Of a stretch of 59,091 bases of DNA, positions 1-59,091 are shown piece by piece. Numbering within the stretch: the stretch's first letter is position 1; each line of letters begins with the position of its first letter. A model generated the notes under the pieces. The model saw nothing but the letters and a program-made list of their open reading frames with translations, was not told the DNA's origin and searched no databases. Location of the stretch: positions 1 to 59,091 of the IMG/VR virus record IMGVR_UViG_3300027908_000029, one strand, 5' to 3'. The DNA comes from a virus. The position numbers and the translations under genes are program-made.

Positions 1-126
1 CATCCCCCGGAGCACGTTGAACGCATCGGTGCGCATGTCGAGATGTGCTTGCTCAGACTGCTCCGTGTACTGTTCGCAAGCCGCACACGGTTGGCCCGCC
101 CGGTCAATGCATGAATGGTCAGCCAC
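1..126 (-). CDS. Partial small Cys-containing protein
   Basis: This leftward reading frame runs off the left edge. It begins with GTG at 126-124, which overlaps the stop codon of the next upstream gene by 8 bases. The start is chosen because a strong Shine-Dalgarno (AAAGGAG) lies 7 bases before it. The 42 visible residues contain a Cys-x2-Cys pair (residues 14-17) and no recognisable domain. Both the coupling and the ribosome site support a real gene. No function can be assigned. Confidence 0.6.
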   Translation of the reverse strand, partial: MADHSCIDRAGQPCAACEQYTEQSEQAHLDMRTDAFNVLRGM

Positions 127-520
127 GATATTCTCCTTTCGCTTTCTGTATCACCTGCGCAATCTTGCAAGGCAACTCGTTCAACTCTCGAATATCCTCG
201 GCCCGCAGAGAACTTGCACTCCAATTGAAATGATCCAGCGCATGGCCTATGGCAAACAGTTGAAACGCCTCTTCCAGCGCTGCCAGCATTTCAGGTGCCG
301 CTGCTATGAGCTTGGCATTGGCTTCCATTTCTTTCTCGATGGCACCGACCGAGTGATGCCAGCACGTGACGATCTCAATATCACGATTCCGCACCACTCG
401 CTGCCCGTTGCGATCCAGATCACCGACTGCCCACGGTCCCGGCGTGTGCTGTGTTGTTTCAGATACGGGCTTTTTCAGTACCGCTGCTCTCGCCTTCGCT
501 ACTCGATTCGCTTTCATCAT
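119..520 (-). CDS. Phage protein with HTPGPW and NAKLIAAAPE motifs
   Basis: This 133-residue protein carries HTPGPW near residue 25 and NAKLIAAAPEMLAAL near residue 68. That pair is a signature of a very common small phage/prophage protein family of unknown function. The start is supported by a GAAAGGGG ribosome site upstream of tandem ATG codons. It lies inside the leftward early operon, and its stop overlaps the next gene. I recognise the family but know no established role. Confidence 0.85.
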   Translation of the reverse strand: MMKANRVAKARAAVLKKPVSETTQHTPGPWAVGDLDRNGQRVVRNRDIEIVTCWHHSVGAIEKEMEANAKLIAAAPEMLAALEEAFQLFAIGHALDHFNWSASSLRAEDIRELNELPCKIAQVIQKAKGEYRG

Positions 521-536
521 TTGCTAAACGCCCCTT

Positions 537-1196
537 TCAGTAATCCGTTTCCTCTGTGCTCCAGATTCTCACTCCCGCGATCACGCACTCGGCTTTCCCG
601 GCATTCACTGCATTGCGTATCGCCGACTCGCACGGCGTGAGAAACTCTCTCGGTATCTTCATGGCATCGACAATTTCGTAATGCCATTTGGTCCGCAGTC
701 TCACACCCGCAACTTTCGGCGCAGACTTCCTCACCTCGACTTCTTCCACAACCACTGGCGCGGCCATTACCTGTTTAGCTGCTTTGGCTTCTCCTGCGCG
801 TCTCAGTGCCTCCGCTGCTTCCTTGCGATCTCTCTCGGCTTCCGCTTGCAACTTGGCTTGCAGCGCCTCGGCTTCAGCTTTGGCTTTCTGCGCCTGTATC
901 TGTCTGTACCTGCGGATGGCATCGTCAACCGCTGTCTCGGCCTCGTATGGAATCGCGAGTGCCTCTTTCTCTTTGTCACACAGCGCTGTGTGCGCGGCTT
1001 TGGCTGTCCGCTTCAGTGGCGCGAAGAACTCAGTAATCGAATCGATCAGTTTCCCCACGCCTCGGCCAAACTCAATCGCCTCTTCATAGCTCTGTACGGA
1101 TGTGACTTTGATTCCTTTGGCTTCCTGTACCAGCGATAGCCCTTGTTTGCGAAACTTCGATTCGGTTACCGCTAAATCATTCGTTGCCACTGCCAT
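537..1196 (-). CDS. Coiled-coil phage protein
   Basis: Start is set at the ATG of MAVATND because AGGAGG lies upstream; an in-frame extension to 1280 would overlap the neighbouring gene. The product is 219 residues. A central Ala/Glu/Lys/Arg-rich stretch (about residues 75-140) is a probable long coiled coil. The C-terminal domain, starting at a KWHYEIVDA segment and ending in VIAGVRIWSTEE, resembles the C-terminus of a widespread phage protein family found among recombination and early genes. Role unknown. Confidence 0.8.
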   Translation of the reverse strand: MAVATNDLAVTESKFRKQGLSLVQEAKGIKVTSVQSYEEAIEFGRGVGKLIDSITEFFAPLKRTAKAAHTALCDKEKEALAIPYEAETAVDDAIRRYRQIQAQKAKAEAEALQAKLQAEAERDRKEAAEALRRAGEAKAAKQVMAAPVVVEEVEVRKSAPKVAGVRLRTKWHYEIVDAMKIPREFLTPCESAIRNAVNAGKAECVIAGVRIWSTEETDY

Positions 1197-1209
1197 ATCG
1201 TGACGCCTC

Positions 1210-1542
1210 CTATGCGTCGAACCAACTAAACGCTTCATCTGATTCAAACCACACACACAGATGCATCGGCCACGATGCACTGAGCCTCAGCTTGACATCT
1301 TCAAACGAGCACCATGTGCTATCTGGTACGCTAATCCACTGCCCCCCTGACTCCTGCGACCTGCACAACCACCCGTACCCAGGGGGAGCCATGCGGACCT
1401 CGACCACACATGGTGCCACTTCTCCCGCGCCAATCAAATCGCCCAGTGGCAGCACTGTCCTTGCCCGCAGCTCAGCAATCGCTCTCAGCTTGCCCAGATG
1501 TTCACCCAGCTCGAAATAGTCTGCTTTGATTTCCGGCGGCAT
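1210..1542 (-). CDS. Hypothetical protein, 110 aa
   Basis: The start has a good AAAGGAG ribosome site, and the gene ends 13 bases before the next start in the leftward operon. The product is Trp-rich in its C-terminal half, with no recognisable domain, signal or membrane segment. Gene status rests on tight operon spacing and the ribosome site. Confidence 0.75.
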   Translation of the reverse strand: MPPEIKADYFELGEHLGKLRAIAELRARTVLPLGDLIGAGEVAPCVVEVRMAPPGYGWLCRSQESGGQWISVPDSTWCSFEDVKLRLSASWPMHLCVWFESDEAFSWFDA

Positions 1543-1549
1543 ACTCCGA

Positions 1550-1786
1550 TTACTCCTTTCGATCTTTGACCTGCTTCAGCCATTCAACCTCTCGATCTTT
1601 TGCCCATTCAGGCAGTCGCCAATTGGTCCCTTGGATAAATCCAGCCTTACCTGTTGGCAGCGGCAACTGTTCTCGATCAGTGCTGGTACTGTTCAACCAC
1701 AGACAGAATTTCACTCCGACCAACGTGCCTATGCCGAATCCCAAACTGAATACCGCGAATACAAAAACTGTGCATAACGTTGTCAT
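1550..1786 (-). CDS. Small membrane protein, one N-terminal TM helix
   Basis: Start placed at ATG 1786, 7 bases after GGAGG; an in-frame upstream extension lacks a ribosome site. The 78-residue product has a hydrophobic segment at about residues 4-29, followed by a soluble, Trp- and charge-rich tail. It is the last of three adjacent genes for small membrane proteins (1550, 1803, 1972). Function unknown; a small membrane-modifying early protein is possible. Confidence 0.75.
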   Translation of the reverse strand: MTTLCTVFVFAVFSLGFGIGTLVGVKFCLWLNSTSTDREQLPLPTGKAGFIQGTNWRLPEWAKDREVEWLKQVKDRKE

Positions 1787-1802
1787 TGTCAGTCCCTCCG
1801 AG

Positions 1803-1946
1803 TCAGTCTCCGTCTCCATCCTTGAACAGCCATTCAACCGCACTCAGTAGCAATCCCGCTAATCCCAGCACTGCCAGCACCACAACCACGATCACCACCA
1901 CTACCAGTACATACTCAATCACGATATTCACCGTCATGGGGTTCAT
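1803..1946 (-). CDS. 47-aa single-span membrane peptide
   Basis: This short frame fills the gap between its two membrane-protein neighbours. It encodes MNPMTVNIVIEY followed by a Val/Leu/Ala-rich segment of about 25 residues and an acidic C-terminus ending DGDGD. A modest AGGACAGG ribosome site precedes the ATG; an internal ATG three codons later is an alternative. Its stop lies 16 bases before the next start. The uniformly hydrophobic core and the operon fit support a real gene. Function unknown. Confidence 0.6.
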   Translation of the reverse strand: MNPMTVNIVIEYVLVVVVIVVVVLAVLGLAGLLLSAVEWLFKDGDGD

Positions 1947-1971
1947 GGGATGCACCTGTCCTAGCTCACTT

Positions 1972-2253
1972 TCACTTCCCGCAGCTCACAATGATCGTGT
2001 GATCCACGCCCGTCGGTCGCACCGTGGCGTCTCCGCCATTGAGACATTCCACGCGCAACTCACCTGCGTACTCGCCGCCCTCTGTCTTGCTCAGTCGATA
2101 CACGGATGCATCCGGCAGACTCTTCTTGACCACGACCACGAACTCATCCCCGCGAATCAACACGGTCAGCGCTACTCCCATAACTCCCAGCCACCAGACT
2201 ATCGACAGCACCGCGATTGAATCCCCGATCAGCTTGTACGTGGATGGTTTCAT
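1972..2253 (-). CDS. Small membrane protein, 93 aa
   Basis: The ATG overlaps the stop of the upstream topoisomerase-like gene (ATGA), with GAGGACG just before it, implying translational coupling. A hydrophobic segment at about residues 9-33 is followed by a probable beta-rich soluble domain with two cysteines (in VECLN and VSCGK) that could form a disulfide if exported. No family recognised. Confidence 0.75.
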   Translation of the reverse strand: MKPSTYKLIGDSIAVLSIVWWLGVMGVALTVLIRGDEFVVVVKKSLPDASVYRLSKTEGGEYAGELRVECLNGGDATVRPTGVDHTIIVSCGK

Positions 2254-3176
2254 AACGTCCTCACAAATTCTTCCACACGGTCGAACTCATCCGCGACCAG
2301 CGTCAATGTCTCCCTGTGCTTCGCTTGCTCCTCGGTCGCTTCATCCATGCGGTCTGCATCTGTGACCTTGCCAATTGCCACTCGCACCAATTCAGCCAAC
2401 ACACTTGGCTCTAGCGCATCCAGCTCCCACGACTCCCCGCCGAACTCAGCAATGTACGCATTCGCCCGTGAATCCGTGATCTTTGCCGGATTAGGTGGCG
2501 GCCCGTACTGTTCAACCTGATCCATGTTCAGCGCCAGTCGCTCAAACTGCAAATTCATTCCCGTGAATAGTTGTAGCCTGTCCACGATGTCTCTGCTCAT
2601 GTCCTTACCGCTAGGATCGTGGTCGCCAAAATGGAAAATCACAGGCGTCTGTCGGTCGCCAACTGGCCCGATCTTGTTGCGCTTGTACTTCAGCAATCTC
2701 TGCGCCGCGACCCACATCTCAGATTGACTCGTATATCCTCTACAGCTAAACAGTGGCACATCCAATTCCTGGCACACACGCTGAAACACTCCGACCAGTG
2801 CGTCTTTCTCGATCCATACCTCTGGCCGATACTTCTGCCCGTTCCATCTGTCGATGTTGAATTGCTCCGCGCACGCACTCACGATCTCGCTTGGATCAGT
2901 CCAGTGTGACAACGTTCTCAGCTCCCGCGTGCGATCCACGATGGCGTCCCAGTCGATCATGCCCGCCAACCGTCCATCATTGATAACACTGCCAAGATTC
3001 TTATAACTCTTGAGAGTGTTTGGAATGATATCCCTGCTGACAAACTGGTAATACAACTGCCTCAGCGTCAGATCGAATCCCTGCGCTTGGTACTCGGCGA
3101 TAATCTGATTGGCAGTGGCAATCAGCGCCAGCGTCGGCGGACGAAAGTTAAAATCCTGATACTTGATCTTCGGCAT
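2250..3176 (-). CDS. Topoisomerase VI A-subunit/Spo11-like Toprim protein
   Basis: The 308-residue product has an N-terminal winged-helix-like region with RQLYYQFV at residues 39-46, where type IIB topoisomerase A subunits and Spo11 carry the catalytic tyrosine. A Toprim domain follows, with its conserved Glu in VWIEKDAL (E123) and the DxD in HFGDHDPSGKD (D185, D187). The C-terminal PPNPAKITDSRA and WELDALEP motifs are typical of orphan Topo VI-A-like proteins in phages and plasmids. No B-subunit ATPase is visible. Start set at ATG 3176, which overlaps the upstream stop (TGATG), rather than at an in-frame TTG at 3197. Expected role: DNA cleavage or topology during replication or recombination. 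Which tyrosine is catalytic needs an alignment. Confidence 0.85.
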   Translation of the reverse strand: MPKIKYQDFNFRPPTLALIATANQIIAEYQAQGFDLTLRQLYYQFVSRDIIPNTLKSYKNLGSVINDGRLAGMIDWDAIVDRTRELRTLSHWTDPSEIVSACAEQFNIDRWNGQKYRPEVWIEKDALVGVFQRVCQELDVPLFSCRGYTSQSEMWVAAQRLLKYKRNKIGPVGDRQTPVIFHFGDHDPSGKDMSRDIVDRLQLFTGMNLQFERLALNMDQVEQYGPPPNPAKITDSRANAYIAEFGGESWELDALEPSVLAELVRVAIGKVTDADRMDEATEEQAKHRETLTLVADEFDRVEEFVRTL

Positions 3177-3526
3177 CACGCGCCAACTCTCTGCCAATGC
3201 CGCTCACAATAACACTGGCCTGACTCCACTCCCACCACCACCGCTGCCTGCATACACATCTCTCCATCTGCTAATCCATCCAGACTCTCTGGCCCCGTGT
3301 AAGCACATAGCAACGCCGCGAACACCTCCCCCGCCAGCACTCCATTCCTCGCCACTGGGCACCACGCCCATCTCCCCTGTGCATGCGCGTATCTCGGCGC
3401 ATAGCAGCACGCGCACAGCGTATGATCGACATGCCGCGCCGCCACCCGATCAACCACTCCAGAGATAAGCTCAATCGTGCGCGTCAGCGGAATATACTGA
3501 ACCATCAATTCTTGTTCCCTGTCCAT
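3176..3526 (-). CDS. Cys-rich putative zinc-binding protein
   Basis: The 116-residue product contains HTLCACCYAPRYAH and, at the C-terminus, CYCERHW, giving Cys/His clusters that could bind zinc. GGAGG lies upstream of the ATG, and the gene follows its neighbour's stop by 4 bases. Its own stop overlaps the start of the topoisomerase-like gene. Function unknown; such small zinc proteins are frequent in early phage operons. Confidence 0.75.
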   Translation of the reverse strand: MDREQELMVQYIPLTRTIELISGVVDRVAARHVDHTLCACCYAPRYAHAQGRWAWCPVARNGVLAGEVFAALLCAYTGPESLDGLADGEMCMQAAVVVGVESGQCYCERHWQRVGA

Positions 3527-3530
3527 TGAG

Positions 3531-3800
3531 CTAGCCTCCAGTTGCGAATTTAACCGATCGTGCCGACTTCAACTTCCCGCGCATCAATTCGTCATATTCC
3601 CGTCTACATTCCCGCTCATTGGCCCGCAGCATCTCTCTTAAATCGCTTAAATCTCCCCAGCAGTGCCGCGTGCAGCAGTGGACCTCGGGTAGTGTTTTCC
3701 TGCCGCATGTCTCTTTTCGCAAATGCCCTTCAGAGTTAAAACACCTACCCTGACACTGTGGGCATCTAGCCTTGCATGGATGGGACTCCGCTAGGTTCAT
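3531..3800 (-). CDS. Small zinc-finger-like protein, 89 aa
   Basis: Cysteines are arranged as CKARCPQCQGRC (residues 9-20), then ETC and HCCTRHCW further on, suggesting one or two zinc sites. The C-terminal half is charged and probably helical. The ATG overlaps the upstream stop (ATGA), so translation is coupled. No family recognised. Confidence 0.75.
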   Translation of the reverse strand: MNLAESHPCKARCPQCQGRCFNSEGHLRKETCGRKTLPEVHCCTRHCWGDLSDLREMLRANERECRREYDELMRGKLKSARSVKFATGG

Positions 3801-4348
3801 GCGCCGGCCTGCGTGGTCTGCATCCGGTTAATCAGCTTGTCAATACTCTCGCTGGTCAATGCATCGCCGTGTTCCAGCGCAATCCCGGCATAATCCAAAG
3901 GAATGCCTTCTGTTTCCGTCATGTTGTCGGTGACCTCGGCCTGCCACATCCGCAATGCAGCCAGAACCGTGTCGTATTCTCGCTTTGTCAGTTTGATAGC
4001 TATGCTCATCGAAATCACCTCATTCCTGTCAATCCCAGCCCGCTGTATCGATAATTCCGCCTGTACCCTTGCCGGACTACCTGCCAAGTGGTTCCACGAT
4101 GCGCCAAGCAGACTGCTCGCTCTCCCGCCGCCAGCGTCAAACTCGAATCCGTAACTGGTCTGCCGCAATACCGTGCGCGGCCTCGGAGCATTCCCGTTGT
4201 CTCCCATGAGACTTGCCACTAATGCCCATCGACTCCCGACCGTGAACATGCGTTTCAATTCCGCTCGGCTGATCCGAGTCTCACTCTTTACCGCTGCAAC
4301 TCCCAGCGCTATTTCCAATGTGCTCGGTACCGTGACAATCGTTTTCAT
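3797..4348 (-). CDS. Hypothetical phage protein, 183 aa
   Basis: Start set at ATG 4348 with a GAGGGAG ribosome site; a GTG at 4366 overlaps the preceding stop but lacks one. The C-terminal third contains KREYDTVLAALRMWQ, a motif I associate with small phage proteins. The N-terminal part is a separate, unrecognised region. It might be a fusion of two small proteins, because the C-terminal block begins near an internal Met (SMSIAIKL). Function unknown. Confidence 0.7.
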   Translation of the reverse strand: MKTIVTVPSTLEIALGVAAVKSETRISRAELKRMFTVGSRWALVASLMGDNGNAPRPRTVLRQTSYGFEFDAGGGRASSLLGASWNHLAGSPARVQAELSIQRAGIDRNEVISMSIAIKLTKREYDTVLAALRMWQAEVTDNMTETEGIPLDYAGIALEHGDALTSESIDKLINRMQTTQAGA

Positions 4349-4362
4349 GAGTCTCCCTCTTT

Positions 4363-4587
4363 TCACAGGTCAAAAAGTATTTTGCCTAACGTGGCGTCGT
4401 CCATTGCCTGAATTCGTTCCCGCTTGATCGCATCTGACAATTCCGTCTCCAGTTGGAACATGCGGGCATTCAAGCTGTACACTTCGCCAGACAATCCGCC
4501 ATTCATGCAAGATATACGGCGAACCCCTTTGGCTTTCATCTCGCGGCGAGTATCCCGAATCTGTTTTCTGATATCTGCGCTGGTCAT
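4363..4587 (-). CDS. Small conserved phage protein, 74 aa
   Basis: Start at ATG 4587 is preceded by AGGAG at a suitable distance. The product is basic and probably helical, with KQIRDTRREMKAKGVRRIS and a following NGGLSGEVY segment that resembles a recurrent family of short phage proteins. It ends by overlapping the next gene's possible GTG start. No molecular function is known to me. Confidence 0.75.
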   Translation of the reverse strand: MTSADIRKQIRDTRREMKAKGVRRISCMNGGLSGEVYSLNARMFQLETELSDAIKRERIQAMDDATLGKILFDL

Positions 4588-4598
4588 GCTGTCCACTC

Positions 4599-4910
4599 CT
4601 AAATCAATTTGTGTTTATTCAGTACCCCAGGTTCCGTCGAATCTTTCCGACACGTCCCCCACGCCATGAACCACGCGCGACCGTCGATATCACTCGCTTT
4701 CAAACACACTTTCCGCTCATCTGCCAGCGCCGCGCCGTGTGTCCGATACGGCCCTGCCATGAGAAACACTCTGCCGCTATCGTCGATGCACGATACGTAG
4801 TATCCTCCGACCGGCGGGCAATCTTCAGGCGTGCACACGTGTACGCGGTTGTCTGTGAGTGCTTGTGCTTTGCTCCCAGGTGCGAATCCTAGTCCAGATG
4901 ACGTTGCCAT
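4599..4910 (-). CDS. Small phage protein with GYYVSC and DGRAWFMAWGTCR motifs
   Basis: The 103-residue product carries YYVSCIDDSGRVFLMAGPY and DGRAWFMAWGTCR, two motifs that together mark a common small phage protein thought to fold as a beta-rich domain. AAGGAG precedes the ATG at good spacing. It belongs to the leftward operon. Role unknown; no catalytic motif is evident. Confidence 0.85.
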   Translation of the reverse strand: MATSSGLGFAPGSKAQALTDNRVHVCTPEDCPPVGGYYVSCIDDSGRVFLMAGPYRTHGAALADERKVCLKASDIDGRAWFMAWGTCRKDSTEPGVLNKHKLI

Positions 4911-4973
4911 GACTCATGCTCCTTCGCATTGCGCGTTAGGTGCGCGTCCCAAGTGTGCTACGGGATACTGGTA

Positions 4974-5198
4974 CTAATTGTCCTGCCAATCCAATTTCTG
5001 CCCGCATCTGACGCACTTGTAATCTGTGTCATCGTAATCGGGGTGTTCCGCGTCATAGCCGAAACAATTCCCGCGTCCGTCCGGACCTTCGCCAGTCTTG
5101 GACACATCCCCGAATAACCGTTCGGCTGTGGCTTCGGTTGGATAGCAATCCTTGCAGTAGTCGCGCGGATCGTTTCCAGAGTCATAGATTCGTGGCAT
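4974..5198 (-). CDS. Small zinc-ribbon-like protein, 74 aa
   Basis: AAAGGAG stands before the ATG. The acidic product carries YCKDCY (residues 14-19) and a C-terminal KCVRCGQKLDW, two Cys-x2-Cys pairs that could form a zinc ribbon. A longer overlapping frame on the same strand (4958-5335) is judged a shadow because it has no ribosome site. Function unknown. Confidence 0.75.
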   Translation of the reverse strand: MPRIYDSGNDPRDYCKDCYPTEATAERLFGDVSKTGEGPDGRGNCFGYDAEHPDYDDTDYKCVRCGQKLDWQDN

Positions 5199-5234
5199 GT
5201 GCGTTGCTCCTTTTCGAGTGGAATTCCTGCTTGT

Positions 5235-5492
5235 CTATCGCCGTGCCCTTTCCAGATCGTCCTCGCTGGCAACTTCCAATGAATCCCCGCAATAATCGCA
5301 AACCGTCTTGTCGATGGCGTCAGTGTCCCATCCAAAGCCTAGCGGCTTCAGCTCGGCATGCGTACGGTTGAACGCATCGCGGCAGTCACGATCCGGACAA
5401 AAGAAGTAAACCCGGCCATTCGCTTCCAATTGGCCGTCTACGCCAATCGGTTCCATTTCGTACAGCGCTGGTACTGATCGCATTCGCGTCAT
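5235..5492 (-). CDS. Small zinc-binding protein, 85 aa
   Basis: Start placed at ATG 5492 (MTRMRSV) because GGGAGGT lies about 9 bases upstream; an earlier in-frame ATG at 5510 would contain that site. The sequence shows YFFCPDRDC and VCDYCGDSL, two Cys pairs suggestive of a zinc ribbon. It is the first gene after the promoter at 5547-5575, so it probably opens the main leftward operon. Confidence 0.8.
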   Translation of the reverse strand: MTRMRSVPALYEMEPIGVDGQLEANGRVYFFCPDRDCRDAFNRTHAELKPLGFGWDTDAIDKTVCDYCGDSLEVASEDDLERARR

Positions 5493-5520
5493 AAACCTGT
5501 AACCTCCCATTCGTTATTAA

Positions 5521-5530
5521 TCGTTAACGA
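5521..5530. promoter_or_regulatory. Palindromic operator TCGTTAACGA (copy 1)
   Basis: A perfect 10-bp palindrome sits in the untranslated leader between the leftward promoter at 5547-5575 and the start codon at 5492. The same word recurs at 5787, 7304 and 7327, with near copies at 5733 and 54460. The position and repetition suggest binding by a dimeric repressor. Confidence 0.6.
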
Positions 5531-5546
5531 ATCGAACTCTGCCCGC

Positions 5547-5575
5547 ACTATGCTCCCTGCCAGTAATCTTGTCAA
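5547..5575 (-). promoter_or_regulatory. Leftward sigma70-like promoter for the early operon
   Basis: On the minus strand a perfect TTGACA (-35; 5570-5575) is followed after 17 bases by CATAGT (-10; 5547-5552). Initiation would fall near 5540, about 50 bases before the start codon at 5492, with the palindrome at 5521 in the leader. The promoter at 7291-7320 uses the same -10 hexamer. Confidence 0.65.
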
Positions 5576-5732
5576 GCTAAATCGCTAGTACTCTCTATCG
5601 ACTGCTCGCGACACTGCCACTGCTACTCCCCTACCACTGCCACTATCCGCCCTGTGCATCTACCACTCGCCGCACTATGCATCTTAGTAATGCCAGATAC
5701 CCACCTGCCAGATGCATCAAACGCAAGGCAGA

Positions 5733-5742
5733 TTGTTAACGA
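5733..5742. promoter_or_regulatory. Operator-like near copy TTGTTAACGA
   Basis: One mismatch from the TCGTTAACGA palindrome, 54 bases from the next perfect copy at 5787. No promoter is evident beside it, so it may be an auxiliary binding site. Confidence 0.4.
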
Positions 5743-5786
5743 TTAGCACCCGTCATCAACCTGCCCTGCCTATGCCGCAACTGTAC

Positions 5787-5796
5787 TCGTTAACGA
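5787..5796. promoter_or_regulatory. Palindromic operator TCGTTAACGA (copy 2)
   Basis: A perfect copy directly abuts the stop codon of the DUF932 gene at 5797. A related 12-bp palindrome AACGTTAACGTT lies just inside that gene at 5846-5857. This may be an auxiliary operator upstream of the promoter at 5547-5575. Confidence 0.5.
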
Positions 5797-6903
5797 TTAC
5801 AGCAATCCCAATTCCCGCGCATCCATACTCGAATTGTCTCCCTGTGCAAACGTTAACGTTCTGTGTTCAGGGAGACCAGCGGACACTTCGAGTAACACTT
5901 CGAGCGCTTGCGATTTCAACCTGTCGCCCGTGCCAGTGACAGCATTCTCCGCCCGCGCCTGAGCTTGACTATACCCAGCATCCATGCGGCTCTCAGTGAT
6001 ACGTGCATTGCGAAAGTGATCCGTGTACTCAGTGACCGCATTCAGCAGATTGTATGCCGTTCCACGAATGCTGGGAAACGCATCCTTATCGTTTGACTCA
6101 TACAACGCGAGCACATCTGCGAGCAAGTTCTCACGTTTCGTAGTGCTCGCCGCAGAGACCGTATCAGCGTCTTTTGGCTTGGGAAACAACCTGTCCAACG
6201 CCATGACCATCGTGTCCCGAGTGAGTCTCCGCGCGGCCAGCGTGTTCAACTTGTCTTCCAATCGTTTCGCGTCCATCGCGACGCCGGTCAATGCCTGCTT
6301 TGCCCTGTCCAATCGCGCATCAGCATTCCGAGTGTGTTTGACACGGAAGCATGCACCTTCGTCAGACATTGCAGCACTAAGTGTGTTCTGGCATACCACG
6401 CGCACACTGGAGAGTTTAGCGGTATGCGCCATCGACCCGTCGTGAGACGTGGCGAATACCAGATAGGTTTCGCTCTTGTCCACGCCAGCGACAGTAATGT
6501 CAGCCTTAGGCACTCGCACTGCGCACCAAATGCGCGCGCCATTACCCAATGCACCCGCGCTGTCATAGTGTGACCCGCCATTCGCCTCCAGCAATGCATC
6601 GACAAACTGAAAGTGTTGATCGTTCTGCCGGATCGTGAATCCCTCGCCGACTGTACCGAGTTCTGCCATGTCTGAGTCCCGATAGATCGTGTAGGACTTA
6701 GTCGGGACCACTTTGCCCATGGGGTTCCGTGCGTAGTTCTGTTGCTTGGTCACTTGCCAGTTGAGCCCTGCCAGTTGCATTGCTTCCGTCCAAGAGACCG
6801 CGCCGTCCACTCTCTGCCCTAACTCATGCCATGCGGCCTTTCTATCCCCCACTACAAACATGCAATCCTTGCCAGTTGAATCACGGTAGATGTTATGCGC
6901 CAT
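5797..6903 (-). CDS. DUF932 / phage-plasmid TIGR03299-like protein
   Basis: The 368-residue product matches the DUF932 family of phage- and plasmid-encoded proteins in length and motifs. It begins MAHNIYRDSTGKDCMFV, then has AWHELGQRVDGAVSW, YTIYRDSD and a central RVVCQNTL motif. No enzymatic function is established for the family. CAGGAG precedes the ATG. A palindrome-rich region with a TTGACA lies upstream (6967-7020), so it may be separately controlled. It is the largest gene of the leftward unit. Confidence 0.88.
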   Translation of the reverse strand: MAHNIYRDSTGKDCMFVVGDRKAAWHELGQRVDGAVSWTEAMQLAGLNWQVTKQQNYARNPMGKVVPTKSYTIYRDSDMAELGTVGEGFTIRQNDQHFQFVDALLEANGGSHYDSAGALGNGARIWCAVRVPKADITVAGVDKSETYLVFATSHDGSMAHTAKLSSVRVVCQNTLSAAMSDEGACFRVKHTRNADARLDRAKQALTGVAMDAKRLEDKLNTLAARRLTRDTMVMALDRLFPKPKDADTVSAASTTKRENLLADVLALYESNDKDAFPSIRGTAYNLLNAVTEYTDHFRNARITESRMDAGYSQAQARAENAVTGTGDRLKSQALEVLLEVSAGLPEHRTLTFAQGDNSSMDARELGLL

Positions 6904-6966
6904 AGAGTGCTCCTGTCATGTAACTACCTGTGCGGCAGAGTAGGTGCGCCGCGCCACCGATTGAAC

Positions 6967-7020
6967 AACTAATGATGCGCATATGCGAGTGTCAATGTAT
7001 CGTGACACGATATATGCGCA
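6967..7020 (-). promoter_or_regulatory. Possible promoter with nested inverted repeats upstream of DUF932
   Basis: The minus strand has TTGACA (6990-6995) and, 17 bases downstream, a weak -10 (TTAGTT, 6967-6972). The 10-bp palindrome CGCATATGCG (6978-6987) lies in the spacer. The 15-bp palindrome TATCGTGACACGATA (6998-7012) lies upstream. Outer arms TGCGCATAT (6976-6984) and ATATGCGCA (7012-7020) also form an inverted repeat. The repeat structure is clear; promoter activity is inferred. Confidence 0.5.
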
Positions 7021-7031
7021 CGATAGGTGCT

Positions 7032-7250
7032 CTAATCGCGGTCATCCCACGCGGCAGGCCCGCAGTCGATGTACCGCGCGTGCTGCTCATCTCTGCTAGC
7101 AATGGACTCGCCGCGCGAATCACGCGGAGTCTCAGCGCATGACTTGCACAGGCCGTCATGCGTGCGGGCGTATTTTAGGTTGGTAACGTGGCCACACTTT
7201 GATTCAATAGTGAATCGGCCGATAATGCGATAACCTTGGATGGTTGCCAT
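7032..7250 (-). CDS. Small zinc-binding early protein, 72 aa
   Basis: This is the first leftward gene beyond the divergent control region. AGGAG lies upstream of the ATG, which is about 35 bases from the predicted start of transcription of the promoter at 7291-7320. The sequence contains KCGH and LCKSC, a likely zinc site, and resembles small phage zinc-ribbon proteins. Function unknown. Confidence 0.72.
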   Translation of the reverse strand: MATIQGYRIIGRFTIESKCGHVTNLKYARTHDGLCKSCAETPRDSRGESIASRDEQHARYIDCGPAAWDDRD

Positions 7251-7290
7251 TGCCTCTAATCTCCTGTGCTCCGAGATATACAGCCAGACA

Positions 7291-7320
7291 ACTATGCGCC
7301 TAATCGTTAACGAATGTCAA
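7291..7320 (-). promoter_or_regulatory. Leftward promoter with operator in the spacer
   Basis: The minus strand shows TTGACA (7315-7320), an 18-base spacer and CATAGT (7291-7296). The palindrome TCGTTAACGA (7304-7313) lies inside the spacer, so a bound dimer would block RNA polymerase. It would drive the 72-aa gene and perhaps the DUF932 gene beyond it. Confidence 0.65.
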
Positions 7321-7338
7321 GCATAATCGTTAACGAAT
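7301..7338. promoter_or_regulatory. Tandem operator pair TAATCGTTAACGAAT
   Basis: Two identical 15-bp copies (7301-7315 and 7324-7338) are spaced 23 bases centre to centre, about two helical turns. That fits cooperative binding of two repressor dimers on the same DNA face. One copy lies between the -35 and -10 elements and the other just upstream of the -35. Confidence 0.65.
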
Positions 7339-7635
7339 ACGAAAATAGTTATCCGCATACACTGGCACGCATACTATTAGTACTGTGCATGGTGCGGATG
7401 GCGGATGGCGGATGACTCCCTGTGCTTGCCAGTGCTGGCAGTGGCAGATACCATGACTCGCTGTACAGCTAGGCAGATGCATAGGTGCATCCACTGGTCT
7501 ACCGCTCATTCGCTGTACAAGCAGTGGTAGTGGCAGACCTGCCGAGCAAAGGGTGCCCCTACCCCTCCGCGAGTACCCGATGGGCAATTGCTGGACTCTC
7601 ATACGTCTTGCTCAAACCGCTATTATTCTTTTAGT

Positions 7636-7650
7636 TATTCTGGGTGAATA
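7636..7650. promoter_or_regulatory. Operator TATTC-N5-GAATA (upstream copy)
   Basis: A 15-bp interrupted palindrome directly upstream of the rightward -35 hexamer. The same half-sites and spacing recur at 7703-7717, so the promoter is flanked by a matched operator pair. Confidence 0.55.
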
Positions 7651-7660
7651 TTTTTTATTC

Positions 7661-7689
7661 TTGACACGGCCATTATCCGCGTGTACTCT
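7661..7689 (+). promoter_or_regulatory. Rightward promoter of the HTH regulator operon
   Basis: TTGACA (7661-7666), a 17-base spacer and TACTCT (7684-7689). Initiation near 7696 would place the operator TTATTCAAGTTGAATAA at the very start of the transcript. Confidence 0.6.
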
Positions 7690-7701
7690 GGCTGCACTGA
7701 G

Positions 7702-7718
7702 TTATTCAAGTTGAATAA
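7702..7718. promoter_or_regulatory. Operator TTATTCAAGTTGAATAA
   Basis: A perfect 17-bp palindrome (8-1-8) just downstream of the rightward -10. It contains the same TATTC-N5-GAATA core as the copy at 7636. It is a likely autoregulatory site for the adjacent HTH gene. Confidence 0.6.
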
Positions 7719-7719
7719 G

Positions 7720-7737
7720 AAATCGAAATCTCGATTT
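7720..7737. promoter_or_regulatory. Inverted repeat AAATCGA-N4-TCGATTT
   Basis: A second palindrome immediately after the 7702 operator. It could be another operator for a different protein, or a leader hairpin. The spacing in the early transcript is suggestive only. Confidence 0.4.
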
Positions 7738-7743
7738 AACGGT

Positions 7744-8010
7744 GTGACAGTCGGTGTGTCGGTAGGTACAGCCGTCGATGCGTCGGATAGCACGATTACC
7801 GATGTGGGGATTGTCACGTTACTGGAGCAACGGAGAGGTGGCAGCAGCCGCAGGAAATTCTGGAGGGATATCATTGCCGCGACCGGCATGAAGTTTTCGT
7901 ACTCGCATCTGGCGAATATTCTGACTGGCAGACGCCCGCCGAATGATGTCGTGTTGAAGTTTCTGGGGATCGAGCGGGTGGAAGGTTACCGGGGAGTGAG
8001 TGCGAAATGA
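7744..8010 (+). CDS. Cro/CI-type HTH regulator
   Basis: The C-terminal 60 residues match a short lambda-repressor-type HTH. They show RRKFWRDIIAATG, then SYSHLANILTGRRPPNDVVL, then KFLGIERVEGYR, the usual layout of small phage regulators. The open frame extends to a GTG at 7681, but that codon is within 3 bases of the promoter -10, so translation must start further in. I chose GTG 7744, with GTG 7756 or 7804 as alternatives; none has a ribosome site. The gene heads the rightward unit, its promoter carries matched palindromes, and autoregulation is likely. Confidence 0.65.
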   Translation: MTVGVSVGTAVDASDSTITDVGIVTLLEQRRGGSSRRKFWRDIIAATGMKFSYSHLANILTGRRPPNDVVLKFLGIERVEGYRGVSAK

Positions 8011-8228
8011 TCATCCGTCCCGAGGACAATCGAGCGATGTACGACGCGATCTGGGGTCGGGCAAGGTTCGGAGGGAATGCTAGGCAGCGGCGAAAGATCA
8101 AGCGTGCGCTGATGCGGCGAGTAGTAGCGGCGGGGAAAGTAGTCGAGCATCAGATTGAGCACTTTTTTGATGAGAGTCCGGTGCAGCGGAAGATCAGAGA
8201 GCAGTATGCAGAGGGAAGCGCGAAATGA
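8007..8228 (+). CDS. Small basic hypothetical protein, 73 aa
   Basis: The ATG overlaps the stop of the HTH gene (ATGA), so translation is coupled. The product is rich in Arg and Lys and mostly helical, with RQRRKIKRALMRRV in the middle, and could bind nucleic acid. No family recognised. Confidence 0.7.
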   Translation: MIIRPEDNRAMYDAIWGRARFGGNARQRRKIKRALMRRVVAAGKVVEHQIEHFFDESPVQRKIREQYAEGSAK

Positions 8229-8476
8229 CCGATGACTACAACCGCAAAGTAGCACTTGCATACGCGCTGACTCAAGCCATGGAGTATTGGGAGCGCCGCG
8301 CGGATGATCTTAGAGTGAGTGTGTGTAATGACCCGACGAGCGCGCTCACCGATGACTGGTCGCTGCTCGGGCCGGATGTGATGGAAGCGGCAGTACGGGC
8401 GGTGGCGCGGGCACGGTTACTCCGCAGACATCGATTTCAACGCCAACGCCTACGAGCGCACGATCCCAGTGAGTGA
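8225..8476 (+). CDS. Hypothetical protein, 83 aa
   Basis: It starts with an ATGA overlap on the preceding gene. The N-terminal half is acidic and helical; the C-terminal 25 residues are Arg-rich. No domain recognised. Gene status rests on coupling and uninterrupted operon order. Confidence 0.65.
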   Translation: MTDDYNRKVALAYALTQAMEYWERRADDLRVSVCNDPTSALTDDWSLLGPDVMEAAVRAVARARLLRRHRFQRQRLRAHDPSE

Positions 8477-8606
8477 CCGATTCTACAACGAACTCATGGA
8501 GTATCTGCATCCGACAGAGCGCTGGGTATCGGCGGATGGACGAGTAGGACTGGTATTGTACGCGCCGCCGAATAAGCGGCTGATGTTTGTGCGGGAGGGG
8601 CGATGA
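8469..8606 (+). CDS. 45-aa hypothetical protein
   Basis: This short frame begins at a GTG overlapping the previous stop by 8 bases and ends overlapping the next ATG (ATGA). It begins VSDRFYNELMEYLHPTERW as read, with the GTG decoded as Met, and contains a beta-prone GRVGLVLYAPPNKRLMF stretch. It fills an otherwise empty gap in a coupled operon. No ribosome site of its own. Confidence 0.5.
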   Translation: MSDRFYNELMEYLHPTERWVSADGRVGLVLYAPPNKRLMFVREGR

Positions 8607-8815
8607 GCATAGGCAGGCACGGTCCAAGGTATAGCCGGAGGGCGGAGCGCCACGCTCCTGATGGCGATGCCAAGTTGCGCGCTATGCTCATGGATGCGGC
8701 GCGCACAGCACTGCTCAAAGCCGCAGAATGGTGTGAGCACGGCGAGTGGGGATGGGCGTTGGTAATGACGGAGCAGGCCGAGGCACTGTTGAAGTCGGCG
8801 AAGGCATTGGACTGA
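8603..8815 (+). CDS. Small helical hypothetical protein, 70 aa
   Basis: The ATG overlaps the previous stop and follows a GGGAGGGG ribosome site. The N-terminus is basic (RHGPRYSRRAERH) and the rest is an Ala/Leu-rich helical segment. No family recognised. Confidence 0.65.
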   Translation: MSIGRHGPRYSRRAERHAPDGDAKLRAMLMDAARTALLKAAEWCEHGEWGWALVMTEQAEALLKSAKALD

Positions 8816-9195
8816 TGGCTGGCAAACTCAAATCCGAAATATCCGACTCGGCAGAATGGCGCAGAGCCAACCAGCAGAAGATCGAGGCAGCGGTCGATAG
8901 CGTCAAGAAATATCACGATGCGCTATTGTCCGAGTACGACAACTGGGACAATCCGGATATCCAAGCGGCGAACTTTAGGCAGATGATCAAGGGGATGAAG
9001 ATCCTGATCGACAGTTGGACATGGTTGCACTCGCATTATCATCACTTCCAGAAATATCACGCGGCGGACGCGGATGCGTTTATGAGCGGCATGTGCTATA
9101 TCGGTGTGCAGTGCGTCGAGTGTGAGTTCTCGCGGTCGCAGCAGAGAGCGGTGGACGAGAATGCAGAGTTGACGAGAGTCGGAGGGGCGGAGTGA
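8815..9195 (+). CDS. Hypothetical protein, 126 aa
   Basis: Start placed at ATG 8815 in a TGATG overlap with the preceding gene; an in-frame extension to 8746 would overlap it fully. The product is helical, with aromatic and His-rich segments (WTWLHSHYHHFQKYH) and a Cys-rich CYIGVQCVEC near residue 95, possibly a metal site. No family recognised. Confidence 0.72.
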   Translation: MAGKLKSEISDSAEWRRANQQKIEAAVDSVKKYHDALLSEYDNWDNPDIQAANFRQMIKGMKILIDSWTWLHSHYHHFQKYHAADADAFMSGMCYIGVQCVECEFSRSQQRAVDENAELTRVGGAE

Positions 9196-9338
9196 CTGAT
9201 GCTCCGACCATCCCCTCCACCGATCCCCGCACTGTGCCCTGCCCGAAATGTGGCGCGGACGCCACGGAGTCGAATGCAATGATCTACTGTGGCTCGTGTA
9301 AAAGGCGGTATGGATTGATCGAGAGGCCGACTGAATGA
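9192..9338 (+). CDS. 48-aa zinc-ribbon protein
   Basis: This short gene starts at a GTG overlapping the previous stop (GTGA) and ends overlapping the next ATG (ATGA). It contains VPCPKCGA and YCGSCKRRYG, a compact four-cysteine zinc ribbon of the kind common in phage genomes. The domain and tight coupling make it a convincing gene despite its size. Confidence 0.68.
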   Translation: MTDAPTIPSTDPRTVPCPKCGADATESNAMIYCGSCKRRYGLIERPTE

Positions 9339-9580
9339 AAAGGAAAAAGTTATCTGAACAAACGCGCATGCTTGCCGAGGAGCATTCATGTAAAGAGCAG
9401 CAACGCATCGAATATCAGTTTAGGCAACAGGCGATTGCGTTGGCAAAAGAAAGATTACTGCGTGCGGTCAGGTGGATTGAAAGGGATTACATAACGTGGG
9501 GACTGGTAGACGCGCGACACGCAGTTGCCATGCTGGATGTAGCGCTCACTACGAGTGTGAGTTTTGGGAAACGTAAATGA
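9335..9580 (+). CDS. Basic helical protein, 81 aa
   Basis: ATGA overlap with the zinc-ribbon gene. The product is rich in Lys, Arg, Glu and Gln and is probably one or two long helices. No domain recognised. Confidence 0.68.
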   Translation: MKRKKLSEQTRMLAEEHSCKEQQRIEYQFRQQAIALAKERLLRAVRWIERDYITWGLVDARHAVAMLDVALTTSVSFGKRK

Positions 9581-10005
9581 AATTGAACCTGCGCTACCTG
9601 GACATCGAGACGCTCCCGCAGATAGGGATGATCGACGTGCGGATTGGATGGGCGAGCGGTCGGCGATGGTGGTGGGTGGTGAGTATGCGGGTGAAACGCA
9701 GAGTACCAGTGAATCATGTGGGTTTGAACGTGACGGATGTGACACACGAAGGCGCGATCGTTGGCATATCGGCTACGGGCGCGCCTATCGAGTTCGTCCG
9801 CAAGTCCACGTACTCGATCAGGTTGATCATCCATCCGAACGGCGGCAATGCAATGCAGATGGTATGCGATAGTTGCGGGGCGAGCTATCCATTCAACTGG
9901 TCGATGATGAAGTTCACGCCATGCGCGTTCTGTGCGGTGCGCAGACAGAGTGGCGTGCAGGTGTCACTGGGCAAGTGGTCGTGGGAGAGACTAGCGGAAG
10001 TGTAG
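9577..10005 (+). CDS. Protein with C-terminal zinc-ribbon-like motif
   Basis: ATGA overlap with the preceding gene. The N-terminal about 90 residues are beta-rich with a Trp cluster (RRWWWVVSM). Towards the C-terminus there is CDSCGASYPF followed by PCAFCAVRR, spaced as a zinc ribbon. Function unknown. Confidence 0.72.
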   Translation: MKLNLRYLDIETLPQIGMIDVRIGWASGRRWWWVVSMRVKRRVPVNHVGLNVTDVTHEGAIVGISATGAPIEFVRKSTYSIRLIIHPNGGNAMQMVCDSCGASYPFNWSMMKFTPCAFCAVRRQSGVQVSLGKWSWERLAEV

Positions 10006-10011
10006 GAGTCA

Positions 10012-10290
10012 ATGATGCTGAGAGTAATGCAAATCACCGAAGACGAGTGGTCGTTTATCTGGGCCAAGATCGCGCCGATGAGTCGTCGATCCGCTGAATG
10101 GATTGGTACTGACAATGTCATCCTTAACGACGAAGAGGGTCCGATCCTATTGACGATTGGCCGAGTGGAGGTAATCCGGGATATCGCGTCCGCTCCGGTC
10201 AAGGTCAAGAGGTGGCTCGACAAGTTTAAGCAGTCGTCTGTGCAGTATGACGGAGCTGGGAACTTTGTTCCGAAAGAACGTGCACAGTGA
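10012..10290 (+). CDS. Hypothetical protein, 92 aa
   Basis: Two adjacent ATG codons follow a TAGGAG ribosome site; the second (10015) has the better spacing. The product is mixed alpha/beta without recognisable motifs. It ends with a GTGA overlap on the next gene. Confidence 0.7.
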   Translation: MMLRVMQITEDEWSFIWAKIAPMSRRSAEWIGTDNVILNDEEGPILLTIGRVEVIRDIASAPVKVKRWLDKFKQSSVQYDGAGNFVPKERAQ

Positions 10291-10529
10291 AATTGATCGA
10301 GTTGCGCGTATTCAATTCCGGATCACCAGTGTTAGTCATAGCCGACGCCATCGCAATGGTAGGCTCCATGCCGGATCGCGGCGAGAACGGTATGCGCGTA
10401 GGCACCGGTGTGCATGGATTCGTGCAACTGGTCAGCGGAAACAGTGTCGAGGTCCGGGAGTCCTACGAGAAGATCATGGAGATGATCATGTGCGATGAGA
10501 AGGTGTGTACGGACAGGCATAGCAAGTGA
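10287..10529 (+). CDS. FlbD-like small protein, 80 aa
   Basis: It starts at a GTG overlapping the previous stop. The pattern MKLIELRVFNSG, an internal VLVIADAIAMV and a later VEVRESYEKIME follow the layout of FlbD-like small proteins found in flagellar operons and phages. This is a resemblance by eye; no role is known in phages. Confidence 0.65.
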   Translation: MKLIELRVFNSGSPVLVIADAIAMVGSMPDRGENGMRVGTGVHGFVQLVSGNSVEVRESYEKIMEMIMCDEKVCTDRHSK

Positions 10530-10747
10530 CTACTCTCGCCAATCGGAACTGTATACTGTGCGGTACTCCGATGATCGTGGGTACGTGGCTTATGTATGGC
10601 TGGCTGACCAGTGAAGTAATCGGGATCACCTGCCCGCGCAAGTACTGTGGCCAGAATATGATCGAGCGGCAAATCTACGACCGTCGGCGTAACGATCCAT
10701 TCTGTTCGTCAGAGATCACGGTCTATAGGAGATTCTGCGGACTGTGA
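10526..10747 (+). CDS. Small zinc-finger-like protein, 73 aa
   Basis: GTG start overlapping the upstream stop. It contains NCILCGTP and ITCPRKYCGQ, two Cys pairs about 22 residues apart that suggest a zinc ribbon. Coupled at both ends. Confidence 0.68.
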   Translation: MTTLANRNCILCGTPMIVGTWLMYGWLTSEVIGITCPRKYCGQNMIERQIYDRRRNDPFCSSEITVYRRFCGL

Positions 10748-10971
10748 AGGCCAAAGTTAAATCCCGATTGCTCTACGGTCGGCATCACGTCATGGCGATG
10801 ACAGGTGAGATATGCGTGGACTGCGGCAGACCAAGGCAAGCGGTGATGCACATCGGCAGGAATCGTCGGATTGTGCCAGCAGCACCAGTGACTACTGAGT
10901 CTTTCGACTGGTGGTATCGGAGCATGCGGCGGTCGGTGATGGGAATGGCGGCACAATCACAATCACAATGA
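10744..10971 (+). CDS. Small basic protein with CVDC motif, 75 aa
   Basis: GTG start in a GTGA overlap. It contains ICVDCGRPR and is basic overall. Its stop overlaps the start of the HerA-like ATPase gene (ATGA), so it may set translation of that gene. Function unknown. Confidence 0.66.
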   Translation: MKAKVKSRLLYGRHHVMAMTGEICVDCGRPRQAVMHIGRNRRIVPAAPVTTESFDWWYRSMRRSVMGMAAQSQSQ

Positions 10972-12701
10972 GCACTGGACTCCATATCGCGGACAACCTG
11001 ACGCTGCCACTCGACGCGGTGACTCAGACCTTTGCCATTCTCGGTATTCGCGGTTCCGGCAAGACCAACACCGCCGTGGTGATGATGGAGGAAATGCTCA
11101 AGCAGTCCCAGCAGTGCGTGGCACTGGACCCGACTAACGCCTGGTACGGGATCAGGTCGTCGCGTGATGGCAAGTCCGATGGATTCAAGGTCTACGTGTT
11201 TGGCGGACCCAATGGGGACTTGCCGCTCGAAGGCACGCACGGCGCGATCATGGCGGACTTCGTGGTCGAAACAGGCGCGAGTGTGGTATTCAGCCTCCGC
11301 CACCTGTCGATGAATGATCAACGCCGATTCGCTATGGAGTTTGGAGAGCGCCTGCACTTTCTCAAGGGCAAGCCGGAGAACAGGACGCCTCTCTGTCTGT
11401 TTCTCGATGAAGCCGACGAGTGGGTGCCGCAGCGCATACCGAAAGGCTATGAGCGGATGTTCGGGGCGTATGACAGGTTGGTACGCCGTGATCGCAACTG
11501 TGGCCTAGGCGTGGTGCTCATCTCGCAACGTCCGCAAGTCGTCAACAAGGACACGCTCAGCCAGATTGAAACTCTCATCTGTCATCGACTCCTGCATAAA
11601 CTGGATCGCAAATCCGTCAAAGAAGCGTGGGTGGAAGGTCACGACATCAAGGGGAAGTCCGAGGAGTTCTTCGGGGCACTGGCGAGCTTAGGAAAAGGCG
11701 ACACATGGGTGTGGTCGCCCGAGTGGTTGGATATTTTCAAGAAGGTCCATGTGCGCCAGCGGGAGACGTTTGACAGCAGCGCTACACCGAAGGCCGGCGA
11801 GAAACCGAAGGTAGCGCATCGCTTGGCCGAGGTGGATCTGGGCAAGTTGAAGGAGCGGCTGTCGGAGACAATCGAGAAAGCCAAAGCCGATGACCCGAAA
11901 GCGCTGCGGCAGGAGATTGCGCGGCTGCAAAAGGAATTGAAGCAGAAGCCGGATGCGCAACACACTGTTGAGAAAGTCGTCAAGGTGCCCGATCTGGATG
12001 CGATCCGCGCCGCGATTGCCTCCCGCGATGAGGAATGGCTGATGTCGGTGATGACATTTCGGAAGAAGATCGGCGAGACTCTGGACAAATTGGTGTTCAA
12101 CGCACCGGGCAAGGCGAGACTGAATCCGAAGTCGTCTGTAGATGAGAAGTTCAACCGTCCTATCGCCATGGATCGCCTGATGGCGCCGTCGTCAATTGCT
12201 AAGGCAGTCAAGGCGATTAGTGAGCCGTTGTCGTCGAATGGCCACGGCAAACTCCCTGTTGGCGAACGCGCCGTGCTCATTGCTGCCGCTCAGTTCAACG
12301 GCGTAGAAAAGCAACAGTTGATCACGTTGACTGGGTACGCTCGTCGCAGCCGGGACGCATACGTGTATCGTCTAGCAGAACGCGGGTATGTGAGTGTCAG
12401 TGGTAATGTCGTGTCCCCCACGGAATCCGGTATCGCCGCGCTTGGCCACGACTATGAGCCCTTGCCGACCGGAGACGACCTGTGGAAGCACTGGCAGAGC
12501 AGGCTACCCGAGGGTGAACTGCGGATTCTGAGTGTGCTCATGGATGCGGGTCGAAGCGAACCGATCAGCAAAGACGCGCTGATGACAAACACCCAGTACG
12601 CTCGGCGATCCGTGGATGCGTATTTGTATCGTCTGTCGGCCAAGCGACTGGTAGAAGTGGATCGAGGGCAGGTGAGAGCCAGCGAGGAGTTATTCGGATG
12701 A
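10968..12701 (+). CDS. HerA-like P-loop ATPase with tandem winged helices
   Basis: Start at ATG 10968 (ATGA overlap) gives 577 residues; an in-frame extension to 10911 is not needed. The N-terminal ATPase has Walker A GIRGSGKT (residues 26-33) and Walker B CLFLDEADE (D147, E148), followed by VVLISQRPQVVNKDTL, a layout typical of HerA/DUF87 DNA translocases. A helical linker follows. Two related winged-helix-like repeats end the protein, marked by YARRSRDAYVYRLAERGYV and YARRSVDAYLYRLSAKRLV. It probably moves along or pumps DNA. It is clearly separate from the large terminase at 17301. Confidence 0.85.
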   Translation: MSTGLHIADNLTLPLDAVTQTFAILGIRGSGKTNTAVVMMEEMLKQSQQCVALDPTNAWYGIRSSRDGKSDGFKVYVFGGPNGDLPLEGTHGAIMADFVVETGASVVFSLRHLSMNDQRRFAMEFGERLHFLKGKPENRTPLCLFLDEADEWVPQRIPKGYERMFGAYDRLVRRDRNCGLGVVLISQRPQVVNKDTLSQIETLICHRLLHKLDRKSVKEAWVEGHDIKGKSEEFFGALASLGKGDTWVWSPEWLDIFKKVHVRQRETFDSSATPKAGEKPKVAHRLAEVDLGKLKERLSETIEKAKADDPKALRQEIARLQKELKQKPDAQHTVEKVVKVPDLDAIRAAIASRDEEWLMSVMTFRKKIGETLDKLVFNAPGKARLNPKSSVDEKFNRPIAMDRLMAPSSIAKAVKAISEPLSSNGHGKLPVGERAVLIAAAQFNGVEKQQLITLTGYARRSRDAYVYRLAERGYVSVSGNVVSPTESGIAALGHDYEPLPTGDDLWKHWQSRLPEGELRILSVLMDAGRSEPISKDALMTNTQYARRSVDAYLYRLSAKRLVEVDRGQVRASEELFG

Positions 12702-12913
12702 GTGTTGATGATCCTAAGAGGCTAATTTGCGGCTCCGTGACCGACGCGCTTTTGAGGGCCGTTGAAAATGCGGATTCCATGAAAAACGTCCTCATCCTGT
12801 CATGGCAAAAGACCAAAGGCTGCAAGATGTTCTCGGACGCCGCGATCACAGTCTCTGAGGCCAACATGCTGCTCGATGTGTTCAAACATCATCTGGTTTC
12901 CGGTGATGAGTAA
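12698..12913 (+). CDS. Hypothetical protein, 71 aa
   Basis: ATGA overlap with the ATPase gene, so probably co-translated. Helical, with no motif recognised. It is the last gene of the coupled early-right cluster; a 63-base gap with a possible regulatory word (12926-12937) follows. Confidence 0.68.
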   Translation: MSVDDPKRLICGSVTDALLRAVENADSMKNVLILSWQKTKGCKMFSDAAITVSEANMLLDVFKHHLVSGDE

Positions 12914-12925
12914 ATTTTCTCTCTG

Positions 12926-12937
12926 CGTTTACGATTT
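12926..12937. repeat. 12-mer CGTTTACGATTT (copy 1)
   Basis: An exact copy occurs at 25989-26000, and a one-base-deleted copy at 54473-54483. All three lie in gaps directly before plus-strand genes. Possible promoter or operator element; no clear -35/-10 pair here. Confidence 0.4.
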
Positions 12938-12976
12938 TATTCACGTCCACAACCGATAATCTGCTAAAAGGAAAGT

Positions 12977-14299
12977 ATGTCCGCCAGTGCGCCTGTCATC
13001 GCGTTCACGACCACCTGCAAGAATCGACTCTCTCATCTGTACAAGACCCTCCCTCAGAACATCGCTGACAACGCGGACTACCCAAATGCTAGATTCATCG
13101 TGCTCGATTACGGGTCTGACGACGAACTCTCGTACTCCTGTCCATGCGCTGGCGATCCCAAACTGAGCGTGTACAGTTATCGGAGCAGTGATCAATTTCG
13201 CATGAGTTTTGCTAAGAACATGGCCCATCGCTGTGGCATCCTCGAAGGCGCTGACATCCTCGTCAACGTGGACGCCGACAACTTTACTGGGCTGGGATTT
13301 GCATCGTACATCGCCAGACAATTCGCCGAGCAGCCACACTCGTTCCTTTGGGCCGGGATACTCAAAGGACTCGGTAAGCGATACAGAGGTTGCGGCGGTC
13401 GAATCGCACTCGATGTCAACGCGTTTCTGAAATCCGGCGGCTACGACGAACGCTACGACACCTGGGGACCGGATGACAAGAATCTCACCGCGAGACTAGT
13501 CCGTATGGGCTACGACCCAGTGCAGATCGACAGACAATATCTCCAGTCCATCCCACACTCAGATGGTGTGCGCTTCCGCGAGTATCCGCATGTCATGGTC
13601 AGCGGTGGCGAGGACGAGATCGAAGCGCAGTCAGTCGAGTCGTCGATTGCCAACTATGGTCGAGTGGGCTGCGGTACGGTATACCGTAATTTCTCCTCCA
13701 CCCCGATCGAACTAGGCCCAGTGCCTACCAGAATATTCGGTATCGGATTGCACAAGACCGCGACGAATTCTCTGTGCAAAGCTCTGACCGTGCTCGGCCT
13801 CGACTGCATCCACTGGCGGTCAGCGAAAAAGGCCAGACAAATCTGGCGCAATCCGGGAGTGCTAGACCAGCACTACGCGGCAGTCGATCTGCCAATCCCA
13901 CTCATGTACAAGGATCTGGACCGGCGCTACCCCGGTAGCAAATTCATCCTCACCATGCGCGAAGAAGGCAAGTGGCTTGAGTCCGTGATGAATCACTGGA
14001 GCTACGACCGCAACCCGTATCGCGCGTCGTGGGATACGGACTGTTTCACGCATCACATTCACACAAAACTATACGGTCGGCATGACGCGGATTTCGACGC
14101 GATTGCGATGCTCAACCGCTACCGGCAGCACAACGCAGAAGTCAAAGAGCACTTCGCTGACCGCCCGAACGATCTCTGTGTTATGTACATGGATGGAGAG
14201 TACGGTGATGGTTGGCGGAAGCTCTGTGGTTTTTTAGGAGTGCGCGTCCCGAGATCACCGTACCCGTTTGAATTTCAGACTTCCAAGGAGACAACGTAA
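12977..14299 (+). CDS. Glycosyltransferase-sulfotransferase fusion
   Basis: The 440-residue product joins two enzyme-like domains. Residues 1 to about 245 resemble a GT-A fold galactosyltransferase: TTCKNRLSHLYKTLPQNI at the start, the DxD motif in VNVDADNF (D99, D101), and GYDERYDTWGPDDKNLTARL near residue 155. Residues from about 250 resemble a P-loop sulfotransferase, with a PAPS-type loop GLHKTATNSL (K260) and a later LTMREEGKWLESV segment. AAAGGAAAG precedes the ATG. A plausible role is to build and sulfate a host-surface or virion glycan. Domain calls are by motif only. Confidence 0.82.
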   Translation: MSASAPVIAFTTTCKNRLSHLYKTLPQNIADNADYPNARFIVLDYGSDDELSYSCPCAGDPKLSVYSYRSSDQFRMSFAKNMAHRCGILEGADILVNVDADNFTGLGFASYIARQFAEQPHSFLWAGILKGLGKRYRGCGGRIALDVNAFLKSGGYDERYDTWGPDDKNLTARLVRMGYDPVQIDRQYLQSIPHSDGVRFREYPHVMVSGGEDEIEAQSVESSIANYGRVGCGTVYRNFSSTPIELGPVPTRIFGIGLHKTATNSLCKALTVLGLDCIHWRSAKKARQIWRNPGVLDQHYAAVDLPIPLMYKDLDRRYPGSKFILTMREEGKWLESVMNHWSYDRNPYRASWDTDCFTHHIHTKLYGRHDADFDAIAMLNRYRQHNAEVKEHFADRPNDLCVMYMDGEYGDGWRKLCGFLGVRVPRSPYPFEFQTSKETT

Positions 14300-15108
14300 T
14301 GTCACTACCCGCACCATACCGTCACACCGATGGACGCACACTGCATCTGGGACTGCAACCAAGCACGCCCGATCCACGCGATCTCAAGTTGTCTAAGTAC
14401 ACAGCGGCACTGCCTCCACCGCCAGCGGAAGTCGACTGGTATGGCGATGTGACCGACTTCGGGCAAATGTACAACGATACTCTGGGCGACTGCACAATCG
14501 CGGCATACGGGCACGGTGCGCAGATCGCCACACTCAACACTCCGACTGGCATGCAGACTCCTCCCGATGACCTGATTCTCAATCTCTACGAAAAGTCCTG
14601 CGGGTACATCCCCGGTGACCCCGCTACCGACAATGGCGGCATCATCAACCACGTGCTCAACTATGCCCGCAAGCACGCGATGGGACATAAGCACACGCCG
14701 GACTTTCATCGCAAGTTTCCACTACTCGCGTATGCCGCGATCAACCCGAGTGACACTACCACTGTCAAGCAGGCGATTGCTTTGCTGGCGACAGTGGACA
14801 TCGGACTCAACCTGCCGATCACATGCCAAGCGCAAATCGGCGGCGTCTGGGATGTAGTGGGCGATCCCCAGACTGACGCGGACTCGTTCCCGAATAGTTG
14901 GGGTGGGCACAGCGTAATCACCGGCGCGTACAACTCGACCGGGCCGATTGCCATAACGTGGGGTGCACAGCAGCAGATGACGTGGCGCTTCTGGTCGGCA
15001 TACTGCACCCAGAGTTTCGCGCTGCTGTACTCGGCATGGCTGGAACATTTCGCTTCCAGTCAACCGGGGATGCTGGCGGCACTACTGGCTGATCTGGCGG
15101 CGCTCTGA
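14299..15108 (+). CDS. Papain-fold-like cysteine hydrolase candidate
   Basis: The ATG overlaps the preceding stop by one base (TAATG). The 269-residue product has LGDCTIAAYGH near residue 72 and WGGHSVITGAY near residue 202, followed by ITWGAQQQMTW. This Cys...His...aromatic order fits a papain-like fold, with Cys in GDCT and His in GGHS as the candidate catalytic pair. No signal peptide. Substrate unknown; cell-wall or protein processing are both possible. It sits between the sugar-modifying fusion and an Ig-like protein. Confidence 0.65.
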   Translation: MSLPAPYRHTDGRTLHLGLQPSTPDPRDLKLSKYTAALPPPPAEVDWYGDVTDFGQMYNDTLGDCTIAAYGHGAQIATLNTPTGMQTPPDDLILNLYEKSCGYIPGDPATDNGGIINHVLNYARKHAMGHKHTPDFHRKFPLLAYAAINPSDTTTVKQAIALLATVDIGLNLPITCQAQIGGVWDVVGDPQTDADSFPNSWGGHSVITGAYNSTGPIAITWGAQQQMTWRFWSAYCTQSFALLYSAWLEHFASSQPGMLAALLADLAAL

Positions 15109-15212
15109 ATGTCCGTGTCTAGTATTCAGTATTCAGTGTGTCACTTTTAGCTCACACGCATCGCCGGGAGTATGCTAAATAGTTGATCGGAAGAATCCGA
15201 AGGAGTACCAAT
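15109..15212. other. Intergenic gap with tandem TATTCAG and short inverted repeat
   Basis: The gap contains tandem TATTCAG copies (15123-15136) and GTGTG...CACAC arms (15136-15157). A TATGCT at 15171-15176 could act as a -10, but no good -35 is seen. It may hold the promoter for the packaging and head genes; evidence is weak. Confidence 0.3.
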
Positions 15213-15785
15213 ATGAGTAAGAACAAACATCGCAACTGGAACGAATCTAAGGAGAACACAACCATGAGCACAGAGCCAGTGACACCTACGCCGCCCACAC
15301 CTCCGACAGCCTCCATCTCGGCCTCTCCCAACCCGTCGCCAACTCCCGGCGGCACTGTCATCCTCACTTGGTCCACGACCAATGCTGTCTCCGCTGACCT
15401 CAGCAATGTTGGCCCGGTGGCGATCGAAGGCACACAGTCAGTGTCACCGACAACCTCGACTAACTACACTCTGAAAGCCATTGCCGCAGACGGTAGCTCT
15501 CAGACTGCCACAGCCACAGTAGTGGTCACTGGCACCCCCGTGCCTCCCGCACCCGAGCCGATCACGACTCCAGCCGGGGCGGTTGCTCAACTCCAAATCG
15601 ACATCATGGATGACGTAGTGGCGACCAAGGGTGCACTGAGCAGTGTCGCGGCGCAAGCACGCACCGAGTACGAAACTCTGAGCGAACCAGCTCGTGGCCG
15701 TCTGCATCAGGCTCTGAACGACATCGAGACGGCATTCAACGTATCACTCGGTGGAATCCACACTTTGTTCGGCGTGAAGAAGTAA
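15213..15785 (+). CDS. Ig-like domain protein
   Basis: The product has a Pro/Thr-rich linker, then a bacterial Ig-like domain with TPGGTVILTWSTTNA and SPTTSTNYTLKAIAADG. A C-terminal helical domain ends in FNVSLGGIHTLFGVKK. Two in-frame starts each have an AAGGAG site: ATG 15213 and ATG 15264, 17 codons apart. I use the first. Ig-like domains in phages often decorate capsids or tails and may bind surface carbohydrates. Its place just before the terminase genes does not decide between these. Confidence 0.75.
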   Translation: MSKNKHRNWNESKENTTMSTEPVTPTPPTPPTASISASPNPSPTPGGTVILTWSTTNAVSADLSNVGPVAIEGTQSVSPTTSTNYTLKAIAADGSSQTATATVVVTGTPVPPAPEPITTPAGAVAQLQIDIMDDVVATKGALSSVAAQARTEYETLSEPARGRLHQALNDIETAFNVSLGGIHTLFGVKK

Positions 15786-15838
15786 CACTCAGTCAACGCG
15801 CGACCGGGGCTGCGCATCGGCAGAACGCAGACACTTTG

Positions 15839-15913
15839 ATGTTGGAAAAGTTAAAGACGTTCATCAGCATAGTGGGACCGCCGCCGTACTCAATGAAGCG
15901 GGTGCAACTGTGA
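15839..15913 (+). CDS. Possible 24-aa coupled peptide
   Basis: An ATG frame of 24 codons ends in a GTGA overlap with the start of the next gene. It lacks a ribosome site. The overlap is of the type used throughout this genome, so it could be a leader for the 15910 gene. Doubtful as a gene. Confidence 0.3.
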   Translation: MLEKLKTFISIVGPPPYSMKRVQL

Positions 15914-16197
15914 CTGTTACCTATGATGACATCTCGCGTATCACTGCGGACTATATGTTTAGCGACAGGGACCGCGTCATCGACATGCTGCGCTGCATTC
16001 TATGGTCCGGGGACGAAGACACATTCAAGTATTTTGTGACTCAATGTGAGTCCCGCGATATTGACTTGGGTGAACTGTTTATCGAAGCTGAAAAGAAACG
16101 TAGCGATATATTGAATGCTGTGCGCAGCGGTGTGTCGATATCCGGAGGCAATAAGATTCAGGTGCCGTTCAGTTACGCGGTCAAGGACAAATCGTGA
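15910..16197 (+). CDS. Hypothetical protein, 95 aa
   Basis: GTG start; the stop overlaps the next GTG (GTGA). The product is acidic and helical, with no motif recognised. Its tight coupling to the following membrane protein suggests a joint role. Confidence 0.68.
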   Translation: MTVTYDDISRITADYMFSDRDRVIDMLRCILWSGDEDTFKYFVTQCESRDIDLGELFIEAEKKRSDILNAVRSGVSISGGNKIQVPFSYAVKDKS

Positions 16198-16715
16198 GCA
16201 CTATTGGTGTGGTCGCGCTTTCGCTTCTCGCTGGCCTATTCATGGCTCTGCTCATAGGAGTCAGTGGCTGGCTGGTGTTCGTTGGTATGTCTTTTCGCAA
16301 GACCGTCGCCGCGATCTCTGCCACTCTTGCCCAATCCCAGTCCGAATGGACTACCTCTCTGAAGGAACTCAGGAATATACTCTCAGAACACAGGTCTCTG
16401 ACCGATGCCAGTATCAAAAACATCAACGGTGAAAAACTCTCCGTCTCCGTCGAAAAGCTCGAAGCCACCACGAAATACCTCACCCAAGTCGCGCGCCGCA
16501 ACGAAAACGCCGCGATTGCAATCGGACGGTTCGTCCAGCACATCATCAACATGCCCGACGCCGATTCAGTCACCGAAGGAGTCGATGAGCAAGGGTTCGC
16601 CACCGCCGAGCCCGGCGAGCGAAGTTGGACTAGCCGTAGTCGAGTCGCCATTGAAGATGCAGCCTCTCTTGCAGAAGAATCAGCGGAAGTTACCAGCTCC
16701 GACCAACAGGGATAG
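16194..16715 (+). CDS. Membrane-anchored coiled-coil protein
   Basis: GTG start in a GTGA overlap. A single N-terminal transmembrane helix (about residues 5-32) is followed by a helical, coiled-coil-prone region (about residues 35-115) and an acidic tail. The layout resembles an inner-membrane spanin, but no outer partner or lysozyme is visible nearby, so this is only a possibility. The last 131 bases overlap the small-terminase candidate in another frame. Confidence 0.7.
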   Translation: MSTIGVVALSLLAGLFMALLIGVSGWLVFVGMSFRKTVAAISATLAQSQSEWTTSLKELRNILSEHRSLTDASIKNINGEKLSVSVEKLEATTKYLTQVARRNENAAIAIGRFVQHIINMPDADSVTEGVDEQGFATAEPGERSWTSRSRVAIEDAASLAEESAEVTSSDQQG

Positions 16716-17298
16716 GATCGTCTGGACCCTGCACAAGTCTGGCATCGGCGACGACGAAGTATGCCAGCGATTACGCATGTCCGCCGATGAACTCGCACTC
16801 TCCAAGCTGCGGATGCTGTCGTATACCCAATCCATCAACAACGATGTGCTGGCACTAGCGAATAATGAAGCACTGCTATCGGTATCTCGCAGTGGTCACG
16901 TCGAAGGCGCTCTGAACGGCGCACTGCAAGCCGAGCGTATGCTAGTCACTAGTGGCGGCGTGGTAGTGGACCCGCTGACTCAGCAGCCTATCACTGAACC
17001 TGACCATTCCACGCGACTCGAAGCAGTACGCACGTTCAGCCGTCTCGTCAAAGACAACCGTCCCTCCGGTCCAATGGTAGCGATCAACACGGCGATCAAT
17101 AATTCTAATACTCAGAATAATTTGATTGCAGGTGGACGGAGTTTTGAAGCGAGACGGAGAGCGGCGGCTGAGAGACGGGGAGCGGTGACGGGGACAGCAG
17201 TAGCGGAATCCGAAGCCGAGGACGATGAAGTGATCGACGCGGAATTCGATGACCCGGATTTTGCAGAGGACAGCCCGAACGAGGACGACGGAGAGTAG
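16585..17298 (+). CDS. Small terminase subunit candidate
   Basis: It lies directly upstream of the large terminase, with 2 bases between them. Residues about 50-85 form an HTH-like segment (VWTLHKSGIGDDEVCQRL). A helical central region and a very acidic C-terminus follow. This fits a DNA-recognising small terminase. The start is uncertain: ATG 16585 has AAGGAG close by, the frame is open to 16405, and ATG 16657 would avoid most of the overlap with the membrane-protein gene. The role is inferred mainly from gene order. Confidence 0.65.
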   Translation: MSKGSPPPSPASEVGLAVVESPLKMQPLLQKNQRKLPAPTNRDRIVWTLHKSGIGDDEVCQRLRMSADELALSKLRMLSYTQSINNDVLALANNEALLSVSRSGHVEGALNGALQAERMLVTSGGVVVDPLTQQPITEPDHSTRLEAVRTFSRLVKDNRPSGPMVAINTAINNSNTQNNLIAGGRSFEARRRAAAERRGAVTGTAVAESEAEDDEVIDAEFDDPDFAEDSPNEDDGE

Positions 17299-17300
17299 AC

Positions 17301-19544
17301 ATGTACGTCCCTCGAAAAGACAACACGCTGAACGATGCGATAGAAGCCATCGACGAGTTGTTCGTCAGTGACGCCGGATCGGACTTTGATCGTGCTTGGG
17401 AGCTGGTCGCAGATCACAAAGACTATTCGGATTTCATCGACCAAGAGATCGAGAAGTGCACATTTGATCGCCGCTACTACCTTGAAAACTATCACGTCAT
17501 CAAAGACGAGCAGGGAAACGCGCAGACACTGCATCCACTTCTCGACCAACAATTTATTATCCTCGAAGCTGTTGAGCACGACTGGGCCACCAAGGGTGCT
17601 TATCGTCGCATCATTCTCAAGCCTCGTCAATGCGGCGGCACGATCATATCCGGCGGACTGATATTCCAAGAAACTATTTTCAATGAGCGCATGTTCACTC
17701 TGATGATGGCGCAGAATCGTGAAACCACATCCGAGCTGGCCCGCCGCATCAAAGACGCTTTTTATAATTTGCCGTGGTTCATGCGGCCTCGTCGTGAGTC
17801 TGAAGTGCAAGACACTCACTATGTTTTCCAAAACCCAGACGAAAAGAAACGTCTCACTGATCCAGGTCTAGGCTCTACTCTCATCATCTCCAACGCCCAG
17901 CGACAATCCGGAATCGCAATCGGCAAAACCATACGCTGTGCCCACTTTTCTGAGTGCTCACGCTATCCGGAAGACGATTCCTGGACGGCTGATATCGAGC
18001 CGTCAATGAACGCAAAAGATACACGCGCACTAATGGAGTCCACTGGCTACGGTCGTCGCGGAATCTTCTATGCAATGTGGGAAGAGGCTATGGAAGGCGG
18101 TGATACAGACTGGACGCCACTGTTCATACCCGTGTATCGCGTGCGGAAATACTTTTTGCCAGTACGCAAGAGCAGTGGATTTATTCTCACTAACGATGAG
18201 CGCGAATTCCGCGACCGCATCCGTGACACAGGCGACGGCATCGGAAAGTACTCGATCACCAACGGGTTCTTCGCGTGGCAGAGGCGGAAAATCAGTTCCT
18301 ATATCAAAAAAGAGAGATCGATTGAGGGTCTGTACAAATACCAAGAGAGCTACCCGAATACTCCGAATGAGGCGTTTATTTCGTCCGGGCTATGCGCATT
18401 TCCTCGCCGCTGTCTCGCGGAGCAGGAAAAAGTGAACTGCAAAGACCCTATCCAGATTGGTGAGATCAACTACATGGGACCGGAAGCTGTACCCGACCTG
18501 CATTTGCATCCGCCGTTACCGGAAGAACTCCTCAAGAAACCGGAGTTTGAGAACAGGCTTTGGATCTGGGAAATGCCGGATGATCTGGATGCGTCCACAG
18601 AGTATTACGTGGCAGCGGACGTAGCGTCTGGAACTGCAAAAGACTTTTCCAGTTGTGATGTGTTTCGACTCGGCTTTGGCAAGGAGTCTTGGGTACAAGT
18701 TGCCAACTGGCATGGAAAAATAAACCCATCGTACTTCGCAAAGATAGTCGCGGCGCTGGGCTACTGGTATCACACTGCTGAGGTAGCAGTTGAGTACAAC
18801 GGCCCCGGAATCACCACAGGGGACGAACTCAAAGGGCCGTTAGACTATAGCGCGTTATATCGTTGGAAAAGGAAGGATCGAATATCCGGTGAAGCTACCA
18901 TGTTCGTGCACTGGTTGACGAATCATAACACGCGCGAGGACATGGTAAACAGGATGTGCGAAGCACTGCTTGACGAAACAATCAAAATCAGAAATAAGCA
19001 TACAGTTGCGGAGATGAGAGACTTTGGCCGCTACGAGGGTGAAGGCAGAGCAGAGGGCATATCGAACAATGACGATATGGTTTGTTCGCTTATGATTGCG
19101 ATCGCGGCCTCCCATCAAGCCGGCAAAGGCGGCGCGAACTGGGCGGAGGAACACTTGGCAGCACGGGGGGATCGCGCTACTCTCATGCCGCAGACTCCGA
19201 CGGTGTGGGGGCTGTACGATGGACTGAGCAGATTGATTGAACAGCGCCCGACCAAGGAAGCGTGTGAGAAATTAATGGCTGAGCTGGAGGCCAAGCACAA
19301 GATCAAGTTGCCATGGACGGTACGCGGTATACCAGTCACTCGCGCCAATACCATCTGGTCACCGATATTCGATGCGGGCTCCGGTCCAGAGCGCGATCTC
19401 TACCATGAGCATGGTGTCGAACCCAAGAACATCAACCCCGATCTCGTGTACGCATACCAGGAAATGCATCGCAAGCGCAGTCAGACCGCCGAGCAGATTG
19501 GGGAATATGTTGGCGCTGGTAGCGATGACATGGGGGACGAATAA
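17301..19544 (+). CDS. terL: Terminase large subunit
   Basis: The 747-residue product has the packaging ATPase loop LKPRQCGGT (K107 to T114) and a Walker B-like IRCAHFSE (E218). A C-terminal RNase H-type nuclease follows, with acidic residues in YYVAADVASG (D440), VEYNGPG and NNDDMVCS (D591, D592). It cuts and pumps DNA into the prohead through the portal. A GGAGAG site precedes the ATG. About 120 residues beyond the nuclease form an extra C-terminal domain. It is longer than many large terminases, with no sign of disruption. Confidence 0.93.
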   Translation: MYVPRKDNTLNDAIEAIDELFVSDAGSDFDRAWELVADHKDYSDFIDQEIEKCTFDRRYYLENYHVIKDEQGNAQTLHPLLDQQFIILEAVEHDWATKGAYRRIILKPRQCGGTIISGGLIFQETIFNERMFTLMMAQNRETTSELARRIKDAFYNLPWFMRPRRESEVQDTHYVFQNPDEKKRLTDPGLGSTLIISNAQRQSGIAIGKTIRCAHFSECSRYPEDDSWTADIEPSMNAKDTRALMESTGYGRRGIFYAMWEEAMEGGDTDWTPLFIPVYRVRKYFLPVRKSSGFILTNDEREFRDRIRDTGDGIGKYSITNGFFAWQRRKISSYIKKERSIEGLYKYQESYPNTPNEAFISSGLCAFPRRCLAEQEKVNCKDPIQIGEINYMGPEAVPDLHLHPPLPEELLKKPEFENRLWIWEMPDDLDASTEYYVAADVASGTAKDFSSCDVFRLGFGKESWVQVANWHGKINPSYFAKIVAALGYWYHTAEVAVEYNGPGITTGDELKGPLDYSALYRWKRKDRISGEATMFVHWLTNHNTREDMVNRMCEALLDETIKIRNKHTVAEMRDFGRYEGEGRAEGISNNDDMVCSLMIAIAASHQAGKGGANWAEEHLAARGDRATLMPQTPTVWGLYDGLSRLIEQRPTKEACEKLMAELEAKHKIKLPWTVRGIPVTRANTIWSPIFDAGSGPERDLYHEHGVEPKNINPDLVYAYQEMHRKRSQTAEQIGEYVGAGSDDMGDE

Positions 19545-19549
19545 CAATC

Positions 19550-20086
19550 ATGGCCACTAATCGCGTAATGCCGCTCGATCCCAACTCTCTGTACATTCAC
19601 TGCCCTACTTGTGAAGCCAACGGCACCAAGAACGTCCCGGTCAATCGCGATATGGACACCGCAAAATGCGCTCTGGGTCATACGTTCACAGGTTCGCTGA
19701 TGATGACTGTGCGGCCATTCTCTGGGGATCAACCAGACACTGCGCACATGAGCATGGTGCCGTTGTCGTCGAATGAACAGCCACCGCCGACGAGCGTGAA
19801 ATGGAGTGTGTGGATCAATCCGAAGGTCAAGGAGTTGCTGGAGTCGAGATTCAAAAGCAACCTTATAGCCACACTTGACGTGCTCCTCTCATCGCTCGCC
19901 GATGGCAATGTGCTCCTGATGAGCGGACCGGACGTGGGTAAGCTCAAGAAGCGCGGATTGTCGAACGGTGCCCAGATCATCGCAGCGCTGGATGCGACCG
20001 ACAACACTGAGACTGAGAACCGTCAGCTCCGCGCCCAGATCGAGAAATATGAAAGTGTGTTCAGGGCCGCAGGAGTCGGACAGTGA
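19550..20086 (+). CDS. Zinc-ribbon and coiled-coil protein, 178 aa
   Basis: The N-terminus has YIHCPTC and AKCALGH, consistent with a zinc ribbon. The C-terminal half contains LESRFKSNLIATLDVLLSSL and a terminal coiled coil (ENRQLRAQIEKYESVF). It sits between terminase and portal, so a packaging or head-assembly accessory role is plausible but unproven. Confidence 0.75.
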   Translation: MATNRVMPLDPNSLYIHCPTCEANGTKNVPVNRDMDTAKCALGHTFTGSLMMTVRPFSGDQPDTAHMSMVPLSSNEQPPPTSVKWSVWINPKVKELLESRFKSNLIATLDVLLSSLADGNVLLMSGPDVGKLKKRGLSNGAQIIAALDATDNTETENRQLRAQIEKYESVFRAAGVGQ

Positions 20087-20119
20087 CACAGTGATTGACT
20101 CGTCTGCTACTATCTAACC

Positions 20120-22003
20120 GTGGCCACTCTGCCCACTACTCCCGCACAGCCTCAGCCTCTCGGTGAAGCTCCCCCGACCCCGGCTGGTCTCACTCCCGGT
20201 GCCGCGCTCAAACTCGAACAAGACGTGATCGAGTGGTGCGAAGGTCTATACACCAACGCGACTGAAGACGTGAGCTTCCAGCAGGAATGCCGGGAGACGA
20301 TGAGGCTGATTGAGTACGTGTACTCCGACAAACACTGGAATGAACGGAGTCGCTTCTCCCGTAATAAACCGGTATTGCCAAAGGCGAAGCGCCACGCATG
20401 GGAAACTACATCTCTCCTCACCGATCTCGCGCTGGACTTCCAAATCCGCACCTACGATCATTTCGATAAGAGCAGCAAATTCGAGTCGATGCTCAACGAG
20501 TTGTGCTCCATCTGGGCCTTGAGGAACGACTTCGAGAACTCAATTTATGACACCGTGATGTATGGACTGTTGCATACTGGTCCGGCCAAAATCCAGTGGA
20601 ACTCCACGTTGAACGGTGGCATGGGTGACGTGCAAATCATCCCGATTGCCCCGTGGCAGTGGGCGACACTTGGCTGCGGCAACAATCCGAAAGACGCAGA
20701 ATGCATTTTGTATTTTCCGGTGGTCACGAAGGAGCACCTGATCAGGCGTTTTGGTGAGACTGCTCGCCGTGTCGAATGCGACGTTGATTTCGGTGCCGCC
20801 CTCAGCGGCAATTTCAACCGTCCATCGGGGATTGGCAAGGCGTCATGGGCTGCGATGTCGCAGACTCTCCGCAAAAAACTCGGTGTGCAATCCGCTGCTG
20901 GTAGTGGCGATCCATATCCAAAAGCTGTATTGAAAGAGGCATGGCTTACCGATGACTCGAAGAACGACAGGTCATACACGGTGACAGTCGGCCCTGCCAG
21001 CAGCAGTGGTGAGCCACTGACCAACTGGGCATATCGAGTCGAACCCGGTGAGGCATTGTATCCGCGCGGCCGAGTGATCTGCTGGGCGGGTGGCAAGGTT
21101 TTTGAGGACGCGCCCAATCCCTACTGGCATGCCTACAAACCATTCCCGGTGTATCGGCCTTTGCGTCTCGCGTGGGAAATGTCGGGGAACTCCACATTGA
21201 AACCATGGACGCTTATGAACAACACAATCAATAAGCTCATGGGTGGGATACTGGATTCGATCTACGCTCTGAATGAGCCAACACTGATTGCTCCCAAAGG
21301 TGCGTTCCCGGCGGGAGACTGGGAATCACTGGACCCAGGTGCGGCAGGCGGCAAGATCCGTTACAACAACAATGCGCCGAAAGCCCCCGAGTTCGCCAAG
21401 CGCGGAGAGTTCCCGATTGCACCAGCATTACAGGCAATCGATCAGATCAACAAAGAACTCGATATGTCCTCGGGTGCGAGTGCGATGTCGCAGGCATTGA
21501 ACAAGAAACAGGTGCCCGGCGGAGACACGTTGGAGATGATATTGAGTTCGCGTTCACTGCCGATACGCTTGCAGTCTCGTGCACTGACATCGTTCGTCGA
21601 AGACATCGGATACATGGGCACGGCTAATATTTTGCAATTTTATTCTGTCGCGCATCGCGTGGCCTTACTCGGAGAACGCGGCATCACACCCAGCGACTAC
21701 CAGCCTGTGTACGGAGAATTTTTTAATAAGGGATTCGGGTGTAAGCCCGAAGAATTTGTGAGACGGTTTCAATTCACAGTGAAACCAGATAGCACGCTGG
21801 CATCCAGCAAAGACACCAAGATTCCGATACTACTTCAACTACGTAAGCAAGGGGATCTGTCTCGCAAGGAGATGTACAAACGTATCGATCCTGGGTTCGA
21901 TGATGCCACCAATGAGGCAGAATTGATCCGCGAGGCGAAACTCAAGCTGGTTCTCGGTGCTCTCGGCGCGGCTGCGCAAGGGAAAACCGCTAAGAAAAAG
22001 TAG
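20120..22003 (+). CDS. Portal protein
   Basis: The 627-residue product begins with GTG; no in-frame ATG lies upstream before a stop, and the ribosome site is weak. Features include FQQECRETMRLIEYVYSDKHW, VVTKEHLIRRFG and a long C-terminal helical region ending KKK. Size, sequence style and position directly after the terminase identify it as the portal, the dodecameric ring through which DNA enters the head. Confidence 0.88.
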   Translation: MATLPTTPAQPQPLGEAPPTPAGLTPGAALKLEQDVIEWCEGLYTNATEDVSFQQECRETMRLIEYVYSDKHWNERSRFSRNKPVLPKAKRHAWETTSLLTDLALDFQIRTYDHFDKSSKFESMLNELCSIWALRNDFENSIYDTVMYGLLHTGPAKIQWNSTLNGGMGDVQIIPIAPWQWATLGCGNNPKDAECILYFPVVTKEHLIRRFGETARRVECDVDFGAALSGNFNRPSGIGKASWAAMSQTLRKKLGVQSAAGSGDPYPKAVLKEAWLTDDSKNDRSYTVTVGPASSSGEPLTNWAYRVEPGEALYPRGRVICWAGGKVFEDAPNPYWHAYKPFPVYRPLRLAWEMSGNSTLKPWTLMNNTINKLMGGILDSIYALNEPTLIAPKGAFPAGDWESLDPGAAGGKIRYNNNAPKAPEFAKRGEFPIAPALQAIDQINKELDMSSGASAMSQALNKKQVPGGDTLEMILSSRSLPIRLQSRALTSFVEDIGYMGTANILQFYSVAHRVALLGERGITPSDYQPVYGEFFNKGFGCKPEEFVRRFQFTVKPDSTLASSKDTKIPILLQLRKQGDLSRKEMYKRIDPGFDDATNEAELIREAKLKLVLGALGAAAQGKTAKKK

Positions 22004-22008
22004 TCACG

Positions 22009-22950
22009 TCATTCACGTCTAGGGTTTAGTAACCACTTTTTGTGTGTACCCTTTGGGCGCGTGAACTCCTCAAACGTGTGACATTTATAGCGATACCATC
22101 TCTGCATCAGTACATACCTAGATAGCCCTAGAGCCTCTGACCACTCCTTGAAGGTTTTTCCGAAGATCAAAAGTGGGGCTCGATCAACTCTCCTGTTGAT
22201 GCACTTGGCTTTCCGGTGTGGCCGAGAGGGTGTAGTCAAAGTCTCCTCTACCGACCACCCGCGTCGCAGTCTGTCGTTAATACACGCCCATTTCATATTC
22301 AGCTCACTTGCCCACTGTGTGACAGTTTTCCGCTCCCCGTTCCATTCTATAAATCGGCTGTTGCGTTTATTGTTGTTTTGTACATCGTCATCGGTCCACG
22401 TGCAATTATTAGGGTTGTATCCCTTTTCGTTATCTTTTCGGTGAATAGTCAGCCCACGTCTATAGCCATTTGCAATTGACCAGTCGTAGAACGGCCTGAA
22501 CTCCTGCCACTCAGAGCAGACCTTGATACCCAACGCTCCGTAAGTGTAGTAGCGGTCACACTTCGGGTTGTAGCATCGGTAATGCATGTTGTGCCAAGCA
22601 GCGCATATAGTCCTCCAGTCTCTCTTTTCTCTTTCTGTCCTTCCCTCGTTGCGTATATTTTTCCTGATACGTACACCCTTTGCTATTTGCGTGTACTGCC
22701 TTTTTGGCGACCAGTAGCAGTTGGACGGAGAGAAGTCTTTGTCCAAGTCATAACGCGCTAAATAAACTCCGGATTTGTATCCGTTGGATTTGGACCATGA
22801 TATGAAGTTGTGAGACGACTGCCACTCTTCGCAGATTTTTATTCCGCGCTTTCCGTGGATGTGGTAGGAGGTATTTTCGGGGTTGTAGCAGCGCTCTCTA
22901 AGCATGAAGTACATGCCATGCAAGCGTTGTATGACCGCTCGTTTTAGCAT
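22009..22950 (-). CDS. HNH homing-type endonuclease with duplicated core
   Basis: This gene lies antisense between the portal and small capsid genes. The product has two related cores. The first is RERCYNPENTSYHIHG with RGIKICEEW and FSPSNCYW. The second is HYRCYNPKCDRYYTYG with LGIKVCSEW and YNPNNCTW, and its DRxDN-like stretch is better preserved. Two C-terminal segments (RKTVTQWASELNM and KTFKEWSEALGLS) look like target-recognition helices. Start set at ATG 22950, overlapping the upstream small gene's stop; an open extension to 23001 overlaps it further. The gene is likely a free-standing homing endonuclease. Confidence 0.82.
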   Translation of the reverse strand: MLKRAVIQRLHGMYFMLRERCYNPENTSYHIHGKRGIKICEEWQSSHNFISWSKSNGYKSGVYLARYDLDKDFSPSNCYWSPKRQYTQIAKGVRIRKNIRNEGRTEREKRDWRTICAAWHNMHYRCYNPKCDRYYTYGALGIKVCSEWQEFRPFYDWSIANGYRRGLTIHRKDNEKGYNPNNCTWTDDDVQNNNKRNSRFIEWNGERKTVTQWASELNMKWACINDRLRRGWSVEETLTTPSRPHRKAKCINRRVDRAPLLIFGKTFKEWSEALGLSRYVLMQRWYRYKCHTFEEFTRPKGTHKKWLLNPRRE

Positions 22951-23090
22951 TTGTGCGCGAGCCTTTCCCGCCCTGTCAATGGCACTCCGCATTTCGGGCA
23001 CGGTTTGATGACTGGGGGTCTGCCACCGCCATGCGTTTTGCGTTTGGATGCGAGTGTTCGACCTGCTTCGGATACCTGTTTCTTGTTCAT
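22944..23090 (-). CDS. 48-aa zinc-ribbon protein coupled to the HNH gene
   Basis: A short antisense frame starts MNKKQVSEAGRTLASKRKTH and contains KPCPKCGVPLTGRERLAHKC, a Cys-Cys-His-Cys zinc site. It resembles small phage proteins with a KRKTHGGGRP stretch. It ends overlapping the HNH start. No strong ribosome site is visible, but the conserved layout supports it. Confidence 0.6.
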   Translation of the reverse strand: MNKKQVSEAGRTLASKRKTHGGGRPPVIKPCPKCGVPLTGRERLAHKC

Positions 23091-23139
23091 TGGTACATTC
23101 TACGTGGTTTGTACAAATATGTAAACAGGAGGATTGAAA

Positions 23140-23256
23140 ATGGGGGTTTCAAAAATAAGTACAATTCCGGTTGCGCGACATCTCCCGATTGTGAGACGTT
23201 CCATTCGTGAGGCTGGTAAGAATGCCTGCGAGCCCTCACATGGGCCAGTTGGTTAG
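23140..23256 (+). CDS. 38-aa hypothetical peptide
   Basis: A strong AGGAGG site lies 7 bases before the ATG. The basic product begins MGVSKISTIPVARHLP. It shares no recognised motif. The strong ribosome site is the main support. Confidence 0.5.
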   Translation: MGVSKISTIPVARHLPIVRRSIREAGKNACEPSHGPVG

Positions 23257-23294
23257 ACCCAATTCTAAAATCTAAGATAGGAGGTACAACCAAT

Positions 23295-23354
23295 ATGGCA
23301 CGACGCAAAGGGCGCGGCAAAAAGCGTAAGGGCGGACGGCACGGCAAGCGGTAA
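23295..23354 (+). CDS. 19-aa highly basic peptide
   Basis: The whole product is MARRKGRGKKRKGGRHGKR, with more than half of its residues Lys, Arg or His. A near-perfect TAGGAGGT site stands before the ATG. It lies among head genes, so binding to DNA or RNA, or a role in packing, is possible. It is too short for standard gene callers, but the ribosome site argues that it is translated. Confidence 0.55.
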   Translation: MARRKGRGKKRKGGRHGKR

Positions 23355-23374
23355 CCACCCACAACGTTAATTTC

Positions 23375-23422
23375 TGCGGAGTGGGTAGGGGCTGCTCAAG
23401 CGTAGTCTCTGGCCACTCCGCA
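23375..23422. other. 10-bp stem-loop between small capsid-region genes
   Basis: Arms TGCGGAGTGG (23375-23384) and CCACTCCGCA (23413-23422) pair perfectly around a 28-base loop. There is no T-run, so it is not a typical terminator. It may be an mRNA processing or stability element upstream of the 23454 gene. Confidence 0.5.
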
Positions 23423-23453
23423 TAACAATCTGCATCTGCAAGGAGGCGCAATC

Positions 23454-23696
23454 ATGGCAATGAAATCCGGCAAGAACAAAGAAGTAGCCAAGCACCCCCC
23501 GATGGGTTCCCGCGAAGAGTCCTTCGGTGGCTGCCCCGGAGAGGTAGCAATCGGCGGCGGCACGATGCACTTGTTCGGGCACAGGAAGAAAGAGTCGGGA
23601 GTCTGGCCGACCAATCCTGTCAGCGTTGATCAGAAATCGGGCTATCCGCAAGGCTGGGATGGCAAGAACATGGGTCCGAAGGCCGGCAAGAATTAA
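23454..23696 (+). CDS. Small basic head-region protein, 80 aa
   Basis: AAGGAGG precedes the ATG. The Gly/Lys-rich product has MKSGKNKEVAKHPPMGSREE and a C-terminal KNMGPKAGKN. No domain recognised. It is co-oriented with the scaffold and capsid genes, so a minor head protein is plausible. Confidence 0.72.
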   Translation: MAMKSGKNKEVAKHPPMGSREESFGGCPGEVAIGGGTMHLFGHRKKESGVWPTNPVSVDQKSGYPQGWDGKNMGPKAGKN

Positions 23697-23715
23697 CGAG
23701 CACTGATCGATCACA

Positions 23716-24117
23716 ATGGCAGACTCCACCAAATCCGGTAAGGCTCCTAGTTTCTACTCGGCAGCGGCTGACATGGCGATGCAGGGTGGGAAGCCGGGTG
23801 GAGCTGGCGCGGCCCCAGGTGGTGCAGGCGCATCCGGTGACACCGCCGCCGAGGAAACCAAGATCATCTCCACTTTGCTCGAAGTCTACGACAAGTGGGA
23901 GAAACTGGCGAAAGACCCAAAGCGCAAGGAAAAGATTCAGCAACTCGCAACGATCACGAAAGAGATTCAGTCGGGGCAGATGGGTGGAGACGGTAAGCCT
24001 CCCGCCGCAGCCGACGCAATGGGTGGGCCGACGCCGGATGCGGGCGCGGGAGCAGGAGGCATGGCCGCTGGTGCTGGTGGTGCAGCGGCAGGAGCAGGGC
24101 AGACAGTCCCGGCATAG
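23716..24117 (+). CDS. Head-region protein with Gly/Ala-rich ends, 133 aa
   Basis: A helical central domain (TLLEVYDKWEKLAKDPKRKE) is flanked by disordered Gly/Ala-rich stretches. It directly precedes the scaffold-like gene. It may be an assembly accessory. Function unknown. Confidence 0.7.
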   Translation: MADSTKSGKAPSFYSAAADMAMQGGKPGGAGAAPGGAGASGDTAAEETKIISTLLEVYDKWEKLAKDPKRKEKIQQLATITKEIQSGQMGGDGKPPAAADAMGGPTPDAGAGAGGMAAGAGGAAAGAGQTVPA

Positions 24118-24140
24118 TCCGGTGAACAGGAGACTCGATC

Positions 24141-24950
24141 ATGGCAAAGACTCTCAGCGAAGAACTTCTGGCACTACTTGACGCGGATACGCAGGCGAAA
24201 GTGAAAGCGGCGTTGGCAGCGAAACCCGAACTCATGGTCAGGGATTTGAAAGGCAAAGAATTGCTGGACCTGTATGACGGTGTGAGCGATGACACGACTA
24301 CTGCGACGACCACGGCCACGCACACGCCCACTCTGCCGAGTTCGGCCTCGACTACCGCTGCTGGCACAACTACGGTGGCATCCGGTAGCACATCAACTGG
24401 CGCTGCCGGCGAACTGGCCGTGGTACTCGCTCGGCTCGAATCCCTCAAGACCGACATCAACACGACCATCGAGGCCAAGCTCAAGGACTACATCCCAGCG
24501 GCCAAGCTCGACGAGTACCGGACATCACTGCTGACATCCGCGATCAAGTCCGCTGATGACTATGCGAGTGTCCGTGAATCCCACCGCGCGGAATTCAACG
24601 AACCTTTGGATCGCACGGCATTCGAGAAATTCGTCGTCGATCAAAAAGCCGGCGGAATTGGCTATCAATCCATGTCTGCCGCGCACGACGCATTTGTGAA
24701 AGACAAGCGTGTGACTGCGAGCGCCGCCGCCGAGAAAGCGAAGATCGATGCCGCAGTGGCCGAAGCACTGAAACAGGCACGGAGTTCTGGTAGCGTACCG
24801 GGTCAGACTCAGTCCACTGCGATGTCGCCGGCGCAGCAGGTGATTGCGAAGGCGAAGGCTGCGGGCAATGGTCAGGGCACTGGTAGCAACGCGGAGCGAG
24901 TGGCACGGGAACTCGAAGCACTGGAACGCAATCGCGCCAGCGTTCAGTAA
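24141..24950 (+). CDS. Scaffold-like capsid assembly protein
   Basis: The 269-residue, highly helical, Ala/Lys/Glu-rich product has a Thr/Ser-rich linker (about residues 50-90) and lies immediately before the major capsid gene. That position, composition and length fit a scaffolding protein. GGAG precedes the ATG. There is no sign of a protease domain. Confidence 0.72.
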   Translation: MAKTLSEELLALLDADTQAKVKAALAAKPELMVRDLKGKELLDLYDGVSDDTTTATTTATHTPTLPSSASTTAAGTTTVASGSTSTGAAGELAVVLARLESLKTDINTTIEAKLKDYIPAAKLDEYRTSLLTSAIKSADDYASVRESHRAEFNEPLDRTAFEKFVVDQKAGGIGYQSMSAAHDAFVKDKRVTASAAAEKAKIDAAVAEALKQARSSGSVPGQTQSTAMSPAQQVIAKAKAAGNGQGTGSNAERVARELEALERNRASVQ

Positions 24951-25006
24951 CACAAGTTTGGTTTTGGATTTCGATCTGAGAGTTCGCACCAACAGGAGAT
25001 AGTCGA

Positions 25007-25981
25007 ATGGCAAACTATGGTGATCTACAAGCCGTCACAACGAACTACATCAGTGACGAATTTATCGATTCCTACTTTAAGGTCAGCCCCACGTTTGTCA
25101 AAGTGTGGAAGGGTGGCACTATGGCCAAAGCCTATCCCGGCGGCTATCAGATCCAAGTGCCCTTTCAATACGCGCCTCTCAAAGCAGGCCCGTTCGCGCC
25201 CGGCGGAGTGTTCGACATCTCCTACATTCAGACGCAGACGGCGATGTTGTTCAATCCCAAGTTCAGCTACGCCAATGTCACAGTCCGTCGCACTGACTTG
25301 GCGATCAACCGTGGCTGGCCAGCGGTGATGAATTTCCTGGAGCCGAAGGTGGTGAATGCTGAACAAGCGCTCGCCCAGACTCTGATCACTCAGTTTTTCG
25401 CGGACGGTCAGGGCACAGTGACTCCCGTGATCGCACTCGACGGGATTCTGGCCGGATACGATGACGGCACCAATTACACGTCCTACGGCGGGATCACGCG
25501 GACTTCGATCGCGACAGGCGCGTCCACTGGCATCAACGGATATTTCTTTTCCAACTCGTCCACCAACTGGCCGTTCAGTCTCCAGCAATTACAAGTGGCG
25601 TATGGCCAAGCGACATTCGGCCCGGACCAGCCCAATTTCATCGCTACCACCCAGTCGATCTACAACTCGTTCTGGGCGAAGATGCTGCCGATGCAGCGCA
25701 CATACGAGATCGACCCCGATTTGCAGTCCGCTGGATTCCGCAGCTTCAAGTTCAACGGGATGTCGGTAGTCGTCGATCAGTACTGCCCGAGCGCGACCAT
25801 CTTCGGCATGAACACGGATTACATCGACGCCTATGTCTCAGAGGATCCAGCGTTCAACTTCGGGTTCACCGGATGGAAAGAGTTACCGAACTCGCTGGAC
25901 ATGGCGGCACAGACCGTTTTTGGAGGCAACATCGTCGTGACCGCTCCCCGGCTCGGTTTTGTGATGACGCAGGTTCAGTAA
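25007..25981 (+). CDS. Major capsid protein
   Basis: The 324-residue product starts MANYGDLQAVTTNYISDEF and has the mixed beta-rich pattern of an HK97-fold coat protein. Examples are YPGGYQIQVPFQYAP and, near the C-terminus, GNIVVTAPRLGFVM. A CAGGAG site precedes the ATG. Position after the scaffold-like gene and before a structural gene supports the call. It forms the icosahedral head shell. Confidence 0.88.
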   Translation: MANYGDLQAVTTNYISDEFIDSYFKVSPTFVKVWKGGTMAKAYPGGYQIQVPFQYAPLKAGPFAPGGVFDISYIQTQTAMLFNPKFSYANVTVRRTDLAINRGWPAVMNFLEPKVVNAEQALAQTLITQFFADGQGTVTPVIALDGILAGYDDGTNYTSYGGITRTSIATGASTGINGYFFSNSSTNWPFSLQQLQVAYGQATFGPDQPNFIATTQSIYNSFWAKMLPMQRTYEIDPDLQSAGFRSFKFNGMSVVVDQYCPSATIFGMNTDYIDAYVSEDPAFNFGFTGWKELPNSLDMAAQTVFGGNIVVTAPRLGFVMTQVQ

Positions 25982-25983
25982 TT

Positions 25984-26000
25984 GTAAACGTTTACGATTT
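25984..26000. promoter_or_regulatory. Palindrome GTAAACGTTTAC with 12-mer CGTTTACGATTT
   Basis: A perfect 12-bp palindrome (25984-25995) overlaps the 12-mer also found at 12926. It lies just after the capsid stop and 28 bases before the next start. A regulatory site is likely; the protein that binds it is unknown. Confidence 0.45.
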
Positions 26001-26027
26001 AAGACTTTCGCACTACGGAGAATCGCA

Positions 26028-26645
26028 ATGGCACTGACGAATGAATTTCCGGTAATCGGACCGAACGCACTCGGCAACGTCTACGGTGTAGTGGATGCCT
26101 ACAACACTCTACTGCCGAACAACGGTGCGTTGAATCCTCTGGGCTCATTGTGGACGATCCCGTCGCCGTCGCAGGGCGGCAACACCCTGCTGGCTACGAG
26201 TGTCGGCTACGGAAGTTTTCTGACAGTTCGTTACGTTCGGTACAGCTCGACCTCTAATCCAGCGATGGTGGCTGGTCCGGGCGTCGTGTATTACACGGAC
26301 GAAACACTCACTACGGTGACAGGCGCGTATTCGGAAAGCTACCTCGCCAGCAACCCGACTTATGCTGCCGGGTTCCTGCTGCCGAACACGGGATCGGTGA
26401 CGGGTGTCGGCCTCGGATCGGGTGTGTCTGCTACTTTGCTCAATGGCAATTACGTATTCATCGCGGTTGCTGGATTCGTGCCCAAGGCTTACGTCGGCGG
26501 CGCAGCGCAGGGCAATCCGTTCATGGGTACGACTGGAGCGTTCACAGTCGCTATCACCACCACGGTGCTGCGAACGATCGGCTGGGTGTGGAGTTCGCCG
26601 TCGTCCAGCATCGCTGATGTGGTGATGGGGATTCCGCTGTTCTAA
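26028..26645 (+). CDS. Virion structural protein (capsid-associated), 205 aa
   Basis: Directly follows the capsid gene, with GGAG before the ATG. The product is beta-rich and Gly/Ser/Thr-rich, with no signal peptide. Such genes often encode head decoration or head-fibre proteins, but no family is recognised. The gene at 27265 has a similar composition and may be a relative. Confidence 0.72.
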   Translation: MALTNEFPVIGPNALGNVYGVVDAYNTLLPNNGALNPLGSLWTIPSPSQGGNTLLATSVGYGSFLTVRYVRYSSTSNPAMVAGPGVVYYTDETLTTVTGAYSESYLASNPTYAAGFLLPNTGSVTGVGLGSGVSATLLNGNYVFIAVAGFVPKAYVGGAAQGNPFMGTTGAFTVAITTTVLRTIGWVWSSPSSSIADVVMGIPLF

Positions 26646-26677
26646 CTGCGGTCGGCATCGAGTAAGGAGATTTTCAA

Positions 26678-27262
26678 ATGGGCAAGGCGACTTCGGAGAT
26701 CGGTGAGAGAGGAGTTCTAAAAGTAATAGATGAACTTCTTGCGCGCGGGCTTTCGCCTTATCGTCCTGTTGTTGATGATGGCGTGGATATCATGCTGTCT
26801 TCAGGGTTGAGGATTCAGGTAAAAACGGCTAATTTAACTTGCCACGGTAGATCAAAAAATGGGGAGCTTCGCTATCGTGCATACGCTTTTAGCCCAGAGG
26901 GTGTGCGATTTACACAACAGGTTCCAAATAAGCCCACATTCACATGGACGCAGCGGAAGAAGTCCTCGCAAGTTGATTTCTATGTGCTGGTTGGGTTGAA
27001 CGAAAACAGATTCTGGATAGTGGCCTCCAAACACTTGTCGCGTATGCATAGGGTCAAAATAGGTGCCAAAATTGTAAGATTTAGGCATCACGGTGATAGG
27101 GAAGCCGACTGGACTGCGATTCGATCAGGAGAGGATAATTGGGATTTGCTAAGAGCGGCTATTAGGCGAGAACCTGATTCGTTTAACCCAGATATACAAG
27201 AACTATCCAAATTTTACTTTAAGGAGGAAGACACCATCGCTTCTTTTGCTGGTGTCAACTAA
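26678..27262 (+). CDS. PD-(D/E)XK-like nuclease, inserted
   Basis: The 194-residue product shows a conserved N-terminal Glu helix (E7, E10), then DDGVDIML (D37) and RIQVKTAN (Q47-x-K49). This matches the PD-(D/E)XK nuclease core. The gene is visibly more A+T-rich than the structural genes around it, suggesting foreign origin. It most likely is a homing or modification-dependent endonuclease. It ends 2 bases before the next gene's TTG start, and the good AAGGAGG site near its end lies inside its own coding sequence. Confidence 0.72.
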   Translation: MGKATSEIGERGVLKVIDELLARGLSPYRPVVDDGVDIMLSSGLRIQVKTANLTCHGRSKNGELRYRAYAFSPEGVRFTQQVPNKPTFTWTQRKKSSQVDFYVLVGLNENRFWIVASKHLSRMHRVKIGAKIVRFRHHGDREADWTAIRSGEDNWDLLRAAIRREPDSFNPDIQELSKFYFKEEDTIASFAGVN

Positions 27263-27264
27263 TC

Positions 27265-27684
27265 TTGGCCTTAGCGAACCCTTTGCCCGCAGTCCAAGGC
27301 GCACGCATTGTTCTCGGTCCCGGCATCTGGGAGGACACGTTCATCATCGCTCCCGGTACGTCTGACTACGTGAACACCGGGACCATCGGCACCAGCGGTT
27401 ACATCATCAGTGCACTATCACTCAGGCTCAACCCGACCTATGGCATCATGTCGGCGTGGGTGAGTGGTAACAACGGAACCGCCGCTGGGTATGTCGCCCA
27501 AGTCTATCTCCCGATCGCGCAGATGGGCGGGGTGACTACCGGTGCTGGCTTCGAGGGGTACTCGGCGCTCAACTTCCAAGTGTTCAACTCTCCGGCCTCG
27601 GCTGGAGTGGCACCACTGACGCAAGCGGCCAGCGGATTCAACTTTACGGGCTGTGTCTGGTTGCTTACGGTTCGCGGACAATAA
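27265..27684 (+). CDS. Virion structural protein, 139 aa
   Basis: The apparent start is TTG 27265, with no ribosome site at normal spacing. The upstream AAGGAGG is about 45 bases away, inside the nuclease gene. This looks like a start region disturbed by the nuclease insertion. The product is beta-rich with LANPLPAVQGARIVLGPG at its N-terminus. Likely a minor head or decoration protein; no family recognised. Confidence 0.68.
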   Translation: MALANPLPAVQGARIVLGPGIWEDTFIIAPGTSDYVNTGTIGTSGYIISALSLRLNPTYGIMSAWVSGNNGTAAGYVAQVYLPIAQMGGVTTGAGFEGYSALNFQVFNSPASAGVAPLTQAASGFNFTGCVWLLTVRGQ

Positions 27685-27728
27685 TTTCAGGCGTCACAGG
27701 AGACATCAATTTTTCGCTGCTGACTGCC

Positions 27729-27769
27729 GAGGGGGACTAATTAAATTATGTCACCGATTAGTCCCCCTC
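27729..27769 (+). promoter_or_regulatory. 13-bp hairpin enclosing the start codon
   Basis: Arms GAGGGGGACTAAT (27729-27741) and ATTAGTCCCCCTC (27757-27769) pair perfectly. The 15-base loop holds the ATG (27748), and the purine-rich stretch that could serve as a ribosome site is in the 5' arm. It should limit translation unless opened, for example by upstream ribosomes. Confidence 0.7.
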
Positions 27770-28788
27770 CTCCTATTCCCGGCCAGATCGTACCTAACGG
27801 TCAAGCGCCATATACGCAAGCCTATACGTTCGGCCAGGCTATCGGCAATGTCGCCTCTTGGGTACCACACGCCAGTTTGTCCATGATTCAAAATTGGCTT
27901 AACGACGGCCTGCGCGAAGTCGTTGGCCGCCGCCTCTGGTATGGCAATCTCACGCGCGGACAAATCCTCACGAGCGGCTACTACCAGCAGGGCTCGATCG
28001 CGCTCACATACGGCTCGACTAGCGTGCAGGGTACTGGTACGAACTGGACTCAATCTCTGAATGGGCTTCCTATCACTCAGCAGTCTCTGCGCACTGGGTA
28101 CTCGTCGCCAATCTACAACATCGTCGCTCTGAATCAGTCGAGCCAAGTGCTCACTCTGGATCTCCCGTGGGGGAATCCGTCGATCAGTTCGACGGGCTAC
28201 TACATCACAAGCTTGTATTTCAGCATCCCGAATCTGAAATTCTTCTTTTCTGTTCGCAATCTACAAATGTATTACAGGCTCAACACCAACTTCTCTCAGG
28301 CGTTCGTAGACAACTACGATCCGTCGCGGATGATCATCATGTATCCCCGGCTCATCGCTACGATGCCGCCGGACCCGAGCGGGAATTACCAATTCGAGAT
28401 GTGGCCTGCGTCGAATGTGCAAACCGCGTATCCGTGGACGGGATACGTTCAGCCGGCTCCACTCGTGAACGATACCGATAATTTCCCTGCGTTCTGCCGG
28501 TCGGATGCGATAGTGTCTTACGCGATCTCGCAGGCTCTCATGTACCGCACGAAAGACAATCCTAATTACTCTGAGGCCGTGGCGGTTACACTGGCTCAAC
28601 AGAAGCACAAAGAATTCGAGATGCGGATCAATACCGCCGCGCAAGAAGACGAGAATCTGTGGCGGGCCGATATCGTCATGGCGGAGGAGATGCAGGCCCC
28701 GCTGATGGGACCGGATGGACAGTACAGTGGTGGCGCGATGCTCGCGGCGATGTCGGCACAGAGCAGCGATGGCGGGTACTGGGGCTGA
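27748..28788 (+). CDS. Connector-like virion protein, 346 aa
   Basis: A short Pro-rich N-terminus (MSPISPPPPIPG) is followed by FGQAIGNVASWVPHASLSM and VVGRRLWYG. A central beta region contains GTGTNWTQSLNGLPI. The C-terminal part is helical (YSEAVAVTLAQQKHKEFEMR). The gene position after head proteins and the general layout suggest a head-to-tail adaptor. It is not certain. The start codon lies in the hairpin at 27729-27769. Confidence 0.7.
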   Translation: MSPISPPPPIPGQIVPNGQAPYTQAYTFGQAIGNVASWVPHASLSMIQNWLNDGLREVVGRRLWYGNLTRGQILTSGYYQQGSIALTYGSTSVQGTGTNWTQSLNGLPITQQSLRTGYSSPIYNIVALNQSSQVLTLDLPWGNPSISSTGYYITSLYFSIPNLKFFFSVRNLQMYYRLNTNFSQAFVDNYDPSRMIIMYPRLIATMPPDPSGNYQFEMWPASNVQTAYPWTGYVQPAPLVNDTDNFPAFCRSDAIVSYAISQALMYRTKDNPNYSEAVAVTLAQQKHKEFEMRINTAAQEDENLWRADIVMAEEMQAPLMGPDGQYSGGAMLAAMSAQSSDGGYWG

Positions 28789-28822
28789 AACTGGTTGCAC
28801 CGCGTGTTAGGATTTCATTGAG

Positions 28823-29269
28823 ATGATTACCTGCATAAAATGTCCGAAGGACCGCAACACTCACCCGCGCGGGGTCAGTTATTTCCGCGAAGGATCGTTT
28901 GTGGAGTACTGCCGAGTGCATGACCCAGCGAATCACCGAGCGCTGTTCGCGGCGCGAAATGCGTTTGAGAACTTCACTCTCGACCATGTCAAGGACGAGC
29001 GCGGCCAAAAGGTCAAGGTGAACTCTCTAGCGGAACTCAGGGCGGCGGAGAAAAAGTACAACTTCGCATTAGCCTGCGCGACCGATGACGGTGGCAAAGC
29101 GGATAAGCCTCCGCAGCACATGCCCCATGCCGGAGACATTACCTATGGCAAGAAGCGCGTGTGGAACCGTGATCCCGCCGCATATGTGAATCCGTCCGGC
29201 GTCAGCACTGGACTGGCAGCGGACCCGAAGCGGGATACACTGATCGACAGGCCGAATCTGACCACGTAG
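28823..29269 (+). CDS. Hypothetical virion-region protein with zinc-like N-terminus
   Basis: The N-terminus has TCIKCPKDRN and EYCRVHD, a possible zinc site. The rest is charged with a helical stretch (SLAELRAAEKKYNFALACA). No family recognised. It lies in the plus-strand structural operon. Confidence 0.7.
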   Translation: MITCIKCPKDRNTHPRGVSYFREGSFVEYCRVHDPANHRALFAARNAFENFTLDHVKDERGQKVKVNSLAELRAAEKKYNFALACATDDGGKADKPPQHMPHAGDITYGKKRVWNRDPAAYVNPSGVSTGLAADPKRDTLIDRPNLTT

Positions 29270-29291
29270 GCGAACAGAAGGAGTCACAGAG

Positions 29292-29651
29292 ATGGCAGTC
29301 AAACTACGCACGGATCGCAAGCAGTCCTTCGACAATCACATGTTGCCTCAGCGCAATGACCAAGTGAGCGCGGGACGCCAGTCGCATGTGCGAACCAACG
29401 CCTATCCACTGGACACTTTCGTGGACCCGGACTCGCTGCGTAATCGTCGTGAGTGGGACTGGCGCACAGGGGAAACCCGCACAGTGCCGATGTCAGTGCT
29501 TGAGAATGCCAAGCGCCACATGACAAAGCTAAAGTTTCACACTGTCACCTCGGCGCGCACTCATCCTGATCCGCAGGTCGATTACGGCTACGGCGCACTG
29601 GCAGCACCAGCATCCATCAAGACCAAGGCCAACAAGAGGAAGGCACGATAG
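29292..29651 (+). CDS. Small basic structural-region protein, 119 aa
   Basis: A GGAG-type site precedes the ATG. The product is basic, with KTKANKRKAR at its C-terminus. No motif recognised. Likely a minor virion or assembly protein, from its position. Confidence 0.68.
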   Translation: MAVKLRTDRKQSFDNHMLPQRNDQVSAGRQSHVRTNAYPLDTFVDPDSLRNRREWDWRTGETRTVPMSVLENAKRHMTKLKFHTVTSARTHPDPQVDYGYGALAAPASIKTKANKRKAR

Positions 29652-29661
29652 GGGTAATCGC

Positions 29662-30279
29662 ATGGCATATCGTCAGATCAAATCGACGTTCACTCTGGCT
29701 GGGACTAATCAGCCTCAGCCGATGATTGGCTCGTGGATTACCGCTGGTGCTGGGATCACTGCGCCTGCGGGTGCGCCCATTACTCTGACTCTCGGCACCG
29801 CGACCACCTCCGGCAACGACGCCACCAACATTTTCGTCAACGGCGAAACCGCACTCCTCGTCGATCCCAATGGCGCGCATATGGAGTCCGTGCACATCGC
29901 ATCGGTGTTGAATAACACTGTGACTCTCGGAGCATCCACTGACACTACCGCTCAAGGTGGCGCGAATCCCGTTACACGTTACGCACATGTCGCAGGCGCA
30001 GTCGGCATGGGCACTTGGATCATGCCGAACATGATGGCGAATAACTTTCTGCTGATGTACGAGGACGGAGGCACTGGGGCATTCATGTACATTGGGTGCT
30101 CGGGGGCAATGACGGCGACCGCGTACAGGATTTTCAAGCTGTCGAAAGTGTCGTCGAACGTGCAGCCGCAATACTATTCGTCTGCGATGTACTCTCCGGG
30201 AAATCCATTCAATCTGTCGGAGATTTTCGTCTACGGCACGGCTGGAGATCAGTGGTCCGTTTCCATCGCAATCGACTGA
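29662..30279 (+). CDS. Virion structural protein, 205 aa
   Basis: Beta-rich, Ala/Gly/Thr-rich product with no signal peptide, located just before the fibre cassette. It contains TLGTATTSGNDATNIFVNGE. No family recognised; a baseplate, collar or fibre-base role is possible. Confidence 0.68.
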   Translation: MAYRQIKSTFTLAGTNQPQPMIGSWITAGAGITAPAGAPITLTLGTATTSGNDATNIFVNGETALLVDPNGAHMESVHIASVLNNTVTLGASTDTTAQGGANPVTRYAHVAGAVGMGTWIMPNMMANNFLLMYEDGGTGAFMYIGCSGAMTATAYRIFKLSKVSSNVQPQYYSSAMYSPGNPFNLSEIFVYGTAGDQWSVSIAID

Positions 30280-30286
30280 GGCATGC

Positions 30287-33200
30287 ATGCACAAACTTAT
30301 CAAACTGGCAATCGCAGTTGCAGCACTCTCGGTATGTGCACTTGCCCAGCAAGGCGGCGGCGGTGGTGGCGGCACGACTCTCCCATCCCCGACTGCATCC
30401 GCTCAGTGTTTCGTGTCCACTGGCACTGCCCAAGGCAACTGGACCTGGGGATCGTGCTCAGGGTCGTCTAATCTTGGGTTTGCGTCCATCACCGCTGGCA
30501 CGAACACCGCAGCGCTGGTAGTCGGCTCTGGCGGTACGCTGACATATACAGGTACAGGCGTTATTGACGCCAATGAAATCCTCAATGTCGCTCTGCCCGC
30601 GATTGCATCTGGCTACCTCAATTACAACGGATCGGCATGGGTGTTCACGAACCCGTTTGCGTCTCCGACGTTCACTGGGACGGTGACGATCTCTGGGCTA
30701 TTGACTGGTTGCATCACCAACACTGCTGGCGTCATCAGCAGCACCGGCACTCCATGCAACAGCCCGTTTGTGTTCCCGGCGACCGCATCCGGCACCACTA
30801 CCTCTGGCGGCGTGACATATTTCAGCTCCACCACGGTGCTGTCATCGTCGGGACTGCTGGCATTCGGTCAATTCGTTCTCGGTGGCGGTGCAGGCGGCGC
30901 TCCCACAACATCATTCTCAGTGGTCCCGCCGGTCAACGGTGGCAGTGGAGTTGCCTCCCCCACAGCCAACGCCGTACCAGTAGCCGAAGGTAGCAGCAAT
31001 TACAACTTCGTCACCACGGCCACCTCCGGCCTGTGCTTTCTATCCAACGGCACTGGCAACGACCCGAGTTTTCAAGCGTGCCCGGCGGGATCGACAGTAT
31101 TTCCGCTGACTATCAGTGGGACTGTCACAAGTGGTGGTATCCCGTATTTCAGTTCCACTACAGTCGAGACATCCTCAGCGCAACTCGCTTCCGGTGCTCT
31201 GGTGGTCGGTGGCGGTGCAGGCGGTGCACCAGCAACAGGCAATGGCGATTTCACATACGCCACACATACTCTGACTGGCGGCGCATCCGGCATTCTCAAT
31301 CTCTCCGCGATGGCAGCGACGGCATTCAAGATCCCGACTGTCGCTGGTGCCGCTCCCACTGCGGATGGAGCGATCGCTACTAACTCGACTACTCACGCGC
31401 TCAACGTCGGCTCAAACGGCAGCACTCTGGTCGAAGCCGTTGCTGCATCCGGTGCGACCAGTGTCAGCACCAATTGTGGCAGCACGAGCACTGTGGTCAC
31501 GGCGATCTCGGGCGCGGCTGCTCCCACCTGCACCTCGATCTCATCCACGTACCTACCAGCCGATGTCGTGTACAACGACACAACGAACACTTACACAGCT
31601 AACTTGCAGTCGTTCGCCGCTGCCACGATGTCCCTGCCTGCGAGTGCGGCCTACGCGCCTACCACCGCAGGCCTATTTGGATACGACTCAACCAATGCTC
31701 GGCTAGTCTTTGGCAACGGCTCCACCACGTCGATCATCCCGTGGTTCACTGGCACTTCCACCAACAATGACTGCGCGGAATACACCGGGACTCTCGGCGC
31801 GCTGACAAGCACGACCTGCGTGTACAAGTTCTCCGGGGATGGCACATTCGCCAGCAACTCGAACTCCACGGGCAATGTCACACTTACGCTCAACACCGCT
31901 GGCTCTCATAAATGGTGGGGGAACAATACTGGGTCCACAGCCGCAGCGGGATACGAAGCCCTCACCACCAGTGACCTGCCTACCATACAGATCTCCGGTG
32001 GCGGCACCAACGCGACATCTGCTGCTGCCGGGCAAGTCCCGAACACGTCCTCGTCATCGGCGTCCGCATGGACAGCATCACCTAATTTTGGCATCAACGG
32101 CACTACAAACGGAGTCCTCAATCTCGCCACCAGCACTGGCGGCGGCGCATACATCAGCATCCTGAATGGCGGCGCAACCTCCGCGTATAACTTCAATCTC
32201 CCTATCACTGTGGGCAGCGCAGGCCAAGTCCTAGCCAGTCAGGGTGGTGGCTCATCCGCGATGACATGGGTCAGTCCACTGACCAATCCAATGACCACTC
32301 TGGGTGACATGATCTACGGCGGGGCAAGCGGAGCAGTCACTCGACTGGCAGGCCCAACTGGTCCCAATGGCATCCCCCAGACCATATGCGAAACTCCCAG
32401 TGCTGGTGCTGCCACTGCCGAGGCATTCTGCATCCCCGGTGTGCCAGTGGATACCTCGAACACTGCCACGATTCCAATCACTGACGACGTGAGCCTGATC
32501 GCGCCGACCACTCTGACCGCTCTGTCTGGCGCGAACATGCTAACGAACAACTATGCGTTCGCAGTGCTCAACGACAACACATCTGCTATCACGTACACTC
32601 CGGCATCGGGACTGGTATACCCGAGCGGCGGCAGCACCCAGATAATCCCGCCATCGTGGTTTACATTCGTGTACACCAACAACACAAACACTTACATGCC
32701 AGTGATGCCGACGATCGCGGCGTTCCCGAATACCAGCACGAATCAAGCACTCGCGTTTAACTCCGCGACTGGAGTGTTGAGCGCGGTGACATACGGCACT
32801 GTGAGTAGTGTTGGACTCACGACTAATTCTGGTTCGTCCTCTGGGATATTTGCGGTCACCGGGTCGCCAGTTACAGGTTCGGGCACGCTCAACTTCAACC
32901 TCTCCGGTACATCCGGTGGCATAGCGTGTTTCACATCGACTACGGTGCTGGCGTCATCGTCGGCTCTCACCGCTAACGCTCTTACAAAGGGCGGTGGTGC
33001 GGGAGTCTGCCCGACGAACTCTGACCTGCAAGAGTCCTCGAATCTCCTCAACAACACTACCAGCACTCAGTCTTGGACTGTCGCTGGCGGCCAAGACGCA
33101 TCCGCTAATTCAGTGCTCGGCGGCATTACTCTGCGCGGCGCGAATGAAACTGGCGCAGGCGGCAGCACATCTGCTGGCGGTGGCGTACTCGTCGCAGGTG

Positions 33201-35392
33201 GCACGAACGCTGCCACAAACGCTGCCAGCCAAGGCGGTAGCATCCAAGTCCTGCCCGGATTGTCCACTGGTGGCACTCAAGGGCTCCAAGGACTCGATGT
33301 ACAAGAATCCGTCTACGTCAAAGGCGCGACCGTCACCCAGTTCAATCTGGAATGCGAGTCCGCCTCCATGACCGTAGTGGACTGCGCGGCTACACCGGGA
33401 AGCTGGCTGGGCATCGCGGAACTCGTCAACTCGAATACCGCTCAGATTGTCACTGATGGCCAGTTCACCGTGAATGCTTCTGCCGCTGTGACTCTCGGGG
33501 ATACTGTGTGCGCTGGTAGCACCGCTGGCAAAGTCACCGACTCCGGTGGGCAGTCGAGTTGCACCAGTGTTCAGGGTTCGACTGTCGGCATTGTCATGGC
33601 CACATCCGGCACATGGGTTCTGCCAGATGGCACCAGCATCACAGCCACGACCACTAAACCTCTAATCCAGATGAACACTGCGACTGTCGGTGGCGGTGGC
33701 GGATCATCGGTGTTCCCACAAACAGTGTCAGGCACGGTGACCAGTGGCGGCATCCCGTATTTTTCCAACTCCACCACGGAGTCCACGTCGGCAGTGCTGG
33801 CGAGCGGAGCTATCGTTGTGGGCGGCGGTGCGGGCGGCGCTCCGACTACTGATTCCAGCGCAACTCTGTCTACGGGTGCATTGAGCCTTGGCGCATCGGG
33901 AACGGCTGGCTCGGTGGCCATGGGGAACGCGACCTCTGGTACGGTGACGTTGCAGCCGGTTACTGGCGCACTGGGCACGGTGACCGCATCGCTGCCGGCG
34001 AACACTGGCACGATCGCAGAACTCAACCTCGCTCAGACATGGACTGCGGTCCAAGCCTTGGGATCATCTACAGCCACGACGCAGTCTCAGTTGGATGGAT
34101 CAACGAAGCTGGCGACGACACTCTACACCGATACCGCAGTGAGTAATGCGGTAGCGGGCGTGAATCCAGCCGTCGCAGTTCTAGCAGCCTCAACCGCAAA
34201 TCTAACAGGAACCTATACACAGGTTGGCGGTGGCGTTGGCGACACATTTACGATCACGGCGACAGGCGCGTTCTCTCTGGATGGAGTGGCGCTGACAACA
34301 GTCGGTCAGAGAGTCTTGTTCAAGAACCAGTCCACGGCATCGCAGAACGGCGTCTATACCGTTACAGTCGCAGGCACCACTGGCATATCCGCTGTGTTTA
34401 CGCGGGCGCTGGATTACGACACGCCTTCGGATGTGAACAACACAGGCTCGATTCCGGTGCAATCGGGAACGGTCAACACGACCACAAGCTGGCTGCTAAC
34501 TTCGCAGGTGACCAGTATCGGTTCGGCTGGATCATCACTCACCTATGCGCAGTTCTCTTACAATCCGGCAAACGTCGCGCTGCTGAATGCGGCTCAGACG
34601 TGGACAGCACTGCAAACTTTCGGCACGAATATCTCTATCGGCGGGCAATCGCTAAGTGGCGGCGTGCAAGGCACCGGAGACACGAAGGTATTGCTGGCTG
34701 GCACCGTATCCGGCACAAGCGCAGCGCTCTGCACAGACGCCAACGGTGGCGCGACGACTTCTAGTTGCCCGAGCGCGACTGGGTCTGTGACTGGCAGCGG
34801 TTTGTCTACAGGTAGTGTCTATTACAACATCGGTGGCACGCTGACTCCGGCGAATGCCTATGGAATCCCATCGGCGCTGACAGTGACATTCACCAACACC
34901 TCATATTCCATCGCTGCTACGAACACGCTTATCGCCGGGGCAGCGGTGCAGTTCCAGACGACGGGCGGACTGCCAACCAACTTCGCAACAGCCACCACCT
35001 ATTACGTTTCGACGGCTGGGTCTAACTGCGTTTCCGTAACCACCAGCGCGTTCTCGGTTTCGGCAACATATGGGGGAGCGTGCATTCAGGCTGGCAGCGC
35101 CGGAACAGGAACGCAGACCATGACCATCGTCCCGACCTTGGTCACGAATCCCGCTTACTGCGTGGCTTCATCCTCGACCGTGTGCGTTTACAGCGGAGCG
35201 ATCACGGGATTAAGTGGATTCACGGCTGGGCAGGTGATCTATGTGTCGGATGCTACGAGTGGTGCGTTGACGCAAGTCAATCCAGCCTCCGTTGCTGGCT
35301 CTAGTGGGCACTTCGTCCAACGCATAGGAGTGGCAACTTCCACTACCGCGATTCTCGTTCAGCCTTCAATGAATGTGCAGACAGTTCAATAG
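30287..35392 (+). CDS. Giant fibre-like protein with signal peptide, 1701 aa
   Basis: The N-terminus MHKLIKLAIAVAALSVCALA is a clear Sec signal, with cleavage expected after ALA (residue 20), followed by a Gly-rich linker. The body is Gly/Ser/Thr-rich with fibre-type motifs such as LLNAAQTWTALQTFG and GQRVLFKNQSTASQNGVYTV. A modular unit of about 48 residues recurs near residues 162, 271 and 1142 (ISGTVTSGGIPYFSSTTVE and GGGAGGAPTT). It looks like a receptor-binding tail fibre, yet it is predicted to be exported, which is unusual for a virion protein. Confidence 0.78.
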   Translation: MHKLIKLAIAVAALSVCALAQQGGGGGGGTTLPSPTASAQCFVSTGTAQGNWTWGSCSGSSNLGFASITAGTNTAALVVGSGGTLTYTGTGVIDANEILNVALPAIASGYLNYNGSAWVFTNPFASPTFTGTVTISGLLTGCITNTAGVISSTGTPCNSPFVFPATASGTTTSGGVTYFSSTTVLSSSGLLAFGQFVLGGGAGGAPTTSFSVVPPVNGGSGVASPTANAVPVAEGSSNYNFVTTATSGLCFLSNGTGNDPSFQACPAGSTVFPLTISGTVTSGGIPYFSSTTVETSSAQLASGALVVGGGAGGAPATGNGDFTYATHTLTGGASGILNLSAMAATAFKIPTVAGAAPTADGAIATNSTTHALNVGSNGSTLVEAVAASGATSVSTNCGSTSTVVTAISGAAAPTCTSISSTYLPADVVYNDTTNTYTANLQSFAAATMSLPASAAYAPTTAGLFGYDSTNARLVFGNGSTTSIIPWFTGTSTNNDCAEYTGTLGALTSTTCVYKFSGDGTFASNSNSTGNVTLTLNTAGSHKWWGNNTGSTAAAGYEALTTSDLPTIQISGGGTNATSAAAGQVPNTSSSSASAWTASPNFGINGTTNGVLNLATSTGGGAYISILNGGATSAYNFNLPITVGSAGQVLASQGGGSSAMTWVSPLTNPMTTLGDMIYGGASGAVTRLAGPTGPNGIPQTICETPSAGAATAEAFCIPGVPVDTSNTATIPITDDVSLIAPTTLTALSGANMLTNNYAFAVLNDNTSAITYTPASGLVYPSGGSTQIIPPSWFTFVYTNNTNTYMPVMPTIAAFPNTSTNQALAFNSATGVLSAVTYGTVSSVGLTTNSGSSSGIFAVTGSPVTGSGTLNFNLSGTSGGIACFTSTTVLASSSALTANALTKGGGAGVCPTNSDLQESSNLLNNTTSTQSWTVAGGQDASANSVLGGITLRGANETGAGGSTSAGGGVLVAGGTNAATNAASQGGSIQVLPGLSTGGTQGLQGLDVQESVYVKGATVTQFNLECESASMTVVDCAATPGSWLGIAELVNSNTAQIVTDGQFTVNASAAVTLGDTVCAGSTAGKVTDSGGQSSCTSVQGSTVGIVMATSGTWVLPDGTSITATTTKPLIQMNTATVGGGGGSSVFPQTVSGTVTSGGIPYFSNSTTESTSAVLASGAIVVGGGAGGAPTTDSSATLSTGALSLGASGTAGSVAMGNATSGTVTLQPVTGALGTVTASLPANTGTIAELNLAQTWTAVQALGSSTATTQSQLDGSTKLATTLYTDTAVSNAVAGVNPAVAVLAASTANLTGTYTQVGGGVGDTFTITATGAFSLDGVALTTVGQRVLFKNQSTASQNGVYTVTVAGTTGISAVFTRALDYDTPSDVNNTGSIPVQSGTVNTTTSWLLTSQVTSIGSAGSSLTYAQFSYNPANVALLNAAQTWTALQTFGTNISIGGQSLSGGVQGTGDTKVLLAGTVSGTSAALCTDANGGATTSSCPSATGSVTGSGLSTGSVYYNIGGTLTPANAYGIPSALTVTFTNTSYSIAATNTLIAGAAVQFQTTGGLPTNFATATTYYVSTAGSNCVSVTTSAFSVSATYGGACIQAGSAGTGTQTMTIVPTLVTNPAYCVASSSTVCVYSGAITGLSGFTAGQVIYVSDATSGALTQVNPASVAGSSGHFVQRIGVATSTTAILVQPSMNVQTVQ

Positions 35393-35401
35393 GAGCAGGG
35401 A

Positions 35402-35485
35402 ATGACGTTTTCCATAATTTTACTTATCGCGGCGGCATGTGTTTTCGTGTTCGGCACATGGTGGATTTTTAGGCCATATAAATGA
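35402..35485 (+). CDS. 27-aa single-span membrane peptide
   Basis: The frame has an AGGAG site and encodes MTFSIILLIAAACVFVFG followed by TWWIFRPYK, one hydrophobic helix with a basic end. Its stop overlaps the next ATG (ATGA). A holin-like or membrane-accessory role is possible; the size alone does not decide. Confidence 0.55.
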   Translation: MTFSIILLIAAACVFVFGTWWIFRPYK

Positions 35486-37599
35486 GACGCGCTCTCTACT
35501 TGATTATCGCGGTGGCCCTGATCTGCGGGGCCAGCACCAAGTCCTTCGCGGCGGGCTGCACCGCGACGGCATACACTGGCTATAACTGCGTTTCCCACGC
35601 CGGGAGTTTTAGCACCAGCGCCACGACTCGGAACCAAACCATCAGCGTTACCGCTGGGGATGCAGTCACCTTCTTCGGCCAAGCATTATCCACTGGGGCA
35701 GCGCTCACCCTCACCGATTCCGGGGCCTGCACGGGAACCTTAGTCGGTGCTTCCACGACCGCTCCCACGACTCCCGCCATCGACATCGGCGCAGTCACCA
35801 AAGCCACGAGCACAGGGACCTGCACAATCACGATGCACTGGGCTGGCTCCGCGACCACGTTGGTTTCTTCAGTCCAAGATTGGCAGGGATGGAACGGAGC
35901 CATTGACGTGTCTGCGGCCATAACGTCCACCACGGGCACGGGCACGCGAAGCGGCCCGAATGTGGTGACGACGCAGAATGGTGATCTGATCCTCTGCATG
36001 ATGGGCGACACCGGAAACAACGGCGGCACGTTCACGGCAGGAAGCGGATTCGCTATCACCCTCGGCAACAATTCGATGTCACAGGAAGCGCAAGTGCAAG
36101 CGACGGCTGGTTCGATCACGCCGGGGTTCACTTATTCGCAGAGTTCTACGTTCGGAGTCATCACGTTTGCGCTCGAATCCTCCAGCGTGCCACCACCAGC
36201 CAGCAACGCGATAACTCAGTGGGATGGCATCGCTCCTGCCCCTGGCCCTGGCGGAATGAACCGCATCGACGGCCAGTACATTAATCCCTCGACTGGATAT
36301 ATCGGCGCAATCAACGGATCAGCCACGCCGTTCAGCGCTTCGCCAGTAACTGAATTCGTGAACTTCAGTGGCGGCACGAATGGCTCCGAGCCTGCGAACA
36401 CCGATCTCGTCAACAGCACGTTTGGGACATCCGGATTCGCTTGGGTGACAACTCAGATCGCGGCGGGGATGACGTACTCCAACGGGACCACGTTCGGAGC
36501 GCTTCCTGAACCTTTCCTTGCCGGGGCTACGGCTTACGGCAGTTCCGGCCCTCTCTCGATGGAGTGCACTTCGTCAACGAATGCCTCGGGGACCGCGACT
36601 TCCTGTGGCAGTGCGACTCTAAGCGTTCCCGGATCTGGGTCATCTGTGTCCGCTGGTTTCTGGTACACAACTCCAAATTGCAACGCGATCAGTACAGTCG
36701 ATTGCGGAGCGCTCGGAATCGTCTCAGGCGGCACCGATTATGTGAACATGCACGTCAACGGAACAGGCGGAAATTGCTCGCAGAACGGATTGTTCCTTGA
36801 AGGTCACGGCGGAAACTCAGTCGGCTGCCTGCCATTCACGAACGGCGCAACCTATCGAGTCAACGGCCAAGAGAATAACGGCGCGGCGGCTTTGACGGTC
36901 ACTTTCACGAATGGCTCGGCTGTGATCTCCGCAACAAATGCGCTCGCAGCGAACGAAGCGATCAAACTCACTACGACCGGAACGCTGCCGACGAATTTCA
37001 CCGTAGGGATTTCCTCCGGAACTTACACGAGCGGAATTACTGCGACTGGATCAATCGGCCAGACCTGCTTGCTTTCGTCTTTCAATGGCTCGGGGAGCGG
37101 CGCGACTGGCGTTCTGTATCTGAACGGAACGAACACGATCAGCGGTGGCAACGGAATATCGTGGACGAATTTCGGCTCAGGCTATACGAGCGCTCCCACA
37201 TCCGCCACGGCAGCGAGCGGGACCGCGACGTGCAGCGGCACGGCTACTATCTCAACCGTGCTGGCAACTCCGATCCTGTTCGTCAGTTCGACTGGCCTCA
37301 GTACCAGCCAGTTTGAACTCGCAACGGCTCAGGGTGGCACGCCAATCGTCGCGGGCAGCGCGGGCAGCGGAACCCACACCGCAACCCAATACGATGTCGT
37401 AACCGTGTGCCAAGTCATCAACTCGAATCTGGTCTACTTGGGCACGCTCTACGCACTGGCGAGCACCGCAGCGCAGGCACCTACGTTCATGCAAATCGGG
37501 GTGTCTGGTGAAGGACCGACCGTGACTGGGTATAACTTTTATTGGGGCGGATATTTCGTGGACGGCACAGGGAAGATTTCTCTGACGGAGTGCTATTGA
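35482..37599 (+). CDS. Exported fibre-like protein, 705 aa
   Basis: MRRALYLIIAVALICGAST and the following KSFA form a Sec signal, with cleavage expected near residue 23. The mature part is Gly/Ser/Thr-rich with many Cys residues. Residues about 470-630 share the module ALTVTFTN...LPTNF...AGSAGSGT with the preceding protein, but with an extra block of about 75 residues inserted. It is coupled to its neighbours (ATGA at the start, TGATG at the end). Confidence 0.75.
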   Translation: MRRALYLIIAVALICGASTKSFAAGCTATAYTGYNCVSHAGSFSTSATTRNQTISVTAGDAVTFFGQALSTGAALTLTDSGACTGTLVGASTTAPTTPAIDIGAVTKATSTGTCTITMHWAGSATTLVSSVQDWQGWNGAIDVSAAITSTTGTGTRSGPNVVTTQNGDLILCMMGDTGNNGGTFTAGSGFAITLGNNSMSQEAQVQATAGSITPGFTYSQSSTFGVITFALESSSVPPPASNAITQWDGIAPAPGPGGMNRIDGQYINPSTGYIGAINGSATPFSASPVTEFVNFSGGTNGSEPANTDLVNSTFGTSGFAWVTTQIAAGMTYSNGTTFGALPEPFLAGATAYGSSGPLSMECTSSTNASGTATSCGSATLSVPGSGSSVSAGFWYTTPNCNAISTVDCGALGIVSGGTDYVNMHVNGTGGNCSQNGLFLEGHGGNSVGCLPFTNGATYRVNGQENNGAAALTVTFTNGSAVISATNALAANEAIKLTTTGTLPTNFTVGISSGTYTSGITATGSIGQTCLLSSFNGSGSGATGVLYLNGTNTISGGNGISWTNFGSGYTSAPTSATAASGTATCSGTATISTVLATPILFVSSTGLSTSQFELATAQGGTPIVAGSAGSGTHTATQYDVVTVCQVINSNLVYLGTLYALASTAAQAPTFMQIGVSGEGPTVTGYNFYWGGYFVDGTGKISLTECY

Positions 37600-40500
37600 T
37601 GAAGCATATCGCCATTTTACTGTTGCTGTCGGCCTCGTGCTTTGCCACGAATTATACGGTGAAATCAGGCGGTGGCGGCAACTACACCACGATCCAAGCC
37701 TGCGCGACGGCTATGGCTGCCGGCGACACCTGCACAGTCTACGCTGGCACATACAATGAATCCCCAACCGTGTCAGCAGGCACGGTCGGCAATTACAAAA
37801 CGATCACCGTTAACGCTTCGGATATCGTGAGCGTCCTCGGATTCACGCTCAACTCGCACACGCAACTCGTCGGGAACTGCCCCACCTTGCAGGGCACGGT
37901 CACCACAGCCAACTGTGGCTTCTTTATCTCGAACACCGCATCTCCGTCCAGCGCGTGCGTGAATCTCCCGAACAGCACCACGGATGTCTATATCCGTTTC
38001 AACGTCATGTACGCCTGCGGCAGCATTGGGCCGGGATACCCGACTCAGACATCGTTCATCTACATTCAAGGCAACACGATGTCTTACACCAATTCGACGA
38101 TTGCCACCGTACCCACCACCTGCGGCGGAAGCGGCTCGCCAGTCGGCAACAGCCTCAACCTGTATGGCAATCACTACCTTGTCGAGAACAACGACTTCTC
38201 CCACTACACGATCTCGCTGAACTGGAATCCAGAGAACTCGATCACCCGGAACAACCATTTCCACGACACGACGGAAGTGAACAACGCGGGTAACTGCCAC
38301 TCGGACACCTGGTTCAGCGATCCGGGCGGCACGAACCTTGTGACGAATTCGTTCAACGTCTACGAAGGAAATTACCAGTACAACGCGGTCGGGCCGAACG
38401 CCAAGGGCACGCTCTTTCAGGCTCCGTCATGCACAGGCTGCGCCTATGCCATCTCCCGCTACAGCGTGGCATCCGGGCTCGGGAGCGGCAACACGACGAA
38501 CGATCAAAACTGGACGAGCGTCAAAGTCTACAACATGACCTGTGTGGACTGCTCCTATCAGGCGGGGTCAGTCAACGGAGAGACCGACAATTCCAGCGAC
38601 ACGAACCCCCCACGGCCCTCGTTTCTGAACCAGATTTACTACTACTCAATCGCCTACACCAGCATCAATCCCTATGCCTGCGGGAACTCGAACAGTTGCA
38701 ATTATGGGCACAGCCTCGCATATTGCTCGGCAGGCTGCACAACGCTTTACGGGCACGTTTATCAGGTAGGACTGTTCACGGCGGACACCGGGAACCAGAT
38801 CGCCAATCCCAACTTCGTGAGCTACGTGGGATACGGAAGCACGTCGAATAACTTCCATCTTCAGTCTGGATCGCCAGCAATCGCGGCGGGCACCTACCTC
38901 ACCACGGTAGGTTCGGGGGATGCTGGTTCGGGCACCACGTTGACGCTGACTGATTCGTCTTACTTTCAGGATGGCTACGGGTTGACCAACGCCTACTCCA
39001 CGGTGAGCGGTGACTGCATCGCAGTGACGACGGTATCGAACACGGTCTGCATCACGGCGGTGAACTATTCGGGCAATACCGTCACTCTAGCAAGTGGAAT
39101 TACGCGCTCCGTGGGTGATCACGTTTGGCTCTATAGCAAGTCAGACGGCGTGCGGGTGCTGACCGGCAGCGCCCCTGACTTGGGAGCCTTCCCATTCACC
39201 AGTGGCAGCGTGAGTTTCACCACAAACCTGTCAACGATTCCGTCCTACCATAGCGGCAACATTCAGATCGCCATCACAGGAAGTGGCACATCTTGGACGA
39301 GCGGCACAACATTCTCGGCAGGCTCTCCCTGCACCTTCGTGAGCAGCACGGTCAACACTGGGGCACAGACCGGCACAGTGACAGTGACCACGTCGTCCTC
39401 GACCGGAAGCTGCACGATCTCGGATTCCACGGATGCGGCAACGGCCTCGGTCACGGTGGCGAATCCTCTGTTCACGATCTCTCCCACTTCAGGCACTCCG
39501 GGCAGCGGCGGCTGCACAACAGCCTGCCAAGCGACCGAAACGTTCACTGGCACCAACACCGTATGGGCGAATCCGGACCAGTCATCCTCGGGACTATTCA
39601 CTCTGAGCGGTGGCACAGGCGCTAGTCTGGGTACAATCACAGTGGTCTCCAACACTTCCGCCACCGCCACTCTGACATGGGGCTCGGCCAGCGGCACCCT
39701 GACTCTGACCGACAGCAGCAACGGAAACAGTTCGTCGAATGTTCAGAATTTCACCGTGCAGGCGATAACCACTCCGACCGTGACCACCGGCACTGCTGGC
39801 AGTTTCACGCCTACCTCAGCGACAATATCCGGTAACACGTACGCTTGCTCTGGCAGTTGTACGACTGTCACTTCCGAAGGCACATGCTACGGACTCAGCG
39901 CGAATCCGACCACTCCGTGCACCAGTGACGGCACGTCCACTCCATGGAACAGTTCTCTGACTGGATTATCGTCGGGCACTCTCTACCACTTCCGGGCATT
40001 CGCTTCGAACTCCGCAGGCACGGCCTATGGCAGCGATGTGACCTTTATGACCCCGATCATGTCCTACATCAAGGGCGCGGGGAATGCCAGTTCCACCGCC
40101 AGTGCCACATGGACATTCAGCTATACACCATCCAACACTAACGACGCGGTCGTCTTTGCCATCTACTGCAACAACGGAACCACCCCCGCAACCTCGGCTA
40201 CTCTAGCTGCCTCGGGATGGACAATCACTCAATTGATTGCTCCGTTGAGTAACGGAACAGGCGCTGGCGTACTGTATGGTGCACTAGCGCCTAATACCTC
40301 AGCGGCTACTTTCACGGTCGGCTTCGGCGCTGTGACCTGCTCCAATTTCTATGGCTACATGATTGGAGAATTTCAGGGGAACACCACATCCAGTCTGGCA
40401 GCGGCCTTTCCGGTGCACGCAAGCTCCGGTGGGACTTCAAGCAATGCTTGTAACCAAACAGCTGCTGGAATCACACCATCAAGTGTCAATAACGCTGTGT

Positions 40501-40763
40501 GGAACGCTTGCTTTGGTGCTCCGACAGTTGCGGCTATCCCTTGGACGGCGGGCGCGGCAGACGGCGGCGGCGGAGATCTCTCTGAGTACCAACTCCTCAG
40601 CGGCAACCCCGGTACGCAGGTTCCAAACTACGGAGGCACCTCCGGGGTATACGTCGTGATGGGGACTGCAATTTCCCCGAATAATCAGATTCAGCCTCCG
40701 GCACCGGGGACTGTTATATTTGCAGGCAATACAATCCAATCGGGAATGGTGAGCAGCAAATGA
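37599..40763 (+). CDS. Exported beta-helix/Ig-like protein, 1054 aa
   Basis: Start at ATG 37599 (TGATG overlap) gives a signal peptide [16 protein letters not shown]; the open frame extends upstream to 37542. Residues about 17-470 have the [20 protein letters not shown] start and the Asn-rich repeats of a right-handed parallel beta-helix. Ig-like and fibronectin-like domains follow (for example [20 protein letters not shown]). The beta-helix suggests a polysaccharide depolymerase. Many Cys pairs fit folding outside the cytoplasm. No catalytic residues can be assigned by eye. Confidence 0.74.
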
Positions 40764-41260
40764 AAAAACTCTTAGCAGTGGTGTTGAGCGCGGGAGCAGT
40801 CGGGGTCATGCTCGGGTTTGTGCTCTCGTCGATGATCATATCGCCACCTGTTCATGCCCAGAACCCTACTCTGTCTCCGTATGAATTCCAAGTCGTATCC
40901 GCTACGCATACGAGTTGTGTAGTCGTGACCGGGGCAACGAGCTACTGCTTTGCGTCTGATGGAGAATACCAGTCGTTGAGCGGTGCAGCGTTTACTCAAC
41001 TAGGGGCTCAGGGGCCGGCGGGTGCAACTGGCGCGACAGGGGCAACGGGTGCCCCGGGGCCAGCCGGGGCCAAGGGAGCCATCGGAGCGCAAGGAATTCA
41101 GGGTGTTCAGGGTATACCGGGTCCGATAGGAGAGACAGGTCCGCCCGGAGCCGCCGGGGCTACCGGGGAGCAAGGGCCTCCGGGCACTATACCTGCATCG
41201 TTCACTTGTACTGGGGCCACGGTTACCTCGACGGGCTTAGCACTCTCTGGATGCCCGTGA
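40760..41260 (+). CDS. Collagen-like exported protein, 166 aa
   Basis: ATGA overlap with the beta-helix gene. A long Sec signal ([19 protein letters not shown], extended, ending PPVHA) precedes a short Cys-containing domain. A Gly-X-Y collagen-like stretch follows (about residues 77-140) and a short Cys-rich tail ends SGCP. Collagen-like stretches usually trimerise fibre stalks. The end of the gene is overlapped antisense by the HNH gene. Confidence 0.8.
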
Positions 41261-41715
41261 ACGTGTTTCCATCGCTTGCCTTGTATCACTTGTCGTATAG
41301 TTCGACGGGACACATGAAACTTCGCAGCCAATGCGCTTTTAGACACACCGAGACTATTGCGTATTTCACGCACTGCTTCGTTTGTCAATTTGGCTCCGAT
41401 ATTATCCTCGCCACGGCTGACCGGAAAGCGTCCTCTAGCGATAGCATCGGCAACATTATCCGCATGGGTTCCCTCAATAATGTGACGCGGGTTTATGCAC
41501 GAGGCGGTATCGCAAGTGTGGCGAGCGAGAGGATTAGGCCAGCGATTGTGACCGAGAAAGAAAACAAGCCGACACGCTGTTATCGTTTTGCCTTTATACC
41601 AGACACGACCATAGCCATCAGCGTCCAAGGAAAATGGCCAGATCAGGCACTCATCGGAGTTGTGGGTCTGAATTGCATTGACGAGGGATTCGTAGCGGGT
41701 ACAATTAGTGAGCAT
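41107..41715 (-). CDS. HNH endonuclease with HTH, reading into the collagen-like gene
   Basis: Start at ATG 41715 has AGGAGGACACCG before it; the open frame runs upstream to 41811. The HNH core is [17 protein letters not shown] with [17 protein letters not shown] and a [11 protein letters not shown] segment. A C-terminal HTH follows ([20 protein letters not shown]). After RWKHV the native protein would be expected to end, but the frame continues as the antisense of the collagen-like gene for about 49 codons. It is a homing-type endonuclease whose insertion appears to have cost it its native stop. Confidence 0.82.
41249..41265. repeat. 17-bp imperfect direct repeat, left copy
   Basis: GGATGCCCGTGAACGTG matches GGATGTCCGTAAACATG at 41821-41837 at 14 of 17 positions. 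In both places the collagen-type frame ends (GGA TGy CCG TrA). The two copies flank the HNH gene. Confidence 0.65.
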
Positions 41716-41790
41716 CGGTGTCCTCCTGAGACATCGTTGTTGGGGCGGATTCGCTGCCGTAAACAGCGGTTCGCCCATTATCCTAACACA

Positions 41791-41832
41791 CAAGGCGCTA
41801 CTGGCGCACAAGAAGTTTCCGGATGTCCGTAA
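41791..41832 (+). pseudogene. Displaced 3' end of a collagen-like gene
   Basis: Read in the collagen frame, this fragment encodes QGATGAQEVSGCP and a TAA stop, matching the Gly-X-Y style and SGCP terminus of the gene ending at 41260. It is separated from that gene by the HNH insertion and has no start. It is probably the remnant of a duplicated or original 3' end. Confidence 0.6.
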
Positions 41833-41837
41833 ACATG
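41821..41837. repeat. 17-bp imperfect direct repeat, right copy
   Basis: The partner of 41249-41265, located at the end of the collagen remnant. It runs into the start codon of the next exported protein (ATG 41835). Confidence 0.65.
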
Positions 41838-43376
41838 AAACGCGCGGTACTCATTGTCGCGGTGATGTGGGTGTTGGCTGTGTCCGCGCCTGCACACGCT
41901 CAAGTCCAAGTCTCCTACGCCGCGACCAATTTGCCCAACACTTTCACAGCGGCGAATAATTTCTCCATCGGCTTGAACTCCGGGCCGCTCACGCTCACTC
42001 AGATCACTGCGCTGACATTCGTCGCTCCCGGCACGATCATCACATGCTCGAATTGCACGACCAACAGCAATCCCTGCACGGTGGGAGCAGCGCAAACCCT
42101 CGCTGTCTATCTCAACGGCGCATGGACGTGCAACTTGGGCGGTGGTGGCGGTGGTGGTGGCAGCGTCAATCCCGGAACGCAATACCAACTACCCATATAC
42201 GCGACCACGGGCAGCGTACTTAGCGCAGATACACTGCTCACTGACAATGGGACTCTACTGGCTTACACGGGGGCCACTGGGATTGCCGCGCCTCAATTTG
42301 GCGTCACTGGCAGCGGGGCATTCACGTTCGGCGGCACCTACGGAAACTTTTCCTCGCCCGGTGCGAATCTCTCCCGTTGCGGATTTGGCATCGGCGGGGT
42401 ATTCTCGTGCTCATTCAACAATGATGCGGTCACCGCAGTGCTACGTTCCGGTGGCGTGGCTGGCACGGACATCACCACTGGTCTGGTTGCGCCACAATAC
42501 ATCGGGAACCTGTCAGCCACATACGTTACGCAAACAGAAGTGGCCAGCGCGAGCGGCGTGGCCAGTCTCGACACCACTGGCAACGTTCCCGCGAATCAAC
42601 TCGGCAACGTCATGGTGGTTGGCAACAACTACGCACTGTTTGCGTTCTGCTCGGGGAATTCCGGCGGCAGCAACTCAGTATTCGTGATGGTCCCGAGCAG
42701 CACTGGCACATCGACCGGATGCAGCACGACCACTGCTTCTGAAATGCCGATCGCCAGCGCCGGCACGATGAAGAATCTGTACGTGAACTCCGTGCACGCC
42801 GGGAGCAATGCCAGCAATGTGGTGTTATACGTGAATGGCTCGGCCACGGCGGTTACATGTTCGATTGCATCCAGTACCACATGCAGCGACACCACTCATA
42901 CAGTAGCCGTGTCTCAGGGCAGCACATGGTCGATCCGGTATGCCCCCGGCGGCACTAGTGACACCGCTCAGGGTATCCACGCCAGCTTCCAAGTCGCCGT
43001 GAGCAGTGGATACACGGAGTTCTCATGGTGTCCGGGGACTGTCGGCACAGCCAACGCCGTCTACGCGCTGCTGCCCGTGACCAGTTCTTATAATTGTGCA
43101 AGCACCGTGGCCACGGAGATGCCGATCCCGGTCACAGGCACAGCGACCAATCTCTATGTAAATGCCGGGACGCAGGGCTCAAATGCCAGCAACGTCACAC
43201 TCTACATCAACGGCGCGGCTACAGCACTGACGTGCTCGATCGGCGCGGCGACCACGTGCAATGACCAGATACATCAGATTCCATTCAACGCGGGGAACAC
43301 TTGGTCTGTGCGCTACGCTCCGGGCGCGGCCAGCGATACTGCCGCGAATATCCAAGTCACTTTTCAGGTGTTTTAG
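41835..43376 (+). CDS. Exported protein with C-terminal tandem repeat, 513 aa
   Basis: Start at ATG 41835 gives the signal MKRAVLIVAVMWVLAVSAP with cleavage after AHA; an in-frame ATG at 41823 lies in the collagen remnant. A Gly-rich linker follows. Two related repeats of about 120 residues end the protein (from residues 266 and 393), sharing EMPI, NLYVNA, ASNVTLYINGAATALTCSI and SVRYAPG. They may be duplicated receptor- or glycan-binding domains. Confidence 0.75.
   Translation: MKRAVLIVAVMWVLAVSAPAHAQVQVSYAATNLPNTFTAANNFSIGLNSGPLTLTQITALTFVAPGTIITCSNCTTNSNPCTVGAAQTLAVYLNGAWTCNLGGGGGGGGSVNPGTQYQLPIYATTGSVLSADTLLTDNGTLLAYTGATGIAAPQFGVTGSGAFTFGGTYGNFSSPGANLSRCGFGIGGVFSCSFNNDAVTAVLRSGGVAGTDITTGLVAPQYIGNLSATYVTQTEVASASGVASLDTTGNVPANQLGNVMVVGNNYALFAFCSGNSGGSNSVFVMVPSSTGTSTGCSTTTASEMPIASAGTMKNLYVNSVHAGSNASNVVLYVNGSATAVTCSIASSTTCSDTTHTVAVSQGSTWSIRYAPGGTSDTAQGIHASFQVAVSSGYTEFSWCPGTVGTANAVYALLPVTSSYNCASTVATEMPIPVTGTATNLYVNAGTQGSNASNVTLYINGAATALTCSIGAATTCNDQIHQIPFNAGNTWSVRYAPGAASDTAANIQVTFQVF
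42630..43373 (+). repeat. Tandem duplication of a ~120-aa domain
   Basis: The copies span about 42630-43007 and 43011-43373 within the 41835 gene. They share spacing and most of the motifs, with several Cys residues in matching places. The duplication is at the protein level and has diverged at the DNA level. Confidence 0.65.
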
Positions 43377-43379
43377 CCC

Positions 43380-45980
43380 ATGCGGAGACTGCTTATATTT
43401 CTACTGCTGTCCGCCAGTTGCCTTGCCCAGAGCACTATCGGCGGCAATGGCGTTCTCGGCGGCAATGGTGCCGGGACCATCTCCCAAGCCCCCGGACTGG
43501 TGATCAACACCACCAGTCTGTTAGCCGGAATCTACGGGATACATTACAGCGCCACTCTGGCTGCCACCGGCGGGAACCCTCCGTATTCATGGTCGGTATT
43601 CACTGGGGCACTACCCACGGGATTGTCGCTCAGTTCCGCTGGCGTTATCAGCGGCACTCCCACGGCTGTCGCCACGTACAATTTCACAGTAAAAGTAGTG
43701 GACTCCAGCTCGCCACAGTTGAATGCCACTCAGCCGCTCACCCTGATCATCTCGGCAGCGAACTGTGGGCCGCCTACATATCCTTGCGCGCGCACCGATC
43801 GCGCGGTGACGTTTTCTGCTACCCAACTCACCAACATGTGCCCGCCGCAGGCCGGAGTCAATCCGTGCACACCGGGAATCAACGGCCAGTCGCTGATCAA
43901 CACTGGCTGGCTGTATGGCCGCAACACGATCATGACAGACCCGAATTACAACAACATTCAAATGGTCAGACTGGTTGACTATAGTGACACCCAGCCGCCG
44001 TATAATTGTCCCGGCCCGACCGCTGGTCCCGGTGGGTCTGCCGAAGAAAACATCTGGAGTTCGGACAAGCAATATGTCCTGATCGGCTGTAACAATGGCG
44101 GCACGCGGCTTCTGCATTTCAATCCCACCACATTGCAAGTCGCAGTAGTAAACGCCCTGACTACCAGCCCAGTGGCTTCTCCGGGGAGCGCAACGATCAC
44201 CACCAACAACACAACGTATATGCAGGTCAACGTGCCACAACTAGTCGATCCCGGAGCTAGCCAAGAGTTTGTCACACCCACAGCGGTGAACGCAGGAGTG
44301 TCATTCACAGCAGTATTTGCCAATACACATCTGAGCGGCGCAAAAGTCACCAGTCAAGGCTACGTCGCGGGCTGGACTGGCACCAATTGCACCTACTGTA
44401 TGCCTTCCGGCGGGGAATTCGATTATGTCACGGCAGACACATTTTACTCTCTGATCGGCTACCAGATCGAAGAGTTCACGATCTCGAACGCGCTGGCATC
44501 CAGTGGCACCGTGGTTGCGGATTTCTCTTACGGCGTGCCTTGCTGGCGGAACTCCTGTCCCGATTGGTCAGGCGGCGGGAACTGGACAGCGGGCACAGTG
44601 CTTTTGCCACTCACCAATAATCCCGCGAATGACGCTTTTCAACTAATGAACACCAGCACTCTCCCGTGTGCCAAAGGGGCCACGAATCCGAACTGGGCGA
44701 GCACGACTCTCACGATCATCACGGATGGCGCGTGCAGCTTCGTGAACGCCGGACCAGTCAATATTGCCAGTCCTACGTTTATCACCCATTCCTATCCCGG
44801 CGTGGTCAGTCACAGCGGTCAGCAGTGGGCAGCGGGACTCGCCAACTTCCAGGGGGACGGCGGCGCGGGCTCGATGCACGTGGTCTATTACAACTCAGCC
44901 ACGCACACGTATTACTACCACAACAGCGCAACAGGAGCGGTGTTTACGACTGTGTGCTCTGGCGGCACTGGCCCTACCTGTTCTGGTGGTTCATTCTCTG
45001 GTCCGACGTTCCAGTCCTACATCATCCCCGGATCGGCTACGTGTACTCCGGCCAGTCCCACATGCCAAGACCTTACACTCCTGCATAACGTGAAAATCGC
45101 CAAAGACGGCATCCATATCACCGTTGGCCCACAGAAGTGCGCGTTCGCCACGGTGCAATGCCCAGTCATCGGCGGCGGGAATATCTATTTCTGGGACACG
45201 GCAACTGGCGTTCAGTACTGGCCGGATGTATCCCCAGGACATCACGCCAGCGGATACGCCTACCTGTTCGCGGAGAGCGGATATACATCGGCCAACCCTT
45301 ACTATTATTCATTCGGGATTCCATTTGCGTCCACCGGGACTCTGCAAAAATACTGGAACGCCCGGCAGACTCCGCCTGCGATATGTTCGCCAATTGCGTG
45401 TGGTACGAATTCTCCGTTTGACTACCATACCTCTGCGGTAGCTGAGAACTCTAGTGACACGTCCTCGATCTGCGGGGCGACGCTCTCAAATAATTACGGC
45501 AACTGGCCTTACAATTACCCCTATTTTGGAGAGGTATTCTGCTACGCCACCGATGGCAGCAACACGGTGTGGCGCGAGGGTCTGAGCTACAACAGCGAAG
45601 CGAACGTCGGATTCAATACCTGGGCGAACGTCGGCGGACTCAGCTCGGACGGGTCGCTCTGGGCGAACAGTACTGACTGGTGGAACACTCTGGGGTCCAC
45701 CAAGGGATTGACGAGTTGTCTCGGCGGATTCAACTGGCAGCCGATGAACACGTACAATCTGAATGATCTCATCGCGCCGGGCACGAACAACGGTCCTGCC
45801 GCCGGCGCTGGAGTGTTTCAGGCTACGAGCTGCACAGGGGGAGTGTGTACTACTGGTTCAAAGCATCCGGTGTGGACATCGGGGGTCGGTAATTCCCCGC
45901 CGCAGGATGGCACGGTCACTTGGACGAACATTGGTACGAATAGTTGCAATCCGACGATTGTGGTATACAAGCTCAACTAG
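43380..45980 (+). CDS. Exported He_PIG/propeller-like protein, 866 aa
   Basis: MRRLLIFLLLSASCLA is a Sec signal almost the same as that of the 37599 protein. Residues about 40-120 match a putative-Ig (He_PIG-like) domain: GIHYSATLAATGGNPPYSWS and LPTGLSLSSAGVISGTPTAV. The rest is Cys-rich and beta-rich, with propeller-like segments such as SSDKQYVLIGCNNGGTRLLH. Around thirty cysteines fit an extracytoplasmic protein. Function unknown; surface adhesion or fibre. Confidence 0.74.
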   Translation: MRRLLIFLLLSASCLAQSTIGGNGVLGGNGAGTISQAPGLVINTTSLLAGIYGIHYSATLAATGGNPPYSWSVFTGALPTGLSLSSAGVISGTPTAVATYNFTVKVVDSSSPQLNATQPLTLIISAANCGPPTYPCARTDRAVTFSATQLTNMCPPQAGVNPCTPGINGQSLINTGWLYGRNTIMTDPNYNNIQMVRLVDYSDTQPPYNCPGPTAGPGGSAEENIWSSDKQYVLIGCNNGGTRLLHFNPTTLQVAVVNALTTSPVASPGSATITTNNTTYMQVNVPQLVDPGASQEFVTPTAVNAGVSFTAVFANTHLSGAKVTSQGYVAGWTGTNCTYCMPSGGEFDYVTADTFYSLIGYQIEEFTISNALASSGTVVADFSYGVPCWRNSCPDWSGGGNWTAGTVLLPLTNNPANDAFQLMNTSTLPCAKGATNPNWASTTLTIITDGACSFVNAGPVNIASPTFITHSYPGVVSHSGQQWAAGLANFQGDGGAGSMHVVYYNSATHTYYYHNSATGAVFTTVCSGGTGPTCSGGSFSGPTFQSYIIPGSATCTPASPTCQDLTLLHNVKIAKDGIHITVGPQKCAFATVQCPVIGGGNIYFWDTATGVQYWPDVSPGHHASGYAYLFAESGYTSANPYYYSFGIPFASTGTLQKYWNARQTPPAICSPIACGTNSPFDYHTSAVAENSSDTSSICGATLSNNYGNWPYNYPYFGEVFCYATDGSNTVWREGLSYNSEANVGFNTWANVGGLSSDGSLWANSTDWWNTLGSTKGLTSCLGGFNWQPMNTYNLNDLIAPGTNNGPAAGAGVFQATSCTGGVCTTGSKHPVWTSGVGNSPPQDGTVTWTNIGTNSCNPTIVVYKLN

Positions 45981-45989
45981 CAGTCCATT

Positions 45990-47036
45990 ATGGGTATCCC
46001 AATTCCCAATCTCGTGTATCTGCTGGCGATGGACGGGACTGTCTGGGTGCCTGGGATTTCCAACACCGGGATTGCTACGACTACCGAGATGGCCGTGCCC
46101 AGTGGATCGAGTGCTGTCCCGTGGTATGAGTTGAACGACGCAGTGACTGGTGTGACATATCGACTGGTTGTGCAGCCGTGTCCGACAGTGCCGAGTGGGC
46201 CACAGGGCGAGTTGCATATCGACCAGACGACGCCGAATTCCAGCGCCCCGGTGCAATTGCTGGTGAGTGCGCCGAACGCAACCGTATATTTTCTTCAGAT
46301 CGCTGATGGGATCTTACAGTCCGGCTTGGCGACTCCTGCGAGTGCAAGTTGCAACACTCCTATTCGTATTCTCGCCGATCATGTGCTGGAGCGCCTCGAA
46401 GATCCGACAGGTATATTTTGGAATCGACGCTTGGAAGTCTACTCGGCAATTGTCGAGGCGTTAAACGATCTCACCATTCTAGTCGGTCGGCCTGTCATGG
46501 GTGTGCAGCTCATATTCAATCTGCAACCGAATTCCGTATGGCAGTTTTTGCCTAAAGGTTTCCTGTGCTTGACTGACATCTACGGGCCGCAGTCCCTGCT
46601 CCGGAAGCAAACTCTGTTCGACTACGATTACATCCAGTTCAATTCCGGCTCTGGATGGGAGAACGAGAACTCTACATCAGGCCCGACCACATGGGCTCCT
46701 CTGGGCACGAACATGTTCATCGTGCACCCATCAGCAGGAGCGGCGCAACAGGTGCTGTTGAATGCCATCCTCTACCCGGTGGCCGCAGCATGGCCGTATG
46801 CAGGTTCAGAAGTGGTGCCGTTTCACCACGAATTCTTCGCCGCCATTGAGTCGTATGCCGCGCACATTCTCAGGTTCAAAGAATCAGGCCCGGATTTTCA
46901 GTCCTCAATGACTCTGTACGGCGACTACCTCGCGCAAGCCGAGCGCATGAGTGTCATCGAAACACGCAAAGATCCAATACTCTGGTCGAGATCGTTTGGT
47001 ACAATGTTCGGGCCGAACCAAATTCCGAAGAGGTGA
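45990..47036 (+). CDS. Connector/collar-like virion protein, 348 aa
   Basis: No signal peptide; the return to an unsignalled product marks the end of the exported cassette. The C-terminal half has DHVLERLEDPTGIFW and LEVYSAIVEALNDLTILVG, typical of phage adaptor-type proteins. The N-terminus contains a beta domain. The 47418 protein may be a distant relative. Exact role unknown. Confidence 0.7.
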   Translation: MGIPIPNLVYLLAMDGTVWVPGISNTGIATTTEMAVPSGSSAVPWYELNDAVTGVTYRLVVQPCPTVPSGPQGELHIDQTTPNSSAPVQLLVSAPNATVYFLQIADGILQSGLATPASASCNTPIRILADHVLERLEDPTGIFWNRRLEVYSAIVEALNDLTILVGRPVMGVQLIFNLQPNSVWQFLPKGFLCLTDIYGPQSLLRKQTLFDYDYIQFNSGSGWENENSTSGPTTWAPLGTNMFIVHPSAGAAQQVLLNAILYPVAAAWPYAGSEVVPFHHEFFAAIESYAAHILRFKESGPDFQSSMTLYGDYLAQAERMSVIETRKDPILWSRSFGTMFGPNQIPKR

Positions 47037-47041
47037 GTGTA

Positions 47042-47344
47042 ATGCTGCCTGTCAATGACAATACCATCGACCTTCGCAAGTATCGTGGTAAGATCACTCG
47101 TTGTCCTCATTGCGCGATCAAAGACGCGACCAAAGCCGACGCCGTGATCGCCGAGCGCATGTCGATGGGCAAGAGTTGTCCATCCTGTCTAGGCTTCGGA
47201 TTCATCGCTAAGTGCACGAACTGCGGCGGCGACGGCATCTACAAGGGCTCATCCGCGTCATTCGGCGGAGGCGACACACCGTTCCATTCGGCGTGTAATC
47301 CTTGCGGCGCGACAGGCATTTTCGCTGTGCGCAAGCCCTGCTGA
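47042..47344 (+). CDS. DnaJ-like zinc-finger protein, 100 aa
   Basis: ATG 47042 has GAGGTG upstream; a GTG at 47033 overlapping the previous stop is the alternative. The product has four Cys-x2-Cys pairs: CPHC, CPSCLGFGF, CTNCGGDG and CNPCGATG. This is the repeat pattern of DnaJ-type zinc domains without a J domain. It may help assemble neighbouring virion proteins. Confidence 0.75.
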   Translation: MLPVNDNTIDLRKYRGKITRCPHCAIKDATKADAVIAERMSMGKSCPSCLGFGFIAKCTNCGGDGIYKGSSASFGGGDTPFHSACNPCGATGIFAVRKPC

Positions 47345-47417
47345 CTGGAAGGACGAAGTGCCTGTCTCTCAAGAAGTTGTAGCCACTTCCTCTGCCGCCG
47401 TGTAATACTGTTCCGGT

Positions 47418-48596
47418 ATGGCGCAGGTTGGCTCCGGTTTCCGATCTGTCTGGTCCGTCATGCTCGAAATGAGCTTTGAACTCATCGAGCCATATCTCTA
47501 TTCGACGACGGCGTCCGCTGTTGCATCCGCTGGGACTGCCACGATCCAGGTCAACACTCTGGGGTACCCGGTTCCGGCAGTCTTTGTCGGGGCTCAACTG
47601 GTCATTGACAGTGGACTCTCGCAAGAGATCATCACAGTCACGGCGTTCAATACTACTATTACTCCACCAACAATCACAGCGACATTTGCAGTCCCACATC
47701 TGAGTGGTGTGCAGATCATCGGTGCTACATTCCCGACGCAAGCGGCATCCGGGGATGTATTCTTTAGTCAATCCGAGATACTCAGCTATCTTGCTCGCGC
47801 GCAAAATGTATTTCTCTCGGACGTACCGATCATATTCGCTCTCAATGCCCAGACGGTGCAAGTGGGACAGACACTGCAACCTTTCCCCTGCGATATTGTC
47901 GAGGCCGCACGGATCGCATCGTCGTACCAGAACGTCGCGTTGACATCGCTTATTCGCAGCAGTGGTACAGTCACAGCGACATCTCAATCTCCCCATGGAC
48001 TATCCGCGAACGAAGCATTTGCTATCATCCAGTCTCCGGACCCCACGTTTGACGGCGCATTCACTGTTGCAACTGTGCCGGATTCCACGCACTGGACATA
48101 CCCGCAATCGGGGATCAATACCAGCACCAGCGGTGGCGGATTCGCAGGGTTGTGGCTGAGGCTACTCGAAGTATCATTCGAGGAATTAGCCATGCAGAAT
48201 CCCGCGTGGAGGAACACGTATATCACGTCTCTCCGGAATTGGTTTGAAGACAGACAGGGATTGTACCAATGGGGAACAGGCGGAATCCCAGCGTCAAACT
48301 TCCCAGTGGAGATTCTGTGTTCAATCCGGGATACAGACACATTGCAACTCACCGATGGTTTTCTTACGCCGGACGTATTTTTGCACGCCGTCCGCTGGAA
48401 GGCTTTGCAGTTCTGTCTGGAGAAGGACGGCGAGCAGCGAGATGCAAATCGCGCTCAGTACTGCAAGATGCGCTATGATCGATTGGTGGTGGCAGTACGC
48501 AGATGGTCTGGGTGGGCGAGTGGCATGGGTGGACAAGCACATCAACAGATGGCGATGGCCGGGGCGGGTGGTGGTCAATCTAGAGGCCGTCGATGA
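47418..48596 (+). CDS. Adaptor/tail virion protein, 392 aa
   Basis: N-terminal and C-terminal helical parts flank beta domains. The segment SPHGLSANEAFAIIQS with PTFDGAFTVATV matches a beta module also seen in the 53181 protein. The C-terminus is Gly/Arg-rich. Its position between the collar-like and nozzle-like genes suggests a tail-knob component. The last 22 bases overlap the antisense HNH gene. Confidence 0.7.
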   Translation: MAQVGSGFRSVWSVMLEMSFELIEPYLYSTTASAVASAGTATIQVNTLGYPVPAVFVGAQLVIDSGLSQEIITVTAFNTTITPPTITATFAVPHLSGVQIIGATFPTQAASGDVFFSQSEILSYLARAQNVFLSDVPIIFALNAQTVQVGQTLQPFPCDIVEAARIASSYQNVALTSLIRSSGTVTATSQSPHGLSANEAFAIIQSPDPTFDGAFTVATVPDSTHWTYPQSGINTSTSGGGFAGLWLRLLEVSFEELAMQNPAWRNTYITSLRNWFEDRQGLYQWGTGGIPASNFPVEILCSIRDTDTLQLTDGFLTPDVFLHAVRWKALQFCLEKDGEQRDANRAQYCKMRYDRLVVAVRRWSGWASGMGGQAHQQMAMAGAGGGQSRGRR

Positions 48597-49276
48597 CGCG
48601 GAAAATTAAGTCGCGCAAACTCTCCATGATACTTCTTGGCCGCTTTGTCATACGCCTTCGCGGCTTCTGTTTTTGCCTTAAAACCTCCCAAATGTATGTT
48701 CCTTCCGTGTCCTCTTATACAGCTATACCATCTCTTACCGTGAGCGTAAACACCCCTAAAGCCGGATTTGTTAATCGAACGCACTCTGTTTTTACTGTTA
48801 ACGATATTGTTTCCAGCCGTTCCTTTTCTCAGATTGCTGTCTCTGTTATCCAGTGTGTCATGGTTTTTGTGATCACACCATTCGCCTTTCTTAGCGTTGA
48901 GGATGACGCGTTGCATGGCTACAGTCTTTTGTGGCCGTATGCCTTCGGGGTGCGGAATGTTAGTCGCCGCATAAAAGCTCTGTGTGTCTTTATTCCAAAG
49001 AGCAAACCATACTTTTTCCATCAACTCCTTATAGCGATGAGCACTGACAGTGGTGTACTGGTCTTGTGTCAATGGGATTTTCCGACAGAGCCCCCCTTTG
49101 ATCTTAAAGACGCGATTAATGATTGGCGGTTTGTTTGTCCAAATCCAGCACTTTTCACACATCTTGGACTTTTTGTTTTTGGTGCCTTGGCACTGTGGGC
49201 AAATGGTCTGCCACGGTTTGTGGCTATTAGCTGTAGAATGGTTTCGCGGCTCGACAACCTGTTTGCTCAGGCGCAT
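48575..49276 (-). CDS. HNH endonuclease with AP2 domain
   Basis: A GGGAGTAGGAAC ribosome site precedes ATG 49276. The N-terminus has CPQCQGTKNKKSKMCEKC, a probable zinc site. The HNH-type core is GEWCDHKNHDTLDNRDSNLR. An AP2 DNA-binding domain follows (GFRGVYAHGKRWYSCIRG to KAYDKAAKKYHGEFARLNF). The final residues (RHRRPLD) are antisense to the 3' end of the 47418 gene. It is A+T-richer than its neighbours and typical of a mobile homing endonuclease. Confidence 0.85.
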   Translation of the reverse strand: MRLSKQVVEPRNHSTANSHKPWQTICPQCQGTKNKKSKMCEKCWIWTNKPPIINRVFKIKGGLCRKIPLTQDQYTTVSAHRYKELMEKVWFALWNKDTQSFYAATNIPHPEGIRPQKTVAMQRVILNAKKGEWCDHKNHDTLDNRDSNLRKGTAGNNIVNSKNRVRSINKSGFRGVYAHGKRWYSCIRGHGRNIHLGGFKAKTEAAKAYDKAAKKYHGEFARLNFPRHRRPLD

Positions 49277-49326
49277 GTTCCTACTCCCATAGGACGTGCG
49301 GGTCAGGCCGCACTGGAATTATTCTA

Positions 49327-52300
49327 ATGTCACAGGACACGAAATACAAGTCGATTCCGTTTGTATTCAAATCTTCCGGCGTTATGGCTAGGCCCGCCAC
49401 GGACCAGCCTCCAAATCTTAGTTTCTTCTTAAACGAAAATGGGGTTTATGAAAGGGAGGAAAATTCTGTAAGTTCGAGATACGGTAGCACGTTAATCACA
49501 AGGGACGCTATCGGAGTCGGCACCAATAACTATTTTTTCGCAAGCCCACCTGTCGTTCTCGCTCGGATGCTATCACTCTATGGAGCGGCATTTCGATACG
49601 CCATCCTAGCCAACGGTGGAGTCTACCGCCGCGCAGGCACCACGCAAGGACCGTATACAGAGATCGCCACCGGCTTGAGCGGCACCCGCTGTTCGACGCT
49701 GATACTGACGTGTTTTGGCTCTGCCCAGCCGTACCTGTTCATCTGGGACTCGATCGCGCCATGCAAGGATAGTGGCACCGGCTCCCCGACCACCATAGGC
49801 ATCGCCCCTCCAGTCGTGCCCATGCTCTCCACGCAATACGCACCAGTATTTCAGATCATAGACTCATTTCAATCCGCAGCCGGGTACGGCATCTCCGGCT
49901 CTCTCTCGACCGCTGCCACTGTCGCCGGCGATGACGGCACACCCATACTCGGGGGGAATTACGACCAGTACCTGGATGACTCACTCTCTTACGCGACCGC
50001 ACCAGACGGCATGATCGCTAGTTCGACCAGCCTCGCGGATAACTCTATCCGGCTCAAGTTCAACACCAACCGGAACAACAACACTTACGATATCGTCTCC
50101 CAGAGCAACGCTTACGCCGTGACGGATTCGTTTGTATTCAAAGAAGTCACGTTTGCGTTTGCTTCAAACTCGACCTCAGCCATTGCCAAAACCGTCTCAC
50201 TGGACCTCGGGAATTATCAGGCTGGCGATCTGATTATTCTGGTCATGCAGGTGTCGAACCCAGCGGCGGTGCAACAAGTCACGGTGCAATTCGATGTCAA
50301 TGGCAGTGGATACACATCGAGCTATTATTCTAAAACTGTCATCCCGGTCAGCTACCAAGGGAATCTCTCACTCCCACAGACTAACGACCCGACCACCGCG
50401 ATGGTCAACGAGGTGTTCTCGCTCGCAACCGGAATAGTCAACACTCAGCAACTGGGATCACCAACCACACTGCCAACCAACGACCCGAATCTCTCCGGAT
50501 TGCAACCATCGCAAATGACCAGTGGCGAGGGATCATGGTCGGTGTGTCTGCTGCAAATGGGAGATTTTCTGCCAGTTGGCAACGCAGGCGAACCCGGACT
50601 CGACTGGTCCGCGATCACCGGGTGGCAAGTGCAGGTCGTGACGAACACTCAGGGCTCGACGAATGTCTCGTTCAACGGTCTGTATGTGCAAGGGAGTCCA
50701 ACCGGGAATGGGATTAACACGAATGCTGGACCGAGCAGTTATGGTGGTGTCGGATATGACGCCCGGTACACGTACTGGGACGCGAACACTTTTACGGAGT
50801 CCAACCCATGCGCTTTGGCGAATTTTTCAGTGACTCAATCGAATCCCGGCGGATCTAGTACTCTAGTCGTCCTCCGTCAAGCCATCAACATGCAGGGGCA
50901 ATACTCCACCAATCCCCGTGTCACCCACGTCCGCATCTACGTGCGCGGCGGAGTCTACGGTGACAACTGGTACTACGCGGACCAGATTCCGAATATCACC
51001 GGGAACGCGACATTCAGCTACAGATACATATTCCCGGACACAGTGCTTCAACAGGGCAATATTCTGAATCTGCAAAATGACGTGCCAGTCACGAGTACGC
51101 TGCAAAATCCGATCTCGACCACGATGACGAACGGCGTTAACCCCCCAGTGGGGACGAACATTCCACAGTTTGTGACGGTCCACGTCGCGCAGGCATCAGC
51201 GGTGTTTGTCACTGGGCAGATCGTGGTGCTAGGTAATCCCGCGAACGAAGAAGAATGCTACGTGGTGAACGGTGGCACTGGGACGTTTAACTGCTACGTG
51301 TTCCTGCCGCATGTCCCCGGGGAGCCCGTGCAGGCATTCAGTCAACCTGCGATCGCGTGCAATCTGGCGGCAAGTGGATATGGACAGGTGTGGCTGGCTG
51401 GCGACCCGAACAACCCACATTTCCTGTATTACACACCGAAGGGGAATCCGGAAAATTGTCCCCCGCAGAACTATATCCCCAGTCCCGGTGGACCATCTGA
51501 CCCGATCACGGCGGTGTTTAACTTCCGTGGGACCATTTACGTTCGCACGCATTCTACTCACTATCAAGTGTTCCCCGGCAATCCGCCGTACATGCAGACC
51601 ACAGGCTCAAAGCATGGCTCACCCGCGAGTTTCGACTGGTGCATCACGGAGAATGAAGTCTGGGAATGCTCGTATGACGGTATAAGGGCTTTTTCTGGCA
51701 GTGGCAGCACATACAAGTCGCTTATCATCGAGTGGCTATTTCGGAATAATCCGCTGACACCGATCACGCTGGTGAATCTGTCACAGTTGAGCAATGTGAT
51801 CTCGGTGTTCAAGAACAACACGATCACCATCGCATACAACGGTCAAGATGGGAACATCCACAGGCTGCGCTACAACACTTCCTATCAGCGTTGGCGGAAT
51901 GACGACGTGGCCGCGACCGCTATGCTGGTAGAGACAGACACGAATCAGTTCCTGTACTCGTACCCGATTACCGCTGGCACGCAATCCGGCTGGGCGATTG
52001 CATTCGAGGATATTAACCGAGACTACGATGATGGCGGCTGGGTGAATGGTGCACTGGTACAGGTGCCGATCGCGCTCAACCTCCAGACTCCCTATCTCGA
52101 TCTCGGCACCCCGAACAATCAGAAACAGTGGAATAACGTTACCGTCGATGCCAACCCGAACAACCAGACGATCACGGCGGAACTTCTGTTCGACGACAAC
52201 AATGGATCGGTAGCGCCGATAGTGCTGGGTACGTGCGTGGGGGGCATCCGGCAGAAATTCCAGTTCCCAGTGAATGCCGGATTGGGTCAGCAAGCGTACC

Positions 52301-52743
52301 GTGCCAGCGTGCAACTGACATCCAGTGTGACCGCCGCTCCGATTATTTACCAAGCCGACATCGACACGGCGTTGCTCGCGGAGCAGAACGCGACATATGA
52401 TTCGTACTGGATCAAGTTCGGTGTAGACGAATCAAAGCTAGTCAAGCAAACATACATCGACTACACCTGCGCGCTACCTCTAAGCGTCAGTGTATACGCG
52501 GATGGAGGGACTGTGCCGTATTACACGTTCACATTAGCCGCCAACCCCACACGCAGCGAAGTCCCGACGCGAGTACGCATGCCAGCAATAAAATTGAGAT
52601 TGTTCCGCATGGTCATTACTATCGTCAACGGCACACCGGAGACGGGGCAGTTTCAAGTTTGGTCGGCTATTCAGGTGGATCAGAAAATGATCATCGGTCA
52701 GGGCGCGAAGGGATATAATCGCTCGGAATTGGTATCGCAATGA
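49327..52743 (+). CDS. Nozzle-like tail protein, 1138 aa
   Basis: The N-terminus (PFVFKSSGVMARPATDQPP, then NENGVYEREENSVSSRYG) has the style of podovirus nozzle and P22 gp10-like proteins. The body is a long beta-rich, Asn/Gly/Thr-rich protein, compatible with a beta-propeller. Its length and place near the end of the tail genes support a nozzle that closes the DNA channel. No signal peptide. The ribosome site is weak, and the upstream HNH gene lies only 50 bases away. Confidence 0.7.
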   Translation: MSQDTKYKSIPFVFKSSGVMARPATDQPPNLSFFLNENGVYEREENSVSSRYGSTLITRDAIGVGTNNYFFASPPVVLARMLSLYGAAFRYAILANGGVYRRAGTTQGPYTEIATGLSGTRCSTLILTCFGSAQPYLFIWDSIAPCKDSGTGSPTTIGIAPPVVPMLSTQYAPVFQIIDSFQSAAGYGISGSLSTAATVAGDDGTPILGGNYDQYLDDSLSYATAPDGMIASSTSLADNSIRLKFNTNRNNNTYDIVSQSNAYAVTDSFVFKEVTFAFASNSTSAIAKTVSLDLGNYQAGDLIILVMQVSNPAAVQQVTVQFDVNGSGYTSSYYSKTVIPVSYQGNLSLPQTNDPTTAMVNEVFSLATGIVNTQQLGSPTTLPTNDPNLSGLQPSQMTSGEGSWSVCLLQMGDFLPVGNAGEPGLDWSAITGWQVQVVTNTQGSTNVSFNGLYVQGSPTGNGINTNAGPSSYGGVGYDARYTYWDANTFTESNPCALANFSVTQSNPGGSSTLVVLRQAINMQGQYSTNPRVTHVRIYVRGGVYGDNWYYADQIPNITGNATFSYRYIFPDTVLQQGNILNLQNDVPVTSTLQNPISTTMTNGVNPPVGTNIPQFVTVHVAQASAVFVTGQIVVLGNPANEEECYVVNGGTGTFNCYVFLPHVPGEPVQAFSQPAIACNLAASGYGQVWLAGDPNNPHFLYYTPKGNPENCPPQNYIPSPGGPSDPITAVFNFRGTIYVRTHSTHYQVFPGNPPYMQTTGSKHGSPASFDWCITENEVWECSYDGIRAFSGSGSTYKSLIIEWLFRNNPLTPITLVNLSQLSNVISVFKNNTITIAYNGQDGNIHRLRYNTSYQRWRNDDVAATAMLVETDTNQFLYSYPITAGTQSGWAIAFEDINRDYDDGGWVNGALVQVPIALNLQTPYLDLGTPNNQKQWNNVTVDANPNNQTITAELLFDDNNGSVAPIVLGTCVGGIRQKFQFPVNAGLGQQAYRASVQLTSSVTAAPIIYQADIDTALLAEQNATYDSYWIKFGVDESKLVKQTYIDYTCALPLSVSVYADGGTVPYYTFTLAANPTRSEVPTRVRMPAIKLRLFRMVITIVNGTPETGQFQVWSAIQVDQKMIIGQGAKGYNRSELVSQ

Positions 52744-53171
52744 CCGCTGCCGCAGCCACATCGACGGTGACAAGCGTGAGTGTGAATCGGCGGGCCAGCC
52801 GCACTGTGCCCCCACCTGCGCCTACTACCTCTGCCACCATCCGCATCCACTGCCACGTGGTCTGCTCGATCCGCTATCACCATGATGGGCGGATACGTGA
52901 AAAGAAACGCTGTGACTCCATACCAGTGTTCCGAGTGTTCACGCCAGCGCCACTGGACATGTGCAATGTGCATTTCAACGAGTACTTTGAGTCGCATGAA
53001 ATAGCAGTAGACATGGTGATGAGACTGAGCGACAACGAGGATGATTTCGTGGCCGGGAATTACAAAGCCAGCCGGTTCAACAAACGTAGTGATCGAGCAG
53101 ACGTGGATGCGGATGATCCCGATGAGCCGATCTGCCAAGTGCCCAAGCCAAGGATGCGCGCCAAGAGGTAA
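52740..53171 (+). CDS. Hypothetical tail-region protein, 143 aa
   Basis: ATGA overlap with the nozzle-like gene. The product has a Ser/Thr/Pro-rich N-terminus, a His-containing middle (IRIHCHVVCSIRYHHDG) and an acidic-then-basic C-terminus. No family recognised. Confidence 0.7.
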   Translation: MTAAAATSTVTSVSVNRRASRTVPPPAPTTSATIRIHCHVVCSIRYHHDGRIREKKRCDSIPVFRVFTPAPLDMCNVHFNEYFESHEIAVDMVMRLSDNEDDFVAGNYKASRFNKRSDRADVDADDPDEPICQVPKPRMRAKR

Positions 53172-53180
53172 CTGTCTGCC

Positions 53181-54161
53181 ATGCCCACTCAATCCTCCAC
53201 TCCGCCGGCACCACTTCAGCAAATCACTCTCACTGAAGACGATCTCAAAGACCCCGGACTCGGACTCGTCAACAACCAGCTCACCAATCTGGTGCAGATG
53301 GTTAATTATCTGCTTGGCCACGCAGGAGTCCCCACGCTGAAATCCGGTGCCAATCTCAACGGTCAGCCTCTTAGCAATGTTGGTGAGCCACAATCCGATG
53401 GCGATGTGGTCACACAGGGATTCGCCAAGAATAATTATGGCGCAGCAGCCTTAGCGCCACAGTTTCAAGCACTCGGCAAACAAGTGTTCCAGTCATACCG
53501 CCGGGTCAACGACCGGGTGCAGCGGGAAAAGTACTCGTCATTCCTAAACGACGCGCTGACCATCGCACCGTCCAGCAATACGTCTACTGTCTCTTTCGGG
53601 TCGCTCTCTGGTGGATTCGTGCCTGTCACAGTCTCAGGCGGATACCATCAACTCATGGACGGGTCGCAGATCGCGTATGCCGCGTATAACGATTCGCTGC
53701 CTGTACCAACGTCGTATTCGATCAGCGGGACTCTCAGTCGCTCTGCTGGTGTTGTGAGCGGTAGCACTACCATAGCGAACACTCTCACTCCCGGAGAGAC
53801 TATTACCATTGCAGGTGTGGGAGACACGTCATTCGATGGACAGTTTGTGCTGGTCACGGCATCGAGTCCTAATTTCACATACAATCAGGTCGCGCCGAAT
53901 GCCACCACAACTGGCGGGAGCATATCACTCAACGGAGTTTTTTATTACTCAAGGCGAGCTGGTCAGAATGTGCTATTCCGCACTGGGCCTTTCAGTACAG
54001 ATAGCTGGTCCAATAGAGTTCAGTCGGGTCTGGATGGGTCCACCGCGCTGGCTGTGGTAGTGGTTAACAGCGCAGGCGGCGACACCACGAACTCTGCTGG
54101 AGGTGGAACATCCCCGCCGACCAATAATGGAGCCGCACCCAGACTGTTCGGGAGACTGTAA
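53181..54161 (+). CDS. Tail/fibre-base protein, 326 aa
   Basis: The N-terminal part is helical (LGLVNNQLTNLVQMVNYLLG), like fibre or baseplate attachment domains, with LNGQPLSNVGEPQSDGDVVT resembling tail-fibre collar motifs. A beta module with TLTPGETITIAGVGDTSFDG matches the one in the 47418 protein. Likely a virion attachment component. Confidence 0.72.
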   Translation: MPTQSSTPPAPLQQITLTEDDLKDPGLGLVNNQLTNLVQMVNYLLGHAGVPTLKSGANLNGQPLSNVGEPQSDGDVVTQGFAKNNYGAAALAPQFQALGKQVFQSYRRVNDRVQREKYSSFLNDALTIAPSSNTSTVSFGSLSGGFVPVTVSGGYHQLMDGSQIAYAAYNDSLPVPTSYSISGTLSRSAGVVSGSTTIANTLTPGETITIAGVGDTSFDGQFVLVTASSPNFTYNQVAPNATTTGGSISLNGVFYYSRRAGQNVLFRTGPFSTDSWSNRVQSGLDGSTALAVVVVNSAGGDTTNSAGGGTSPPTNNGAAPRLFGRL

Positions 54162-54165
54162 GCGT

Positions 54166-54456
54166 ATGCCGGAACTCAAACTGATCGTACATTCCACTGA
54201 CCTCGACATGATCAATGGACATTACACTGTGACTGCCTCCATTGAGGAGCACGCGGACGACGGCACAGTGATCGCTTCAGCGGTGGAGTCATTCGGAATC
54301 AGCCAAGAGGAGTTGCAGTTGAAATACGAGAGCAACCCCGAGCGATGGCGGGACACGTTGATCGCGGAGACGCTAAAGCGGCATCATTATTTGCGGCAGC
54401 AAGTCAACGTGTCGCTGATTTCGTGGCGTGGCAAGCGGTTTACAATTGTCCCTTGA
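54166..54456 (+). CDS. Hypothetical protein, 96 aa
   Basis: Start placed at ATG 54166 (MPELKLIVHSTDLD); the open frame extends into the preceding gene. Mixed alpha/beta, no motif. The stop codon overlaps the -35 hexamer of the promoter at 54453-54481. Confidence 0.68.
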   Translation: MPELKLIVHSTDLDMINGHYTVTASIEEHADDGTVIASAVESFGISQEELQLKYESNPERWRDTLIAETLKRHHYLRQQVNVSLISWRGKRFTIVP

Positions 54457-54481
54457 CAATCGTTAACACTATCGTTTACAT
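54453..54481 (+). promoter_or_regulatory. Strong promoter with operator half-site in the spacer
   Basis: TTGACA (54453-54458), a 17-base spacer and TTACAT (54476-54481). The spacer contains ATCGTTAAC, one arm of the TCGTTAACGA palindrome seen at the leftward promoters, followed by a second ATCGT word. The predicted transcript start (about 54488) nearly coincides with the GTG at 54490. Confidence 0.65.
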
Positions 54482-54489
54482 TTAGCTCC

Positions 54490-54765
54490 GTGAGCAAGTC
54501 CACTACAGCCAGCAAGTCCCGTAAGCAACCATCCGCGCCAGAGCCAGTCGCAGCGCCATCCGCATCTGTATCCGCGTATCGATCGCACGCGCGTTCCATC
54601 ACCAGCCGAGTGGTGATCGGCTTCCGCATCGATCCCGGACTCAAGGACTCATTGCACAAGAAATTGAGGCAGAGGAAGATGCGGAGCCTGAGCGATCTCA
54701 TGGAGACTGTGGTACGCGAGTGGCTGGATAAGCAGGATGAACTAGCGGTCAACACATCGAGGTAA
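54490..54765 (+). CDS. Ribbon-helix-helix-like DNA-binding protein, 91 aa
   Basis: GTG start at the very end of the predicted promoter, so the mRNA may be leaderless. A disordered basic N-terminus (SKSTTASKSRKQPS) precedes SRVVIGFRIDPGLKDSLHKK and LSDLMETVVREWLDK, which fits a ribbon-helix-helix fold. It is the best candidate in this window for the protein that binds the TCGTTAACGA operators. That link is an inference from the shared motif at its own promoter. Confidence 0.65.
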   Translation: MSKSTTASKSRKQPSAPEPVAAPSASVSAYRSHARSITSRVVIGFRIDPGLKDSLHKKLRQRKMRSLSDLMETVVREWLDKQDELAVNTSR

Positions 54766-54771
54766 AGAGCA

Positions 54772-55077
54772 ATGCCTGTAGACACAGATGTACCTGCCGC
54801 CACCGCTGCCAAGCCATTCACCGCCACTATCACCATCGACGGGAATGTTCGCCCAGAACTTGTGGCAGTCGAATTCCGCAAAATCCGGGACGCATTCAAC
54901 TACGTCTACCGCGCCGCGATGATCACACACGGGACTCCAGTCTACAACCCCATGATGCAGGGACTGGCGGCATGCGCGATCAACCTGGAGCAGATGATCA
55001 ACGCGATTGATCCCCCGAGAGTGGTGCCGGCGGCGGGACAGTCGAATCACGTGATCTCGGGGCAGGGGAGGGCATAG
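54772..55077 (+). CDS. Hypothetical protein, 101 aa
   Basis: A GAGG-type site precedes the ATG, and the stop overlaps the next GTG by one base. The product is mixed alpha/beta with FRKIRDAFNYVYRAAM in the middle. No family recognised. Confidence 0.68.
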   Translation: MPVDTDVPAATAAKPFTATITIDGNVRPELVAVEFRKIRDAFNYVYRAAMITHGTPVYNPMMQGLAACAINLEQMINAIDPPRVVPAAGQSNHVISGQGRA

Positions 55078-55268
55078 TGATAGTCAAGGGTGGAACACTA
55101 CCTCAGTTCGAGATTCAAGAAGACTTTCCCCTTCCCCTCAAGGGTGGCGGACTGCCAGTGCACGCAGAGTACGTGTATACGCCTCCGCCACCCTCCCCCG
55201 ATGACAGTGCCGAGCGACGGAAACGAATATTCGACTGGCTGAAGTGCAAGAAGAAGAAGAAAGAGTAA
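55077..55268 (+). CDS. Small protein with Lys-rich C-terminus, 63 aa
   Basis: GTG start overlapping the previous stop by one base. The product is beta-prone with a YTPPPPSPDD stretch and ends CKKKKKE. No motif recognised. It precedes the acyl-carrier-protein-like gene by 5 bases. Confidence 0.6.
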   Translation: MIVKGGTLPQFEIQEDFPLPLKGGGLPVHAEYVYTPPPPSPDDSAERRKRIFDWLKCKKKKKE

Positions 55269-55273
55269 TCGAT

Positions 55274-55588
55274 ATGGCGACCACGACCACTACTGCAATC
55301 ACACCTGCACACGCCTCCCACGACGAGATCATCAACTTCGTGCTCATTACCGTCTCCGAGGAATCCGGCAGGCCAGCGACACTCGACTCCGACATGGCAG
55401 ACAGTCTCGATCTCGACTCGCTCGATTACGTGAACATCGCCCAGCAGATCGAGGAGAGATTCGGGATCGGACCAATCCCCGATAGTGATTTATTCAAGCT
55501 GGTCACGGTCGAACAGGTCGTGTTCTATGTGGAAGCGTGGCTGGCGGAGAAGGCTAAAATTGCGTCGGCGGTTGCAGCGCATGAGTAA
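55274..55588 (+). CDS. Acyl-carrier-protein-like protein
   Basis: Start set at ATG 55274; an in-frame GTG at 55244 lies in the previous gene. The 104-residue acidic product carries LDLDSLDYVNIAQQIEERFG, which matches the ACP signature around the phosphopantetheine serine (candidate S49), followed by VTVEQVVFYVEAWL. ACPs carry acyl groups on a 4'-phosphopantetheine arm. Together with the GNAT-like gene two frames on, it may supply acyl groups for a modification reaction. It is unusual in a phage virion-gene region. Confidence 0.75.
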   Translation: MATTTTTAITPAHASHDEIINFVLITVSEESGRPATLDSDMADSLDLDSLDYVNIAQQIEERFGIGPIPDSDLFKLVTVEQVVFYVEAWLAEKAKIASAVAAHE

Positions 55589-55964
55589 GGCTCGTGACAT
55601 CATCGCCGGGTGGCCGCGAGGACGGTCCACCAGCACGTCATCGTATTATAAATACGAAGCCGAAATGCTGATTTTTATGCTGTTTGGCAGAACTCACTGG
55701 AGTGCCCCAGATTTATTCCGAGCGGAAGATGAACTCGCTGCCAATTCCGTATACCACCGTGAGCAGCAGCGCATGTTCGATTGGTACGTTTCACAATACC
55801 GCACACCGAAAAGTGAAATGATGGTTGACTGTTGTGGTAGAGAGATAAATGTCAGAGCGCCGCGCAATGGATTTGTGTTAGAGGGTTTGGATTTATGCTG
55901 GCAGACATCAGAGGAGGATACACTACCAGAGCACCTAGGGGACAGGCGGGGCGTGAATGGGTGA
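55581..55964 (+). CDS. Hypothetical protein between ACP and GNAT genes, 127 aa
   Basis: Start placed at ATG 55581, overlapping the ACP stop by 8 bases; its own end overlaps the next start by 8 bases. It begins MSKARDIIAGWPRGRSTSTS and later has DCCGREINV. No family recognised. The tight overlaps suggest co-translation with both neighbours. Confidence 0.65.
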   Translation: MSKARDIIAGWPRGRSTSTSSYYKYEAEMLIFMLFGRTHWSAPDLFRAEDELAANSVYHREQQRMFDWYVSQYRTPKSEMMVDCCGREINVRAPRNGFVLEGLDLCWQTSEEDTLPEHLGDRRGVNG

Positions 55965-56682
55965 TAGCATTCTAGAAGTATTTCGCGCTGACGAATGGCG
56001 TCTAGGCAACTGTCAGGTCATCCCCTATGACCGCCGCAAAGTAGACGTGTTCGGTCGCGGCTACCTGCAATATCTCTACAAGCAGTGTCTGGACTCTCGG
56101 CCATCCGATCCGTTCGGCGTCCTGCGCGAGTCGTTCTGCGGCATGACCGATCTGTCTGCCGATACCATCTGTGCCTACCTGCATTCCCGTCCAGTTCTCC
56201 TGCTCTTGTGCATCCACACATCCCCTACTGAATTCACTCCAGTCGGATTCGCGTACCCCACGATGCTGTGTGGCGCTCCGATGAACGTGGCAGATGGCGA
56301 GAGATCGATGTTCGCAGGGTTCGTCTATTTTCGCTCGGCGTGGGGCACACCGGAATTAGAAGTCCTCGGCATGCTCGGATTGGCTTATTTATTTTCCCAA
56401 TTCCGGTTGCTCGCGGTGCACGGACAACGCTATGCTGGGCACAGGCTCGCCGCGCGGTACATGGCAAAGTTTGGCGCGCGTGATGTGGGGACGATTCCGC
56501 ATTACATGATGCAGGATGGCAAGCTGGTATCGTGCACGGTCAGCACATTGCTGCGGACGGACTTTGAACAGTATTGCCGGAAATCACTCTTATCACTCGC
56601 TGGCGAGGGCATCCTGAATGAGCGGCAAAGGCAGCACACCGGGGATCAGCCCAGCGACGCAGACAGCGCTCACCACGGATGA
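55957..56682 (+). CDS. GNAT-like acyltransferase candidate
   Basis: The 241-residue product resembles a GNAT fold, with a central beta strand region (PVGFAYPTMLCGAPMNV), a helix after FRLLAVHGQRYAGHRLAAR and a C-terminal AKFGARDVGTIPHYM with a final strand. GNAT enzymes transfer acyl groups, usually from acyl-CoA. Here the neighbouring ACP-like gene suggests acyl-ACP as donor. The acyl acceptor and catalytic residues cannot be assigned. Confidence 0.6.
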   Translation: MGDSILEVFRADEWRLGNCQVIPYDRRKVDVFGRGYLQYLYKQCLDSRPSDPFGVLRESFCGMTDLSADTICAYLHSRPVLLLLCIHTSPTEFTPVGFAYPTMLCGAPMNVADGERSMFAGFVYFRSAWGTPELEVLGMLGLAYLFSQFRLLAVHGQRYAGHRLAARYMAKFGARDVGTIPHYMMQDGKLVSCTVSTLLRTDFEQYCRKSLLSLAGEGILNERQRQHTGDQPSDADSAHHG

Positions 56683-57397
56683 GACAGCGCTAGTCGGAAT
56701 TGCAGGCGAGCAAGCGGCCAATAGTCAGCAAATCTATAATCTGGAAGAACCTGGACTGCAACAGTCCACGGACTTCTATAGCTCGCTCGCCAGTGGAGAT
56801 CCCGCTGCGATCATGCGTGCCATTGCCCCAACGGCTCAGGCTACCTCTGCCGCCACTGCTGGTGCCAAAGCCAACATCATGGCGAACGATCCAGCAGGCG
56901 GCGAAAAGAATCTCGCGCTCGAACTCGCGGATGTCAATCGAGGCAGACAGATTGCCAGCACTGCGAGTGGCGCATCGATTGGTGCTGAGAATGCGCTCGC
57001 CAAAATGGGCACGAGCGGTGTAGGGCTATCCGGCAGCCTAGCCAGCGGCGCTACCAGCGCGTACGGCGCGGCATCCGGGTCTACGCTCGGTTCTGGCGGC
57101 CTGCAACTCCAAGGACAGCAATTACAGATGCAGCAAAAAGGTCAATCGCTCTGGCCAGTCGGTGGCGGCAAACAAGGACTCGGATCGGTCGGTTCCGAAG
57201 CTCTCGGTGTCGGCAGCGGCGGTGGTGGCGGATTCGGCGGTGGTGGCGGAGGCTTCGGTGGCGGTGACTTTAGCGATGAACTGAGCACTCCCGGAGGAGG
57301 ATTCAGTGCTGGTTGGGGTACTGATGGATCTGACTTCGGCTCTATGGGCGCGGCAGGCGATATGAGTGCGGCAGGTGACATAGGCGTTTTTGCTTAG
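56618..57397 (+). CDS. Gly-rich virion-associated protein, 259 aa
   Basis: Overlaps the GNAT-like gene by 65 bases in another frame. The N-terminal half is helical (GEQAANSQQIYNLEEPGL, then ANPLxQ-like stretches absent). The C-terminal half is Gly/Gln/Ser-rich with GGGGGFGGGGGGFGGG. It precedes the large internal-protein gene. A role as internal or ejected virion protein is possible. Confidence 0.68.
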   Translation: MSGKGSTPGISPATQTALTTDETALVGIAGEQAANSQQIYNLEEPGLQQSTDFYSSLASGDPAAIMRAIAPTAQATSAATAGAKANIMANDPAGGEKNLALELADVNRGRQIASTASGASIGAENALAKMGTSGVGLSGSLASGATSAYGAASGSTLGSGGLQLQGQQLQMQQKGQSLWPVGGGKQGLGSVGSEALGVGSGGGGGFGGGGGGFGGGDFSDELSTPGGGFSAGWGTDGSDFGSMGAAGDMSAAGDIGVFA

Positions 57398-57400
57398 AGC

Positions 57401-59091
57401 ATGGCAACTCAATCCAATCCGTTATTGCCGTATGATCCTAATGCGGCTCAGCCACTGGATAGTGGTAGTGCTGCGGGTGCGGATAGTGCCGCCGCTGCGG
57501 GACCGCAACTCCCACCGATTACTGCGCCGCCGAGAATGTCCATACCTGAACAGCCAAGTGCTGGCACAGGTCCACAATTGCTCCCCGGTGCCAAGGGTAC
57601 GAATCTTGGTGTAGCGTCATATCTTGGCGAGTCTCTGCTCAAAGGCATCATGCAGGGACGTGAGCGCTACCAGCAGATGCAGGCGTACAAGGCGCAGCGC
57701 CTCAGCAATGGACTACAGTATAACTATCAAACTCTCGCAAATAATTACTTGGCCTTGATCAAGTCCGGTGCAGACCCAAAGTCCCCTGAAGTGCAAAAGG
57801 CTGATCTGCAACAGCGCACCGCGTATCAATCCCTCATGCAGATGCGCGGTAACTTCATTATGGGGCAGGATGGAAAATCGAAAAAGAAAAAGGGGCAGGA
57901 TGATCAGGACCCTATGCAAATGTTTATGTCATCCGACCCCAAGACGAAGATGAAGGGTGCTTATCTGCTTCAGATGAAAATGTTCCAAGGTGGGGTAGGG
58001 ACACCTGCTAATGCAGCGGCGCTTCCGTATACGACACCCGAGTATCAGGCTCAGAAGAAACTGATGTCCAGTCAGCAGACACTCTCTCAGGGCAACGTCG
58101 ATGACAAGCTGCAACTCCGCAACCTGGAGATGGCGGATACATCCAAGATGACTCCCGAGCAGAAATCCGCGCATGAGCAGCAGGTTCAGGGATTGCGTGA
58201 TCGTCTTGGGGAAGCTGCATCCGGTTACAAGCAGACTGAGAAGATTCTGAAGACTTGGGTTGGTCCAGATAACAAAGAGCACGCTCTGAAGCAGAGGGCG
58301 AACGGGGAAGAATACGAAGAGATTCTCGGAGATGTACGGCAAGCGCCGGGATTGACGTCGAGAGAGTCCGACACTACCAGCACTGACAATTTCGGCAATG
58401 TGACTCACTCGCAAACTGTACGTAAGCCATTGATCGGTGCACCTGCTGGAGCGAGTACGACGCCAACCACTACTGCTGCTGGTCATACCCAGACTCCGAC
58501 TGCTGCCGCCGGATCATCCCCCGCTGCGTCTGCACCTGCGCCTGCATCGACTCACAAGCCCGCAGCACAGCCTCCATCACCCGCTGGCTTGCCAAAACTC
58601 GACGCCGATGGGCACATTCCTGCCGGGCACGCGAACCCGAATATCACCGAGGCCGCCAATCAGCTTCTCGATGGCACTGACAAGGACAAGCTACCGATGA
58701 AAGCCCGTGAGCCTGCTGCGGCACTGGCCCGCAAGTATGGTTGGGAGCAGGGCAAGTTCACACCCAAAGAACAAGTGATGTTGAACGAGTCCAGTACGTT
58801 CCTGAAAAGCGCCATGACAGATCCGTCATTAGCCGCGCTGGATGCGCCATTCACGGATCGTCTGCAACTCGCACAGGCACTGAAAGCACCTGACAAAGAA
58901 GGGCTGACAGGCAGCGTGCTTACACTTGCATCCGCGCAGAATCTCGATCCACAGCAAGTGGCGTTCGTGCAGATGTACAATCAGCTTGTCGGTACGGTAT
59001 CCGGTATGTCGCAACTGGTGCGCAGCGGTCGTGCCACAGAGGCCACCATCGAGCGTCTGAAAGCCGAGTTACCGAATCCTCTCACCACCAA
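57401..59091 (+). CDS. Partial internal/ejection virion protein
   Basis: An open frame from ATG 57401 runs without a stop to the right edge (over 560 codons). The N-terminal part is Ala/Pro-rich; a long Gln/Lys/Met-rich helical region follows, with a KSKKKKGQDDQD stretch. Later there is a Pro/Ala/Thr-rich linker and a helical end (MYNQLVGTVSGMSQLVRSG). Size, helicity and position after tail genes suggest an internal or DNA-ejection protein. The 3' end is missing. Confidence 0.75.
   Translation, partial: MATQSNPLLPYDPNAAQPLDSGSAAGADSAAAAGPQLPPITAPPRMSIPEQPSAGTGPQLLPGAKGTNLGVASYLGESLLKGIMQGRERYQQMQAYKAQRLSNGLQYNYQTLANNYLALIKSGADPKSPEVQKADLQQRTAYQSLMQMRGNFIMGQDGKSKKKKGQDDQDPMQMFMSSDPKTKMKGAYLLQMKMFQGGVGTPANAAALPYTTPEYQAQKKLMSSQQTLSQGNVDDKLQLRNLEMADTSKMTPEQKSAHEQQVQGLRDRLGEAASGYKQTEKILKTWVGPDNKEHALKQRANGEEYEEILGDVRQAPGLTSRESDTTSTDNFGNVTHSQTVRKPLIGAPAGASTTPTTTAAGHTQTPTAAAGSSPAASAPAPASTHKPAAQPPSPAGLPKLDADGHIPAGHANPNITEAANQLLDGTDKDKLPMKAREPAAALARKYGWEQGKFTPKEQVMLNESSTFLKSAMTDPSLAALDAPFTDRLQLAQALKAPDKEGLTGSVLTLASAQNLDPQQVAFVQMYNQLVGTVSGMSQLVRSGRATEATIERLKAELPNPLTT

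Follow-up and report, generated by a model that had tools for sequence, protein, structure and literature searches.

Signal-bearing fibre-like genes suggest that viruses of soil Acidobacteria export their host-recognition fibres, which would fold outside the cytoplasm before they join the particle or without ever doing so

Why would six fibre-like genes of a tailed phage each begin with a secretion signal? To our knowledge, the tail fibres and tailspikes of Caudoviricetes fold in the cytoplasm and carry no signal peptide, yet all six genes of the cassette described here depart from this usual property. The cassette lies in a 59,091-base IMG/VR virus record, the whole of which is referred to as the window. 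Besides a terminase (17301-19544) and a portal gene (20120-22003), the window contains the features listed below, in which an arrow marks the predicted cleavage site; genes are subsequently named by their first coordinate.

25007-25981, plus strand: major capsid protein (phrog_9953, E 3e-26), which served to trace the phage lineage
29662-30279, plus strand: conserved structural gene, upstream boundary of the cassette; no signal peptide; 42-64% identity in relatives
30287-35392, plus strand: candidate fibre gene 1, 1701 aa; predicted signal peptide 30287-30346, MHKLIKLAIAVAALSVCALA followed by QQ (cleavage ALA↓QQ); 24 mature Cys
35482-37599, plus strand: candidate fibre/surface gene 2, 705 aa; predicted signal peptide 35482-35550, ...STKSFA↓AGC; 15 mature Cys
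37599-40763, plus strand: candidate fibre/spike gene 3, 1054 aa; predicted signal peptide 37599-37646, cleavage CFA↓TN; 30 mature Cys
40760-41260, plus strand: candidate collagen-like fibre gene 4, 166 aa; predicted signal peptide 40760-40858, ...ISPPVHA↓QN; collagen repeat at residues 85-142
41107-41811, minus strand: ORF between candidate fibre genes 4 and 5, in which an HNH-like motif was recognised by eye and an HTH by a domain match (HTH_3, E 3.5e-5)
41835-43376, plus strand: candidate fibre gene 5, 513 aa; predicted signal peptide 41835-41900, MKRAVLIVAVMWVLAVSAPAHA followed by QV (cleavage AHA↓QV)
43380-45980, plus strand: candidate fibre/adhesin gene 6, 866 aa; predicted signal peptide 43380-43427, MRRLLIFLLLSASCLA followed by QS (cleavage CLA↓QS); 26 mature Cys
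45990-47036, plus strand: SU10-type adaptor protein, downstream boundary of the cassette; no signal peptide; PF24175, E 2.8e-5, just under the Pfam cut-off

Because the window encodes a terminase, a portal, a major capsid protein and an SU10-type adaptor, its gene content assigns it to an uncultivated, podovirus-like member of the Caudoviricetes. The capsid protein is 72-99% identical to proteins in 16 other viral loci. A contig from an uncultured Acidobacteria genome encodes a counterpart with 57% identity, and identity falls to about 25% in the isolated podoviruses Tunturi 1 and 2, the hosts of which are described in the text of PMC11924767 as Tunturiibacter, an Acidobacteriota genus. A distant capsid protein is common to the window, Stenotrophomonas phage BUCT555 and Bradyrhizobium phage ppBjS10J-1. 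We infer that the host is very probably an acidobacterium. The adaptor shows 38-71% identity to its counterparts in relatives; its extra N-terminal domain of about 120 aa (45990-46350) is absent in several of them, and part of this domain weakly matches a second structural gene (the 47418 homologue) in the related genome G006.

According to a sequence-only reading of the window, each of the six genes starts with a Sec signal peptide and the neighbouring structural genes do not. Both claims held when signals were scored with a home-made rule (not SignalP) that combines n-region charge, an uncharged hydrophobic core and the -3/-1 rule. All six ORFs exist and, with a basic n-region, a hydrophobic core and small residues at -3 and -1, scored 8.4-12.0, while none of the 27 other late plus-strand ORFs of at least 110 aa in the window reached 8.4; the next-best scorers were short membrane-like ORFs. 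The six genes had also been called consecutive, which is correct for the plus strand (the start of 37599 overlaps the stop of 35482, and 41835 has an alternative start at 41823). Overall they are not, as the minus-strand ORF 41107-41811, which overlaps the end of the collagen-like gene 40760, separates 40760 from 41835. This ORF is a probable homing endonuclease, outside the cassette's function. The LLLSASC core said to be common to 37599 and 43380 is real, yet the two proteins have no similarity to each other. The Cys in this core, with S at -3, does not fit the lipobox ([LVI][ASTVI][GAS]C at the cleavage site), and in other signals the residue that precedes Cys (-1) is V or I. The lipoprotein reading was therefore rejected, and signal peptidase I is preferred. 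It is thus well supported by these features that the six genes encode pre-proteins of the Sec/signal peptidase I type, for which export is predicted.

The same cassette was sought in related phages by comparing the capsid-to-adaptor stretch of related contigs, further ones being found via the conserved gene 29662 and gene 27748. At the same or the matching spot in further contigs of the lineage, nearly all genes of fibre size bear a signal: four in G001, three each in G002, L034, L054 and L064, two each in L036, L040 and L041, one each in G008, L045 and L008, and two in G006 with one more after the adaptor. Across 16 sequences the score threshold was passed by 34 of 42 cassette ORFs vs. 6 of 211 others, with alternative starts allowed in both groups (Fisher p 2e-28, ignoring relatedness). 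On these counts, chance is excluded as the origin of the predicted signals, the cassette bodies themselves being mostly not homologous across the 16 sequences. The eight cassette ORFs that failed are mostly near-threshold (8.2, 8.3), truncated or spurious; two of the genes, L064 14250-14711 and gp15 of Tunturi 1, may genuinely lack a signal. Two of the six passing ORFs from outside the cassette are fibre-like (G006 14535, and gp111 of phage Tunturi 4 with an upstream start).

Three relatives (G165, G166 and G167) have no fibre gene between the 29662 homologue and the adaptor. Whole-record scans revealed signal-bearing, Cys-rich genes elsewhere in all three: two of 2051 and 685 aa in G165, one of 1470 aa in G167 and, running into the end of the contig, one of at least 451 aa in G166. 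The predicted signal thus appears to go with the fibre-like genes wherever they lie in the genome, and each of the relatives checked has at least one such gene. Orthologues keep the signal and the residues after its cleavage site despite low identity. In 30287 the signal precedes a Gly-rich mature N-terminus, and at the position of this gene, the first of the cassette, a signal peptide followed by Q(Q)xGGGG recurs in relatives. Separately, an extra 142-aa protein with a strong predicted signal peptide was noted among the capsid-proximal structural genes of G001 (L020, reverse complement, 5333-5761).

Signals were also detected in isolated phages of Tunturiibacter that belong to three unrelated kinds (Tunturi 1/2, 4 and 5). 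In the podovirus Tunturi 1 they are found on gp12, gp13, gp14, gp16 and gp17, a gene cassette that recurs in Tunturi 2. The siphovirus Tunturi 4 carries them on gp113 and gp114, and on gp111 too if an upstream TTG start is used, while in the jumbo myovirus Tunturi 5 they occur on gp337, gp341 and gp342 (annotated tail fibres) and on gp338 (virion protein). These four phages resemble the window in having the same kind of signal-bearing fibre genes; they differ from it in that the capsid protein of Tunturi 1 and 2 is so distant (25% identity) and that Tunturi 4 and 5 are of other morphologies. No signals were found on the fibres of Tunturi 3, a podovirus of the same host strain as Tunturi 1 and 2, nor on the large tail genes of seven control phages (T4, T7, P22, crAss001, phi38:1, BUCT555 and ppBjS10J-1). 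In this small sample the trait appears to track acidobacterial hosts, not one phage lineage, and not to be obligatory: since Tunturi 3 manages without signals on the strain that Tunturi 1 and 2 infect, the host would not require export. The text of PMC11924767 mentions neither signal peptides nor virion proteomics for the Tunturi phages.

Some further observations concern these isolates. The start of the tail fibre gene gp111 of Tunturi 4 (L028, PP885687) is annotated at 30433, probably downstream of the true one: translation from an in-frame TTG at 30076 would give the protein a signal peptide in the style of gp113. Right behind the cleavage site, Tunturi 5 gp337 and gp341 have the motif PNLxLxxPxxxxxxWGP, which resembles the N-terminus of the signal-less Tunturi 4 gp112 (PNYGLTKPDVGTDDWGP) and which we read as a putative virion-attachment motif. 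Away from their tail modules, Tunturi 3 and Tunturi 5 have smaller signal-bearing or lipoprotein-like genes (L026 36898-37707; Tunturi_5, PP885688, 67194-104402), which are possible host-surface modifiers.

Are the cassette proteins fibres? Compared with G001 and G002, nearly all late genes of the window are conserved over most of their length, with the exception of the cassette and, in G002, of gene 48593. Hypervariability in the late module is therefore concentrated mainly in the cassette, as one would anticipate for receptor-binding proteins. A conserved N-terminus on an exchanged body, a pattern typical of fibres, was seen in 41835 and partly in 30287, and not in the other four genes. The first 100 aa of 41835, signal included, are common with fibres of G001 (54%) and G002 (44%), and the remainder is unrelated; its C-terminal part contains two repeats, the Cys quartets of which correspond (272/296/342/350 and 399/421/467/475). 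Residues 821-1049 of 37599 match a cassette protein of G006.

Domain searches of the cassette proteins of these phages revealed collagen, He_PIG, beta-helix/pectate-lyase, GDSL esterase, LamG, ASH-type Ig, Big_2 and CBM-like domains, of which the beta-helix and GDSL domains were found in relatives' cassettes and collagen and He_PIG in the window. Pfam and PHROG searches returned no match for 30287, 35482 and 37599. The He_PIG Ig-like domain of 43380 (residues 52-122, window 43533-43745) has counterparts in large acidobacterial proteins, where Ig domains occur as repeats (about 50-55% identity), and in the major tail proteins of Gordonia and Rhodococcus phages (42-52% identity). Matches to 43380 were confined to this region in host genomes, and to Ig-like regions of other phage tail proteins in the phage collection, where 30287 had no match. 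With 43380 and 41835 as queries, scans of the viral collections yielded no relatives. A sequence search against solved structures gave nothing meaningful for 37599 or 43380, and single-sequence AlphaFold2 models of 37599 (residues 17-560) and 43380 (125-866) had a pLDDT of 32-33, with no usable fold.

The sequence-only reading had offered three alternatives, namely exported surface-modifying factors, exported decoys, or virion parts assembled in an unusual place. The last fits best, because the cassette is the main hypervariable block, because domains of the spike type (beta-helix, GDSL esterase, collagen, Ig-like) are encoded in cassettes of this sort and because a Tunturi_5 signal directly precedes the motif that resembles a fibre N-terminus. 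The other two survive as the strongest rival, though we consider it an unlikely one: the proteins would be exported and folded outside the cytoplasm and yet not belong to the virion, being secreted depolymerases or esterases, superinfection-blocking surface coats or decoys produced from the late operon. All support for export counts equally for such proteins, exported phage proteins of this kind are known (Lom), and beta-helix, GDSL and host-like Ig domains would suit secreted enzymes or adhesins. On the other hand, at least one such gene in each relative checked, variability concentrated in this block, conserved N-termini on swapped bodies in several of the proteins and the position of the Tunturi 5 motif right after the signal all argue for fibres, as do the GenBank labels of several signal-bearing proteins (tail fibre, spike or virion protein), which are predictions only.

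The cleavage sites and the cysteines bear on whether the signals would be removed. Gln occupies position +1 in 31 of 38 phage fibres with hand-assigned sites and in 22 of 34 by an automatic pattern. A (small)-x-(A/G)↓Q site is present in 15 of 16 acidobacterial signal-bearing outer-membrane proteins found via PF13620 and in 7 of 11 members of a second acidobacterial exported family. Gauged in this way against acidobacterial proteins alone, the predicted signals of the phage fibres resemble host ones (A-x-A↓Q). Of 38 fibres, 32 have an even number of mature Cys; among the 35 that contain at least four Cys the count is likewise 32 (binomial p 4e-7), with cleavage sites set by hand from A-x-A↓Q, not from parity, and with some proteins sharing N-terminal domains. 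Among phage proteins that lack a signal and have at least four Cys, 38 of 69 are even (Fisher p 1.4e-4 vs. the fibres). Held-out complete fibres with at least four Cys were all even (7/7; 34, 20, 32, 8, 4, 34 and 28), and a held-out fibre with three Cys is odd; gene 35482, with its 15 mature Cys, is one of the parity exceptions. Even numbers are what complete disulfide pairing outside the cytoplasm predicts. When the Cys of the signal peptides are counted in, even numbers drop from 32 to 27 of the 38, which is consistent with cleavage and favours a cleaved signal.

The mature proteins had been described as cysteine-rich, and so they are: the six of the window contain 1.4-3.1% Cys and the median for cassettes is 2.4%, vs. 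0.70% for non-cassette ORFs of the same loci. A generic host property of the kind "Cys-rich because exported" was rejected as the reason, since host outer-membrane proteins have a median of just 0.34%. The fibres of Tunturi 3 contain 0-0.85% Cys. VKOR, an oxidative-folding enzyme, is encoded in 18 of 31 acidobacterial genomes searched.

These data render it improbable that the signals stay uncleaved, either anchoring the fibres at the inner membrane for membrane assembly or providing a hydrophobic peptide for attachment within the tail. The hydrophobic N-termini could act as anchors, and paired Cys could still form if the body were periplasmic. Yet an anchor needs no host-type cleavage site, such as the prevalent Gln at +1, and parity is better without the signal-peptide Cys; a purely intravirion peptide would leave the Cys pattern unexplained.

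More doubtful still is that the signals are vestigial, that is, idle leftovers of captured host genes for secreted proteins, with the fibres folding in the cytoplasm as usual. The host-like look of the signals and the resemblance of the 43380 Ig-like domain to host Ig domains agree with capture; as the whole story, however, capture was rejected, because the Ig region is the sole part of 43380 that host genomes match. Conservation already disfavours idle signals: the bodies are swapped, yet both the relatives checked and unrelated phages keep the signals, and neither even Cys counts nor a high Cys content are expected of cytoplasmic proteins. Least credible of all is an artefact of misplaced start codons or of hydrophobic stretches in Ala/Gly/Ser/Thr-rich proteins: the scoring is rule-based and some genes need a non-ATG or internal start (such as the TTG of Tunturi 4 gp111), but so few neighbours (6/211) pass the same test with alternative starts open to both groups, and orthologues retain the signal and post-cleavage residues at low identity.

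We thus favour, with a probability of roughly 0.58, the explanation that the six genes encode variable receptor-binding fibres or spikes that leave the cytoplasm via Sec, fold in the periplasm and become attached to virions no earlier than lysis. In an Acidobacteriota-infecting podovirus of this type, the fibres or spikes would be made as Sec pre-proteins and exported by the host Sec machinery late in infection; signal peptidase I would cut off the signal, in most cases leaving Gln as the first mature residue, and disulfides would form in the mature chains in the periplasm. The fibres would then join virions once lysis mixes cytoplasm and periplasm. Attachment to the tails at or after lysis is proposed because capsids are packed in the cytoplasm. 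What the sequences supply directly are the signals, their host-type cleavage sites, their conservation, including in unrelated acidobacterial phages, the even Cys numbers and the hypervariability, and these support, well beyond the evidence of the sequence-only reading, the export and oxidative folding put forward there. From them we infer actual export and cleavage, fibre function, virion membership and attachment at or after lysis.

The broader proposal, for which we judge the odds to be even, is that many tailed phages of Acidobacteriota finish their virions outside the cytoplasm, with Sec-exported fibres that are disulfide-bonded in the periplasm and attached at or after lysis, a route that podo-, sipho- and myoviruses of this one host phylum would each have taken up independently. 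The accepted view is that tailed phages complete their assembly in the cytoplasm; if the proposal is true, one component of the virion would arise in another compartment and be added late. Where and when tail fibres attach would become testable in existing isolates (Tunturi 1, 4 and 5). The proposal may also explain why soil-phage fibre genes can resemble host secreted proteins and be given wrong start codons, and a signal peptide together with an even Cys count would offer a simple screen for receptor-binding proteins in soil viromes.

In the open-access literature searched, we found no report of signal-bearing tail fibres in tailed phages. Virion proteins with signals (filamentous phages) and exported host-modifying phage proteins (Lom) are already known, so that the new element would be signal-bearing fibres in tailed phages. 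The coat proteins pIII and pVIII of the filamentous phage M13 are virion proteins with a cleaved Sec signal peptide, and pIII is disulfide-bonded in the periplasm. The cassette proteins would share the Sec signal peptide of this route. Filamentous phages are, however, unrelated and non-lytic and assemble in the membrane during extrusion, whereas phages of the window's kind are tailed and have a terminase, a portal and a major capsid protein. Lambda Lom and Bor and T5 Llp are likewise products of phage genes with signal peptides near tail genes, and Lom is placed between tail spike and fibre genes in the text of PMC12309495. They are small outer-membrane or lipoprotein modifiers of the host; in contrast, the cassette comprises large, variable, fibre-like proteins with no lipobox and up to six per genome. 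There is also a likeness to the tail fibres and tailspikes of Caudoviricetes, such as T7 gp17 and P22 gp9: these too are large repetitive proteins of the late module and hypervariable among relatives. Their conserved N-terminus with a variable body and their beta-helix, GDSL, collagen and Ig-like domains recur in some proteins of the cassettes of the window and its relatives, but the cassette proteins differ from them in their Sec signals and even Cys numbers.
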